The notes below the pieces were generated by a model, which did no database searches, was not told the DNA's origin, and saw nothing but the letters and a program-made list of their open reading frames with translations. 64,000 nucleotides of DNA from Blattamonas nauphoetae (lineage: Eukaryota; Preaxostyla; Oxymonadida): assembly GCA_033064195.1 (NCBI GenBank), contig JARBJD010000006.1, positions 434,001 through 498,000 on the forward strand. Reading direction: 5' to 3'. A program made the position numbers and the translations under genes. Shown here piece by piece: positions 1 through 64,000 of the stretch (positions are counted from its first letter, which is position 1; every line of letters begins with the position of its first letter).

Positions 1-2
1 TG

Positions 3-3000
3 GGGGAATATGTCGACATTCTGTATCAAGAATACACCATCCGCGATCCTCATAATAAGTCAATATTCGTCTTATATGGAGTTTTCCTCCAATACATCCG
101 GAAAAATCGAATCAAGGCACACAACTTGTTAAACTCAGCTCGCCAGCGGTATCCTGGGATTATGTACCGTTCGATACTATTCAACTTAATGCGAGGACAG
201 TCTGCAGCAAGTGGCAGCGGCGGAACGGAAGCTAATGAGATTGCTCAGAAGGGCCAACTCATGCAAGCGGAAAACGCGAAAGAAGACGCTCGGGATGCGC
301 AAATGTCGTTTTTCGAGAACCTCAGTCGAAGTCAACCCAATTTTGTTCTTCTGCAAAGACAACTTACTGATATCGTGAAATCGGAAGCAAAGGCTAAGAA
401 ACTGTACGATTCGCTTCTCAGCTCCGATCCAAACAACATCGCTGTTCTCCGATCGTATGGAGACCTTCTTGGGGTTATTTTGGGCGATTATGAAATGGCA
501 GATTATGTGTATTTGAAGGCAGACAGTTTGGAGGACGACACAGTCGATGCTGACCCAACGGCATTGACTGGCGATCGGAAACGAAGGAAAAAGAAGAAGA
601 AAACAGCAGATAATGGGATGGACAAAATGTTGACTTCGATGGCTGATACCAAAACCTCTGGAATCTTCATCATCATCGGCAATTGGTCGAACTGCATTTT
701 CCACATCTTCGGCATTTCAGGCTTCGTTGCCTGTGCCATCTTTGTCTCCACATTCACCAAGGAAGTCAGCGTCTCACTCCGCGGGGTCAACAATGTCGGC
801 GAGCTGATTATGAGTGGAGTCAAGACATCGGTGATGTTTCTCGAGCTACTCGTTCACGAAGAGTTGTTGTGGCAGAACATGACACACACGGATGACTCAA
901 TCAATCCTGTCGCTGCGATTCAGAGCCACATGCTGAGATATGCGAATCGGATGGCTGACATTGTCGTGGAACAGATGAATACGAATGTGGAGAAGGCGGG
1001 ATGGGAGGAGTTGAGAATCGAGTCAATATCCGTCCAATACGACGATGTTCTCAAAAAACCAATTTCCACAACCTCCGAACCCATCTCCTTCCTGTCCCTC
1101 ACCACAGAAATCATAAACTTCGCAAAGAATCTCGCACTTTCGTCAAATGTCTCGGATTCGGTTGAGCGTTCTCACGGACGCATCGTCGCTCATCTCTTCA
1201 ACTCTCTCCAACCGTTCGTCGAAGGTGGAAAGCGACTTCTCGAAGACTATGACAGACAAGCACTCACCACTGCCAGTCGAATGCGAACTTACATGAATTT
1301 CCTGTGCGGAATACCAACAGCGGTTGTCATGTGCAATATTGCCTTTCTGTATATCTTCCTCACAGTCTCTCACATCAAAGAGAGAAAAGCGCTTCTTCGA
1401 GATGTCATCGAAATACCCAAAACCACAATTCAGCAATATTCGCGCGATCTGATCGAGAAGGAGGAGACAGACATGGCAGGAGACATGAAAGAGGAGGAGG
1501 CATCAGAAGGCGATGATGTCGAAGTTGAACCTGATCATTTTGTCCAACGCAGAAAGTCGCTTTACCGCAAACCATCGCGAAAACAGTCGATGCAGTCGAT
1601 CCACCAAATCAGCCCGGCTAACTCGACCCATATGATTACTCCAGAGTTAACAAAGAATTATGAAGACGAGTCGGTCATGGAGCTCAAGGACGGGAATGAT
1701 CTGAAATGGATGAACGAAGGGTCAGCCAAGATTGTTGACTCAAACACACATGTCAGTTTGAAACAGATCAACAAATCCCCTCTTCTCTTCCGCCCGTACC
1801 ATCCAAAACGCGAATTCATCAAAAAGACACACTCCGCGCGCTCTCTCCTCACCACACGAAGCGACGACGATGAAATTCGAGAAGTCACAAAACGCGACGA
1901 CGACGTTTGGGAAGACAAATTCGAGAAGGACGTCGAGCTCCTGCAAGCGATGTACAAATCGATGGGACAGGTTGTTCCGATGTCGACGCGAACATTGATG
2001 ATCAGCCACATCACCGTCGTCTTCGCCATCTGCTGCGGCATCCTCCTGTCGTTGTATTTCTCGTCTCGGCCGTATTCGGATTTCATTGATAATGTGTATG
2101 TTGGGAGCATCCGATCTGTCGTTCTTGCTATCTGCCAGACTCTTCTGTATCGTGTCAACGGAGGCTCAGCAAATATTGAGATTGATCCACCTGTTGTTTG
2201 TGCTGCGAGCACAAATCCTGTTTGGAAGAACAGTTCTCATCTCTCGTCCAATATTTCGGTGATTCGGACGCTGTTCGTTGAGTCGATCGAGTATTGGAGA
2301 AGACTGAACGAACTGACACATTTTGGCAGCCACACAGCTCGTCGCACCGGCGATCGAATTGTCGATGACCATCCTTCAGACAGACTGGAGCCTTCGCTGA
2401 ACGAGGAAATGCTGTTGGACGAGCGGGAATGCTTCCTTCTCGCGGGATGCACAAACAAGATGTCCGACCGATTGCATCAAGTCAATTCGACGTCGGCCAC
2501 ACTTCAGGCGCTCACTGTTCGTGTCATCCAATATTCTTGGTTCATGTCATTGGATTCTGTCATCACACCGAGCGATGAATTCGACATCTTCAGATATCTG
2601 GCAACAGCAATCAGGGAGGACTTGGGAGGAGGGCAGAGGCAGATCGTGGAGCAGATGTGTGTGGCGAGCGAGATGGAGAGATTGAAATTTGTCAACCAGG
2701 CGACAATTGAAGCGGCTGTCTTCTCGATCATCTACCTGATTGTCATGTTCTTCACCTTCCCTGTTTTCAACAGACTCAAAAGAATCCGCAACGAAGGCAC
2801 ACGAATGGTGGAACTGACGACTCGTGGCGAAACAACAGAAGAATACGTTAAATTCGTCGAAGGGATGGTGAGTGAGTGTGAGTGGATGGATGAGGGTCGA
2901 ATGCAGATTGTGGAGAAGGCGAATTCTGTCGTTTTAGCGTTCAAACACCAAGAAAGCACAGCGATGACAGAATCGCTCATGTCAGAACTGGAACTCCTTA

Positions 3001-3233
3001 CAAAACGCCATTTTCGGGCAGAAGAGGATTTTATGCAGAAAAATGGGATGAAACTGTCGAAAATCAACACACACAGCCTCTCCCATCGAATCATCCTCCA
3101 GAGATTACGTTATGTTTTTGACTCTTTTAGAATGGATAACTTAGCACGACAGACCATCGCTAAGCGAGCCCTGTCTCGATTGTTTGACTCACACTTTATT
3201 GGGGAAGACATCGAGATGTTGCGGGGTTCTTAG
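3..3233 (+). CDS. TmcB/TmcC-like TPR multi-pass membrane protein, 5' end outside window
   Basis: The frame is open from base 3 and ends at TAG 3231-3233, giving about 1,076 residues; the N-terminal membrane block lies upstream of the window. Visible order: TPR/HAT-like helices (an 'FLQYIRKNRIKAHNLL' stretch matches 'FLSYYRKNHMKAHSVY' of the gene at 50.5-55.9 kb), a basic RKRRKKKKK patch (about 580-602), TM near 660-750, an extracellular domain, TM near 1285-1365, a charged cytosolic linker, TM near 1990-2070, a second extracellular domain with the motif TNPVW, TM near 2710-2770, and a helical cytosolic tail. This order is shared with the two other copies in the window. The TmcB/TmcC assignment is from family recall; the role is unknown, but two extracytoplasmic domains each flanked by TMs suggest sensing. 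No intron is needed in this part. Confidence 0.72.
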   Translation, partial: GEYVDILYQEYTIRDPHNKSIFVLYGVFLQYIRKNRIKAHNLLNSARQRYPGIMYRSILFNLMRGQSAASGSGGTEANEIAQKGQLMQAENAKEDARDAQMSFFENLSRSQPNFVLLQRQLTDIVKSEAKAKKLYDSLLSSDPNNIAVLRSYGDLLGVILGDYEMADYVYLKADSLEDDTVDADPTALTGDRKRRKKKKKTADNGMDKMLTSMADTKTSGIFIIIGNWSNCIFHIFGISGFVACAIFVSTFTKEVSVSLRGVNNVGELIMSGVKTSVMFLELLVHEELLWQNMTHTDDSINPVAAIQSHMLRYANRMADIVVEQMNTNVEKAGWEELRIESISVQYDDVLKKPISTTSEPISFLSLTTEIINFAKNLALSSNVSDSVERSHGRIVAHLFNSLQPFVEGGKRLLEDYDRQALTTASRMRTYMNFLCGIPTAVVMCNIAFLYIFLTVSHIKERKALLRDVIEIPKTTIQQYSRDLIEKEETDMAGDMKEEEASEGDDVEVEPDHFVQRRKSLYRKPSRKQSMQSIHQISPANSTHMITPELTKNYEDESVMELKDGNDLKWMNEGSAKIVDSNTHVSLKQINKSPLLFRPYHPKREFIKKTHSARSLLTTRSDDDEIREVTKRDDDVWEDKFEKDVELLQAMYKSMGQVVPMSTRTLMISHITVVFAICCGILLSLYFSSRPYSDFIDNVYVGSIRSVVLAICQTLLYRVNGGSANIEIDPPVVCAASTNPVWKNSSHLSSNISVIRTLFVESIEYWRRLNELTHFGSHTARRTGDRIVDDHPSDRLEPSLNEEMLLDERECFLLAGCTNKMSDRLHQVNSTSATLQALTVRVIQYSWFMSLDSVITPSDEFDIFRYLATAIREDLGGGQRQIVEQMCVASEMERLKFVNQATIEAAVFSIIYLIVMFFTFPVFNRLKRIRNEGTRMVELTTRGETTEEYVKFVEGMVSECEWMDEGRMQIVEKANSVVLAFKHQESTAMTESLMSELELLTKRHFRAEEDFMQKNGMKLSKINTHSLSHRIILQRLRYVFDSFRMDNLARQTIAKRALSRLFDSHFIGEDIEMLRGS

Positions 3234-3765
3234 CTTTTTCGTCTTTTCTGTTTATCACCAATTTCTTTGTTGTTTCATGGATATTTGTGCGATTTCTTTG
3301 ATGTGTTTCTGACTTCTTTTGAACAACACACACTTTACTTATGATTCTTGTCGACTCTAGGATCGCATCATTCTTTCCGGACCGATTGGGATTCTCTCGC
3401 CAGTCTCCTCAACAAATACCCCATTCTCATTTTTCGTTCTCTGAAGATCACGAAGGCATTCACATCACAATTTATTCTGGCACCACGCTTCCCAACCCCC
3501 TCACTCGACGTCCCCTGCTCCCATCTCCCCTCGACGTCCCCTGTTCCCCTCTCCCCTCGACCTCCCCTGCTCCCATCTTCCCACGATGTCCCCTGCTTAC
3601 ATGCGGCCTCTGCCGTCTCTCGGAATCACTTGTGATCGTCGCTGAGGAAAATGGAGTATCAGCATCAAAGACGTCCTCCTTTCTGTCTCAGATCTCAACA
3701 TTCCTGGTGGGATACATTCTATTTCGGGACCAGTGAACGCGCTGATCTCTTTGCATCCGACACTT
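3234..3765. other. Gene-poor stretch with a pyrimidine-rich repeat
   Basis: Downstream of the TmcB-like stop. It holds only the 26-bp tandem repeat at 3504-3598 and short ORFs of biased C/T composition that resemble no protein I know. A plus-strand frame from 3646 (GGIHSISGPVNALISLHP and onward) is open past 3800 but is antisense to the coiled-coil ORF below. Confidence 0.4.
3504..3598. repeat. 26-bp imperfect tandem repeat, about 3.5 copies
   Basis: Units begin with CTCGAC at 3504, 3530 and 3556, a strict 26-bp period, with a degenerate partial copy after 3582. The core is CTCGACGTCCCCTG followed by CTCCC runs. It is strongly strand-biased for pyrimidines. It lies outside any supported gene. 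Confidence 0.8.
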
Positions 3766-3824
3766 TCACTGAATGGGACAGTGATCCTCCAACTTGAGGA
3801 CTTCACACTTCCGTCTCTTCCTTT

Positions 3825-4193
3825 TCAAGCCATCACCAGCCACTCCTGTACTTCTCTCTTCGTAACATTTGCAGCCACTCCAAATCGCTTCAGATCTTCC
3901 GTCAGTTTCCCTGTCTCCACTTCGTGTTGGAGTCGCTGGGTTTCCTGCCTGAGATCTTCAGCCTTCTTCTGCAGGTTGTGCATGAACCCGGTTTTGATCT
4001 CCTCAATCTCCTCATCTTTCATCTCTCGAGCAATCTCGTTCATCAAGTCGACAAAAATGTGTTTCGTCCAATCGAGAGCTGTCTGCTCTGTCACCTCTCT
4101 TTCAATGTTTGTCACTCTCAGAAGAGGAAACAGCATCGTGCAAGGAGAGTGTACAGTCCGATAAGTACTGGAATACCTCGTTTTATTGTCCAT
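3825..4193 (-). CDS. Small coiled-coil protein or gene fragment, unknown function
   Basis: Minus-strand ORF of 122 residues; a later ATG at 4136 (MLFPLLRVTNIEREV) is an equally good start. The sequence is highly charged and helical, with heptad-like stretches (HNLQKKAEDLRQETQRLQHE), and reads like a real coiled coil, unlike the C/T-biased frames around it. An alternative 3' end is possible: a GT-AG intron of exactly 29 nt (3808-3836) would join EWL to a short exon ending with TGA at 3766. I do not recognise the family. A 143-codon ORF lies antisense to it (3733-4164). It may be the remnant of a longer gene. Confidence 0.4.
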   Translation of the reverse strand: MDNKTRYSSTYRTVHSPCTMLFPLLRVTNIEREVTEQTALDWTKHIFVDLMNEIAREMKDEEIEEIKTGFMHNLQKKAEDLRQETQRLQHEVETGKLTEDLKRFGVAANVTKREVQEWLVMA

Positions 4194-4248
4194 CGCACGT
4201 CCTCCATCTCATTTAGAAGGCGAGACCATTCACCGAATCGCAAAAAAC

Positions 4249-4646
4249 AGTCATTCCGGCTTCCGGTATTTGGTTCTCATTTTTTTCAAAGAAAGGGTTG
4301 ATCTCAATTTGTCCGCGAATTTTAGAAAAATAAACAATTAGAGCAGTGAGTGACATTGATATGATCACACGAGATGGTTGTTTGTTCCTCAATTTCAATT
4401 TCTTCCTGCTGAAGACGGTGTGGAGACTGGTCAACCGGACTCAAGTTGAAATTATGGATTGAACTCAATCTGAACTCATTAACGATTGCTTTATTTTCAT
4501 TTTAGCATCACTTGTTCAATAATTACTGGCCTTTCCTGCTGTTTGATTGAAGAATGATAAATAGAAATGGAATTGAAAGCTCGTTCTCATTGATCACCCC
4601 TTTCTTGTTTTTTTTAAGAACCAAATACCGGAAGCCGGAATGACTG
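4249..4646. mobile_element. MITE-like element with 30-bp terminal inverted repeats
   Basis: The left arm starts at about 4249 with CAGTCATTCCGGCTTCCGGT and runs 30 bases. The exact reverse complement occupies 4617-4646. Weaker inverted similarity continues inwards: CAAAGAAAGGGTTGATC on the left against CAAGAAAGGGGTGATC when the right arm is reverse-complemented. The whole is about 398 bp and has no transposase. Ends beginning CAGT are known in Tc1/mariner-type elements, but I see no TA duplication; an AA dinucleotide flanks both sides. Family assignment is therefore weak, while the inverted repeat itself is certain. It sits just upstream of the kinase start. Confidence 0.6.
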
Positions 4647-4678
4647 AATGCTGATGGTCTGATCTTTATCACATCTGG

Positions 4679-6686
4679 ATGGAAACAACCGATGAATCTT
4701 TCATTCCAGTAAACTGTTTTCACTTCCTTTTTATCATCGTTCCTGTATCGATCTCAATGTGTTTATTTTCTCAATCTCGTTCAGATGAACTTGTTCGACC
4801 AATTAGCGAGGGAGCATTTGGTAGAGTCCTCCACATTCGGCATCAAAAGACAAAAAAGGATTTTGCACTGAAAATTCTGCCGACAATCACGGAAATTGAC
4901 ATGAGACGAGCTCGTCGTGAAGTGGAAATGATGAAGCGTTTCTCTCACCCTCGAATTGTTGGATTTCATAATTCGATTGAAACTGAAACATGGCATGGAA
5001 TCATCATGGAACTTGGAACTCGAAATTTGAAGGACTTGATTTGTGAATATGAAAAACGAGGGGAGCGAATCCCTCTTGATGTTTGCTTCTCTCCTCTTCC
5101 TCATTTTCTCTTCCACTCACTCCTTCTTCTCTTTGTGTGAATGTGGTGATGTTCAGGTTGTGGTGTTGATCTGCAATGACATTGTGGAAGGGCTGAAGTT
5201 CATGCACACTCATCCGTCTGGCCCAACAGCGCATGGAGACCTGAAACCGGAGAATGTTCTTCTGTCAGTTGACAATCGAGCGATCTTGTGTTTGTTTTCT
5301 TCTTCATTTCTCATTTCTGTCTTTCTTATTTCATTCGCTGATTCATTTTCACTTATTTCCCTTCTGGCGTGTCAGGCGATTTGGGGGCAGCGGATGAGGA
5401 AGGAGTGATGATGTCACATTCCGCTCAGGAGATCGGAACGTACGAATACAACTCGCCAGAACGACTGGATGATGATAAAATGCGTGGAACACCTCAAAGT
5501 GACATGTGGTCGGTTGGAGTTATTCTGCATCGAATGGTGACAGGTCATCGTCTGTTTGAAGGAACAACACTTCCGAAGATGATTCGTGAAATCGCTAGCT
5601 TCACAGGAACGAAAGTGGCGTCGACCATTCCCGTCGAGATTCGTGATGTCCTAATCCGACTCTTGGACCCAGTTTGTTCACTCTTTTCACCATCGTGCGT
5701 CCTCCATCTCGTTTTCTTCAACATTTTTCTCATATTCTCTTTAATTATCTGATTCTCACTCCTCTCTTCTTAAGGATCCCTCTCTTCGGATCCAATCCTC
5801 TCAACTTGTAGACGGATGCCTTTTCGAGAGAATGTTGGGACCGGCAACGCCTCTGTCGAGAATGAGAGGCACAATCATTCAGAGACAAGCCAAACGAATC
5901 GATGACCTCACCCACTTTCGATTCGAGTCAAAAGAGGAACAACTATCATTTGTCTCCAACTCTCTTCATTTTCTCGCCACCACTGACTCAACTATGACGG
6001 TTAGACGATGGACCAAGTCCTCAGATGGCCTAACATTCGCTTTTGACCTCGTCCAGATTCCTTACCATCCTTCTTTCTTGATCCGAGATCTGGCAGCAGT
6101 GTATCATTTAGGGCAACATTTTTTTCTTTGTTACCATTTCTCGGATGCAGGGAAGACATTTGCTGAAGAAGGAATCACACCATCCAAAACTCTCTCAACC
6201 TTTCCGGCCTTCGAAGGGGACCCACTTTTCGTTGATGACCCCAAGGGACATATTATTCCCATTGATACGAAATCCCTCAAAGACGATGAAGGTATCTCAG
6301 GCATCATGAAACAAATACAACCCTTCTTGTGTGATTCGTCTTCATCTTTCACTCTTCTCAATGAAGAAAATGAGCAGCTTGACATTAAACTATCGTGGCA
6401 ACAAAATCACATCAAACCTTGGTCGATTCTTCATGGATCATACCATTTATTCAGCTGGAGCCTGCGGATCACCTATTTTAATTTGGTAGGTAAAAAGAGA
6501 ACCCTTGAAATGGAGAGAGATGACACGATTGATTTTCTGAAGCAGAGGATTCAAGAGAAGGAAGGAATTCCACCAACCGAGCAACGTCTAATTTACCATG
6601 GAAGACAACTGGAAGATTATCGAACCTTGAAAGACTACAACATCCAAAATGATGATCCTATCCATATTGTCCTACGGCTAAGATAA
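4679..6686 (+). CDS. Protein kinase with C-terminal ubiquitin-like domain (5 exons)
   Basis: Predicted 557 residues. Exons: 4679-4715, 4785-5080, 5157-5289, 5376-5671, 5775-6686; introns of 69, 76, 86 and 103 nt start GTTTTC, GTTTGC, GTTTGT, GTTTGT and end in AG, all with matching phase. Kinase motifs: glycine loop ISEGAFGRV (residues 19-27, first Gly replaced by Ser), ALKIL with Lys42, catalytic loop HGDLKPEN (Asp139; HRD Arg replaced by Gly), CDLGAA for DFG, SPE for APE, then [10 protein letters not shown]. After a ~210-residue middle region with no recognised domain, the last ~75 residues are ubiquitin-like: [20 protein letters not shown] and DYNIQ, ending LRLR then stop. The Leu8/Ile44/Val70 patch is kept; Lys48 is Arg, Lys63 is Asn, and Gly-Gly is absent, so it cannot be conjugated. 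Kinase substrate unknown. The first exon is the least certain. Confidence 0.86.
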
Positions 6687-6977
6687 TCTCGTCATGCGGT
6701 CTCCAAACATTCTCAATCAGATGAAACGTACACCCTTCATTCTTTTGTCATGTCATTATGACGTCTATGAGCAAACTTTTTGGCACCCATAGAACAAATG
6801 GATGAAAACACAGACACTGTCACATTGATCCATGAGTCGTTAATACATCTGTTCGAAGATCTCAAATTTCATTCACTTTGAATGATCCTTGAGGGCAGAT
6901 CACACTCTCCAAAGATTGGACGCATATTCTCGAAATACAGACAGGCTCCCGCAATTGTATGAAATGAAAATGAAGAA

Positions 6978-8532
6978 TTAGTAACGATCTTTGTCGATAT
7001 CGCCTGTGAACCCAGCTTCAAAATCCAATGATTGATCTTGGTCTGATGACAGTTTCTCGACTTCTTGATTACCCTCATTGGAAGGTGCAGTTCGCTTAGC
7101 ATGTAGTGCAATCTTGATAGACGTCTTAGTCGTTCTGGGCATCCTTGATGGAGTGAACAGGATCGAAATGTAGCATGCGATCGGCACTCCAATCCAGTGC
7201 ATCCCGACTGCATAAAACTGTTCAAATGACGACGGTGAGATTTGCTGCATGAGGTTGAATGCATGATACACAATAAAAGCGAGGACAACCATCACAATGA
7301 ACGCCTGGTATCGCCCCTTGATGGCTGTAGGATGTTGTCTCGCAACAACAAACACACGAATGACCGAATATCCGAGCCAAAAGAACCAAATAATGTAAAA
7401 TATTGAGGCGGATACTGCCACTACGCGAAAGGCGCCGATATTTCGAAGTTCGGTTTCGTAGTCCAAGAATTGTTGGATTGCAAGAAAAATTAAAACACTC
7501 AGGTCAAGAAGACCGTAAACAACGATGAGGGTGATACGAGGGAGGTAGAAGGAGAGAATTTTGGGCTTGTTTGTGATGAATCCGCCGAGGAGGACAAGAG
7601 GGTATAACATGAAGAAGCATTTGCCCACTTCCAAAAAGATATGGTCAAGAATATGCCAAAATCCACCTCTTCCGGTGAAAACGAGTGCATATAGAGGGTT
7701 TGTGTAGATGAGAGTGATGATCATGAGAGGGTGGATCCATTTTTGTTCCGCTGACAGTTTCTCGGTCACACGGCACGAGGAAACAATAAAAAGGATGTAT
7801 ACAAATAGCGTGAGACCAAAGAGGCAGTACCGCATGACGCACTATCAAACGAAACGTCGGATGAGAAAAAGTGACAAAACAGACGGCTGTAGCTTCAAAA
7901 GACATATTATCTTCACGCCATGTGATTCTAAAGTCGTTGATATAATCCTTGACACTTTCCAGGCCAGGGGTCTGAACAGGACAGACCGAGTATGAGACCG
8001 GGACATCCCCGACTTTCACCAGCATTTGCTGAGAGATTAATGAGCGGAAAATCAAACGTTTGAGCATGTCTCTCCAGGTCTGCAGTGAAAGCGGACAACC
8101 CTTTCTTCTTCCGTTTTTTTCTTCAAATCTTCTGTTTTGACGGTGATTCGGAGATCGAAGTTAACACCGAGTGAGTGCTGATTGAGAACTGGGCTTCCAT
8201 ACAAAACAACATTATTGCCTGTCGGTGGTGGATGATCATGATAGTTTAAGCAGTCAGTTGGGTTGTTGATGAAATCGAACTCATTGCATGTCTCGTTCGT
8301 TTTGTCACCACATTTCGTGTTGAGATCCGTGGTTAAATATTGATTTGGCATTAATAAAGAGAAGATTGGACCAAGCTAAAGATGGTGATTGCCAAGAAAT
8401 GAGAGAAAAGAGAATTCTTACGATCACAACCACCCAGAAGATAATGCTCCAAGTCGTAAATGGACATGGAGTACAGTGCTGTGTTTCTAAGAAGAGAACT
8501 GATTTTTCAGCTTGGATGTGACGATGTAGCAT
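6978..8532 (-). CDS. TMEM181 / Wntless-like transmembrane protein (4 exons)
   Basis: Predicted 478 residues from exons 8422-8532, 8058-8375, 7885-8028 and 6978-7841. Introns are 46 nt (GTAAGA...TTTAG), 29 nt (GTTTGA...CTCAG) and 43 nt (GTCTGT...ATAG), all phase 0. Order: short cytosolic N-terminus, TM1 (SIIFWVVVILGPIFSLLM), a lumenal/extracellular domain of about 170 residues with paired cysteines and an NETC glycosylation site, then a 7TM block and a polar acidic tail. Within the 7TM block, LSFYLPRITLIV, an AIQQF segment and ARQHP resemble the FYLPK / WQ / RHMP segments of animal TMEM181, which carries the Wntless-like transmembrane domain. Members act in Golgi/endosomal traffic or as surface receptors; which applies here is not shown. 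The 43-nt intron is the least secure. Same strand as, and 191 bp downstream of, the TmcB-like gene. Confidence 0.75.
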
Positions 8533-8723
8533 GGAATTTTCCCGATCGGCACACAATTTTTCCAAAACACTCTTGAGAACAGAATAAATGCTGGAAAAAT
8601 CGCGATAAAATGATTAAAATGAAAGAAAATAAAGCGATGATTGTTGATAAACAGAAAAAGCTAAAACACGCACAATGTCCCTTGGGAGTTGGAAAGTTTT
8701 TAAATCGATCACGAAAACCGAAT

Positions 8724-11700
8724 TCAGAGCAATATGTTGTTCGTCTTGAGGATCTGTTGGAGAAATTCAGGCTCCACAATTTGGGCATCAAGAAGCATCC
8801 GTCCCATAAGAGGAGGAAATTGGACAAAACCATCTTTTTTCTTCTTCGCCTTTTTAATGGCAGCTGTCAACTCCTTCTTATCCAGAGCCTCAACCACAAA
8901 AACGCCAAGCAGATGATCATCGCTGGAGATATGGTCTTTCAGCCAACTTTCAGTAAAGATGACACCATCGTCAATTTTCACCTTGTTCTGCAGAACCAGT
9001 TCGTACATTTTCAGAAGCTCGATGAAAGAGTCCACGTGTGCTTGGAGATGTTGTGCCATAGCTCCGGTTGGGAACATCGTCGCCGTCATCAATGCCTCCT
9101 CGATCGCGAACATCTCCACAAGGTCCACCATCAACTCCATCAGTGGCTCAAGCAGCACGTTTTGTGATTGATTCGACTTATCCGATCGCATGACAGTCTC
9201 GTCATTCACAAGATGATAGAACTCAACCAGATTAGAATGAATTCGTTTGTGGATGGCGTTGACAGCTGGAAGTGATGTCTCCATCGCAGGAGGATATTGA
9301 GGCGAGCGGAGTTCGCGGACAATCCCATATTTCTCCAGCGCCTGAGTCAGTCCGGAGATCTTTCGAGTGCTGAAGGGGAGCGGGAAGATGAAGATGATCG
9401 GAACAGCGATGGTGAGGATCATAAAGACGATCGTCAGAACAAGCATCATCATTCGTGAAGTTTCTGTGAACGAGTCCAGCACATCCTCCAGAATGACCCC
9501 CATCTGCTGCAAGCCACAATCCAAGTCTTCCCACGACAGCTGCGTGATGAGGTTGTTCTCAGCACTGGTGATGCTCAACTCATCTGGCTTTGTGTTTGCG
9601 AGGATGAATGCCGCTTCTGCGACGCGCTGCAGAAGTTCATCAATACCGTACCAGAAATCCAGCCCATCCACACGACCTTGTGTGCATGCTTCGTCCGAGT
9701 CAGGATCATCATAGCATACTGCCTTCTTCGTGAAGAGGTCGGTGATGGCTTCGTTGAAGTTCCGCGACGACGCCACTTCGATCCCGTCGAGATAGTCGTC
9801 GCCAGTCAGCAGGCCCTTTTCGGAGCCCAAAATGAAGATTTGATTGAGAACGGAATAAGCTGTTGCCACGCGGGACATTGTGGATTGGAGATCTTCGATG
9901 GATTGGAGGTTGGAGGTGTTTGTGAAGCAGGGCGTGCCGTATTGAGTGTTGGACATGATGACATCCGCATTTCCGGCTTTGATTGTGAAGTTACTCACAA
10001 GCATGTTGCCCAACATTGAGATCTGACAGAGGAAGACACGTCTGTACTCGTTGACGATGACTCGCGAGGAGTAGAGTCGCATGCGCGGAACGATGAGAGA
10101 GATCGGAAGGAAGAAGCCACACATCGCGACGATGATGAGAAGGATGCCAACCAGATATCGGACGATGAGAGAGGTTGGGAGGGAGTGGCGGCGAAGGTCG
10201 GAGAGCGACGACTCGACGAATTCGATCCGCAGCATTCTTTCGTTCTCCATTCTCGCTTTTCGAAGTTCTCTCGTCTGGGCTTGTGCCCTCTCGCGTCGTT
10301 CCCGCTCCTTCTTTCGTATCTTCTCTCTCTGTTTTCTGGATACCGACAATTGGTTCGACGCCTGCGACAGTGCTGGAAAGAGAGGGAGCGATTTTGACTC
10401 CTCTCCGTTGATCATCGGAGTGACTGGCTCGCTCCTCTTCAAACTCGCGAGTGATCGAGCATCTGTCATCATCCCAACCCCAATGCTCATCTGGCGACGG
10501 AGAATCGCTTTCGGTCGTGTTGGAGTGATGGGGACGATCTCTTCCATTTCATTCGCAGTCGATGATTCAGTTTGGCTCATGGTTTGTGAGTTGTCAGCTT
10601 GGTTGAATCGACACAGCATGTCCTCAGCTTGTTGGACCGACTGTTCACAGACATGGGCGATTGACTTGGCGTGTGCAGAACACGTGATGCAGAAGAGGAC
10701 CACGGGAGGGATTGCGATGAATGTCAAGATGATAAAGACAGAGACAATAAACAAGGAGAATGACACGGTTCGCATTTTGCTGTCGATTGCCTCCACACGA
10801 GCGGACGAATCGAACATGAGTCGTTTCATCTCTTCTGTCATCGCAAACGGGATGGTCAGTCCAGCTGTGACTGTTGCATGGAGGTATTCGTCGCGATTCG
10901 TGATCGGATCGAGATCAGGTCCAATCGACTCAAACAGCAGGTCGTCGATCCAGTTGATGAGATCAAACAAGTTCAGATTAAACTCCATCGTGTCGTCCAC
11001 TGTCAGCTTGTCGGCACCATTCTGGATCGGAACAATCCAACTGAACTTCTCAGTGCTCCAGTCGTCTCGTCCCTCAGACATCTTCAGCATGCTGTAAAGG
11101 ACATCATTCAAATACAGCACACTCTCCTGCGAATATTCCTGGTTGTTGTTGAGCATGACAAGAATGTCCTCGTCATCAGCTGGCACTCCTGTCAGCATCT
11201 TCGTGAAGAGCAACGTTTGTAGCATCATCTCAAACATGAAGTTCATTTCGACGCTTCCAGCGATCGTCGAGCGGATCATGTGTGTCTCCGGCTCGACCGA
11301 GTGGCTTTGGAGAAGGACGTACACAAACGTGACTGTGAGGAGTGCAATGACGACGATCAGGCCGATGGACGCGATGACGAGAGACATCGGTCGAAGGCTA
11401 ATCTTTTCTTTCGTCTCCCAGATCGACATTTCAAGCGCGTTTGGAACCCCCAAGTCCTCTCGAGTCTTTCTCCTCTGTTGGAAGGTCCGTGTTGCTGGTT
11501 CTGGCGAACTTTGCGGAAAGAGTGTTTCGAGCTGGCCCATCCCTTGGAACATTCCTTCAGGGAAATCCATCGTGTTGATCGCCCCCTCCTTCATGCCCTT
11601 CTCAATCTCCAGCATGTGCCGCTCTGTATCCTCCTGTAGAAGCACATCTTCCACATTTTCTGCCAAAACAAGACAGGCTTTGGCTGTGACGAGGTCGCCT

Positions 11701-13617
11701 TCGATTTCTCTGACGAGATGGGCGTATTGTCGAAGGATGGCTGGATTTCGTGGATCCTCCTTCAGCAATTCTTGAATCATTTCCTTCGAAATGACAAAGT
11801 TGGAGATGCCCTCTTCGGCGTGTTTCATGGCTTCCTCTGATCGAGCTGTCATCGAAACTTGAGCTGCACGTGAATTGTTATGTGTATTGACGATTACGTG
11901 GACTGGATCTTCGTGTTTTGTTTCCACTGCCTCGATATCTTTGATGTAACGGTACATCACGAAGCGGGTTGTAAATGACGGGAATAATTCAGCAACACGT
12001 GTGAGAACAATGTTTACACGTTGGGAAGGACGATGCGAACCCAAAAAGAGTGCATACGCGAGATATGTCGATGGGTTTGTTGAAAATGGGCCTCTGTTCA
12101 GGAGTCTGACAAAAAGGGAATCTGTGAACGTGATAACTTCAGTCTCCGACATAATCTTTGTGTGGTACAGATACCGGAGTTTTAGATGCAAATCAATGTT
12201 ATTTTTGATCCCTCGTGCAGCGATGTTTACTGAATCGAATAGTTCGCGAGTCTGAACTTGGTTAGATCCCTCATTGGCCATAGATGTTCTGAGAGATGAA
12301 GTGGACATGTTTGGAATGTGTGGATATTCGAATACGACACCGTTGTGGATGGAGTAGACAGATCCAAGAATGGCCTGCATCGACTGTTTTGGTTTGACAG
12401 AATCAGTGAGATTTTCTTGTTGGGTTTTATGGTGATGGATAAGTACCGTGTGCAACAATCGGAGGCGTATGAGATGGGACAAGCCGAAGTAGGCGCCAAT
12501 TGAACAACCGACAAGGCCAAAGAAGAATAGAAGGTTATTCGCAACAGGATGGAGATATGAGAGAGGAACAGACAAAAAGGAAAAAATAGAGGAGGTAAAC
12601 GAGACTGCTGGAAAGACAGCGACGAGTCGATTAACGAAATTTGATTGAAACGGTGGAAAATAGAGGAGTAGGAGCGCAATCAGGACAGAAAGAACGCAAT
12701 GAATAGACGCTGATGATGTGGGATGAGTGGGTGAAAGCAGTGTTTCACTAACGCACGCAACACACACGAGGGAAAGGATAATGGTTTGAACCCATCCCTG
12801 TTGTGCTGCGAAAAAGAATTTGGACGAACGGAACGGAGTGGTGACGAGGGCAGTGTGAATAAGGTTCCACACCATATAAATGATAGCCAATATCAGACCA
12901 ACAATCGCAAGAGGGGTACTGGCTGTTGGATGACAATACTGAGCCAGCGGGTTCTGAAGGCTAAACATGCAAACAGAAGGATCAAGTAGAAGAACAAGAA
13001 GCGGTATGAAGATCGGTCTGAGCACGAGAGAGGTGTAGATAGAGATGAACGATGAGACGACACGGTGTGGAACCTTTTCCGCGAAATAGAAAGCTGCCTG
13101 GATGAAAAATAGAAGGAGTCCAAGGAACACGAGGCAAAATGCGATGATAGTGATCACGAGTTGAGCGGTTGGAGATTCCATCCTGATCGATGGATCAAAG
13201 TAGTGACTGAGAGAGATTAGTGAGAGATATGACAAACCCGAGTTTTGGGAGAATGTAAACCAGACCAAGGGAGGTGTAGTCCCATCTTTTCAAAGGAAGT
13301 AGTGCGAATTGAAAAGATATCAGGGCTAGAGAAAAAATGTGTAACATTCGGGGGAAGAATGGTTTGGACTGAGCGAAAAATGAAGTATAGTGACAAAAAG
13401 AAAGAAATATACGTTCGTATATCCATAGAAAAGTGTGAAAATACTGAATATGGTTGGAAAAAAGAGAAGAGATGAGAAAAGATGAAGAAGTAGACAATCG
13501 GTCGATGGCAGAGAATTGAGATGACATGATAGTGAATTGCTCACTCTTCGTATCTATCGTTCCATGGAATGAATCATCGTTATCACCGAAGTTCGACGGT
13601 TCGATCATCTGACCCAT
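8724..13617 (-). CDS. TmcB/TmcC-like TPR multi-pass membrane protein, second copy (2 exons)
   Basis: About 1,620 residues. Exon 2 is 8724-13206. A 31-nt GTTTGT...CTCAG intron (13207-13237, phase 2) joins it to exon 1, whose start is uncertain: in-frame ATGs lie at 13629, 13617, 13608 and 13527. Order: N-terminal block of about 7-8 TMs, a TPR-like stretch, TM near 11360, extracellular domain 1, TM near 10730, a long linker with a basic/charged segment (KQREKIRKKERERRERAQ), TM near 10130, extracellular domain 2, TM near 9400, and a helical cytosolic tail. The order matches the copies at 1-3.2 and 50.5-55.9 kb, but sequence identity is low, so the duplications are old. No enzymatic domain is visible. 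A sensing role is inferred from the double ectodomain. Antisense ORFs (for example 10081-11097) are shadows. Confidence 0.74.
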
Positions 13618-13766
13618 CACCTTAATCATTTCAATAGTTGAGTTTCCATTGCCGTCTTCGCACACATATTTGATAACTCTTTTAATAATGAGTTGATAAT
13701 GACGAACAAGATGAGCAAAGTCAAATAAATACAAAATACATTAAGCAGTTGATTTAGAAGGGAGAA

Positions 13767-16700
13767 CTAAACAGGTAGAATGCGCGCTTGTAAAGCATGA
13801 CTAAAATCCGGATTGAAATCCAAGAAGAGATAGCACCCCTTTCTCTCCCATTCCGCGAAATCTTCGTTCTCGATGTTAACTTCAGCCAGCACCGATCTCT
13901 TCGCCGCTGACGAGAAAAGAGGCACCAAATGCATTTTCCTCGCGGCAACGTCCTGTCCCAACGGGATGAGCGCGGACGGTGCGACAGTGTCAGAGTGTGC
14001 GGAGATAAATTCAGAAGGGGTATATTGTGGTGAGTGCTTGTCTTTCGATGTGTGTGTACGAGCTGCACGTATTTTGGTTGAAAGAAGGCGGAAGAATTGT
14101 GTTGAGATCAAATTGTTGGGAGAGGCAAAGGGGGATATACTGCTGAGGTCGATGTATCGTTCGACTTGCGACTGAGCCCATTCATTTCGGTGGTATTGCG
14201 AGTTCGAGAAATCTGCCGCAAGATTTCTGTCAATCATGTGCCGTGTGACTCGGATGACAGGAAACTGAGTCACTGTCGGAGACGGGATGGCTCCTGGCTG
14301 AGTCTCCACAAATCTCCCGTTTGCAAAGTCCCTCGCAAAACCGTTCATCGTAATTCCAATCACATAACTTCCAATCACTCCATTTTCAACAGTCTGGAAG
14401 CTTTCGCCGGGTGTGAATGAGAACGGGTCGCGACAAACGAAGGTGAAGGACAAGCGATTGGTCTGTTCGAGCGAGAGAACGACAGGCGAGTGTTGTGTTG
14501 AAGGTTTAGAATCGTCGAGCTCAATGAGTTGAGAAACTAAAAATGACGAAGGAGAGATTAGCAACGACAGGGGGAAGAGCGACGGATGCTTGCTTCCTGG
14601 TCGAATGACACCAGTGAGGAACTTGTGAAGCAACTTCAGCCAAAGAACGACATCCCGAAAGCGATGTGACACATGATACGGAATGGATGTCATCGCCAAA
14701 AAGAAGGAGGGGAGTTCCTTTCGTGACCGAGTGGTGAAAGGAGAGACAACAGTATTGGATGACGCGAGGGAGAGAGACGTGAGAGGATTCGCTGAGGTGT
14801 AGGCGAGGGAGAAGCAAGCCAAAGAAGAAATGAGTGTTTGGATGATCTGATTGAACAGAAACATTTCATCGAAAATGAGATCTGCAAAGAAATTGGCTCG
14901 ATCGCACGAATGACCCAATCTCGCAGTCCACAACTCAGAAATCGGGAGTTGTGGTGGGAGGTGAGAAAAGAACGATGTTAAAGATTGATGGAACGTCTCC
15001 CGGTGGAGAGATTCCAATTCTGTTCGATTGTCGACTGTTTCAGAGTCGGTTGGGACTAGAATTTCGACTGTTTTGAGCATGATCTTGGCGAGGCTGTGCA
15101 AACCCACCTGAACCGACCCAATTGTTGACTGAAACATTGCTGGAGGAGGCGCAACGCGAAGAGCAGAAAGGTACGCAATAGCCTTCTTCCGAGTGAAGCA
15201 TCGACGGATGGGGAGGGGAAGAACAAGAGGGAGGATTTGTGTTACAGAAGTGTTTAACAAAGAAAAGAAATTATGATTTGGGAGAAGTATGTTTGGTACA
15301 AAGATTCTTTCAACCAAAAACTGGACAGAGTATGCTTCTTGCGATGGGAGATCTGTTTCCGTCCAGAAGAACTTGACAAGAGTCCGACATCCTTCGGTGA
15401 AGAACGTCGTTATTTGTTCTCTTGCGGGAGACGTGGCGAGGAGTTCCTTCATATCCTTTCGTGCGATGTAAACATCGTTAATCTTGGCTTGGAAGTCAGG
15501 AACTTTCGTTTGATAGAAATCAACATAGTTCAAGATCCATTCCACAATGCGGAGGAAGAATGGTTGAGAGAAGAGTGTGTGTGGCTGGGCCAGCGCATGG
15601 TTTGGTTCAAGATCGGGCGAGATCACGTCTGAGCTCTGAGTAAGTGTTGTCTGCATATGCCACGCAATTTTGAGTCGATTGATGAGCAAGCCCCAGATGA
15701 GGGAGGTTCCGAAGAGAAGAACCGACAACAACGCGTCCCTATCGACCCTCTTCTCGATGTCTGGAGTGATCCACGAAATTACAGTTTGGACAGCTGTGAC
15801 GAGCGAGCTGTCGAACTCCGTTTTGAGCAATGTCAGTGACGATCCGATTGCTGTTGTTAAGACATTGGAATTGGTGGATTGTTCGACACCGGAAATCACA
15901 ATCGAGGAGGTGGGAACAATTCGTGCTGGAAGAATGCTTTTTGGTTGGTCAGTTTGGAGAATGACGAACTTATTCTGGACCAGGCCTTCGTTCAGACAGG
16001 CGAATCCCTCCGATTCAAGATTCCCTCGGGTCATATTCTGAATGGAGGACGATCTGTCCAAAGGATCACACCGAATCATGATCGGTGTCGTCGAGATCTT
16101 CTCAGTTGTCATGAACAGCTTCCATCTGTCGATCAGTGCCTGTGGAATGGTCACTTTGACCTGTTTGGCAGGATTCATCGGATGAGCAGTGAAGAGACTC
16201 AGGTCCAGTTGCAGTTTCCCGTAGCGAAGAGGATTCTCCTTCCGAAACGACTTCGATCGGAGGATTTGCGGCTGGTTACCGGAACCTGCTGTATCGCCAT
16301 GAAGAAGTCGAGAATCAGCGAGCTGCTTTTGGGTGAAGACTGGGAGTGTGTCAAATAGGGACTTCCTGTCGCAAATTCAGCAAAGTACGAGCCGATCGAT
16401 AATTTTCCTTTATCCTGATCGGTGCTGGCGGGGTTCGTGAAATCATCATACGATTGATTCTGGACGGTCATGATGAATAAAAACGGGAAGGTGATGTTTT
16501 GTGTGCGAACACTGCCCGCGTGTTTGGGAAGACTCGATCGCATTTGTGCGATAATCCGGAAAATGAACCCTCTGAGAAGAGATTCGCTGATCTTTTGGAG
16601 TTCTTTGTCGTTTTCAGAGTAATTCCTCTGAACCGGCTTGCCAAGAGGTCGAGGTATCCTTAATCTGATGAGTCCCGTTGCAAAATCAATTTCCAACTGA

Positions 16701-19700
16701 TCTTCATTCTCCGAGAACTGTTGGTTTGATCCCAAATGTGCATTGAACGTGTTGGACACATGTGATCTCGATATTTTCGATTGTTTGCGGATTTCAAAGA
16801 TTGAGATGGCTCTTCGGATAGATTCGTAGAAGAAATTCTCAATCTGTTGAACTGTCGGGACCCCATATTGAATGTACGGCTCCCGGATCAACGAGCTGAT
16901 GTCATGGCGTTCAATTTGAGTCATTCCCGCGATGTTCGAAATGCATCGAAGAGCAATGATAGCTGAATGGATGCGTGAGACGAGAGTGTCAATAACTTGG
17001 CTGTGAACTGACCGATCAGCGATAAGATCAATCTCGCGCTGAAGATCTGTTGAGCAGTTTGTGACGATCGACTGCAATCGAGTCATGTTGTGGAAGAAGC
17101 GTTCAATTCCCGTCCTCGATGAAACGTCGTGATGCTCCATCATCTCATCCTTGGCACGGAGAAGAGTTTTGATGTGAAGCGAGATTCGACCATACGAAGC
17201 TTGTCGACGAGTCGTCATGTCTGACATCAAAACAGGTTTGATTGCGATGTTTTCGAGACAGCTTTTGAAACAGGATTCCATTGAGATTGCTGCCATGTTT
17301 ATCATTCGACATTGGCTCGGGATCATTGTGTCGAAGAGGCATGGATTCTGCGAGGGGAGAAGGGCAGTTTCATCCTTGATGATGATGAACAAGCGGAAGC
17401 CAGCGTTCACAGTAACCTCCTGCCCGAACAGAACGACCGGGCGGACAGGTGCAGTCTGCGAGCACAAGCAGAGAGTGTCTAAACAATCGATGAGATTCTG
17501 GAGACGAGGTTGAGCGACACATTCGCAGATGCTGATGTAGTTGACGATGAGTGGAAGACCATTGACAAGAGCGTCAATTGCGTGGGAGAAAAAATCTGTG
17601 TCTAAAATGTGAACATGAGTCACATGTCGTCTCGTTCTGAAATAAGCAAGAAGAGCATGCTCTCCAAAGCCAAAAGAGTCGAGAATGACAACTGGTTGAC
17701 CAGCAGTGGCGAGTTCAAGGAGAGGGATGAAGAACAGACTCGGCATGTTGATTCTCATCCCACTCGCTTGCCCATCGTAGAATGAAGCTGGTCCATGCAA
17801 CACATTCCATGTTGGAATGAGGCGCGATGGGAGTGAGTCTTTGGCAATGGAATGGGAATACTCGTCGTTTTCGATGTTTCCAGTGACACTGATCGAGAGA
17901 CATCTGTAGTCTGGAGGTGGTGGTGATTGAAGGATGTTCGAGTTGTTCGATTTGTTCAACAAGAGAGACAGATACTTCTCTTGACTTTCTGGATTCGCAT
18001 CCAAATCCTGTTTCAAGGCCTTTCGGAGTTCGTAGGCACCGGAGAAGGGAATATCACAGATTATCAGACACCGCTGCCACTTCTCCACGACCAGATCCCA
18101 CTCACTCAACGGGACACAACCGTTGAAAGTGATGAAAGCGCCTGCAAGAGTGGAATCACCCCTGCAATTGATGATGTTATGTTCATCAATCTCCAGCTCG
18201 TGGATTGTCTGTGAAATCAACTTCTCGACCAGCTTGATCTGTTCGGGAGAGAGTTTTGGCTTTGTTATGTGACGATCAATGAGACGGAAAGGGAAGATGC
18301 TTTGAATTTGTAGAAGCAGAGCAAGCAATCGGACACGTTCATTGTCGACATCAGCAATCAATCTGCTCAATTCAGCCAGTGAATTTGTTAGTTCAGCCTC
18401 GATTCCTGCTTCAGACAACTGTTTGTGTGGGATGAGTGATTTCCGGATTCGATGATGGGAGAGGATGCTGTCGACAAAATCGAAAAGAGGAAGAAGCTTT
18501 GTGATTTCTGGCTTGTCTTTCGGGACATCATCAATATGGAGATCGATGAACGGCTGGATGAGCTCAATTTGTTCGTCACTGATACAATGCGGGTCAAATG
18601 AGACGATTTCATCCAAAAATCGACTTGTAAACAACAATTTCTTTGCTTGGATCATCGAACATCTCAGAATCGGCACCTTGGCCGATTTTTCTGTCCTTGG
18701 GGACGGTATTGGAGTTGCGAACGGTTCCGCATGATACGAAGCGGTTGTGATGGGACTTTTGAAATATTTCGGAGTTGTTGGGAGTCCTCTCGTGAGTCTC
18801 TCAAGTTTCTCGTCTTCTGTCAGACACATTTCCACAAAGTCGATTTCTGAAGCCATTGTTCGAGGTGTCAGAGACGACGCTGGTTGCGAAGGAGGGAGAG
18901 GAAGTGAGGATGGAATGACGTAGGTGATTGCTGTTGGGGTGAGTGGCTTTCGGAGAATGATGAAGAGGATATCGATCAAGTATCGGATGGAGACTGGCGG
19001 ATTGACATTTCGCTTCAAAAATGCCAAGTCTCGTAATTTCAGAATTGAGAGACGTTGCTGAGTCTCTTCGACTGTCACTGACTTGTCTCGAGTGAAGGCT
19101 GCATCCATCTTTCTGTAGTGCTCTCGGCATCTGACTGCCAGTCGTTTGATGTTTTGTTTCAGCATGTTTAGGGAATCCCTCTTCATCTTCAGATTCATCA
19201 TTGTTTGTTTGGCTTTCTCAATCAGGTCTGTCAACTGTGTTGGACAATGAGCTGAGAAGTGATGAGTAACAACGTGGTACAGAAGATCCTTTGGAGGGAG
19301 CGAACGCTTCAGAATGTCAAAGAGCGTGCTGTGGAAGGCCAGCAGCTTTCTTCTTCTCGCCTCCAATCCAACCATTCTTGTCGAACAGATGTCGACTACC
19401 GCATGTGACATCACAGCAAGAAATGTGGGTGAGATAACAGCCATCCTGAACGTCATCCACGAACTGTGAGCCCCGATGTGCGAGAAGTACTGATAATTGT
19501 TGCGAACAACATAGTACAGCCCAGAGATGCACGAGAGGTAGAGGGTATCCTCGTCCTCATTGTTCTTTTGCGATGAATTGAGAGCAATTGTGTTTGCCGC
19601 TTTTCCGAAGCTCATAAATGACTTCTCCAACGCGAGCAGTTGCATCGATGTGTTGTTCGTATCCACCGTTTCTGAGATGAACGACAGTTTTGGCTTCTCA

Positions 19701-22700
19701 CAAGAAAGAAAGGCCATCAGTGCTGTCGATGAGATTTGCTGGAGAATGAGGTGTCGGCTGTGTTGTGTCACAGCTCGCGGAGATTCCACGACATGCTGAG
19801 TGTTGGGTGGTCGGACGATGATCCGCTTGTGATGCGAGATGAGTGGTGTTTCAGCTGTGTGCGATCGTGTTTTGGGGAGTGGCGGATTTCGGATTTGATT
19901 GGAGTTTTCGTCGAAAATTCCGCTCGTCTTGTTGTTGCTCGAAGGAGGAGATGGCTTGTTTTGTTGGAGATAGTTGATCCGATTTCGTTTTTTTGGTTGT
20001 GTCCTCTGAACGGATGTTGAGACAATGCTCTGCCTTCGTTGCATGTTTACAGATGGTCGTCTGCCTTTGGATAATCTGTGAAGCGGAGGCGAATCATTCG
20101 GAGTCTTCGTCTTCGCCCTGAACTGTTTCTTGATCGTGTTGCTCGGTGTTGGCTGCTCGAATCGGTCCGAATCTGTGTCGTTTACTGTCTCCATGAACAG
20201 CTCTGTCGAATGTTCTCGATATCTCGGTTCTGTGAGTTGGCTGGTCAGTCGTCTCTGTGGCTGGTATGTCGATGTCTTATATCTCGAGAGAGGCGACACG
20301 TCTCGAAGTTTTGATTTGGATCCCCATCCCTTCGAAGATAACCGGCCGATTCTGATTCGCTGAGGAGTGAGACAGAGAGTGCTGACCCATCGGACAGAAT
20401 CTGGGAGGCGAGGTGGTGGGGGAGTTGGCAGGACATGAACGTCACGGATAGAAGGACATCGAGTGTGGAGATGCGGCAGTCCATTGGAAGGCGGGAAGAT
20501 GTCATCATCGATTGCATACAACAGAGCGAGTGATTTCCCGACATTCTTCCTTTTCGGATCATCCAACATGTTCAACACCGTCTTCGTCGCGACCATTTCC
20601 GCGTAATGATCTCGGCTGTACAAAATGGACGACCGAAGTCGTGTTTGAGCCCGACTCTCAGCAATTCTGATTCCTCTGATCTTTCCCAGCGTGATCGATG
20701 CAATCAGAGAGTTCCGATGTTCAGCAGCTGTGAATGTCTCCAGAAGGGCAACCTCAAACGATGTGAGGAACCAACCGAACATTTGGAGTCCTGGATACTG
20801 GTCCAACGAGTTCTGTTTTCTCATCGTCTTCGATGTCTCAGACGCGAGCGATTCTCGGAGGAACATATTTCCAGTTTCGACTCGCTCCTGTTCCTGGGCC
20901 AGCTGTTGTTCTGTGATCGAGAAGTCTGCAGTCTTTCCTTGCATGGAGGAGTAATGTGTAAGAAAGAACAAGAACCGATGCTTCTTTCGAAACTGTTCGT
21001 TGAGGTATGACTCGTGGAGAGCGTCTTTATTCCCAGACGACGAGATATCCATGAGGATTTGATGCATCTGCTCGTTTGTGAAGAAATACAACAGAGACAC
21101 GTTTGATTCAGCGAGGATGTATAAATAGGTGCTGACATCCAAAGGTGTGAGGACGTCCGGGGAGGAGTCACTTGTGATGACTGGATTTTGAGGGTGGTCG
21201 AGATCAAAGTCAGTTCGTGTTTCTGAACCAACACGGTGGCGAGTCGATAAGAACATGTTTGGCTTCGTGAACGAGAGAAGATCACCCAAACCATCATCTG
21301 TGTCCTTCGATGGCCTTCGGAGATCGACAGGATCAACGACAGGTGTCAGTGCAAGTGTGCTATTGACTTCAAAAGTGATGATCATTGGTTTTGGCGAGTT
21401 TATCACTGCCAGAATCATCTCCCGAATGTTCGCCAAGAATTGTGGTTTGGATCTTCCGATTCGGAGCGGGTAGATTGGGTACGAAACAGAGTTCGAAACC
21501 TGCTCGACGAAAGTGCTGATGACGAAGTGTGGGAATGTCAGGACAGCAACGTTGGATTTCTTAATTTTGGTGGCGACAGTGGCAGCTGTGCTCATCACCG
21601 AATAGTTCAGATTGTTCGGGTGAGGGTCTGTGGCCTTGTTGAGAAGGATTGAGAGCAGTTTCGTCTTGCTGTACGCGTTCTGTCCCAAGTCATCTATGAT
21701 CGATCGAGTCCTTGCGAGCCGAAATGCGTCGCTGATCATGTGAGCGTTCGGAATGGGAAGGAAGTCAAGAACCTCACTGAATGTGTCGAGATTTAGAGAG
21801 CTCTGTGTGAGAAGAAGGTTTCCAAAGTATGCGAGAATCACAACAAGTGTGAGTCTTCTGATCAGCGGGAGGCGATCAAGCAGTGTTTCTTCCCAAGCTC
21901 TCATCCACTCCACGACGAGGAAGCTGGGCGATTTGATGATCGAGTGATCTTCGTCAATCGCGTTTGCGAGAACTTGAAGGACTTTCATCGGATGAGAGCC
22001 TTGGAGTGGAAATGAGGTCACTTCTGGAAAAAGGGCGAGAAGCTGTTTCTTCACACGGAATGAATCAGGATCCAAATCGTTCACTGTTGCCGACAGGAGA
22101 CGACAGATAATCAAAGTCATGAAAGGAATCCTGGCGAGGATTGACTCGACAGCAAGTTTCTCATCAGTTTGGTCTTCCTGGAAGATCTGTTTGCTCTCTG
22201 GTCCAATTGATGGATGAATACCAAGAGCAGGGCGCAGCGTTTCCATCTCTTTCGGAGAGAAGAATACGCTCAGTGAAGTCATCAAATTCATCAAAGACGG
22301 CCTCGACTTCAACGGAAGATTGAAGCGAGTTTTCGCGCCAGGAAGCGTCCTTCTAACTCCAAGTTCGGTCAAAATGCCAAAGAAGTAGCTGTCCAGAGTC
22401 TCCAATTCCGGCACCAGAGTGCGTACAGGGATCGATGTGAGAGCACCCATTTTGAGATAGCGTGGAGGAAGCCACAATGCAAATGCAACGTGCGAGACAA
22501 AGCTGATGTGAAGCCCATCGCGTTGAACGTTCGACACAGAAGCCGTTCCTGAGACGAGTCCATCGGAGAAGATTGAATGGACGAAGTCGAGAGTGTGGAG
22601 TGAATACGGAGGGAAGAATGGAAACACGATGGTGGCATTTGTCAGACGGGAGTTTATGGGTTTGATCTTCGCTCTCATTGATCGACGTTGTCGTGCGAAC

Positions 22701-25700
22701 ATGTCCGAAGATATTGAATCGTCCCTCGGAGTTCTATCATCAGAGTCAGACGATGCTGTTGAAGTGAGGTGAATGGTTTGGTGGATGTGAGTCACAATAT
22801 CAGAGAGTGTCATTGTTGACAGGTAGGGCGAGATGGGGCAGACAAACGTCACTTCTGGTTCGTACGAGTTTGGGATGGTGTGAGGCGCCTTCACAAGCGA
22901 TTTCGACAGTCTCTGGAGTGGTTCCATGTTCTCCATGCAGATGATGGTTGGATGGTTGCTCTGGTTGTACAGTTCATGTGTGTGTTGAAATGTGATTTCG
23001 TTTCCGAGCGGAAATGAATCGAAATGACGAGTTGTCAACTTATCAGTCGACCTTGGAGTTCGTGGCGATTTGAGACTGGTTTGAGAGTTGTAATGACTGG
23101 AACTCTCAGGCATCGTTCGAGAGAGAGGAACCAGATGCGTCATGGTGACTGTATGGCTCGATTGTTTGATGGGTCTGTCGAACTTTTCCACTCCGCCCAA
23201 AGTAGCTCTCTCCCAGACTCCGGTTGAAAGGTTGACGATGTAGTCAGCGAGTGTCTCTCTGTCGGTTTCCTGGTTATTCATCTTTCGTCGAACCTCAGCA
23301 AGATCGCTCTGGACTGCTGGGTGATGGTGTGTGCGGATTTCGTGGAGTGTGGAAGGATTAGGGTTGATCTGGAACGAAGAGCAAACAAACTTTGAAAATG
23401 CGAGAGTGAATTCCGGGAACATGAACGCGTGACCTCCCACTCCCCAAAAAAACACTGTATGCACACACATCCAGCAGGATTCGCATCGAATCAGACGATT
23501 CAACCACAGGAGGGTCGATTGGGAGTTTCCACATATGTGCTCGAGGCTTTGAGGATCGTTTAACTTGTTGGTGTGTATGGTTGTTCCTATGAACTCCTGT
23601 CGACGCAAGGATGGATTGATACTGGCGGAAGATACCCATCAGGACGACAGGAAGGAGGTATTTCATGTGGGCTTTGTAGAGAGCGAGGGTATTGTTCAAA
23701 AACGTCGACGCAACGTTCTCAAAGAAGGCCGAGTTTCGACCAAACATTCTGTTGAATGAAGCAGTGCTGGTTCGAGCTGTTCTCGGAGTTGTCGATGAGT
23801 CAGAAGAGGAGTCGTCCTTGTTATTGAAATACTGTCTCACGAACATCCCTGCGTCCTGCAATCTCGTTGTCAGAACACCAGTCGCATTGATCATATGTCT
23901 GTAGATGTTTGAAAGAACAGGGTCCTTCATCCAGTTCTCTGTGACGAAGGAGTTGTACGTAATGAAGTTCGTCACCAGTTCTGTGTAGATGTGCTCAAAC
24001 ACGACGCTGGCTGAGGGAGAGAAGAATGGAACTTCCTTCAAGAACAGCGAGGTCGATGGTTGAGAGAAGAGGCTTCCTGGGATTCGGAGGACTGAAAGAT
24101 TGGCGGCAAAATCAACGGGAATGTGATCCATTGAGACGGTTTCAAACAGAATCCGAATGTTGGGCTTGAATCGAATCGTGAGCTGGTTTGGGAGGCGGAG
24201 GCAATTCGAGCGGAAGAGGGATTCGTTGTACTCGTTCATGATCGAACTGTCGCTATGAACTGTCCATTCCTGTCTCGGAGTTCCACCCTTCCTTCCCAGA
24301 GTGTTCATCACCTCATCCACAACAGTCAGTTGATCCGATGTGAGCTGCATTCTTTTTGTCATGTGCTGAAATCTTCTCCTAATTGCGTCTTCCTGATGCG
24401 AGAGACGAAGCTGATGGTTTCCTGTTTTCTTCCTGTGTGTCGTGAAAAGTGAATTGAGCTTCGATAAGTTCTTCATTGTGTGTTCAACATTTCGTTGACG
24501 AAATCTCGAATGCTGTTTGTCAGTCACGTTCTGTTTTTTCGTCGTTTGGAAGAATGAAAGCGTTGGGAATGGCCCGCGTAGTTTCTTTCGGAATCGTTTG
24601 ATTGGATTCGACAGATTGTTCATTTTGTGATGATAGTCGGCGAGGAGAAGCTCAATAATGTCATTCTTCGTTGCCCCTTCAGTTTCATACGGATTTTTGA
24701 CAAGAACACCCGTCTTCTCCAGATTAGTTCTCTTCTCTCGACTGTGCTTTGTCAATCCTCGAAGATAATCTGTCCTCAGATGCATCTGGAATCGTGATGA
24801 CCGACGTAGAAGTGATCCAAGTTTATTGATCCATCCTGTCGATGGATCTGGCGCATTTGCAGACAATTCAGCGATTGGAGGACGTCCATTGTGTCCTCGT
24901 GTGGAGGACGACGCCTCGTCGCATGTTGACGAGACTTGGTAGAGAGGCGGACTGCCAAGATCGATGACAATGAAGATTTCTTCCGAAGAGGAGAGGTGTG
25001 AATGCTTCATTTGGGTGAAGCTGGATTCTTTCGCCAAGTTTGGAATGATTCCGTCATCCCATCGATCAGTTGACGAGAGCGTGTGGCTGTTGACATTGAC
25101 GTTGGGCGGATCTGTCAACTCGAGGTTCGTTTGTCCGTCCTGATTGACGAATTGGAGTTCGTGGCTGAGGATTTCCTGAAGAATCTCTTCCTCCTCCGAA
25201 AACTGAGCCTCCTTCCCAAACGATCCAAGAAGCTGAGAGATCGTCCGAGACGATGCATTGATACGCACAACTTGAGTTGGGATTCCGAGTTGTGTCTGAG
25301 CCACAGCAAGCATGTTGATCACCGACGACTTGCCACTTTGTGGAGGGCCGACAAGAGCGACAGGAGTAGCTTGTTTGAAGGAGTGATTCTCGACTGGCGC
25401 GCTCCAAATCGGATCGCGAAGCATTTTATGGAGTTCCATGACGCAAGACACAAGACCAGCGACCTGTTCTTCCTTCGCGGGGAGAGAAGATGCGAGATTT
25501 TCGAACATGGGCAGTTGTGTTGTTTGAGAGGTCATTTTGAGGCCTTCGTAGAGATCAGCTGATTCCATTGCAAACATCTCGTTTGTATCCATTTCCTGTC
25601 TTAGCTTTCCAATGTCTGTTCCATCGCGAAGATTGGAGATGGACACGAACTGTGGGATTTCATTCAAACTGTCCTGTCCCGGCGACGGAAGAGTCAAATA

Positions 25701-28700
25701 AGACGATCTTCCGAAGATGACAGACTGAGGGATGGATGTGGAAGATGTTCGATCAAATCTGGTCCGGGCGAGGCTCAGAGCGTTGGTTGACTCATCGTCG
25801 GCTCCGTCTGTGTAGTCATTCTGAAGAGCTGTTCTCGATGTGATGGCGAATTTTTGGTATCGCGTTGTTTTTGGGGGAAGAAGGACAGAATAGGCAGTGA
25901 TGAGGCGATTCGTTGCATTGTCTCGTCCAACGCTTCCATCAGAGAGGAATGCAGTGGCCAGATCTTGAGAAAAGGTGATTCCTGAAACGGCTAACTGTGT
26001 CACAGTGTTGATGAGAGTCTTGTTGTACTGACTGACCTCAGGATACTGCGAGGTTGAGAGTTCTTTCTCCACATCTTGCAACGATTTGGGGAGACCAGAA
26101 AGGTTCAAGCTGTCTGAATACTTGAATATCATATCCACCACCTCTTGCGTGAATTCCGGGAAGAGTTGACGGAAGACGGTTGTTGCGATGAGAGGATCGC
26201 CTGGAAAGAACGAGTGTCTCAAAAATTGTCCGAGGGCGAGAGAGATGGAGAGGGCTTCGAAGATGAACAAGAGTTTCTCCTTCTTCACCGAATACTCCAA
26301 GAACGCGTAGTCACTTGTTGGGATCTGTGAGAGGATCGTGGTGATGTCTGACGTTTTGTGAGAATCAGTTTTGAGAGATTTCAGAAGAGAATCAATTGTG
26401 TCGTCAACATTGAGCCATTCTAACAGCGGATCAATGAACTTGTTTTTGTGTTTGAATGAAGTGCTCAGAATCGGGCGTATGAACCGATCAACAGCCATCA
26501 ACGAGAATGGACGTGATTCCATGGCGATCTGTTGAACTAAACTGACAACATACGCATTGCTCTGCTTCGTCGCTTGTTGATACGTTTTGATAAATGTTGT
26601 GGTCCGAGAGGCGAGAAGTGAAGAATATTGGTATCCACTCATTGCGAGGTGAGTGAAGAGAATTGCTTCGTCGTCCGATCGATACAACACGATTGGACGG
26701 AAGTTTGTTCGGAGCTGTTCAGGAAGAGCCTTGGGAATCGTCGGAAGATCCAGAGTGGCGAAGATGTGATGAGGTTGGAGCATTCAGAGTCAAAGATGGA
26801 AGGATATCGATGTTCTCCAGAAGTGCCCACTTTCCTCCCCCAACAACACCATGGATGAAAGGGACAAGAGACTTTGCGTAGTCGATATGTTCATTGAGCG
26901 AGAAAGAGAAGACTGTCCGACCGCAGATCAGGCCGAGTTCATGCACCCTGTCGCTGATGGTTGACGGAGACTGACCTTGGAGGAGAGTGAATGTGGGCTT
27001 ACTCGATTCCATCTTCGTCTGAGCCTCCTTCTTCTCGTGATCTTCCTCTGGCATTTGGGAGATGAATGTTGGTGCGAGTGCTTGTCTCTGGGCCCGAGCA
27101 ATCTCCTGCCAGAACCAGATAGTTCGAACAGACTTGGGAATATTCTCGATTGTGTTGAAAGGTAGTTTGAGTGTTTCAACAAGTCCATACGAAAAGATTG
27201 ATTGGAGGACAAACGGAGCATAATCAGCATTGTATGGAAAGTGATCCTGGCCAAACCAGACATTGATGTGCTGAGTTGAGTGGAGGGACGTCATGTCGAG
27301 GGAGACTGACGTGATGGATGTTTCGAATGTTGGAGTTGGGCGTGACCCGCTCATCTCTGAAACTGTTCGTTGAGAGGACATCGAAGAGATATTGTGGAAT
27401 GGAGTCATCCGAGACAGGTGCGAATCAGTGAGCGACTTCACAGTTGGCGAGAAGTCGACTTCGAGAACTGGGAGGGTGGCGATGGAGTCGGTGATGGTGT
27501 TGAGGAGATTGACATCACGATGGCTTGCCACAGAAATGAGAGTCTGGATGAACGACAGAGCAGAGAGGAGCGAGACAATGGCTGTTTCGATTTTCATTCT
27601 CAGTTGGAGTCGGGGATCCTGCCCGAGGAAGATTTGCATCAGTTGGACCAAATTCACAATCCCTTTCTGAAGACTTGTGCAGTGTCTCAGGAGTCTGTCG
27701 GCTTCCAATTTTCCGAGAGATACTTGTTGAGATGAGTTGTGAGAGCGAGGAAGATCGTCTGATCCAATCCATCTTTCAGAAATGTTTTTAAGAGAGACCT
27801 GTGCATTGTTTTGATCTCAACGAGAGGAAAGGCTGGAACGAGAGACGAGAGGTAATCGGTCAACGACTCGATCGGACCCACCTTGGCCGTTTCAACTACG
27901 TTGAATCGAACTCTAGCGCTGTGAGGAACAATTGATCGATCAAAGAAAGTGGAGTCAGATGACTCATAAGTGATTGGGGAAGCGGCCAGATCAGGTGCAA
28001 CATTCTGTGTGATCCCATTGATGCTGTCCATCAGAGTGTCCTTCGACAGTTGCGGTCGTTGGATGTTCGAAGTCGAGTAGTGACGCAGCAGTGTGAGGGT
28101 ATCTTCCGGGAATGGCTGCATTTCTCTTGAATCGTTCGAGGTTGTATCACTAAACGATTCATTGTCCGACAAATTCACATTGTCAGAATTGTCTTGTCCA
28201 CCTGTCTCGGATGTGGGTCCAATGCGGATGTTCCACGACGAATCGAAGAAGAGGACCATCAACGGGAAGCTCTGCACGATTGATTCGATCATCTTGGCGT
28301 TGACGCTGTTGTGGATGGCATTTTCAAGTCCAACGAAGAGGGACACTCTGTCCCCATCTGGCAAGAACTGGAGGGGTTCGTGAAAGAGGACTCGTTCCCC
28401 CATGCATCCCTGAAATCCAACAATTCGAATGACCCGCTGAACGTGTTTTGTTTCAGTTGTTGATTCAGACGCTTTCACCGACAATTGAAAAGACTTGGCC
28501 TTCGGGATGACCATCCCATTACGCGAGTTCGTCTTGAGTAGAAGCGTCGGTTTTGCTCCAGCAGGTTTAGCGACAGGAGTGGTTGTTCCACCAGCAAAAC
28601 TTTTTCGGCGTTGTCGCATCATGTCCTGTTGTGTGGGAGTGATATTGACTGGCGGGAGCCTGATGACAGGTCCAGCGATGTGAAATGAATTCTGTTTCAT

Positions 28701-31700
28701 CGTCGCTACGTTCACAGAATGGCGTCGACGGTATATTGTTCGATCTTTCTGGATTGGCTGAAGGACTTGGACAGTTTGGATCGCTGCTGTGATTGGTCGC
28801 GCAACTGGTCGTTGAATTGGAGTGATCGACGAGAGTGAATCAGAATCGTTATCGTTGTATGCAATTTTAGGTTCCATTTTTGAGATCGGCGATCGAGATG
28901 ATGATTCTGTGACATCTGTTCGAGAGATGTCTTCAGATTCAACTGATGACTGCGTGTTTGACGTTTGACGGAGCGTGAGTAATGGATTGAGCTGGTCGGA
29001 ATCAACAATGAGATCTGTGATTCCAGGAAAGAGTGGGCGGATGACAGTGACGAGATCTTTGGGAGATGCAGCATAGGAAAGAGATGCAATGATTGAATCG
29101 ATGGGAAGGAGATGGAGTGCAGGGTACAGATCTGCATTCATCTTCAGGAAAGGCATGATTTCTCGTTTGCATTGCACGAGGTGTTCAGAGATGTGAGGAA
29201 GGACATGCGAGATCGCTTCTCCTGCACCAAAGACTCGATACGGTGTCGGGTCTTTCAGAATACCGCCAATCAGTCTCGCCCAATCTTCGGTCAAATCGAC
29301 GAATCGTCTGTGGACTTCAGAGATCTGATTGATGACTGAACGAGATCCGAAAAGATTTCGGAGATTCACCCAAAGCGCTTGAGTCTCCATGAAGAGCTGG
29401 AGTTTGCTGGGAAGATCGAGGAGCGAGTCGCGGATCTCGAACAACTGACTGAGAAAGGGACTGATGTACTTGTTGTGATGGAGAGCAAGAATCTCAGTGA
29501 GAGAGTTCTGTGCCTTGCTGATGGCGTTGTTGATTGAGACGTCGCTGATTTCGAAGCAGTCGTTCAACATAATGTCGAGAAACTGCCATTTGTCTGCCCA
29601 GCTGTTGTAGAGAGTCGTCTGAAGGCGAGTGAAAGCAGGCTGGTCATCTCTGACGAACTCGAGACGAATCCTGTTGTGCCATGCGTCCAACATCTGGTTC
29701 AGTTCAGTCTCGACCTTGCTCTCGTGAAAGGCAGAAACTGCCATCGTTCTGAATTCTTCTTCGTGGTCTTCGATTGTTGCTTCAAACAGCTCGCCGAAGG
29801 TGGGGGAGATGAGTCCTTCACTGTCAGGAATGGAGAAGCATCGTTTCAGAATATCCTTTCCTGTTCGAGTAGCTAGCTCTTCCCAGTGGCGTCGCTTCAT
29901 GTGTCGTGGATCGATGTCGCAGATGAAGAGGCGTTGTCTGAGTGAAGTAAGTTCCATGTTCATCCGATTCTCGACCGGATGAGGCTGAGAAGAGGCGATC
30001 GGTGTGACATCAACGAGTTCGTGAATGCGCTTCAATTTTGACTGAAAATGGACTCTCTCCGACGAGACTCGATCAAGCTGGACCTCCAACAGACGAGAGA
30101 TGCGCAGATTTCCCAACCAAACCAGAAAATCCAAGTAGAACGACATCAACCCCTTCACATAAGCCATTCTGTTGATGGCACCTTCCAGTTCAACGCTCAC
30201 TGTCGTGTCCAAACTCAACATAACAGCCTCAGCGTTGACATCAGCGAGATGGTGCTTCTTCTCTTGCAGGTGTTCAGCGACCTGGTTGACCAAACTAACT
30301 CTCTGACGGACAGACAGTTCGAGAACCGTGTCATCAATATCGTCTTCCAAACCAAGTTGAGGGAGAGAGGCCAAGTACATGTTGATCTGAAAGACAATGC
30401 TCATTCGGGTTTGCTGGAATTGACTCATCAGAGTGCTCTGCTTCTCTGTCGACCATCTCGACAGATATCTTTGGAATCCAACGAGAATGTCAACCATCTT
30501 CTGCTGTTGGATGAGAGTGACTTCCAGAGGGGAAGGGGTTGCTGTTCCCAGTGTTGAGTAAACCTCGAGACAGCCGCGAGTGACAGACAAGATTTCTTCG
30601 ATGTTCGGTTCTCGATCAATCCCGTCAAGGACAGCTCTGAGCAGACTCACCCTTTCGATATTCTGAAGATCTCCAATGTTGGCTGACACTTCTCTGTCCT
30701 GTCCTGTCGATCCATCGGAGAAATTATATGATGCTTCCGATGAAATGTTGCGTCGGCCAAGGTTGGTGTTCAGAACTGTCTGAATTCTGTCAAAAGAATC
30801 TGAAACGATGGAAAGCAGATCTTCTGCGTCCGTCTTGACAACTTTATACAATTCCTGAATCAACTCCTCGATCTTTTCAAGAAGAACAGGGATCATCTGC
30901 GACGTAAATGAAAATCTGACAAAGCGGTTGATGGCTGCAGGAGCGAGCAACTCCTCCACAAACTTCAACGTCTCCGCAGGAACCTTCTGAGTCGCCAGTC
31001 CTTCCTGATCATCTGACTGTTGGTCGGGCGCATTCGGTAAAGTTCGACGTGATTGTTCGACTTTCGATCGGTCTGCATTGTGATCCTCTGAGGGAAGTAC
31101 TTCGGCCTCATCGTCGGACGAGAACTTCACAGATAGAAGGATTTCACGCCAAAGACGAAGATTGTTGACTGATCGTTGAATATATTCACATCGTTTCTCG
31201 ACGACGACTCGGATCTTCTCGACAGGATCGATGTTTTTATGGGTGGCGTTCATGTGGTTGGTGAAGGTGACAAACGAGACAAGAGATTCTTCACAGAACG
31301 GGCAGTCGTACATTATCGGGTCGGGATGAAATCGGAGAGTGGGTGTCGACGGCTGTCTTTCAAATGCAATCCGTGTGGGCAACCGAGTCAGATCCGGGAA
31401 TCCGAGGAGATACACAATATACGCTCGGTTGAGAATATCTTTTGGGATCGATGGAAGACTGTCAAAGTTAATCTCGACGAGTGGCGGATTGTCGACTGTC
31501 AGAGGAACCGCCAAACTGAACGTTTGGTTGTCTGTCTTCACATAATGTCTCCGTGGTGAAGAGATTTCGATACTTTCGTTGGAAATATGGGCTGGTCCTG
31601 GGGCGGAGAGGGATTTGTGAGTCTCCGCTGAAAAGAGATGTTGGTTTGTTGTGTGAGAGAAAGTGTCTGTGAGGAAATGCCGAAACATGGTCTGAAATTC

Positions 31701-34412
31701 CTGAGAGGTGATGGCATGGAACGAGCTTGGAATTGCAAAGGTTGGGAAGTCAAAGGGGTAGTTTGTGGTGCCAGAAAACTTCAATTTCTCTCCGATATCT
31801 GGAAGAGGGATGGCAAAGTCTGAAAATGTTCTGAACCTGTTTCCGAGAGGAGTAGAGAGATCTCCGATTGCTAAGAAGGCTGTTGTGGTCATAAATGTAG
31901 CGCGTATGAGAGAACTTGAGTCGTGAAGTCGTTGCCACACAAAATCCTGAGTGAGTTCATCCTTGGCTGTGATGGGTGATGTCATTATCGATGGGGAACC
32001 AGATCCATTTTCAGTTTGAGAAAATGAGTCAAGTGTGGAATTTATATCGAGATCCTGCGTCACATTTAGAGATTCACATTCTGATTCGGTTGGGAAGAGA
32101 AGCAACAATGGCAGGGTGTCGTTCTCGAAATCATTGTTAAGATGACGAGGATTAGAGGTTTTTTCAGCATCACTATCATCTTTATTTCCTGTAAGTGACC
32201 ATTCATTGAGATTTATGGCTGGTTGGATCACTGGACGAGTTTCTTTGTCGTCGATGATGTGTTCACTCGAGTCATCGAGTTGACGGGCTTGTTTTTCGTG
32301 AAAACGGTAAATTTGATTTCGAATCAATCCTTCTGTTGAATCTGATGAAAAGAAGTTCCATATCGGAAGGAGTTTAACGGAGTCGAATAAACATCTGATA
32401 ATGTTGTTAATCGTGCTTTGAATAGCTGATAGTGATGGCATTAGTACAGCCTGACCATCAATAAAGTTCACCTCAATGTGAAATAAGAAGTTTTCCTGTT
32501 TTGGAACGCACTTAGATGTCTCCGGTGTAAAAGATGTTGATATAGAGTTTGTAGTTGAAATTGAGGGTTCCTGGCTGTGATAACGGATGTCTGGTGTGGC
32601 TGTTTGTGACAAAGACGCCAGCGAATGAAGCAGTAGTTGATGGATTGCTTGAATAAATGACTGTTGATAAGTGTCAATGAGAGCTTTGCATGCAATAGAG
32701 ATTTCATCAAGTGCGTCTTGTTCTGTTTCAAAAAGGACCGGTTGGAATGGTGTAGTCTTTATGGAAAGACCAAGGCTTCGTGTGGACTGGTGCGAACTGA
32801 TATTATCAAACGACTGGCTAGTTCTTGACCCTTGCAGACATTGGGAGGTAATGGCATGAAGTTTGAGGTAACCGTTTTTGATGGCACCTATGCACGTGAT
32901 TAGATTCTTTTCGATGATTTCTGAATTGAGAAAAACGAGTTCGAGATTTCTGTCCATGTTTTCGATTATATTGTTTTCAATCTCCTCCAAAGTTGTTCTC
33001 GTGTCGGAGAGAGTGCATTGAAAGAGCTGAATTCTGCAAGTTTCAAGAATCATCCCTTCAATTTCGACGATGATTGCATCGACGAACTTTATGATCGACA
33101 TGAGGATTTTGCTCAATCTATCCAGATATCCGGCATATGGAAACTTGGCTGAATTTTCCCAAGTAAACTCAGACAGAATAAGTTGCTGGACGACATCAAT
33201 ACATCGTATATGAGGCAACAACGCTTCAACAACATTTGGATGGATTGAGCTGAGAATGGTTTTACGTCCTGTCAACTGAGAGATGATAACAGGTAGTTTG
33301 ATGTCGAACATGTAGGAATGTTGGAGAATCGAACGTGGAAATCCTGCAAATCGGATGATTTGTTTGAGATACCCCATTCGAGATAATGAGAGAAGCTCAG
33401 AGTGAAAAGCGAAAAAATCTGTATCCACAAGAATAGTAGGGACACAAAGTTTTGTATAAATGTTGGGTGAAAGATTATAAAGATGGGATTCTTCGTAAAA
33501 CAAAGAGTTGTACGTCGGTGTTGGACGATGAACAAAAGGAAGATCAACAGGGATATATCCAAAAACAGAAGTGTCATGAAATCGATTGAAGAGATTTTTG
33601 AGCAGCGAGGCCTCGTATTGGAGAAGATTGTCGCGAGCTAATGAGAGTCGTTTTGGGAGATTGGACAGCGTTGTGCGAAAAGAATTCAACGCCGAAGAAA
33701 AAGAAGAGTCGGAATTTGGGCGATTCTTTTCATGAAAGTTTGAAAAACGCTCAATCACCGAGAGAACGGACGGAACAAAACTTTTGAGGAGGGATTCTGC
33801 ATAATCAAGAAAAAGAATAGTTCGAAGATGATGGGGGACGTTACGGAAAACAACCTGATGAGTGAGAACGGTATTGGAGACGAATTTGCTGATCTCAGCA
33901 GAAGAGGTGGGGCTTGGTGATGGATTGTTGGTTGAGAACGGTCTCTCCGATTGAATTGACAAGGATGGAGAAATTTGTTGAACAAGAGTTTGAAAGATGT
34001 CCGAAAAGGATGGAGTTTCATTCCGGGAAGTAATAGTGTCGATTTGAGATGATGGTGACTGGAGTGCGAGCGATGTATAAGACACGGATGACGGAGTAAA
34101 GTGTAAAGTTGGTTGAGGAAGACGGAGTGAATCAAAGAGGTGATCGCAATGGGAGATGAAAGAGTAGATTGACGAGGTTAACGATTGAATGTGTTCTCGA
34201 GAAAGCGACACAGACGAAGAGAGGGGGAAATGAGAATGATGATAATGAAGCGGCTTTTGTGGTGAATCTTTGCGTGTCACAAGTCGATTGATTAATGATA
34301 TGAGGAGCTCTTTTGCATTTGGATGTTTTGAGTTATGTTTCTGTGGAGAGGACATTGAGAGATAAGAAATCATCGAGGAAGAGTTAATATACCATGATGT
34401 TTTGGACGACAT
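13767..34412 (-). CDS. Giant divergent dynein heavy chain, AAA1 ATPase motifs lost
   Basis: One gene of about 6,860 codons, though it appears as five open frames. Start ATG 34412 follows an in-frame TAA. Landmarks in dynein order: tail; linker (RRHWEEL near the canonical RHW motif; GSRSVINQISEVHRRF); AAA1 with no GK[ST] (GQSPSTISDR) and LLENIDIL for CFDEFNRI; IFATLDL...LPEQLRTNFRP as in FITMNP...LPENLKALFRP; AAA2 with intact P-loop GPPQSGKSS (25324-25350); AAA3 and AAA4 without P-loops; stalk and microtubule-binding domain (about 18.5-19.0 kb; NPPVSIRYLIDILFIIL, FLDEIVSFDPHCIS); AAA5-AAA6; C-terminal domain (13.8-14.5 kb; GVIGSYVIGITMNG, WERKGCYLFLDF). Frames join by 29-nt introns 27695-27723 and 16251-16279 and probably a 31-nt intron 23434-23464; one frame change near 26.78 kb is unexplained. 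The tail holds a C2H2 zinc finger (31239-31304) and AAA3-AAA4 a basic disordered insert. Typical length is about 4,500 residues. Probably a motor-dead structural dynein or a decaying gene. Confidence 0.82.
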
Positions 34413-34780
34413 CACTTATTATCCTGAGTGAGTGAGAGTCGATGAAAAATTTGAACAAGGAGAAAAACGAGACCAATCAAAAAGTGGATGTGAAAAGAGA
34501 TTTGTGATGTTAAGCTGTTTTTGAGTGGGATGGGGATCGAGAAATTGACCATTTGGAACTCTCCCCCGTTGTGTATGACTCATGTACAGTGAACTCTTCA
34601 ATCCATATTTTCTTGATGGGATGATCGAGGAAGGAATGGATAAGAGACTTGTAACGGCGACTCAATACCTATGAACAGCTCTTTATTTAACAGTCAATCC
34701 CGATACGTGTGGTCAATTCAGTGGTAGACGACAGAACAATGAACATGATCGAAGTGGCCCAACTTATTTATTGATCCCAA
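34413..34780. other. Divergent intergenic region, dynein / ABC transporter
   Basis: 368 bp between the dynein start (-) and the ABC transporter start (+), so both promoters should lie here. I see no clear promoter motif, RNA gene or repeat. An in-frame stop precedes each ATG closely. Confidence 0.5.
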
Positions 34781-37700
34781 ATGTCAAATCCATCCGATGA
34801 TCATCAGGAACACCAACTCGAAAACCCAACAGAAACCAATCCAAATGATGACTCGCCGCGTCCTCAAGATCAAAATCAGGATATTTTCCACATAAACAAC
34901 GAAGCACCCGGAGTTGCAACAATGTCATTTCCTGAGGCTCCTGCGTCACCATCTGTGATTGCGGATAGTAGCTCATCAGATATTATGACTTCTACACCGT
35001 TTCCAGTCAGTGGATCACAGATTGGACAGCCGATTCAGAAGAAAGAAGAATTCGTCCGAAAACCAAACCGAGAAGAAAGACATTGCTGCTTTGCAAACTG
35101 GCTCTTCTGCTTCATATTCCCATATGTGTGCTCCTGTCACCCGCTGACCGACAAGGACCTTCCAGTCGTCCACAAGAACGATAAATCAAAGCCGGCAACA
35201 GAGAAATTCCTGAAGAGGTACCGGGAGAGATTTGAACAATATATGGAAAAACTTACTGCGTATGAACAGCGGCTTGCAGCGAATCCACAGTATGTCTATC
35301 CACTTCGCGTTTGAAGGCCGAAAAAAACATGTCGGCTGTTTTTCCTGTTTCTGCCAAATAATCTCGATTCTGTCATTCTCTGTGATCTTATTATTCCTTT
35401 AGGACACACGAGAAACCCCCGAAAAGGCCTGGAATGATGCGCATGCTGATTCACACTCTTTCGTCCTATACATTCCCAGTCGGCATTGTGCTCATGCTTA
35501 TCGGGTCCGCCTTTCTATTTCTTAATCGTTTTTTGTTATTCTTGTGCTTAGTATTGCTGTTGACACAGTCCAGCCTTTTATGTCGAAAGGTGTTCTATCA
35601 GCGATAATTGAAAAAGAGAAGTTCAAGCTGTCAGGAGGACTGATTGGATCGGACAAGTTTCCGTTCTTCTATGTTCTGTGGATGATCATCGCACCGTTAA
35701 TCACATCCGTGTTTGACGCGAACTCCGGGCGACTTTTCTTCCACTTCTCCGCTCGGACACGTTCTGCAATTGTGGGAACTTTATACGACAAAGTCTTCCG
35801 GATCAAGAATATGGCATCAGCTGGATCAGCAGACACGGGTCGGATCCTTTCGCTGGTCGCTGCCGACGCTCGGACAGTAGCTGAGATGCTTCCAATGTTC
35901 ATTATGCTGTTCGGCATTCCATTGTATCTGATCATCCCGCTGATTTTACTCATCGTCGATTTCAAGTGGGTAGTCGTCGTTCCACTTGTCGTGATGATCA
36001 TTGTCCTTATCCCGAACTTTCTCCTGATCCAAGGAATGATGAAATACGTCAAAACATACATGGTCTACAACGATCAACGAAATAAGATTACTAACGAAAC
36101 ATTTCAGGGTATCCGTGTCGTCAAATACTCTGGTCTTGAGCGAGTTTTCAAGGCAACTGTGAACGTCCCCCGTGAGAAGCAAATCCACAATATATTCCTT
36201 CAATCGATATTGATGCAAATCATGGGTGCTTTTATGAAAATTAGCACGCTGGCCATCAATATATCAACATTCTCCGTGTACTGTGCCGTATTCAACGACG
36301 ATCCAACACATTTTGCTGCTGTCGTCATGCCGAACATGGGATATTTGATGATGATGACAATGCCGACTACAATGTTGCCGATGTATCTAGAGGCAGCAAT
36401 GATGATTCGGATCAACATCAATCGTCTGTCACAGTTCTTATACCTTCCCGAAATTGACGAAATGATTGTATCCGATGAAACAAAGCCAGCGAACCCAGAT
36501 AATGCTCTTGAGATCGTTAATGGCGAGTTCAAATGGGGTGATGCTCCAGCCATCCCACTCACAGAGGCAGAAGAGACCGCGCTGAAGAAAGAAGCCGAAC
36601 AGCGAAAGAAGGAAGCCAAATTAGCTGCTGCTCAAGAAGCAGCCAATCATAAACAATCATTGTTCGGTGCTGATCCCCATAACCCTCGTCCGACAACCGA
36701 TCCCGAACCGCATGCCTCCGACAGCCCCAAAGACAATTCAACAGCCGATACCGAAATGCCAGTGTTTCAACCAGCTGCCAACCCTGTTGAAGCTGCTGCT
36801 GAAGCTGGTACATCTGAGTCAAACGCTCCTGATGATGTTCAATCAAACCCTGAGAATCCTGCAGTCACACCTGGTGTCTCCTCGACCCCTGCCCCATCTC
36901 GCCCTCCATCACGATCAACAACCGCGTTTAGCAGCACAACAAACGCTGATGGGCCAACTTTGGTGGATATTAACATCACAATCCCGAAAGGCTCACTGAC
37001 GATGATTGTGGGAGAAGTGGGATGTGGAAAGTCGTCACTGGGAGCAGCAATTGTTGGAGACATGCAACGAAATGCGGGAACAATCCGAATGGACGGAAGA
37101 ATCACGTACTGCCCCCAAACAGCGTGGATTAACAACAACACTGTACGAGGGAACATCACATTCAACGCCGATTATGACGAAGAGAAGTATTGGAACACAG
37201 TTCGAGTGTGTGCTCTTGAACCTGATTTCAAGATCTTTGCCGCAGGAGACGAGACAGCCATTGGAGAGAAGGGAGTCAATCTGAGCGGAGGACAGAAGGC
37301 TCGAATCCAGCTCGCACGCGCAGTGTATTCAGATAAAGATATTTACATTCTGGACGATCCTCTGTCGGCTGTAGACGCGCATGTTGGGCGATATCTGATG
37401 GACAACTGCATCTGCGGGGTGCTGAAGGGCAAGACTGTCATTTTGATGACAAACCAGCTCCAGTTCCTCGACAGAGCAGACAAAATTCTTGTTTTGGACA
37501 ACGGCCGAATCACAGCCCAAGGAACGTATGCTGAGATTCGAGAGCAGGGAGTGAACTTCGACGAGTTCATCATCAAATCGGACAAGAAAACAGACAAAAA
37601 GAAGCAGAAAAAAGTCGAAGTGAAAGAAGAGGAGAAGACCGACGAAGAGAACGCCAAACAGATCCTGACCGAAGAGGAGCAAGAGACCGGAGGAATCAAA

Positions 37701-40014
37701 TTCACGTCATACATCAAGTACCTCCGAACACTCATGCCCAGGCATCTGAGTAGTCCCATCAAAATAGGTAAAACTGGGATCAATTGATGTCAGTGCCTAA
37801 ATTTGGACTGAGATCAAATTTCAACTCTTTTCCTTTGAGATTTTCTCATTATCACTTCATTAATCATGTTCAATTCACTTCTTGTTTTCACATAATGCTC
37901 TTCAATATTTCAGACAGCTCTTATTTCCCAAAAACACGCACGATCACAATCACCAACACTTCTTTTTTCGATGTATTCCCTTCATTGACTTTTGTCAGTG
38001 AGAAAAAACCATCAAAGAAGACATAATAACGCATTATCGACTTGTTTTAATAATTATTGTTGTAGAACAAACTGAAACAGCAGCACCCAAAGTTTGCATT
38101 TTCATGATCTATGAAGTGACCATTTTCCTTTTTACTTTTTTTTCCATTCAAATATCATATATAAGAAGACTTTTTTGAAATGAAAGAAACGAAATGGTAT
38201 TGTAGGTATTTAGTGGGATCAGATCCGACTGGGATCACTGGGATCAAATCAGAAGCCTGCTCATGCCACTCGGTCTGATGGTACTCTTCCTCGTCTACGA
38301 GGTGATCTGCGAGAGCATCAATCCCGTGTCAACTTGGTGGATGGGGAAGATCAGTTCCACAACATCATTCCCATCACTCACGTTTTGGTGGAAGATTGGG
38401 ATTTATGGATTCTTGGGTGTCGCAGTGTTCGTTCTGATGTTGTTGAGGGCTCTGATGACCGCAAAGGCGACGGCTCGATCCGCACGCATCAATCACAACC
38501 AACTCCTCGACAGTGTCATGAACTGTCCCTCCTCGTTCTTCGATACAACTCCGATGGGTCGTATTCTCAACAGATTCACTGGAGACATCCCACAAATCGA
38601 CCAATTCCTGTTTTCTCGATTCCTGCAGGTGATCGGAATGTGGGTTGGATTGATCGGGCAAATTGTGATTGTCAGTGTGGACACACCTTGGTTCTTGGCG
38701 ATTGGTCTTCCCATCCTTGTTCTCTACATGGGTCTGCTCATCTTGTACGCACGAGTCTCTCGAAATCTCCAACGATTGGAATCGATTGCTCGTTCTCCAG
38801 TCCTCTCCCACTTCAACGAAACCATCTCAGGTGCCGGCCTCACCACAATCCGCAGCTTTGGACGCGAAGAGGCTTGGAAAGAGAAATTCCACAAAGTGAA
38901 CGACGACCTCTCAGTTCCCTTCATGCTCTTCCGCGAGGGTCAGAAGTGGGCGTCGCTGTATGCCGCAGTGATCTCGTCTCTCCTCTTCACTGGAGTGATG
39001 CTGATTGGATGGTTCTTCATGGATGCCTCCAAACTCTCCGTCGCCATCATGTCGAGCATGACATTTTCGATGATGGGGCTGCAGCTGATCAACATGACAG
39101 TCGATCTGGAATCGAAAATGACGTCGTTTGAAAGAGTTGATTTCTACGCTTCCAAACTGCCGCAAGAAGCGAAGGGACACGAACTGGAGGTTCCTGATAG
39201 CTGGCCGGAGCGTGGAGATGTCACTTTTGATCGCGTGAAGTACAAATACCGTCCTGGTCTTCCGTTTGTGCTGAAGGGAGTGGACTTCGAGATCCATGGA
39301 GGAGAGAAGATTGGAGTCTGTGGTCGAACAGGAGCAGGAAAGTCGTCGCTTCTGTTTGCACTCTTCCGTCTTGTTGAACTGGACCCAAAACACGCACCAA
39401 AGATGATTGACATGAAGACGGGGTTCCTGGTTGATTCAGACCCGAACGAAGAGCCGAACAGCGGGCGAATTCTGATTGACGGAGTCGACATTTCCAAACT
39501 CGACATTCATCGTGTCCGTCGCTCCGTTGCGATCATCCCACAAGACCCAACACTGTTCACTGGAACGATCCGATACAACATGGACCTGGCTGGACACGCC
39601 AGTGACGACCGCATTTGGGAAGTGTTGGAGATGATCGAGATGCGTGACATTGTTGCTGGATTGCCGTTGGGTCTTGATTCGCAAGTGGCTGAAGGAGGAG
39701 GCAACTTCTCAGCAGGGCAGAGACAACTCTTGTGTTTTGGACGAGCGATTCTGAACAACTGCCGTGTTGTCGTGATGGACGAAGCGACCGCGAATGTGGA
39801 TGTGGAGACAGATGCAAAGATCCAACGAACGATCCGAGAACAATTCCGGGAACAGACAGTGATTGTGATTGCCCATCGTCTGAACACGATCATGGACTCG
39901 ACACGAATCATGGTGATGGATCAGGGGTATCTGTCCGAGTTTGACACTCCGGAAAACCTGAAAGCGAACCCCGACTCAGCTTTCAACTCTCTCATACAGT
40001 CTCTCAACCATTGA
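34781..40014 (+). CDS. Full-length ABCC/MRP-type ABC transporter (4 exons)
   Basis: Predicted 1,512 residues. Exons 34781-35289, 35403-35504, 35552-37717, 38253-40014; introns 113 nt (GTATGT...TTTAG), 47 nt (GTCCGC...CTTAG) and 535 nt (GTACCT...TCAG), all phase 2. Order: disordered N-terminus, TMD1, NBD1, charged linker, TMD2, NBD2. NBD1: Walker A GEVGCGKSS, signature LSGGQKARIQLARAV, Walker B IYILDDPLSAVDAH. NBD2: Walker A GRTGAGKSS, signature FSAGQRQLLCFGRAI (not LSxGQ), Walker B VVMDEATANVD. There is no extra N-terminal TMD0. NBD1 is interrupted before Walker A by about 140 Pro/Ala/Glu-rich residues (36560-36950). The family exports conjugated organic anions and drugs at the plasma or vacuolar membrane; the substrate here is unknown. 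The ATG at 34781 is the first in frame. Confidence 0.9.
37718..38252 (+). other. Unusually long (535-nt) intron of the ABC transporter
   Basis: The donor GTACCT splits the codon of YIK, and the acceptor TCAG at 38249-38252 restores the frame into SLLMPLGLMVLF, the first helix of TMD2. Other introns here are 27-119 nt. Copies of a 10-bp word (A[CG]TGGGATCA) occur at 37773, 38212, 38228 and 38237, near both ends, which would fit an insertion or local duplication. The interior is A/T-rich with no ORF of note. The junction is inferred from protein continuity. Confidence 0.6.
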
Positions 40015-40255
40015 GGACACTCACCCTTTATTGCTTTTTGTCATACCTTATAGTTCTTTTTCTGTCATACTATGACATTTGATCACTCGGGAGAATCCTA
40101 AAGATCTCTAACTTTCTGTTCTGTCTCATTGTACTCCATTCGTAGTCAGAATATCTAATAGTTTCATCAATAGACGAAAATGTAACTATCTTTGTATGAT
40201 GATCATTGAATGTGAAAAGTGTTCGTCAGCAATTCGATCTGGCCCTGTCTTGATT

Positions 40256-43200
40256 ATGTTTCTTTCTCTCTCATCATTGTGCGTCGTTTGCGGCGTTTTC
40301 TTTCGAGTTTCTTGTGATTTTCTTTCTCATACTGCTCCTCAAAGAAGCATTACTCCTTTGTCATCGATAATTGAATCCCACCTAGTCGCAAGTCAAAATT
40401 CTTGCGAACCTGTCTATATCGCGCTAAATTCTGAAACTTATTCTGTGTCAAATCTTCAGATATCCCATATATCTATTTCATTGGCTGGATCAGTATCCAC
40501 AATCTTCTTCTACACACCGCAAACCACGGACCGAACCAATCTCCCACAAAATGAACAAATAAGTCTCCTGTCGACATGCAATTCATCTCTTCACTTGCAT
40601 TCATTGTCTCTCTTTGCAATCCAACCCAATATTAGCATCATAAGAATGAAATCATCTGTCGTCACCATCTCTGACTGCAACATGGTAACCTCTCCTCTTC
40701 AAACTCCGATAATAGTTTCACCATCGAATGATCATCGCTCAGTCATTTCAATCATTCATTCCACCCATTCAGGGTCTCTTCCAACAAATATTCACCCTTT
40801 CGTGTCGCTCCCAAAATCAAATGAACAAGCCTCAAAACACCAACCTTTGAACCAAAGAGTATCTGACATGTATATACCTGAGCAATGCTCGGTTTCCATT
40901 TTTGGAGTCTCATTAGCTCTACAAAATGGTCACATCAATGGACAGTCAGGCCCGCTCTTTAAACCTCCCGAAAAATCTAAAAATGAACTCAAATATATTC
41001 ATCTCGTGCAAACTTCTCTTTCCTGCTCAGTTCTCACGAATATATCAGCACCCAACACTCATTTTTGTCCAGCGGAGTTTATTCTCAATCAAAACCAACT
41101 AACTGTGTCGTGCCAAGTGTCTAATTGTTCATCCAATCGTGCTCAATCATCTTTGTTCCCATTTGGTGTGTCGACAAAGGAAATTTATCGAAATCTCACA
41201 GTCACATCTTCAACACATTCTGGTACTGAGTATAGTCCAGGACCTATTTCGACATCAACAGAACCGAGCTTGAATATACCTCAGCATTCATGGGGTCTCA
41301 CTGAGTTGGTTATTACGCTCGATTCCTGTTCGTTTGACGACATTCATGGACCATGTCTCTCATTTGACAGACCAGATGCATTGATCAATATCACATTATG
41401 TTCAGCAAAACATGTTTCGAATTTTGTATCTAATGGCGGATTTCTTTCAGCTATATCCGCAAATGTGGTCCAGATATCTCAATCGTCAATCTCGGAGATT
41501 TCATCATCCATAGGTGGAGACTTTCTCGTCAAAAACACAAAATTCTTGGTTATTACCGATACCGTGTGCTCTTTCTCGAAATCAGAGCGTATTTCAACTG
41601 GATATATAGTCAACGCATCCATCACAAACATCATCAACTCCACTTTCGCCTTGTTGACGTCATCTCACAGTGGCGCACTTTGGATACAATCTAACGATGA
41701 TTGCATTCTTTGTAGTGTTGTTTTCAATGAGAACAATGCAACTATGCATGGATCACCGAACGATCTTCAGATCATCATCTCCAACCCAATTTTCAGTCCT
41801 TCAGATTCAATTATCAATTGTGTCTCTAACTCTCCGTATCCACGGTTGTTTATGAACACCGAGTCGAATGATTTCTCCAATCTTCTCAAAACCCACCGTC
41901 TCAGTCATGATCCACTTCCAACACATTATTCCAACACTAATACCCCAAAAATTATCGATTTTGGAACCACCCAACTAATCTCAGCTCAAGCTTCGGCCTA
42001 CGGAGAAATCACAGGTGTTAAATGTGTCCTCGATGCTGATGTCTCCCAAGTCATCCTCACGCTCGTCGGGAATATGACAAAATCCCCACTTCAAGTCACC
42101 TTCAAAGCATACAAAGGCAGTGAATCCACTTACACCTTCACGAAAGTTGGCACTGTCTGGACGAGTACACAGAAGATTTACCCGCCCGGCTCGACCCCTC
42201 TCACAATTGGGACGAGATACACTCTGGAGGATTGTGACAGTGGTGTGGAGGTTGACGACGACGCAACGTTCACAGTCCCTGCCCCTCCAATCATCACTTC
42301 AGCCGTCTGCATCGTCGATGATTGGAAGACGACAGCTTCTATCAATCTGTCTGGGACAAATCTAACTGCGGCAAAACAGACTTTCACCATCACTGATCCG
42401 AACGGTGTCTCAAAAGCATTCGAATTCGCTCTCACCGACGGTGTGTACAAAGTCACGTTGTCATGCGGCTCATCTGGCGTGGATTTGGTGACGGGATGGA
42501 CTTACACTGTCACAGCAACGAATACAGGAATCATCGTGGCTTCTCCTGTCACTTTTATTGTCCCAAGTGCGTATAGCCTCAAGTCTGTGAGTGTAGATTG
42601 GGTAAACAATGGGTTCACTCAACTTAAGATTACTGTGGTCGGTGATTCTATTCCGTATTCGGCATCACCGAGTTTCATTGTCAACCTCGTCTCGTCTTCC
42701 TTCACCTTCAAAGTGAAATTCACGTCGGCCACAGCAGGAGCATCTGATACAATCTCTGTCTCTCTCCCTTTTGGATGGGACTGGGGACAGGAATACACTG
42801 TTGCATCTGCCATCGAAGACAAAGCTACCAATCCAGTCGCTCTGAACTGTGCTGGCGTCAAGTTCACCACACCAGTGCCATCCATCGTCTCAGTTGTCAC
42901 CATCACGGCGACAGATTCGACTTGTTCGGATCTCATCATTATGGCGAATGGGACGAACTTTGTGTTGGGTTCGTATGTCATCTCTTTCGTCGAAACGTCA
43001 GAAACGAAGTTTGTCACAGTCACATCAGCAACACACGGGAGAAGCTCGTCTTTCTCAGCAACATCAGGCGGGTTTACTTTGGGAACACAATACACTGTGA
43101 AAAGTTTCGTTGGAAGCACCAGTCCTGTCCGAACATACCTTCACGAAACACTCACAGCCCAAACGCCATCGAAAATCACAACAGTCAACTGTCAGCTGGA

Positions 43201-46200
43201 TGCAACGCAGACAACAGTGACAATTATCCTGACAGGCTCTCCATTTGTGCTCGACACCATCACTGTCAAAATCATCAATTCTCAATCAGATGGAGAGAAC
43301 GTCCAATTCACAAGAATCGGCAACGAGTATCATTATGTTGGGACTGTCACCGGATCCGACCCATTCTTAGCTCTCGGCGAGACGTACACAATGAAAGCTC
43401 AAGACTCCAACGTTTACATGACGTCAGGATTGTCGTTCACTGTTCCTGCCATCCCGACGTGTCTGTCGGCGAGTGTGGAGTGGGTGAATGCCGGCTACAC
43501 TCAACTTGTGATGAAGATGACTGGACTGTCTGTGAAGCTTACTCCGACACCAAATTATATTGTGACTCTCTCAGGGTCATCTTACAAGTTCACAGTGACA
43601 TTCTCCTCTCTGACAGCTGGTGCCTCTTCACAAATTGCGGTTTCACTTCCTTTCGACCTGACATTTGGACAAGAATACACCATCGACTCTGTCATCCAAG
43701 ACACCAACACTAACCCCATCTCGCTCATCTGCACTGGCCTCAAGTTCACCGTCCCCATTCCAGCCATCGTGACCAGCGTAACAATCACAGCAACAGACTC
43801 CACCTGCACCAACCTCATCATCACCATCACAGGAACGAATTTCGTCAAAAATACGTACGTCATCTCATTCGAAGAGACAACAGAGACGAAATCTATCACT
43901 GTGAGTTCAACCACACAAGGAAAGAGTTCTTCCTTCTCGGCGACGACTGGAGGATTCAGTTTAGGGACACTGTACACTTTGAAGAGTGTGGTTGGAAGTT
44001 CGACGCCAGTCCGAACATTTCTTCACGAAAAGCTCACAACGACAACACCATCGTTGATCACAACCGCTGACTGCCTGTTGGATCCATCACTGACCACAGT
44101 GACTGTCATCCTGACGGGGTCCAACTTCCTCATCAACCCTCTCACTGTCACAATCATCAATTCAGATCTGACTCCACTTACTGTCCCATTCACAAAAGTC
44201 GGTCAAGAATACAGATATACTGGCGATCTCATTGGAATGGATCCTTTCTTGATATGTGGTCGCACGTACACGCTCTCTGTTCAGGATCCATCAGTTTACG
44301 TAAAATCAGGCTTGTCTTTCACTGTTCCTGCGATGCCGACGTGTGTATCTGCGAGTGTGGAGTGGGTGAGTCCAGGTTATTCGATGCTTGAAATGAAGTT
44401 GACAGGGTTGTCAGTTCAGCTGTCGTCAACGCCGAATTATGTTGTGACACTCTCAGGGTCGTCGTACAAGTTCACAGTGACGTTCTCCTCTCTGACCAGT
44501 GGAATCTCCGATCCAACAACTGTCTCGCTTCCATTCGACTTGACATTTGGACAAGAATACACCATCGACTCTGTCATCCAAGACACCAACACCAACCCCG
44601 TGTCTCTCATCTGCACTGACATCAAGTTCACCATCCCTCGTCCCCCCATTGTCACGTCTGTTTCCTGCACCCCAAAAGACGACAACTGCGCCGATCTGAT
44701 ACTCACTCTGACAGGAACGAATTTTGTGTTGTCCACGTTTACCGTCGAATTCAACGAGATCGCCAACCCCATCACAGTCACTGTCACATCGACAACAATC
44801 GGTAAAAGTGCCTATTTCTCAGTGGCATCAGGAACTTTGGCGTTGGGGACGTTATACACACTGAAAAGCGTTTCGGAGTCAAAAAGCCCATTTCGAACGT
44901 TCCTCCATCAGAACAATCCTGTCCTCACTCCGTCTGTGATAACAGGAGTCGTCTGCACACTCGACGCAACGATGACAACCATCATCATTACACTGACTGG
45001 CTCTGGATTGGTCTCGAGTTCAGCAAACATTGCCGTTGTCAACTCTTCGTCGGGGTCGGACACGGGTGTCTTCACCAAAATTGGAAATGATTATCAACTG
45101 TCCATTTCTCTTGGAACACCTTTCTATGTTTCTGGGCAGAACTTCACTCTTCGCTCGCTGGACACAGGCCTCTACATCAAACCAGGGTTGTCGTTCGAGG
45201 TTCCGTTCCCTCCAGCAGTGTTGGGAGCGAGTCTGGAGTGGACCAATAGTAAATATCTGTATCTGGTTCTAAAGGTGACAGGGCAGGGTCTGCCATCATC
45301 ATCAGCAAACAATTTCATTGTCTCTCTCGCCTCTTCTGCTGTCACGTTCCCCGTAAAGTTCTCATCCAACACGACAGGTCAATCCGATCCAATTCTCGTC
45401 ACCCTTCCGTACCCTCTGACATGGCAGCAGACATACACCCTCACTTCAGTTGTCGAAGATATTGGGTCATCTCCACAAACCATTCCATGTTCAAACGTCA
45501 TGTTCACAGTTCCTGCTCCCCCACGCCTCACCAAAGCAACCAGCAGGTGCACGACAACTGTCTGCTCAGCGATCCGGTTCTACTTTGAAGGAGAGAACCT
45601 CAGTCAGGACGTTTCCTACATCGTCACCATCGCCGAGAATTCATTCACCTTCACAACCAATTTCTATTCATCAACAACAGGCCAATCAGAACAAATTACG
45701 ATCTGGCCAACTAACCCCTTCCCGCTGGGTGGGATTTCGTTGCTGTCGATAACAGAGGCCAACGCGAATCCAGCTCAATGGGTGTTGACGAATGGAGTTC
45801 CCATCGCCATTCCAGACCCGGAAATCACGGGAGTCTCAATCACACTTGACAACACCGCCACAACCATCACAATCATCTTCAACGGGATCCTCATCACAAG
45901 TACGACATTGTCAATCCATGTTAAGGACAACGCTGGGAACCCGTTCTCTATCCACACTGTTCTCGATTCGGACGTGCTCAAAGGGACTGAAGTGATTTAC
46001 CCAACATCGACCTCTGGCTTTCAGTTTGGAGAGACGTACACACTCACATCAACAAACAACAATTCGATCAAGGTCACTCCCATCTCATTCACCGTCCCGC
46101 AAGCCCCGATTGTGCTGGAAGTTGAAGCAATCTGCGCAGATGTGAAGTGCACAACATTGGAAATCGATCTTCTCGGCCTGAACTTCACAATTGGTCCAAG

Positions 46201-48949
46201 ATTCCTTCTCACCCTCGTCGGAGTCGCAACTCCAATCCCCTTCACATGTCAGACACGAACATTCACGTCTGTGGGTCCGATTCCAGTGGGACTTGGGGAG
46301 GATCTGTTGCACTCCAGGTCTTACACAATCTCGTCGATCATCGAAGATTCCAACAGTCTCCCTCAGCACATTCTGTGCGATAATCTGTCCTTCATGACGC
46401 CAGACGAGCCAATCCTCACGACGATTTTCGTCACAACTGCGAGTGGGGTGGATACTGACAAATGTGGGTCGTTTTCAAAGCCATGTCTGACAATGGAGCA
46501 TTCACTGACTCGACTTCATTCGGAATGCAGCACAATGATGCTTCAAGGATCCTTCACACACACCACATCTTGGGCCATCCCGTTTCCCTCTCTTATTATC
46601 GCCCACAACACAATCTATCTCGACACAACCAAGGGCTCCACACACTCCGCAATCAATGTCGGACCAGATGCAGAAATTGTTGTGGATGGAGCGAAGCAGA
46701 CGACTCTTGAAAGCCTCTCCGTCCTCCTCCCTGCATCGTCAGCTGTTGATGTGTATATTCGTGTCATCACTGGCACGCTCACAATCACCAACTGCATCGT
46801 CACTGGCGACATTCCAAAGGCCTCCTTCCTCGAATCACGACACCCTTCTCTTGTCCTGACGAATGGCCAGATCCGGTTGCTCGGACTGGAAACGAAAGAG
46901 TTGGGACACGACGAAATGGCAACCCTGACTGGGACTCAGTCGATTGGAATGACTCAGCTGTCTGGATACACCGCCTCGTCCATCCAAACCCAATCAGCCG
47001 CTGGATCGTCACTTTCCTACAAACTCTCCAACACCTCCTCTCTCCAGATTCTCTCCTCCTCGTTCACATCCTGCTCTTCCAACAGCCCAACGTGTTTGGG
47101 AGGAGCTGTCTCATTCTCTCTCTCCGAAGCCGCCTCGCTCGTCATCCAGTTCTGTTCGTTCATCGGCTGCTGCGTGAATTCTGCTGCGAGAGGCGGAGCG
47201 ATTGGTTTAACACTCTCAGCTGGCTGTTCCAACTACCTCCTCGACACAATCACCTTCGCACACAACTCGGCTGGCTATGGTCGAGATTTCTTCCTGCTTG
47301 CCCAGTCTCTCGAAGAAAGCGTCACTATCGATCATTATCAGTTCAATCTGTACCCGCCAACTTACATCCGGTCCAACGCTCTGTTTGGCTCTGACCGAAC
47401 GACCTACGTTGAAGAAACGGATCTCTTCCCATTCCTCTTTCCCAACCAACGTTTTAAATATGTTTTTGTTGATTCGCTGGGACAGAGTGGATTAGCCTCC
47501 GACCTTCCGGAGTGTGGAAGAGAGACGCATCCGTGCATGTCAATGCGGAACTCCATGGACCATCTGCTCAATCCAGATCAGGAAGAGGAGCTGACACAAT
47601 GTGTGCTCGAGCGTGGTCTTGTCTTGATGGGCGATCTTGTCGTCACTGATGAGATTGATGTGGAATTGTGTGGATATCTCAACATTCGAGAGCAGGATGG
47701 TCTCATTCTGTACCTGTTCCCGATCCAGACATACCAAAACACTCAATCCACCCCCATCCACTACGGACGCGTCAGGTTCGATCAACATGGCAGCATCGGA
47801 TGCAAATTGTCGTTTGGAATGACTGAAATTGTGCCTGTTCAGACAGTTTACATGAAACATCTCGAATTTGTCCTCCCTCGCTTCTCCGAGCACCCTCAGC
47901 CAATCATTGCCATTCAATCAGTCTGCGTGACAATGGCTGAGTGTGTTGTCAAGGCGGCAGACTCAACAAAACCAAGCAGTCCTCTCATCTCTTTCAACGC
48001 GACACTAACTTCGATGCCAGCCCGAATCAAACTCGACATATCAAAGCTCAACGCACAAGACATCGTCCTCAGACAGCCTCTCATCCTCCTCCGATCCACG
48101 TCAGAACTGCCTGTCTTCATGGACACCATCCTCACTGGGCATGCTGTCGCTCTGAACCAGACATCTACTTTCTCCCTCCCTCCGCTCATCTCGATCACTG
48201 ATTCTGTCTTTGAGAGGGTCGCTCTCCAACTCGCGGCTGATCTCCCAGATGATGTGGTCTACACGGGAAGTGTGTTGAATGCTGACCTTTCATTTCCGTT
48301 GAGCAATCTCACTCTCAAAAGTTGCTCATTCCGGTTGTGTTCAACAGTTCTCCTTCGTCACCCTATGGCCTCTTCATTTTTGTCGAATTTCTTGAGCGGA
48401 GTATGCACTGTGTCTCTCGCACGCTCGCATTTTACGCTCACTGAATCATTCTTTGTTAATTGTTCATTTTCAGTAGATTCTTCTGTCGTTGTCACACCAT
48501 CGCCCTCAGTCTTCCTTCTCACATCACACACTTTCGCAGTGCAAGCTCGTCCAGCCCAAAATCTCTCATCCTTGGCATCGCCACTCTCAGTTGCGAACCT
48601 ACACTCTCCACTCATTGCTAAGATCCTCTCCTCCGGGCTGGAGAATCCGTCTTTCCTCTTCGACGACCGCATCAAGCAAACTCCCCTGTCATCTTACATT
48701 ACTCTCACAGGATTGGAAATCGAGGGACAATCGGCCCTCGACCCAAATTACCCTCTTCCACTTGGCCTCGTCATCGCATCACACAGCACACCTGATCTCT
48801 ACATGGCGCACTCGGCTTTTGTGTGTCCGACTGACAGCCCTGATAATATTGGACTCATCGTTGTCACAGACAAGAGCTTGATTTGGCCAGAAATGCGGCA
48901 CATGTTGTTCTCTAACTGCTCATCACTGCGTCGAACAGTCGATCAGTGA
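40256..48949 (+). CDS. Giant secreted beta-helix / IPT-repeat surface protein
   Basis: One uninterrupted frame of about 2,900 residues; the first in-frame ATG is 40196, but the one at 40256 begins a canonical signal peptide (MFLSLSSLCVVCGVFF). Order: N-terminal beta-helix-like region of about 580 residues rich in Ser/Thr/Asn with repeated S-x-S-x-C patterns; about 15 IPT/TIG-like beta-sandwich repeats of roughly 95-100 residues (42.0-46.4 kb); then C-terminal beta-helix regions introduced by VDTDKCGSFSKPCLTMEHSL and SGLASDLPECGRETHPCMSM, the C-G...PC start typical of parallel beta-helix surface proteins. It ends at TGA 48947-48949 without a transmembrane segment, unlike the related gene at 59.2 kb. 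The many NxS/T sites fit a glycosylated extracellular protein. An adhesion or surface coat role is inferred. Confidence 0.78.
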   Translation: MFLSLSSLCVVCGVFFRVSCDFLSHTAPQRSITPLSSIIESHLVASQNSCEPVYIALNSETYSVSNLQISHISISLAGSVSTIFFYTPQTTDRTNLPQNEQISLLSTCNSSLHLHSLSLFAIQPNISIIRMKSSVVTISDCNMVTSPLQTPIIVSPSNDHRSVISIIHSTHSGSLPTNIHPFVSLPKSNEQASKHQPLNQRVSDMYIPEQCSVSIFGVSLALQNGHINGQSGPLFKPPEKSKNELKYIHLVQTSLSCSVLTNISAPNTHFCPAEFILNQNQLTVSCQVSNCSSNRAQSSLFPFGVSTKEIYRNLTVTSSTHSGTEYSPGPISTSTEPSLNIPQHSWGLTELVITLDSCSFDDIHGPCLSFDRPDALINITLCSAKHVSNFVSNGGFLSAISANVVQISQSSISEISSSIGGDFLVKNTKFLVITDTVCSFSKSERISTGYIVNASITNIINSTFALLTSSHSGALWIQSNDDCILCSVVFNENNATMHGSPNDLQIIISNPIFSPSDSIINCVSNSPYPRLFMNTESNDFSNLLKTHRLSHDPLPTHYSNTNTPKIIDFGTTQLISAQASAYGEITGVKCVLDADVSQVILTLVGNMTKSPLQVTFKAYKGSESTYTFTKVGTVWTSTQKIYPPGSTPLTIGTRYTLEDCDSGVEVDDDATFTVPAPPIITSAVCIVDDWKTTASINLSGTNLTAAKQTFTITDPNGVSKAFEFALTDGVYKVTLSCGSSGVDLVTGWTYTVTATNTGIIVASPVTFIVPSAYSLKSVSVDWVNNGFTQLKITVVGDSIPYSASPSFIVNLVSSSFTFKVKFTSATAGASDTISVSLPFGWDWGQEYTVASAIEDKATNPVALNCAGVKFTTPVPSIVSVVTITATDSTCSDLIIMANGTNFVLGSYVISFVETSETKFVTVTSATHGRSSSFSATSGGFTLGTQYTVKSFVGSTSPVRTYLHETLTAQTPSKITTVNCQLDATQTTVTIILTGSPFVLDTITVKIINSQSDGENVQFTRIGNEYHYVGTVTGSDPFLALGETYTMKAQDSNVYMTSGLSFTVPAIPTCLSASVEWVNAGYTQLVMKMTGLSVKLTPTPNYIVTLSGSSYKFTVTFSSLTAGASSQIAVSLPFDLTFGQEYTIDSVIQDTNTNPISLICTGLKFTVPIPAIVTSVTITATDSTCTNLIITITGTNFVKNTYVISFEETTETKSITVSSTTQGKSSSFSATTGGFSLGTLYTLKSVVGSSTPVRTFLHEKLTTTTPSLITTADCLLDPSLTTVTVILTGSNFLINPLTVTIINSDLTPLTVPFTKVGQEYRYTGDLIGMDPFLICGRTYTLSVQDPSVYVKSGLSFTVPAMPTCVSASVEWVSPGYSMLEMKLTGLSVQLSSTPNYVVTLSGSSYKFTVTFSSLTSGISDPTTVSLPFDLTFGQEYTIDSVIQDTNTNPVSLICTDIKFTIPRPPIVTSVSCTPKDDNCADLILTLTGTNFVLSTFTVEFNEIANPITVTVTSTTIGKSAYFSVASGTLALGTLYTLKSVSESKSPFRTFLHQNNPVLTPSVITGVVCTLDATMTTIIITLTGSGLVSSSANIAVVNSSSGSDTGVFTKIGNDYQLSISLGTPFYVSGQNFTLRSLDTGLYIKPGLSFEVPFPPAVLGASLEWTNSKYLYLVLKVTGQGLPSSSANNFIVSLASSAVTFPVKFSSNTTGQSDPILVTLPYPLTWQQTYTLTSVVEDIGSSPQTIPCSNVMFTVPAPPRLTKATSRCTTTVCSAIRFYFEGENLSQDVSYIVTIAENSFTFTTNFYSSTTGQSEQITIWPTNPFPLGGISLLSITEANANPAQWVLTNGVPIAIPDPEITGVSITLDNTATTITIIFNGILITSTTLSIHVKDNAGNPFSIHTVLDSDVLKGTEVIYPTSTSGFQFGETYTLTSTNNNSIKVTPISFTVPQAPIVLEVEAICADVKCTTLEIDLLGLNFTIGPRFLLTLVGVATPIPFTCQTRTFTSVGPIPVGLGEDLLHSRSYTISSIIEDSNSLPQHILCDNLSFMTPDEPILTTIFVTTASGVDTDKCGSFSKPCLTMEHSLTRLHSECSTMMLQGSFTHTTSWAIPFPSLIIAHNTIYLDTTKGSTHSAINVGPDAEIVVDGAKQTTLESLSVLLPASSAVDVYIRVITGTLTITNCIVTGDIPKASFLESRHPSLVLTNGQIRLLGLETKELGHDEMATLTGTQSIGMTQLSGYTASSIQTQSAAGSSLSYKLSNTSSLQILSSSFTSCSSNSPTCLGGAVSFSLSEAASLVIQFCSFIGCCVNSAARGGAIGLTLSAGCSNYLLDTITFAHNSAGYGRDFFLLAQSLEESVTIDHYQFNLYPPTYIRSNALFGSDRTTYVEETDLFPFLFPNQRFKYVFVDSLGQSGLASDLPECGRETHPCMSMRNSMDHLLNPDQEEELTQCVLERGLVLMGDLVVTDEIDVELCGYLNIREQDGLILYLFPIQTYQNTQSTPIHYGRVRFDQHGSIGCKLSFGMTEIVPVQTVYMKHLEFVLPRFSEHPQPIIAIQSVCVTMAECVVKAADSTKPSSPLISFNATLTSMPARIKLDISKLNAQDIVLRQPLILLRSTSELPVFMDTILTGHAVALNQTSTFSLPPLISITDSVFERVALQLAADLPDDVVYTGSVLNADLSFPLSNLTLKSCSFRLCSTVLLRHPMASSFLSNFLSGVCTVSLARSHFTLTESFFVNCSFSVDSSVVVTPSPSVFLLTSHTFAVQARPAQNLSSLASPLSVANLHSPLIAKILSSGLENPSFLFDDRIKQTPLSSYITLTGLEIEGQSALDPNYPLPLGLVIASHSTPDLYMAHSAFVCPTDSPDNIGLIVVTDKSLIWPEMRHMLFSNCSSLRRTVDQ
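42011..46410 (+). repeat. About 15 IPT/TIG-like domain repeats in A-B-C triads
   Basis: Inside the surface-protein gene. Three repeat types recur in order: A (ITTVNCQLDATQTTVTIIL type), B (ASVEWVNAGYTQLVMKMTG type), C (VTSVTITATDSTC type), each ending in a FTVP-like hinge. The full triad recurs about four times at roughly 882-bp spacing. Adjacent B units are nearly identical in DNA: the block starting ACATTTGGACAAGAATACAC is at 43661 and again at 44543. This shows recent duplication or gene conversion, while outer units have diverged. Confidence 0.8.
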
Positions 48950-49481
48950 GACGCGATTCTCGTAGCACTCTAAAAATTCTTGATTTCCGTAATCTAGATT
49001 CTTGTTGGCTGTTTTCTGTTTACAGCGGAAGATGCAAAACTGCAAGTCTAACGGAAGAATAATTATCTTGAATCTGATTCATTATCCACTTTGGATTCAT
49101 CTGTAGTTTTCCTAAAATAGACGCAGAGTAACAATCGTGGCGAAGTGTCGAGAAAAACAAACAACATGGGATGATCGTCTTCTCTTTCTCCATCCATCGA
49201 GCCCATCCGACTGTCATTATCACCGCATGCATCATTTGTCCTTTCGTACTTCAAAATGCGTTTCTGATCACATCTAAAAAGTATTTCAACTTGATACGAC
49301 AGATGAAACTTTTCTGCACATCAACGGTGTATATTGTATTTTTATTCAGCTTTCTTTTGTACAGTCTCTAAATCTTCCGACATTTTTGGCAACACTCTCC
49401 CAAAATACAAGTATAGCAGTCAATCTTCAGTGAAAACGACTCTTTTCGAAACCATTTGTCAAATTGCACTTCGATGAAACC
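48950..49481. other. Intergenic stretch, nothing recognised
   Basis: Between the surface-protein stop and the small gene at 49.5 kb. A/T-rich, with only short ORFs on both strands. No RNA gene, repeat or further membrane segment for the upstream protein could be seen. Confidence 0.4.
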
Positions 49482-49920
49482 ATGCAAATATCCACAAATA
49501 TACTGTGTGTCCTCCATTTTACTCAACTATTTCAGACTGTATGATGATATCTCGCCGTTCTCTTGCACTGCTTTCTCTCATTCCGTCCACTTTCGCTGAA
49601 ATTGTGTATTCACAGACAAAGATCAAGATGTATTCTGTTGAATGCAGAAATTCGGTCGGATACGAAAATTTGGAGGATCACCGCCTGCGAAATGGAAGTG
49701 ATTTCTGTGAGTCTTTGAAAGCAATGAATGTCTCCTTCCTTTCATCCATTATTCTTCCAACTCTGATTTCTGACCCAACCAGACCTTTTCTGAGATGTCT
49801 CAGTCGGAAAATGCTCAAACTCCATTGTTCAAGCAAGATGTGCAACTCGAGCAAGAATGCAACAATCTCTCACTCTTAAACTTGAAGGAAGAAGAAAAAC
49901 ATGACGAGATTTGTGATTAA
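49482..49920 (+). CDS. Probable small four-exon gene, unknown function
   Basis: No single frame spans this, but four short exons join in phase: 49482-49504, 49536-49584, 49616-49729, 49783-49920, with introns of 31 nt (GTGTGT...TTCAG), 31 nt (GTCCAC...CACAG) and 53 nt (GTCTCC...ACCAG). The product is 107 residues containing YDDISPFSCTAFSHS, a middle segment KMYSVECRNSVGYENLEDHR, and an acidic C-terminus LKEEEKHDEICD before TAA. The segments read like coding sequence while alternative frames do not, and phases fit at each junction. The first exon is the weakest part; an ATG at 49474 with a 27-nt intron also works. I recognise no domain. It lies between a surface-protein gene and a convergent TmcB-like gene. 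Confidence 0.42.
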
Positions 49921-50479
49921 GATACCGATTCACATTTGTCGGTTTCTGATTTTCAATCAATTCGAAAGAGCCGGGCCGCTGTGGATTGTCACAATTCACT
50001 TTTCACTCTTTTCTCCGTTCATCGTTCCATTTTAATAATGATTCCACATTTCTCTGTTTTGTCTCCAAATTTGTTCGTGAAATTCCAATTAGGCAAGTGA
50101 ACCTTGTCTTAATAATTGAGATCCGATCAATCCCCCAAGTGGACCAATGTCTCACAAACAAACCAATAAGGCCGTTTTGGTTGTGAGCGTCTAAAAGAAC
50201 ACTAGCATACTCCCCAAAGAAGAGAATAAACCATGTTTGAACTTCAGTGCCATCTCATCTCGTCCTTGCAGTTTTACATTTTCCGCTGTATGTTCCATTA
50301 TTAGGCTTCTCTCACGCCTTTCATAACAATTTCGTCTAGCTTTGTATTATATCGTGATCTTTCCAGACAATAGGACTCAAAAAACATCGAAAAGATGAAC
50401 CTCGTATGGAATCGAGGTAAAAACATGAGAAAAAATTGCAAAAAACGAAAAACTACACGTGTCAAGAAAATAAGTATCA
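49921..50479. other. Convergent intergenic region, nothing recognised
   Basis: About 560 bp between two genes that converge. A/T-rich; no ORF, repeat or RNA gene that I can support. Confidence 0.4.
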
Positions 50480-53400
50480 TCATTGATCTATCTCTTGCGT
50501 ATTGTCAGCATCCTCTCCAGGAGTGATAGTAACTTTCTCAGATTCTGGGATGGTGTCTCCGAACTGTGTATCGTCTTCCAAAAAGTGAACATCGAAAAGT
50601 CGAGTGAGAACTCGCGATGCCAACCGCATTGTGGCGACATTGTTGCTCAACACTTTCTCTGCGATGACAGTGACGCGTTGTCGGAGGACAAGATGGGCGT
50701 GTTGATGGGCAGCGAGGTTTCCATACTCCCTCTTCTCCATCTCCTTCTCCTCCAACGCAAAGATTCGAGTCACTGTCGTCATCAAGTAGTCCATGTTGCC
50801 TTTGATTCTGTCTTTGCTTTCGTTGTTTTGCACCGAGTCAACAAGACCCAACACAGCCTCAATTATGAGTTCCCTTCCTTCGTCGAGTGGCTTGAATCCC
50901 GTTCGCATGGAAGGAAGAAGCTCGATCTGATCTTTGTCCTCATCAATCGGAAGGAGTTCCATCAATTTGTGAGATTCGAGGTTTGTCGTCATCACCAAAT
51001 TGACCCACGACAAAGCTGCGGAAAAGTACGAGATGATCAAATACACGCAAAAACTGGCTGTGAGGCCAATGAGAACCGTTTGTGACATCAGCACGCTGGT
51101 CCTCGTCGACGCCAAAATCTCGTTTGTGAGCTGGTTGATTCCACTTCGGAGGTCATTCCGACACGCTGACGAGATATACCGAGGAATATAGCTGTCAGCA
51201 GTGTATTTCTCGTACCCGTCACCTTTCATGAGTTCGATGTACATGTTCAGCTGCGAGATGAGTGTGGACAATCCATAGATTGGGAAATATGTGTCAAAAA
51301 CACGTTCCGGTTCCTTGCACAAGTCTTTGTCACTCTCTTCCGCAAAGCATTCCTGCAGACGGAGAAGCGTCTTCTCATTGTCTTCAAGACCGAGCCTGGT
51401 TGGATTAAGAGTATCAATCATTGTGTCTCCCGTGACGGAGTCCTTACTCTTTCCGTAATGGGCTGCTGAGTGGAGGCCTTGGAAATAGTGTGAGCATTGG
51501 TTGAGGAGTTCGTAGAGGAGTGTCTGATTCGCTGAGATATGCTGGAATCCCGTCCAGACTGGATTGGTGGATTCTGGGAAATCAATTGTTGGGTCACTCG
51601 GGACGATGTGAGGGAAATTGAAAACAAGCCGAAGATTCAGAAACTCGATCATCGCTAGGATGGTGGTTCGAAGCCCGCTCTGAACGATATTTGTGTTGAA
51701 TTGTGAAAACGTGGCGACCTGGACATATGCATACACAATCAACACGATTCCGAGAAGTAATATTGTGATGATTGAACTGCTGATGAGCAAGATGATCCTG
51801 CCGCTGACAGGTGACGGAAGGTTGTTGTACAAGTCCATCAGGCGAGCGAGTTCAGCCTCGGCTTTGTTGTACCACTTGCTGTCATCGACAGCTCCGACAA
51901 CGTACCCCTTCTGCGCGTCTGTCAGGTTGCCAGCAGCGGCGAGACGTTCTTCCTCTTCTTTCTGACGTTGGAGGGCTTCTTCTTGTTGGCGTGCTTCTTC
52001 CTCCTTTCGCTTCTGTTCGGCTTCTTCTCGTTTCTTTTTCAACTCCATTTCTCTCTTCTTTCTCTGCTCCTCTTTTGTCAACGGGGCCTCACCTTCTCCA
52101 AATCCAATCCCCCCCACACCCATCCCGAGCCGAGGCATGCTCATCGAATGCTGGTTCGCCATCCCTATTCCACGGAAAGGCCCAGGCGGAGAGGCTTGGT
52201 TGAGGTTAGTCAGCGAGTTGACCTGTCTGAGTTGAGTGAGGCCTTTTGGCGAAGGCGAAGACGTCGATGGTCGGCGAACTCCAAGCGGTGTCATGACGTC
52301 TCTGTATTCGCTGGCTGAGTCTGAGAAAAGTTGGTTTTGGTTGGCAGATTGTTTGAGGTTGGATGGTTGGCGTGGTGTTGAGAAGTATGGACTCATATGC
52401 GGAGAAGAGAAAGGAGAACTCGGTGTCATTTGTGCAGATGTCAGCGGAGAGTTCATCTGACCCATCGGCCGCAGACCGAGACTCAATCCAAGCTGAGTCA
52501 AAGAAAGCACGGAATCCGGACGAGGCAGTGATGTTGTCCCTGGTTGCGTTAATGACATCGCGGAGTCTTGACGTGGCAAACCAAGTCCCATCGGATTGAG
52601 CGATATCACAGAATCTCTGTGACCATTGCCCATTGTCTGGAAATGCGGCTGAATCCCCGTTGTGAACGACTGATCAAAGTCAAACCCGATCGTCGACCCA
52701 GATTTCAAGAGAGGGTTGTTGGAGAGTGGATACATCGAGCCCTGCGTGTCTCCCAAACCGCTGTGTGATGCGACCGAGCGTGAGGTGGCCCGTTCGCTCT
52801 GTCCTTCAGATGTTTGTGACTTGTTTGGTGGTGAAGGCGCTGGTGAGAAGCGTTCATTATCGTTCATCATATCTTCCTGTTCGACAGATAGCTCATGTTG
52901 TACATCATCGTCGTCTTTGTGGTTTGAGTTTTCAGGATCAAATTCAGCATCTTCATCCTCTTCTTCAGAGTCACCTTGGGCGAGTGTGTTCTCCTGCGTG
53001 TCTGTGATCGTTGTCGAGATCAGCCGTCTGATCACGCCCTGTAATTTTGCCTTCGGAACATCTAGCATGTTCATCAGCATCTCTCTTCTCAGCTTCGCCA
53101 TGCTTCTTGTCTGACCGACGAAGAGGAAGAACGCAAAGAACAGCACAAATAGAATCGATCCGGCGATGATGGACGTGTAACTGATCATCACAGCGAGCGC
53201 GTTCTTGTCTGTCTCCAACATTGTTCCAATCACTGCCTTCTTCAGCGAGTGTACAAATGGCTGCATTGAATTGGCGATGATGTACACAATGTCGCGGCAG
53301 TAATGGTTCAAATCCAAAACAAGCACTCCATCTCTCCAGATCTCTGCCCCGCCCATCTCCATCGCCTTCTGAACAAACGAGGTGAGTGAGGATCGAAGGA

Positions 53401-55948
53401 TTTCTGCTTTGGGTGTCTCCTTGGTCACAACTGGCTCCACAACACCCGTTTCTGGATTTGGGAGGAAATCGACGATGAATTCATAGATTGTCATGTCCAT
53501 CGCTTCCCACGGGTCGTGATATGACGTTAGATCGTAAATCGTGGTCAGCATCTCTGTGAGGAAGTGTGCTGAATGAAGAAAGTCCTTCTGGAGTTCTTCC
53601 ATCCCAACAAGCATCGCTGCCTTCCCATCCGCTGGGGGTGTGTCCACAAATCCATAGAAGAATCCCTGAATTCCGAACTCAAGAGTGAATGTTGCTGTGC
53701 GAGTGGTGTGTTCGCAGATCCGACAGACCTCGCGAAGAGTGGTGAGATCGTTCGAATAGTCGTTTGTCATTTTCACGTAAATCACCAACCCAACGATCAT
53801 TCCAATACACGCTTCCATGTAGACAATGAACAGAAAGATGCACGTTTGTCGTCGGAGCGAGGAAACATCTTCTTTGTTTCCACTCCCTCCGATGTCAGTG
53901 ATGATCGTGTTCATCCTCTTCTTCTTTCTTCTTCGACGACCAAGTGATGAGCGTGATTGGCCACTCATTCCACTCGTCCGACTTGCTCTGCTCATCCCAC
54001 TCATCCGACTAGCCTGGCTCTTCTTTTCGTCATCTTGTGGATCGAGACCTCCGATGGCAACAGGAGCTTCAGCAGCGTCTTCCTCGATCTGATCAGCTCG
54101 CAAAAGGATGATGTCTGCAGCATCCTCGTCGTTGTAAATATCAATCAGAAGACTTGCATACTGTCGAAGCAGCTGGACTGATGTTGGGTGTGTGTTGATC
54201 AAGTCCTCGTAGATCGTCCGCGCTTTGTTTTCATTGTCTACAATGACGTGAAGAAGATTGGGAATCAATTTCAGGCGCGGATGTGGGGCTGCCAGGTTGG
54301 AAAAGAAGTCTCGCATGGCACTTTTTGCTGTTTCGTGCATGTCTTCCGCTTTGGCCATTTGAGCTTGGAACTGGGCGTTCGCCATCTCGTTTCCAACATT
54401 CGCTCCCTTCACTTGTTCCTTCGTTTTGCAGAAAAGAACAAATCTCAGGCTGAGATCAGGCATACTCGCTCGAGCAGTTCGATACACGCTGTGGGCCTTC
54501 ATATGGTTCTTTCGATAATATGACAGAAAATTCCCATAATTAAAATGAAGATGTGCGTTTGTTTTGTGTCGTTTGATGCCTGTGATGTAGATCAGATCGG
54601 CGTACGAATAAAAATCGTATGTGCGATACTGTGGCTGCTGGATAAAGCGAATTGAGGGTTCTATGAGTGAAGGATTCTTTAACTTTGGCAGGCCTTGGCC
54701 AGTGATGTCTGTGAGGTCGGTTAAGGGGAGGCCATGCTCTGTGAGCAGGTAGATCTGTTTTTCGCGTTTGGTGAGGAGCCAATTGAAGAAAACGGAAAAA
54801 CCAATGCCGCAACCGAGACCGACAAGACCACAAGCAATTGTGACGATGAGGGTGATGATAACTTTGGAGTTGTGATTAATAAAGCCAGAGACGAGATAGG
54901 ACAGTTCCAGGAACGCTCGCATGAAGCCAAAAATGGACCATTTAACAATAGTGAGTAGATTTCCGCGATGGTGATAGTACGGAACACTGGCAATGATAAT
55001 AAGGATGACTCCAGCCGATGATCCAAACGTAACTGCAAATCGCCAGAAGGGCCAATCAACCAAAGTTCGCATAGCAAAGACACATCCAAAGGTAAGTGCG
55101 TAGTCAAGCAATGGCATAGTGGACGAAGGAGCAGAAAAGAAGCCTCCGTACTTTGGGTTGTGATTGAAAATAAAGAAACGGTAGAACAAACCAGCACAGA
55201 AGAAGAATAACAAAAAGACAATAGAAAGAACGAAACCAACAATTCCGGGAATACCGTCACCTCCGAAACAGCTGAGGTCGGTTCCACGGAAAACGAAAGC
55301 TGTTGACGATGTCAAAACGCAGTCAAATTGGGTAATAGCCAAATTCAACAATGGAATAAGGAAAACCCCAAAGAGGAGTTGATAGGTAAAGCGGAGCAGC
55401 CGCACAATCCAGGGTTGGGATGCCATGATGTGGACATGCAAGAGTGCGCAGATTAGATGATAGAAAAATAGGAGAACCACCAGTCCAAAGAATCCAATGG
55501 ACAAAAAAGTGATGTGTTTTTGAATGAGATAGCCTAGTGAGGCAGTGTCAACGAAATTGATGATCTTGAAAAAGAGTGAAGAAGATATGGAAGAATCAGA
55601 CTTTTGAAACTGGTGTTGGAAGGTTTGTTGTTCGATCAATGCAAAAGAAGGACAAGGTGATCATTTCGATGAGGATAAGTCCGTATTGGAAGATTTCCCA
55701 CGCTTTATTGGGACTCTTCTTCTAAACAGACGAAAATCAAACATAATATGATTGAAAGTCAACAAAATTGAAGCAAAAGTGATGATTCAGAGATATAATT
55801 GAGATAGAGGAGATTAAAGTTGTATATAAACCTGATTGTAGAGTGTGTGATAGAACGAGAAAACGGCTTGGTCCATCACGGAGTATTGATCAGGATTTTG
55901 GCCACCAAGCTGTCCCATTGATGCATTCGACTTGTGTTCATCCTCCAT
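50480..55948 (-). CDS. TmcB/TmcC-like TPR multi-pass membrane protein, third copy (3 exons)
   Basis: Predicted 1,773 residues; the most complete copy. Exons 55832-55948, 55602-55721, 50480-55564; introns 110 nt (GTTTAT...TTTAG) and 37 nt (GTCTGA...TCAAG), both phase 0. The start is ATG 55948; the first exons read SFYHTLYNQ|KKSPNKAWEIFQYG, a motif I associate with this family. Order: about 8 N-terminal TMs, a TPR-like region with NYGNFLSYYRKNHMKAH, a GRRRRKKKK patch, TM, ectodomain 1, TM, a long low-complexity linker with a K/E/Q-rich helix (about 51950-52080), TM, ectodomain 2 with STNPVW, TM, and a cytosolic helical tail. The ectodomains sit between paired TMs as in sensor proteins; no kinase, cyclase or phosphatase domain is present. 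Function unknown; signalling is inferred. Confidence 0.8.
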
Positions 55949-56701
55949 AATTGAAGATCACGTGAGTCGGGGTGATGTGAGACTTGGGTATGGGGTCGGA
56001 CAATTCGATCATCTGTGTCCTGATACAGAGCAACATTCCGAAATTATGATATATTAATCATCCCGATTGATCTCTTTTATGAAACATTTCTTCCTTCTGA
56101 TTTGATCAAAGTATACTCTGGATTCAAAATCCTTCCCTTTTCTTGAGGGCACTTACTCCACACAACATCATATTAAATGAGCAACCTGGACAATCTATTA
56201 TCACTCTCGCACTGTTGTATCTCTCAAATCAATCCTATCTGAGAACATGACAATTGACTCTGTTTACTCACAAGAACACCTAGTGACAGTTTGAAAGAGC
56301 TCACAGCAATCAAACCTTTCACTAAAGTTGAATTGAAATGTTTGGAAGGCCAATTTATTTCTTTGAGGTTCATGATGAGCTCTTTTTTCTTCACTTTGCC
56401 TGACTTGGAATGGGAGCAGTGACAACCACCTTGTTGTGGTTAGCCGCTGCTCTATTCTATAATCTATTTGTGACGAGACTTTAGGTCGCTGAAACCATTT
56501 CTCTATCTCCTTTTGATTTATTTCTTCGTTTTCACTTTTACGTCTCATCTCTCTCCTCTTACTCTTTGCAGTTCATCTATTCTTCTCTGCTCACCACTGA
56601 TGGTCTTTATGACCCACCCATGATTCATTATTAGTCAATTCTCATTTTATCATCTGAAGCTCGACCCGACATGACACGAGTCAAGTCATCCATTATCACA
56701 C
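55949..56701. other. Divergent intergenic region, nothing recognised
   Basis: 753 bp between a minus-strand and a plus-strand gene start, so it should hold both promoters. It contains only short ORFs (for example 56264-56548, minus) without recognisable protein character. No tRNA-like fold or repeat was noticed. Confidence 0.4.
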
Positions 56702-57259
56702 ATGTTCGCAACAATTCTCTACATATTCGTGGCAATAGATGCAGATGAGCATGCAGATACCCCACCTTCACAGCCATCTCCTTCACCCGAAGAACAACCC
56801 ATTCCAGACCATCCTTGTGTGAACATCACACAGACTCTCTCGGAAGTCCATACCATCTGTACCGTCGCTTGCCAAGTCTGTTTTGTTTATTTTCTTCCAT
56901 TTTTTAAGGTTGAATTTCAGTCTTGCAAAGGAAACATCACTGACAAATGTACCAAAATCTGCAAAGACAAAACACACACAGATGAAGAGGTTTTCTCCTT
57001 TATCGTTTTTGACAAGATTCTTTAGTTAACTACCTGCAATAATTTTTGCCAGGATAAGTTCAAAAGTGATTGTGCGGATTCACAATTTGCGTGTATCGAC
57101 ACGTGCAATTTCCAGCTCTCCCAATCGCTGATCGATAAGGACTGCTTCACAGGACCACCCCCTCGCATTCCACGTGGCTTTTCTTTCCACATTTTTGATT
57201 TTGATTGGAATACTGTTCAATGCCCTCGCGTCAACACAAATAACACCTCACAACAATAG
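56702..57259 (+). CDS. Small cysteine-rich, probably secreted protein (3 exons)
   Basis: Predicted 149 residues from exons 56702-56875, 56921-56989 and 57053-57259; introns 45 nt (GTCTGT...TTCAG) and 63 nt (GTTTTC...GCCAG), both phase 0. It has a short hydrophobic N-terminus (MFATILYIFVAIDA), a Pro/Ser/Glu-rich stretch, then 11 cysteines, several in CxxxC spacing (CTVAC, CTKIC, CIDTC), and NxT sites (VNIT, GNIT). The C-terminal part (PPPRIPRGFSFHIF) is not Cys-rich. I do not recognise the family; secretion is inferred from the N-terminus, cysteines and glycosylation sites, and the signal peptide is weak. Convergent with the phosphatase gene 254 bp away. Confidence 0.6.
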
Positions 57260-57513
57260 TCATTGTTCAATGGACTTCACCATGAAAAACAGGCCTAATC
57301 CGTAATGATACAAGATGAATTCTATTGAGAAAGTGTGAAAAATCATTCTTATTGTACGTTTGGAGAGATCAACAGTCAAACAGAAAGTAATCGAAGAGAA
57401 GTGTAAGGGTACCGAAAAGTTCAACAGAAACAGCGAAGAGAGAAACTTTTCAGGTGAAAACAAAACAGTAGCGAACAGTAAGCTCCCAGACAAGAAGAAC
57501 AGAGGTCTGTTCA

Positions 57514-58876
57514 TCAATGCTCAAGGTGATCGCCAGGAGAGGCGGGAACAGAATGTAACGATTGTAATGACTGAGGAGGTGAGGCATTGCGGACAATAGG
57601 GACGAATGTACAAGTTTTAGAGATCCGAATATGGGATAAGCGCAAACTGAGTTGCGCCGGGCTATATTGCGAGTAAAACTGTGATTCAGACATTGCAAGT
57701 TCAGTTCCTCTGTCAAAAAGATTGATATGACCGTGATTGGCTATCCCAGTACTGCAAAACTGCTCAACGGCTGTGGACGTGATAAACGGGAATGTTACAG
57801 GTTGATTAAACAGGAAAGAGGGGATTTTGTGAAATTCTTTAGAGGCTTCTGCTGTATCTGATGATTGAGTTTTCAGTGCCGGCGGCATAAGGACAGGTGG
57901 CTGCCACAATGGGTGGATCCAGGTTCGTTGTCCTGTTGAGGGGATGGAAGATATCAATGAACACGAAAAAAGAATAAACTCCGGAGGAACTGATCGACCC
58001 TTTCTTCAGCACGTGACATTTGTAGGAAGAACGGGATGAGATCAGAAAGTTCATGGTCAGTAGGATCCCCCTTCCAAGTGCTACAGACGACTGATAGTTG
58101 AGGTTGATATCTCCCTGAATGGATGGAGTTGTCAAGAAGGCATATTCGCCCCGGTGATCGACCGAGACGCGATAGATCCTTGATAATGTACACCATGGGT
58201 TGTCCTTCTGTGTCCACTTCATTTCGATTGACTTCAATCAAGCAGTGTTCCCGAGACAGGATATGTTTGATCGTTTGAGATGTGCGTCCCGTCGTTCCAA
58301 GTGTGGCTGTTGGGTGATGCCACATCTTTGCTGAAGTCGACCCTGCTTCTTGGGATGATGAAACAGCATCCAATGGAGTGGTTGTATCTGGTGAGTGCAG
58401 GATGGAGTATTCTATCAATGACACGATCAGTTGAGAGTATTTTTCATGGGACGCGGTGAACAGAATGAGTTCGAAGCACGGTGATAAAGCCTGAAGGAAT
58501 TGTTTCAGAAAAGGTCGGATTTGAACATAAAATGTGAAAAAATTGGCTTCTTTCTGTCGAATCTTGATAATGAAATCTGGATTTTGGAGTGGCTGACAAA
58601 AAGCTGGGTTAGAAGTCGAGACACATACAACTCGAGAACCATGTATCAATGTTCCATCTAGATCAAGAACAAGGGTTATTTGGCCATGACGATCGTGCTT
58701 CGGCGGGAGGAGGAAATGGTGTCTGGGTTGAGACTTGAGAAGGATATAATGATTATGATGGATAAAATGATGTGAAAACGGGCAGCGGATGACAAATCAA
58801 TAATGAATCAAATTAATGTTCCAAAGTGAAATTTGTGAAACGGGAAGTTAACGAGAGAATTGTTAGCTGCCTTCAT
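57514..58876 (-). CDS. FCP1/SCP-type (NIF domain) phosphatase (3 exons)
   Basis: Predicted 403 residues from exons 58842-58876, 57965-58722 and 57514-57932; introns 119 nt (GTTTCA...CCCAG, phase 2) and 32 nt (GTGTTC...CAACAG, phase 1). The catalytic DxDGT motif is intact (LVLDLDGTLIHGS, about 58640-58680), followed by FELILFTASHEKYSQL (family: ELVVFTAS..KYA), REHCLIEVN (family: RQHC) and IIKDLSRLGRSPGRICLLDN (family: KDLS.LGR....VLIVDN). The fold is the HAD-type FCP homology domain, which dephosphorylates phosphoserine in the RNA polymerase II C-terminal tail or in regulators. No BRCT domain is seen, so it is SCP-like. An insert of about 40 Ser/Thr-rich residues interrupts the domain after the FTAS motif, and the ~135-residue C-terminal extension is unrecognised. 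Confidence 0.83.
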
Positions 58877-59196
58877 ACGAGTGTTTGTGGTCGACTTTCA
58901 TTCAATGAATGACGTGAATCTCCACGAACTTCCATTGAACTCATGAAGAGTCAGCAGGCAGAGCAATTCAAGGACAGAAATCTTCGTGGTAATTAATGAT
59001 CTGGCCCATTTTGTTATTCAACCGTTGATGGATTCACAAAACAGTATGGATGAACACTCAGAAAGATCAGGAAATGGACAATAGACAGAAGAAACGTTGA
59101 CAAAAAGAGATTGCTTTTGAAATGGTGGTGAATCCGTATGTTCAAATACTTATAATGAGCAGATCAATCTTTAGAGGATCGACGTTTAACATCAAA
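58877..59196. other. Divergent intergenic region, phosphatase / surface protein
   Basis: 320 bp between the two gene starts; should contain both promoters. A/T-rich; no motif I can name. Confidence 0.4.
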
Positions 59197-62100
59197 ATGC
59201 GACCTCATATCTATTTTTATTTCCCCTTCCTCATTTCACTCTTCTGTTTCACGTTTGATGCCGATGCAATCCCCGGAGACACTTTATTGAGCCTGAAACC
59301 AATTCTTGAAGAATTGACGCAAACTCGAACCTCAAACATCGGACACCGAAACGAACCAATTCACCTCCACGGACAATACCTTCTCTTCGAATATATTTTG
59401 AGATCAGTCAACATATCGATTGTTGGGGCTCAATCGACATCCATCATTTCGAACAGAGCCGAAGATAGACACGATATTTCGAACTCTGAACCGTCATCGA
59501 TGCTGATTGTGACAAACAGCACAGTTGCACTCTCTTCTCTTCGATTGATATGCAATGGGGACCACAGTTCTGTTGCGACAATCATCCAATCAGCATTGTC
59601 CGTCTCAAACTGCGAGATTAACCCTGCTTCAAGCACAAGTCCCTTTTTATCGACATGGACACCCAAAACCAATTCAATGTTGACGGTTTTCAACACACAC
59701 GTGACCTGGAAACAACATGCCACATCTCTGCCTCTTGTTGGGACCATTCCATACAATCACAACTCGTTGGTCTCTGAATCGTCAGAAAACAGCATCTTTC
59801 TCAGCAACACATATCCGACAACGGATGTTCTGTCGATCGTCGGGAGTGGACTCTCGTTGTCGAATACCGCATTGCCTCTCGCAACTGGCTCGCTATTCGA
59901 TTTTGGGTTGAACGAAAACAACACCCAGCAATCCCTGTTGGCAGCATCTGTTTCTTTGACGACTTCAGTGATGACAAACGTGACGAGTCGTCGTCGCTTC
60001 ATCCGCGACACTATCCGCTTCCCTCTCGCCTCGCAAAGACTAATTTCTTCGTCAATCTCGGAATGCACGAACCATCTTTATGGTTGTGGATGCTTGGACA
60101 TGAATTTGGGGAGTGCTCTTTGTTGTCAGAATTCGTCGTTCTCTCAATGCCAAACCTCCGCTGAACCAACCGAAGGCCCTCCCACTGTGTATCTCCAACA
60201 CAGAACGACCCATTTTGACCAAAAACTCTCTCCCACGTTCACTCATTTCGACACCTGCACTTTCCGAGACACAGATGCGGACGGCAACGGTGGAGCGATC
60301 AGCTCCATAACATCAGGCACCTCACTCCACGTCACCAAATGCTCGTTCATCCGCTGTTCCGCCAACATCGGAGGAAGCATCTACTTCTGGCCCACTCCAG
60401 ACACAACGTGTTCTCACTTTATATCTGAATGTTCATTTGTATCGGGATGGGTGTACCAGCAGGGCGGAGCGATGCAGCTAACTTACTGTTCGCAGGGATC
60501 GGTCACAGATTGTGTGTTTTATGATCTGGAAGCAGCTGTCCATGCGGGAGCATTGATTCTGTATGAATGTGCTGGCCCAGTCACTTTTTCGAACGTTCTT
60601 TTCCAGAAATGCAGACAGATGGCAGGGGCTGGCTTGGCAGGTGCCGTTTACACCCGTCTGAGTGCGTTTACATTCGTCTCTGTCAGTTTCCGAGAGAACC
60701 GTGCATCCGCACATGGCCGAGGACATGACCTTTATGTTGAGCTGACCATGGCTACTCGTGATGCATCGTCGTTCACCGACTGCGACACTGATCAAGCAAA
60801 CATTTTTATTCTTTTCGTTAATTACAACATCACTCCAAACTTGGTGACTACATCTAATTCTTTGGCAGTTACGTCAGTGAGCTGTGTCGTGAGCGCGGAC
60901 AACAGGACGGCAAAAGCGGCGCTGACAGTTGACAAGCCGATCAGCGGAACAGTTCTGATGCTGGTGGACAACACGAATGGGTACGAAATGCCGAACGACG
61001 ATTCTCCCCCTCCAATCAACAGAATGATCTCGTTCGACTTCTCTTCGGATTCAACATCGTCAGAATCCGAGCTCTCTTTTGGAGACTGGGAACTGCTTCA
61101 ATACGAATCGAACTATTCGTTCGTCATTTTTGGATGGAAGGACTCGATCGTGGACACAAACAGTGTTGTCCTCACAACACCAAATCCACCGCGAATCGTG
61201 CAAGCATTGTGTGAAGGTGGAAACTGCGAGTTCGACGCTTTCTTCTCTCTGAAAGCGCGGACACTTGCGACTGGATCGTACAAAGTGTCAGTGAAAGACA
61301 TCCCCGATTTCTGGATGGAAGTTGATTTTGTGAACAACCCATCCGGAGGCAATATCTTCTCGACAAAAGTTGGACTGAAGCTGCAAGGTGACGATGCCAT
61401 CTTCGATTTTGAAACAACATATGAGATCGATGAGGTGATCGAAGTGAGCACAGGGAAGGTTCCCATCTACGACCCTCCTCGCCTCTTCTTCACCACTCCA
61501 AGTCCTCCAATGTTGAAAAGTGTGGGCACAATCTCATTCACAAACTCCAAACAAGACACAATTGCCATCAAACTGGTTGGACAAAACCTCTTCGTCAGCC
61601 CGTACACACTCTCACTCTCCGATGACTCATCCACATTCACTTTACCAGCTGTCTTCGATGCTGATGGTGTTGATGGGGCGGCGACAGCTGTTCTTTACTC
61701 GATGGATGGAAGCAAGACGGTCGAGTTGGGTTTTGGGAAGACATACACAATCACGGGGATCACAGGTTCAGACAATAATCATCCAATCCTCAACCCAAAT
61801 CTTCAAATCGTTGTTCCGGCTGAACCAGCACGTGTTGAACAGATCATTTCAACTGAACTGAACAGTGAGCAGACTCAAGTTAAAGTGACATTCCAAGCCC
61901 GAGCCATTCCCTCAACAATCACGTCCGTCGCGATCGAAGGGAAAGGCGCATCGGTCTTCGTTTCCGCCACTCGGTTGTCAGACACTTCGTTCTCAGCGCT
62001 TTTCAATGTGGCTAAGACAGCCACGCCCTCTTCTTTGGTTTTCGGTGAGACATATTCCATCGCTTCAGTGTCAAACGGAACGAATTTCGTCCTGAACACT

Positions 62101-64000
62101 GTTTTTTCCTTCAAAGTTCCTTTGAATGCTCGGCTGACTGAAATCGGCACCACATTCTCGAACGACTTGAAAACAGGGTTGAATCTTGTTCTGAAAGTTG
62201 AAGGCTCGATTCACAATTCGAAATACAAGCTTACTCTGCCTGACAACACAGAAGTGGAAGTGGAATGCTCGTTGTCAGCTCTCACTTGCAGCTCAACAGC
62301 TCCGATTCACATTGGTTGGGAGACAGGCCTGCAATACCGGACCGAACACACACTCTCAAAGATGGAAAAAGTAGGAGAGTCGCCCCACTGCGTCGAGCTC
62401 ATTGAAAACACATTCACAACAGACGCCAAGCCAACACAACCCGTGTTTCATGTGGACGAGTCAGGTGTTCTGGGTGACTTTTGTGGAGATTATGGAGAGA
62501 AATGCCAGACAATTGACGAAGCGTGGCGAATTGTGAAAGGAATTGGCTTCACTCGACCGACACTTCACATCACAGACTCAACCACACTGAACTTGCCGAT
62601 GGCTGTGACGGAAGGGATGCACGTGATGGTGACAAATGGAAGCTCGACAGAACCAAAACTGTACATCGCCTCACATAATCTGAGTCAAGGCGAGTTGGGC
62701 ATGATTGTTGTGGACTCAGCCTTTCTCGAGTTGAAGAATGTGGATGTGCACATCTTGTCAGCTTCACCGTCGTTTGTTCTGATTCATGGATCGAACTCAA
62801 AGCTCGTGTTTCACGAAGGACTGTTTGCTGGTCCACTCACTGGAATGACGATGAACGAGGATTCGGATGGAGTTTGCAGCTGGTCGTCGGGAGCTCTGCA
62901 GCTTATTAACTGTGAAACGCACATCGCGAACACACGTTTGTTCCAACTGTCTCAAGGAGCGATCAACATGAAGAGCGGAACACTTGAAATTCGAACATCA
63001 TCATTCGATTCCAACTCTGCCTCATCCTCCTCGTTTCCTTCTTCTCGTCGCAACATCCACTGCTCGGACGAAGGGATAATCACGATTGGAAGTCTGAGTG
63101 GAGGAGATGGATTTCAAGGATCGTCGCTGTGGGCTTCGATGGAAGACTGTGTGATGAACGGTGATGCAGCTCAGCCAGACTCGCCACTGTTCGTTCCTCA
63201 GTTGGACAAGGAACGCTCGAAGAGTGTGGTTGACACATCCACAAAACAGTACACAATGAGTATCGTTGGATCTCGACTGATTCCGTGTGGATTGTTCTTG
63301 GAAGTGTTTGAATCCGAATCGGACAATACCACGGACGCCAAAAGAGTGGAATTTGAACTGAACAACACATCGTCTGACACTGAGGTAACTGTCACCATTG
63401 ACCAAGAAGAAATCGCATTGTTGGATCGGAAACACGAACTTCGGTGCCGACTGAAGTTTGGGAAGAATCTGCGAACAACCGACTGGTTTTCCTTTTCAGG
63501 CACCAAACCGTTGAAGCCGAAATTCAGCCAAACACCGCTCGGAAAAGCGCTTTCGTGGGTCCTTCCAGTTGTCCTCAGTGTTGTGCTGCTGCTCGTAATC
63601 ATCCTCGTCGTCTTGCTCGTCTGGCGACGAAAACGACAACCAAAAAAGCAAGAAAAGACCGAACTGGCCGAACAGGAATGTGATGAATTATTGGCGAAGG
63701 GAGATATTGTGGACATCGGACTGAGTGAAACACACAACATCGTTGCAGTGAATCAGCACAAAGGAGAGACGGCCAATACCATAACCCAATTCGGTGTGGC
63801 TTCGACCCGAAAGGAGGATTTTGTGGAAGTTCTTTGTATCAACGACAACATCCTCGTGAAGGACAGCATCGAGACGAAGTTGTTGGTGGCAAAGGAGACA
63901 CTCTACCACCGACTTCACGAATCCCAGAATCCAAAACCAATTGAGACGGAGACGATCCAGAAAGCACTCACGGAACAACTGCTGCGTGTGATGCAGAAGA
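59197..64000 (+). CDS. Receptor-like beta-helix / IPT surface protein, 3' end outside window
   Basis: Frame open from ATG 59197 to the window end (1,601 codons, no stop). Signal peptide MRPHIYFYFPFLISLFCF; N-terminal beta-helix region to about 60.83 kb (GGAISSITSGTSLHVTKCSF type turns); about four IPT/TIG-like repeats at 60.86-62.44 kb (PPRIVQAL, PPMLKSVG, PARVEQII, ARLTEIG starts); a second beta-helix opened by VLGDFCGDYGEKCQTIDEAW; TM at about 63552-63615 (LPVVLSVVLLLVIILVVLLV) followed by basic RRKRQPKK; then a cytosolic region of more than 120 residues (KETLYHRLHES near the end). The layout mirrors the gene at 40.3-48.9 kb but adds the membrane anchor. In related oxymonad proteins I recall this cytosolic part continuing into a kinase-like domain; that portion is beyond the window, so it is inference. 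Confidence 0.78.
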   Translation, partial: MRPHIYFYFPFLISLFCFTFDADAIPGDTLLSLKPILEELTQTRTSNIGHRNEPIHLHGQYLLFEYILRSVNISIVGAQSTSIISNRAEDRHDISNSEPSSMLIVTNSTVALSSLRLICNGDHSSVATIIQSALSVSNCEINPASSTSPFLSTWTPKTNSMLTVFNTHVTWKQHATSLPLVGTIPYNHNSLVSESSENSIFLSNTYPTTDVLSIVGSGLSLSNTALPLATGSLFDFGLNENNTQQSLLAASVSLTTSVMTNVTSRRRFIRDTIRFPLASQRLISSSISECTNHLYGCGCLDMNLGSALCCQNSSFSQCQTSAEPTEGPPTVYLQHRTTHFDQKLSPTFTHFDTCTFRDTDADGNGGAISSITSGTSLHVTKCSFIRCSANIGGSIYFWPTPDTTCSHFISECSFVSGWVYQQGGAMQLTYCSQGSVTDCVFYDLEAAVHAGALILYECAGPVTFSNVLFQKCRQMAGAGLAGAVYTRLSAFTFVSVSFRENRASAHGRGHDLYVELTMATRDASSFTDCDTDQANIFILFVNYNITPNLVTTSNSLAVTSVSCVVSADNRTAKAALTVDKPISGTVLMLVDNTNGYEMPNDDSPPPINRMISFDFSSDSTSSESELSFGDWELLQYESNYSFVIFGWKDSIVDTNSVVLTTPNPPRIVQALCEGGNCEFDAFFSLKARTLATGSYKVSVKDIPDFWMEVDFVNNPSGGNIFSTKVGLKLQGDDAIFDFETTYEIDEVIEVSTGKVPIYDPPRLFFTTPSPPMLKSVGTISFTNSKQDTIAIKLVGQNLFVSPYTLSLSDDSSTFTLPAVFDADGVDGAATAVLYSMDGSKTVELGFGKTYTITGITGSDNNHPILNPNLQIVVPAEPARVEQIISTELNSEQTQVKVTFQARAIPSTITSVAIEGKGASVFVSATRLSDTSFSALFNVAKTATPSSLVFGETYSIASVSNGTNFVLNTVFSFKVPLNARLTEIGTTFSNDLKTGLNLVLKVEGSIHNSKYKLTLPDNTEVEVECSLSALTCSSTAPIHIGWETGLQYRTEHTLSKMEKVGESPHCVELIENTFTTDAKPTQPVFHVDESGVLGDFCGDYGEKCQTIDEAWRIVKGIGFTRPTLHITDSTTLNLPMAVTEGMHVMVTNGSSTEPKLYIASHNLSQGELGMIVVDSAFLELKNVDVHILSASPSFVLIHGSNSKLVFHEGLFAGPLTGMTMNEDSDGVCSWSSGALQLINCETHIANTRLFQLSQGAINMKSGTLEIRTSSFDSNSASSSSFPSSRRNIHCSDEGIITIGSLSGGDGFQGSSLWASMEDCVMNGDAAQPDSPLFVPQLDKERSKSVVDTSTKQYTMSIVGSRLIPCGLFLEVFESESDNTTDAKRVEFELNNTSSDTEVTVTIDQEEIALLDRKHELRCRLKFGKNLRTTDWFSFSGTKPLKPKFSQTPLGKALSWVLPVVLSVVLLLVIILVVLLVWRRKRQPKKQEKTELAEQECDELLAKGDIVDIGLSETHNIVAVNQHKGETANTITQFGVASTRKEDFVEVLCINDNILVKDSIETKLLVAKETLYHRLHESQNPKPIETETIQKALTEQLLRVMQK

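Follow-up and report, generated by a model that had tools for sequence, protein, structure and literature searches.

AAA1 is the sole AAA+ site conserved among all dyneins, and AAA2 is a structural ATP site that does not hydrolyse its nucleotide (PMC4047620). The nearest gene to an exception that was found in print is DNHD1, a human orphan heavy chain termed a “ghost gene” (PMC8754002), whose description retains a hydrolytic ATP-binding site (PMC9916431). A dynein-like core is also present in RNF213, in which neither Walker motif (A or B) is found in AAA1 and AAA2 contains a tightly bound, non-hydrolysed ATP (PMC7311170).

The window analysed here, a stretch of 64,000 nucleotides from the gut protist Blattamonas nauphoetae, contains on its minus strand, at 13767–34412, a gene of about 20.6 kb of dynein heavy chain kinship, which has a number of giant paralogues in the same genome. 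Like the cytoplasmic, IFT and axonemal heavy chains, the giants possess a linker, AAA1–AAA2, a stalk with MTBD, AAA5 and a C-terminal region in the same order, and an AAA2 P-loop without the catalytic Glu. They differ in the loss of the AAA1 Walker A, Walker B Glu and sensor-I and of the AAA2 PS-I motif, in the absence of other P-loops from the members read whole, in large inserts and in length, at 6,334–8,201 codons in eight single-frame paralogues as opposed to 3,817–5,093 codons in the genome's 15 canonical heavy chains.

DNHD1, compared here by description, is likewise a divergent heavy chain relative with no motor role assigned in the accounts drawn upon (PMC8754002, PMC9916431), but it is a single gene of 4,753 residues, while the giants form a family of about 11–18 in which AAA1 is lost throughout. 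RNF213 is a ubiquitin ligase with competent AAA3 and AAA4 and a linker showing no sequence similarity to that of dynein (PMC7311170), whereas the giants are dynein-derived by sequence and have kept the stalk and MTBD.

Dynein descent of the window gene and its family

The gene runs from 34412 to a stop at 13767, with the coordinates and strand given by the sequence-only reading, and is spread over five open frames (34415–27687, 27816–26719, 26783–23295, 23638–16199 and 16376–13767), whose aligned blocks comprise 6,799 codons. These blocks contain no stop, whereas 3.6–3.8% of codons are stops when either of the other two frames is read, so their openness is far above chance, as expected from the selection against stops proposed earlier over about 6,800 codons. 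An altered genetic code (TAA/TAG as Gln) was considered and rejected: the standard code already leaves the frames open, and table 6 fails to join them.

The dynein linker (DHC_N2, 28968–30167, minus strand) is recognised by Pfam in the first open frame with E=3.5e-29 (3.3e-29 in the genome scan). The linker profile A2, which holds this stretch, matches dynein heavy chains in the PDB at 7e-32; it finds 82 sequences at E<=0.001, and the best 60 of the 82 are dynein heavy chains, assigned by name or, by judgement, from entry and length. Profiles A3 and A4 were set aside, a short piece being spread across a 6,782-residue row. Alignment to dynein with hhalign is colinear, with values of 99.9 for the linker, 98.2 for AAA1, 93–95 for AAA2, 97–98 for the stalk, MTBD and AAA5 and 88% for the C-terminus. 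The correct order of dynein landmarks over 20.6 kb, first noticed in the bare sequence, is thus upheld by DHC_N2 and by these matches.

The stalk, comprising coiled coil 1, the microtubule-binding domain (MTBD) with an insert and coiled coil 2 leading into AAA5, was placed at 18180–19210 (minus strand) by profile comparison. In this region the C5-anchored family aligns with canonical dyneins at 97.6%, dyneins are the best PDB matches of the stalk profile (1.1e-7), and own-genome matches cover this part in 7 of the 10 paralogues. Among the AAA1-dead giants, the Pfam MT model scores above its cut-off in C712 and, barely, in C1; C5, C323 and the window gene escape it, so the stalk call in these three stands on profile comparisons. 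The C-terminal region (13770–16337, minus strand) is 62–63% identical to that of C323, and residues 6680–7044 of C5, part of the matching stretch, align with the dynein C-terminal region at 87.6%. By PDB profile searches and hhalign, AAA3, AAA4 and AAA6 are not recognisable by sequence, so an intact ring is an assumption. PDB searches with the AAA3/4, AAA5–6 and C-terminal profiles returned zero dynein heavy chains at E<=5, and the AAA5 and C-terminal assignments stand on hhalign.

The tail contains a C2H2-like zinc finger, CPFCEESLVSFVTFTNHMNATH (31239–31304, minus strand), whose C-x2-C-x12-H-x4-H pattern is also present in C5 and C323 and whose only Pfam match is a weak one to zf-Di19 (E=0.039). 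AlphaFold models of the stalk/MTBD and of AAA1 had mean pLDDT values of 49 and 35, which are unusably low. Judged by sequence, the giants and the window gene are dynein heavy chains by descent.

Confident alignment to the window gene was obtained for ten paralogues. Eight of them are single open frames in the size range given above, and C827 and C284 occupy two frames each. The sister gene C323 (one intact frame of 7,261 codons, 55–64% identical to the window gene) and C5 (one intact frame of 7,254 codons) were read whole together with the window gene. The genome also contains fragmentary canonical heavy chains (C125, C301, C211 and C579). In the linker tree, the eight giants sampled lie on one side of a 100/100 branch, apart from canonical dyneins. 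Another gene of giant size, C667:430k (7,273 codons), was left out of the family because it keeps GPSGVGKTE and LLDEIN in AAA1 and groups with the canonical dyneins. These data support the existence of a class of dynein-derived, AAA1-dead proteins.

Limited protein-database searches found no relatives outside B. nauphoetae. A single-sequence query covered candidates of about 2,535–8,067 residues, of which the 1,415 richest in common words were scored; a 7-row profile was run on candidates of about 2,088–6,643 residues (7,984 scored) and an 8-row profile on those of about 724–2,303 residues (7,986 scored). The matches were two deposited B. nauphoetae proteins, the window gene's own piece P0004 and eleven others (P0003, P0005–P0014), all eleven bearing full dynein domain sets and P0014 being from Streblomastix. 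Orthologues with the same losses in other oxymonads, for which the sequence-only reading had proposed a search, were not among the matches of these searches, which missed even C323 and thus overlook relatives of other lengths, unpredicted genes and those with few common words. The term “pseudo-dynein”, used in that reading, had no match in the papers searched.

Nucleotide sites and proposed function of the giants

In alignment with the paralogues, the place of the AAA1 Walker A is occupied by GQSPSTISDR (26947–26976, minus strand), which is not a P-loop, and that of Walker B by LLENIDIL (26800–26823, minus strand; within WALLENIDIL), which lacks the DE pair. At the latter place profile alignment sets WGVIENVNIL of C5 opposite WGCFDEFNRI of canonical dynein. 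The Walker A and the Walker B Glu are missing in 11 of 11 aligned members, i.e., the window gene and the ten paralogues, and the AAA1 P-loop is likewise missing from seven further divergent giants, in which its place was judged by eye. As a control, the canonical heavy chains encoded alongside them were examined: all 15 whose frame spans AAA1 have GPAGTGKTE and the Walker B DE. The loss of both motifs read from the letters alone is therefore real and common to the aligned family, and the improved gene model restores neither a GK[ST] nor a DE in AAA1.

The AAA2 P-loop GPPQSGKSS (25323–25349, minus strand) is retained as had been noticed, and GPxxxGK[ST] is kept in 11/11 aligned members; a P-loop at AAA2 is present in 16 of the 18 AAA1-dead giants. 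The two exceptions, C13 (GPVGSAKQ) and C2 (GPTGAGKA), are among the seven divergent giants and show that not every giant has the structural site. The Walker-B-like EEIFIVIDLG (24954–24983, minus strand) contains the Asp without the catalytic Glu: this Asp is found in nine of the 11 aligned members (Glu in C323, Gln in C284), a Glu following it in none, and the W-x-D/E-G motif in only four. GPPQSGKS at AAA2 is the one instance of [AG]xxxxGK[ST] in the five blocks; the P-loops of AAA3 and AAA4 are thus absent from the window gene, as previously claimed, and C5 and C323 also have no P-loop other than that of AAA2.

The PS-I insert of AAA2 bends the dynein linker. Its motif W[IVL][ED]x[ML]N is present in 10/10 canonical dyneins and in zero giant fragments, and the AAA1 sensor-I motif is absent from the AAA1-dead giants tested. 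The C667:430k fragment lacks both patterns despite its intact AAA1, so a motor cannot be called dead on this ground alone.

The giants could instead be re-engineered rather than motor-dead, with the changed AAA1 or another site still powering a nucleotide cycle. The AAA1 replacement sequence is itself kept in most aligned members (DR-x-x-E, then CG, then G-x-W-[GA]), the AAA2 P-loop is present in all 11 and its Walker B Asp in nine, and the AAA3–AAA4 region failed to align. However, AAA2 lacks the Glu after that Asp in every aligned member and does not hydrolyse ATP in canonical dynein either (PMC4047620), the three members read whole have no second P-loop, and PS-I is missing. We consider such a retained cycle improbable; motor loss in the giants is well supported.

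The reading we favour, with a probability of about 0.6, is that the intact giants are putative non-motile, microtubule-binding, dynein-derived scaffolds with only the structural AAA2 site, the window gene being a recently broken copy. Intact members of about 6,300–8,200 codons descend from a dynein heavy chain and are devoid of every motor-cycle element that was examined: the Walker A, Walker B Glu and sensor-I of AAA1, the PS-I of AAA2 and, in the three members read whole, a P-loop at the AAA3/AAA4 place. Still present are the linker, the P-loop of AAA2, the MTBD-bearing stalk and AAA5, and probably also a C-terminus like that of dynein. Descent, losses, retained parts, constraint, the clustering of the sampled members and the broken state of the window copy in the assembly follow from the data; beyond these, we infer that AAA2 is occupied by ATP in an intact ring, that microtubules are bound and that a scaffold is the cellular role. 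Non-hydrolysed ATP may glue AAA2 to AAA3 as in ordinary dynein, which would hold the shape of a static ring and offer the stalk to microtubules for binding without stepping. The large tail with its zinc-finger-like motif and the long inserts might bind partners and so yield a microtubule-anchored scaffold or cross-linker.

Oxymonads have unusual microtubule skeletons, and the giants may suggest a route by which these are built. More tentatively, at somewhat less than even odds, they would be non-motile dyneins that form a multigene class and serve an oxymonad as a toolkit for cross-linking microtubules (e.g., of the axostyle or preaxostyle), each giant having a rigid AAA ring locked by the one structural ATP at AAA2, with power-stroke parts gone and diversified tails. 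The loss of AAA1 throughout, with linker, stalk, MTBD and AAA2 kept under selection, would separate the structural from the motor function of dynein, and the AAA1-dead giants would provide a natural test of the purpose of the ATP at AAA2.

Constraint and frame breaks in the window copy

The dN/dS check proposed earlier gave 0.18 for the window gene against C323 over 6,716 codons and 0.10–0.22 per block, not near 1; with dS of 1.0–2.7, near saturation, the ratio is rough. Among the ten most similar of the 45 pairs computed, dS was inestimable in nine, and therefore only this ratio is quoted. Of the five blocks, the first AAA1 block shows the strongest conservation (66% identity). Scattered stops and a lack of intact relatives, the other marks of a pseudogene, are likewise not observed, yet the window copy contains four frame breaks.

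Relative to intact C323, these minus-strand breaks are a 73-nt deletion (J1, 27717–27718), an 86-nt deletion within AAA1 (J2, 26774–26775), a T7 run one base longer (J3, 23446–23452), at whose place C323 reads through in frame, and a deletion of about 1 kb (J4, 16337–16365, end approximate), by which about 328 codons of C323 are missing. Introns were rejected as an explanation of the shifts in frame: intact paralogues code across all four places, at three of which residues are missing from the window copy. As three of the four represent lost coding sequence, it is the window copy itself that is broken, and its four breaks, the deletion of about 1 kb included, mark either a young pseudogene or a locus that was misassembled. 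The deposited NCBI protein BLNAU_1550 (P0002, 4229 aa) equals the part of the gene downstream of the 86-nt deletion, and its model leaves out conserved residues at J3 and J4; P0004 (1432 aa) is a second database piece, from the upstream part.

The breaks lend some weight to plain decay, in which the window gene would be a dynein pseudogene stripped of its motor motifs by drift and would represent no functional class. Consistent with decay are also the two-frame state of C827 and C284, the fragmentary canonical heavy chains, and a comparison with C5 as the third sequence: where the window copy and C323 differ, C5 sides with C323 at 486 sites and with the window copy at 358, indicating faster change in the latter. 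Against this, the AAA1 losses are common to the eight single-frame paralogues, the window–C323 ratio is low, not one nonsense codon has appeared and AAA1 lies in the most conserved block. The losses common to intact paralogues, together with the ratio and the absence of nonsense codons, place the decay of the window copy after the loss of the motifs. Plain decay as the source of that loss is largely refuted and, as an account of the gene, very unlikely, although the window copy taken singly is likely decaying. Hence, of the structural “pseudo-dynein” proposed from the sequence as a new dynein-derived class, the AAA1-dead class stands, with its single-frame paralogues, one clade and low dN/dS, and the window copy as an intact structural protein does not.

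Alternatively, all four breaks may have arisen during assembly, and the living organism would then have an intact gene. The assembly was built from Nanopore reads with Illumina polishing (PMC10703272); the former, the homopolymer run at J3 and the lack of nonsense codons would fit such errors, while the polishing argues against them and three of the breaks, at 73, 86 and about 1,000 deleted nt, do not resemble homopolymer errors. This explanation appears unlikely, though it deserves some weight. Assembly errors, if real, would leave the verdict on the AAA1-dead family unchanged.

Motor motifs in a family of giant frames

Five successive open frames make up the window gene, which runs from 34412 to 13767 on the minus strand; the first of them matches the dynein linker model DHC_N2 (3.5e-29). 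The window corresponds to G000:C556:434001-498000 of the B. nauphoetae genome. The own-genome scans cover 88.3 Mb in 837 contigs; the published assembly has 879 contigs and 88,537,989 bp (PMC10703272). The heavy chains returned by profile scans with AAA_6, MT and DHC_N2 include 15 canonical ones, whose frames measure 3,817–5,093 codons, and some that are fragmentary. The scans also return a group of giants, with frames of 5,609–8,213 codons, and two shorter pieces, C284 and C827. Two intact paralogues were read whole: C5, a single open frame of 7,254 codons, which is on deposit as the B. nauphoetae protein P0001, and C323, a single open frame of 7,261 codons with Met at its start. The lengths of the other giants are as given by the profile search. 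The AAA1–AAA2 region was read in 16 further giants and again in C323, and all 17 pieces are open. C827 and C284 may also be broken, because each is spread over two frames in the own-genome search.

The sequence-only reading had the window gene without AAA1 Walker A and Walker B and with AAA2 as its sole surviving P-loop, and both losses extend to the whole alignment of eleven members (window gene, C5, C323, C24, C827, C379, C284, C335, C47, C28 and C1). Walker A and the Glu of Walker B are missing from AAA1 in 11/11, the Asp remaining in three, while the AAA2 P-loop GPxxxGK[ST] is kept in all eleven; the Walker B Asp of AAA2 is present in nine, never with a Glu after it. Over their full length, C5, C323 and the window gene contain a single P-loop each. 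Four of the eleven, the subclade of the window gene, retain the other AAA2 motif, W-x-D/E-G. No AAA1 P-loop is found in seven more divergent giants (C135, C2, C223, C13, C246, C667:169k and C712), with the place of AAA1 assigned by eye; five of them keep a downstream P-loop, C13 having GPVGSAKQ and C2 GPTGAGKA instead. Their kinship is argued from domain matches, of which those of C13, C223, C246 and C135 fall short of the curated cut-off and those of C2, C667:169k and C712 exceed it.

As a control, 26 loci that overlap in genes were scanned, and 24 of them carry GPxGxGK[ST]; these 24 represent C667:430k (GPSGVGKTE) and every one of the 15 canonical genes (GPAGTGKTE). The frames of the remaining two, L025 and L033, are short (702 and 530 codons) and need not reach AAA1. 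The Walker B DE is present in every canonical gene, as CFDEFN in 14 and WGDFDEFN in C366. The AAA2 PS-I motif, carried by an insert that bends the linker (PMC4047620), occurs in 10/10 canonical proteins, and the sensor-I pattern TMNPGYAGR in the four canonical proteins examined; neither occurs in any giant fragment. These absences are supporting and not decisive for motor loss, because the C667:430k fragment is also without both, despite its intact AAA1.

C667:430k is left out of the AAA1-dead count because its AAA1 is intact (GPSGVGKTE, LLDEIN) and the linker tree groups it with canonical dyneins; given this grouping, giant size may have evolved more than once. This locus (G000:C667:426501-434216; L030, L065) is a 7,273-codon heavy chain with long acidic and basic inserts and a long branch in the tree. 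G000:C712:30501-37265 (L066), an 8,213-codon frame, has a good match (91 bits) to the stalk and microtubule-binding domain (MTBD) and no recognisable AAA1 P-loop, and may have lost the motor by a route of its own.

Domains kept and a possible role

Comparison of the C5-anchored family with canonical dyneins by hhalign gives matches in dynein order: the linker (C5 residues 1122-1684, 99.9%), AAA1 (2248-2524, 98.2%), AAA2 (2874-2966, 3275-3338 and 3301-3619; 94, 95 and 93%), the stalk/MTBD/AAA5 region (4851-5376 and 5130-5632; 97.6 and 97.1%) and the C-terminus (6680-7044, 87.6%). AAA3, AAA4 and AAA6 are not recognisable in the giants by this comparison or by PDB profile searches. At E<=0.001, 82 PDB sequences match the linker profile, the best of them at 7e-32; the 60 listed are dynein heavy chains, either by name or, where the PDB name is generic or belongs to another axonemal protein, as judged by entry and length. 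The best PDB matches of the stalk profile are also dyneins (1.1e-7).

Among the AAA1-dead giants the Pfam MT model matches C712 well and C1 barely, and C5, C323 and the window gene have no match to it in the own-genome scan. A search with the frame of the window gene itself matches 10/10 paralogues from where AAA5 begins onward, and seven of them (C323, C5, C24, C827, C379, C1 and C28) in the stalk part as well; among canonical heavy chains, C366 gives a stalk-to-AAA5 match (2.2e-4). The tail contains a C2H2 zinc-finger-like motif (31239-31304, minus strand), whose spacing, C-x2-C-x12-H-x4-H, is common to the three members read whole.

On the simplest reading, the giants are probably non-stepping scaffolds or cross-linkers. 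They retain only the structural site of AAA2, the sites and parts of the motor cycle being gone, and would form a rigid ring with a linker, a microtubule-binding stalk and a large variable tail; their location in the axostyle or flagellar skeleton is a guess. RNF213, an AAA1-dead ring with ATP bound at AAA2, indicates that such an arrangement is workable, but its AAA3 and AAA4 are competent (PMC7311170). The nearest precedent found in print is human DNHD1, an orphan heavy chain described as a "ghost gene" that is maybe turning into a pseudogene (PMC8754002). No description of a class of AAA1-dead giant dyneins was found in the literature searched, most subscription journals lying outside it, and the word "dynein" is absent from the main text of the genome paper (PMC10703272).

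Breaks and constraint in the window copy

By tblastn, C5 aligns to the window in six colinear blocks (residues 75-7251, 26-36% identity) and C323 in five (residues 18-7261, 55-64% identity). DNA alignment with C323 reveals, on the minus strand, two deletions, of 73 nt at 27717 and of 86 nt inside AAA1 at 26775, and a T7 run near 23450 that is one base longer than in C323; about 328 codons present in C323 are absent near 16350. The public model BLNAU_1550 (P0002), which represents the downstream part of the gene, spans two frame breaks and leaves out paralogue-conserved residues (~23366-23469 and 16340-16450, minus strand). The long frames free of stops are confirmed: the five blocks hold 6,799 codons and not one nonsense codon, against 3.6-3.8% stops in the other two frames; the breaks are therefore either recent or errors in the Nanopore-based, Illumina-polished assembly. 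The own-genome search finds no better copy in the assembly: after the window, the next match is C323 at 56%.

Over 6,716 codons the window gene and C323 differ with dS 1.81 and dN 0.32, and the resulting dN/dS of 0.18 (0.22, 0.22, 0.18, 0.15 and 0.10 by block) is not near 1 and argues for constraint, with dS near saturation in these simple Nei-Gojobori counts from our own script. The remaining pairs shown have saturated synonymous sites and lower nonsynonymous differences. The proposal of a structural pseudo-dynein, as opposed to plain decay, is supported for the family, with its intact C5 and C323 and this ratio, but not for the window copy with its four breaks. Where the window gene and C323 differ, C5 agrees with C323 at 486 sites and with the window at 358; the window copy shows a mild excess of change, in agreement with late loss of constraint. 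In the maximum-likelihood linker tree (30 rows), the eight sampled AAA1-dead members, including the window gene, are set apart by a 100/100 branch, within which the window gene is sister to C323 (100/100). Long branches among the deeper giants draw a warning from the program, and the root serves for drawing only.

Other dynein-like loci and neighbours

Canonical heavy-chain fragments with stops or frame changes on C125, C301, C211, C579:48-50k, C444 and C68 are either intron-bearing genes or pseudogenes. A 234-base stretch at nine places (C13:40966, C20, C124, C201, C457, C701, C123, C377 and C55) gives a weak, below-cut-off match to the same DHC_N2 profile positions in each, and looks like a dispersed repeat.

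Within the window, two adjoining frames (35544-40011, plus strand) that contain membrane and ATPase domains of the ABC transporter type are divergent from the dynein-derived gene. A 2,917-codon frame (40196-48949, plus) has no Pfam match at E<=0.01. Two large proteins contain TmcB-type TPR repeats (3-3233, plus; 50480-55639, minus), and ubiquitin is encoded at 5832-6686 (plus), preceded by an N-terminal extension of ~215 residues.
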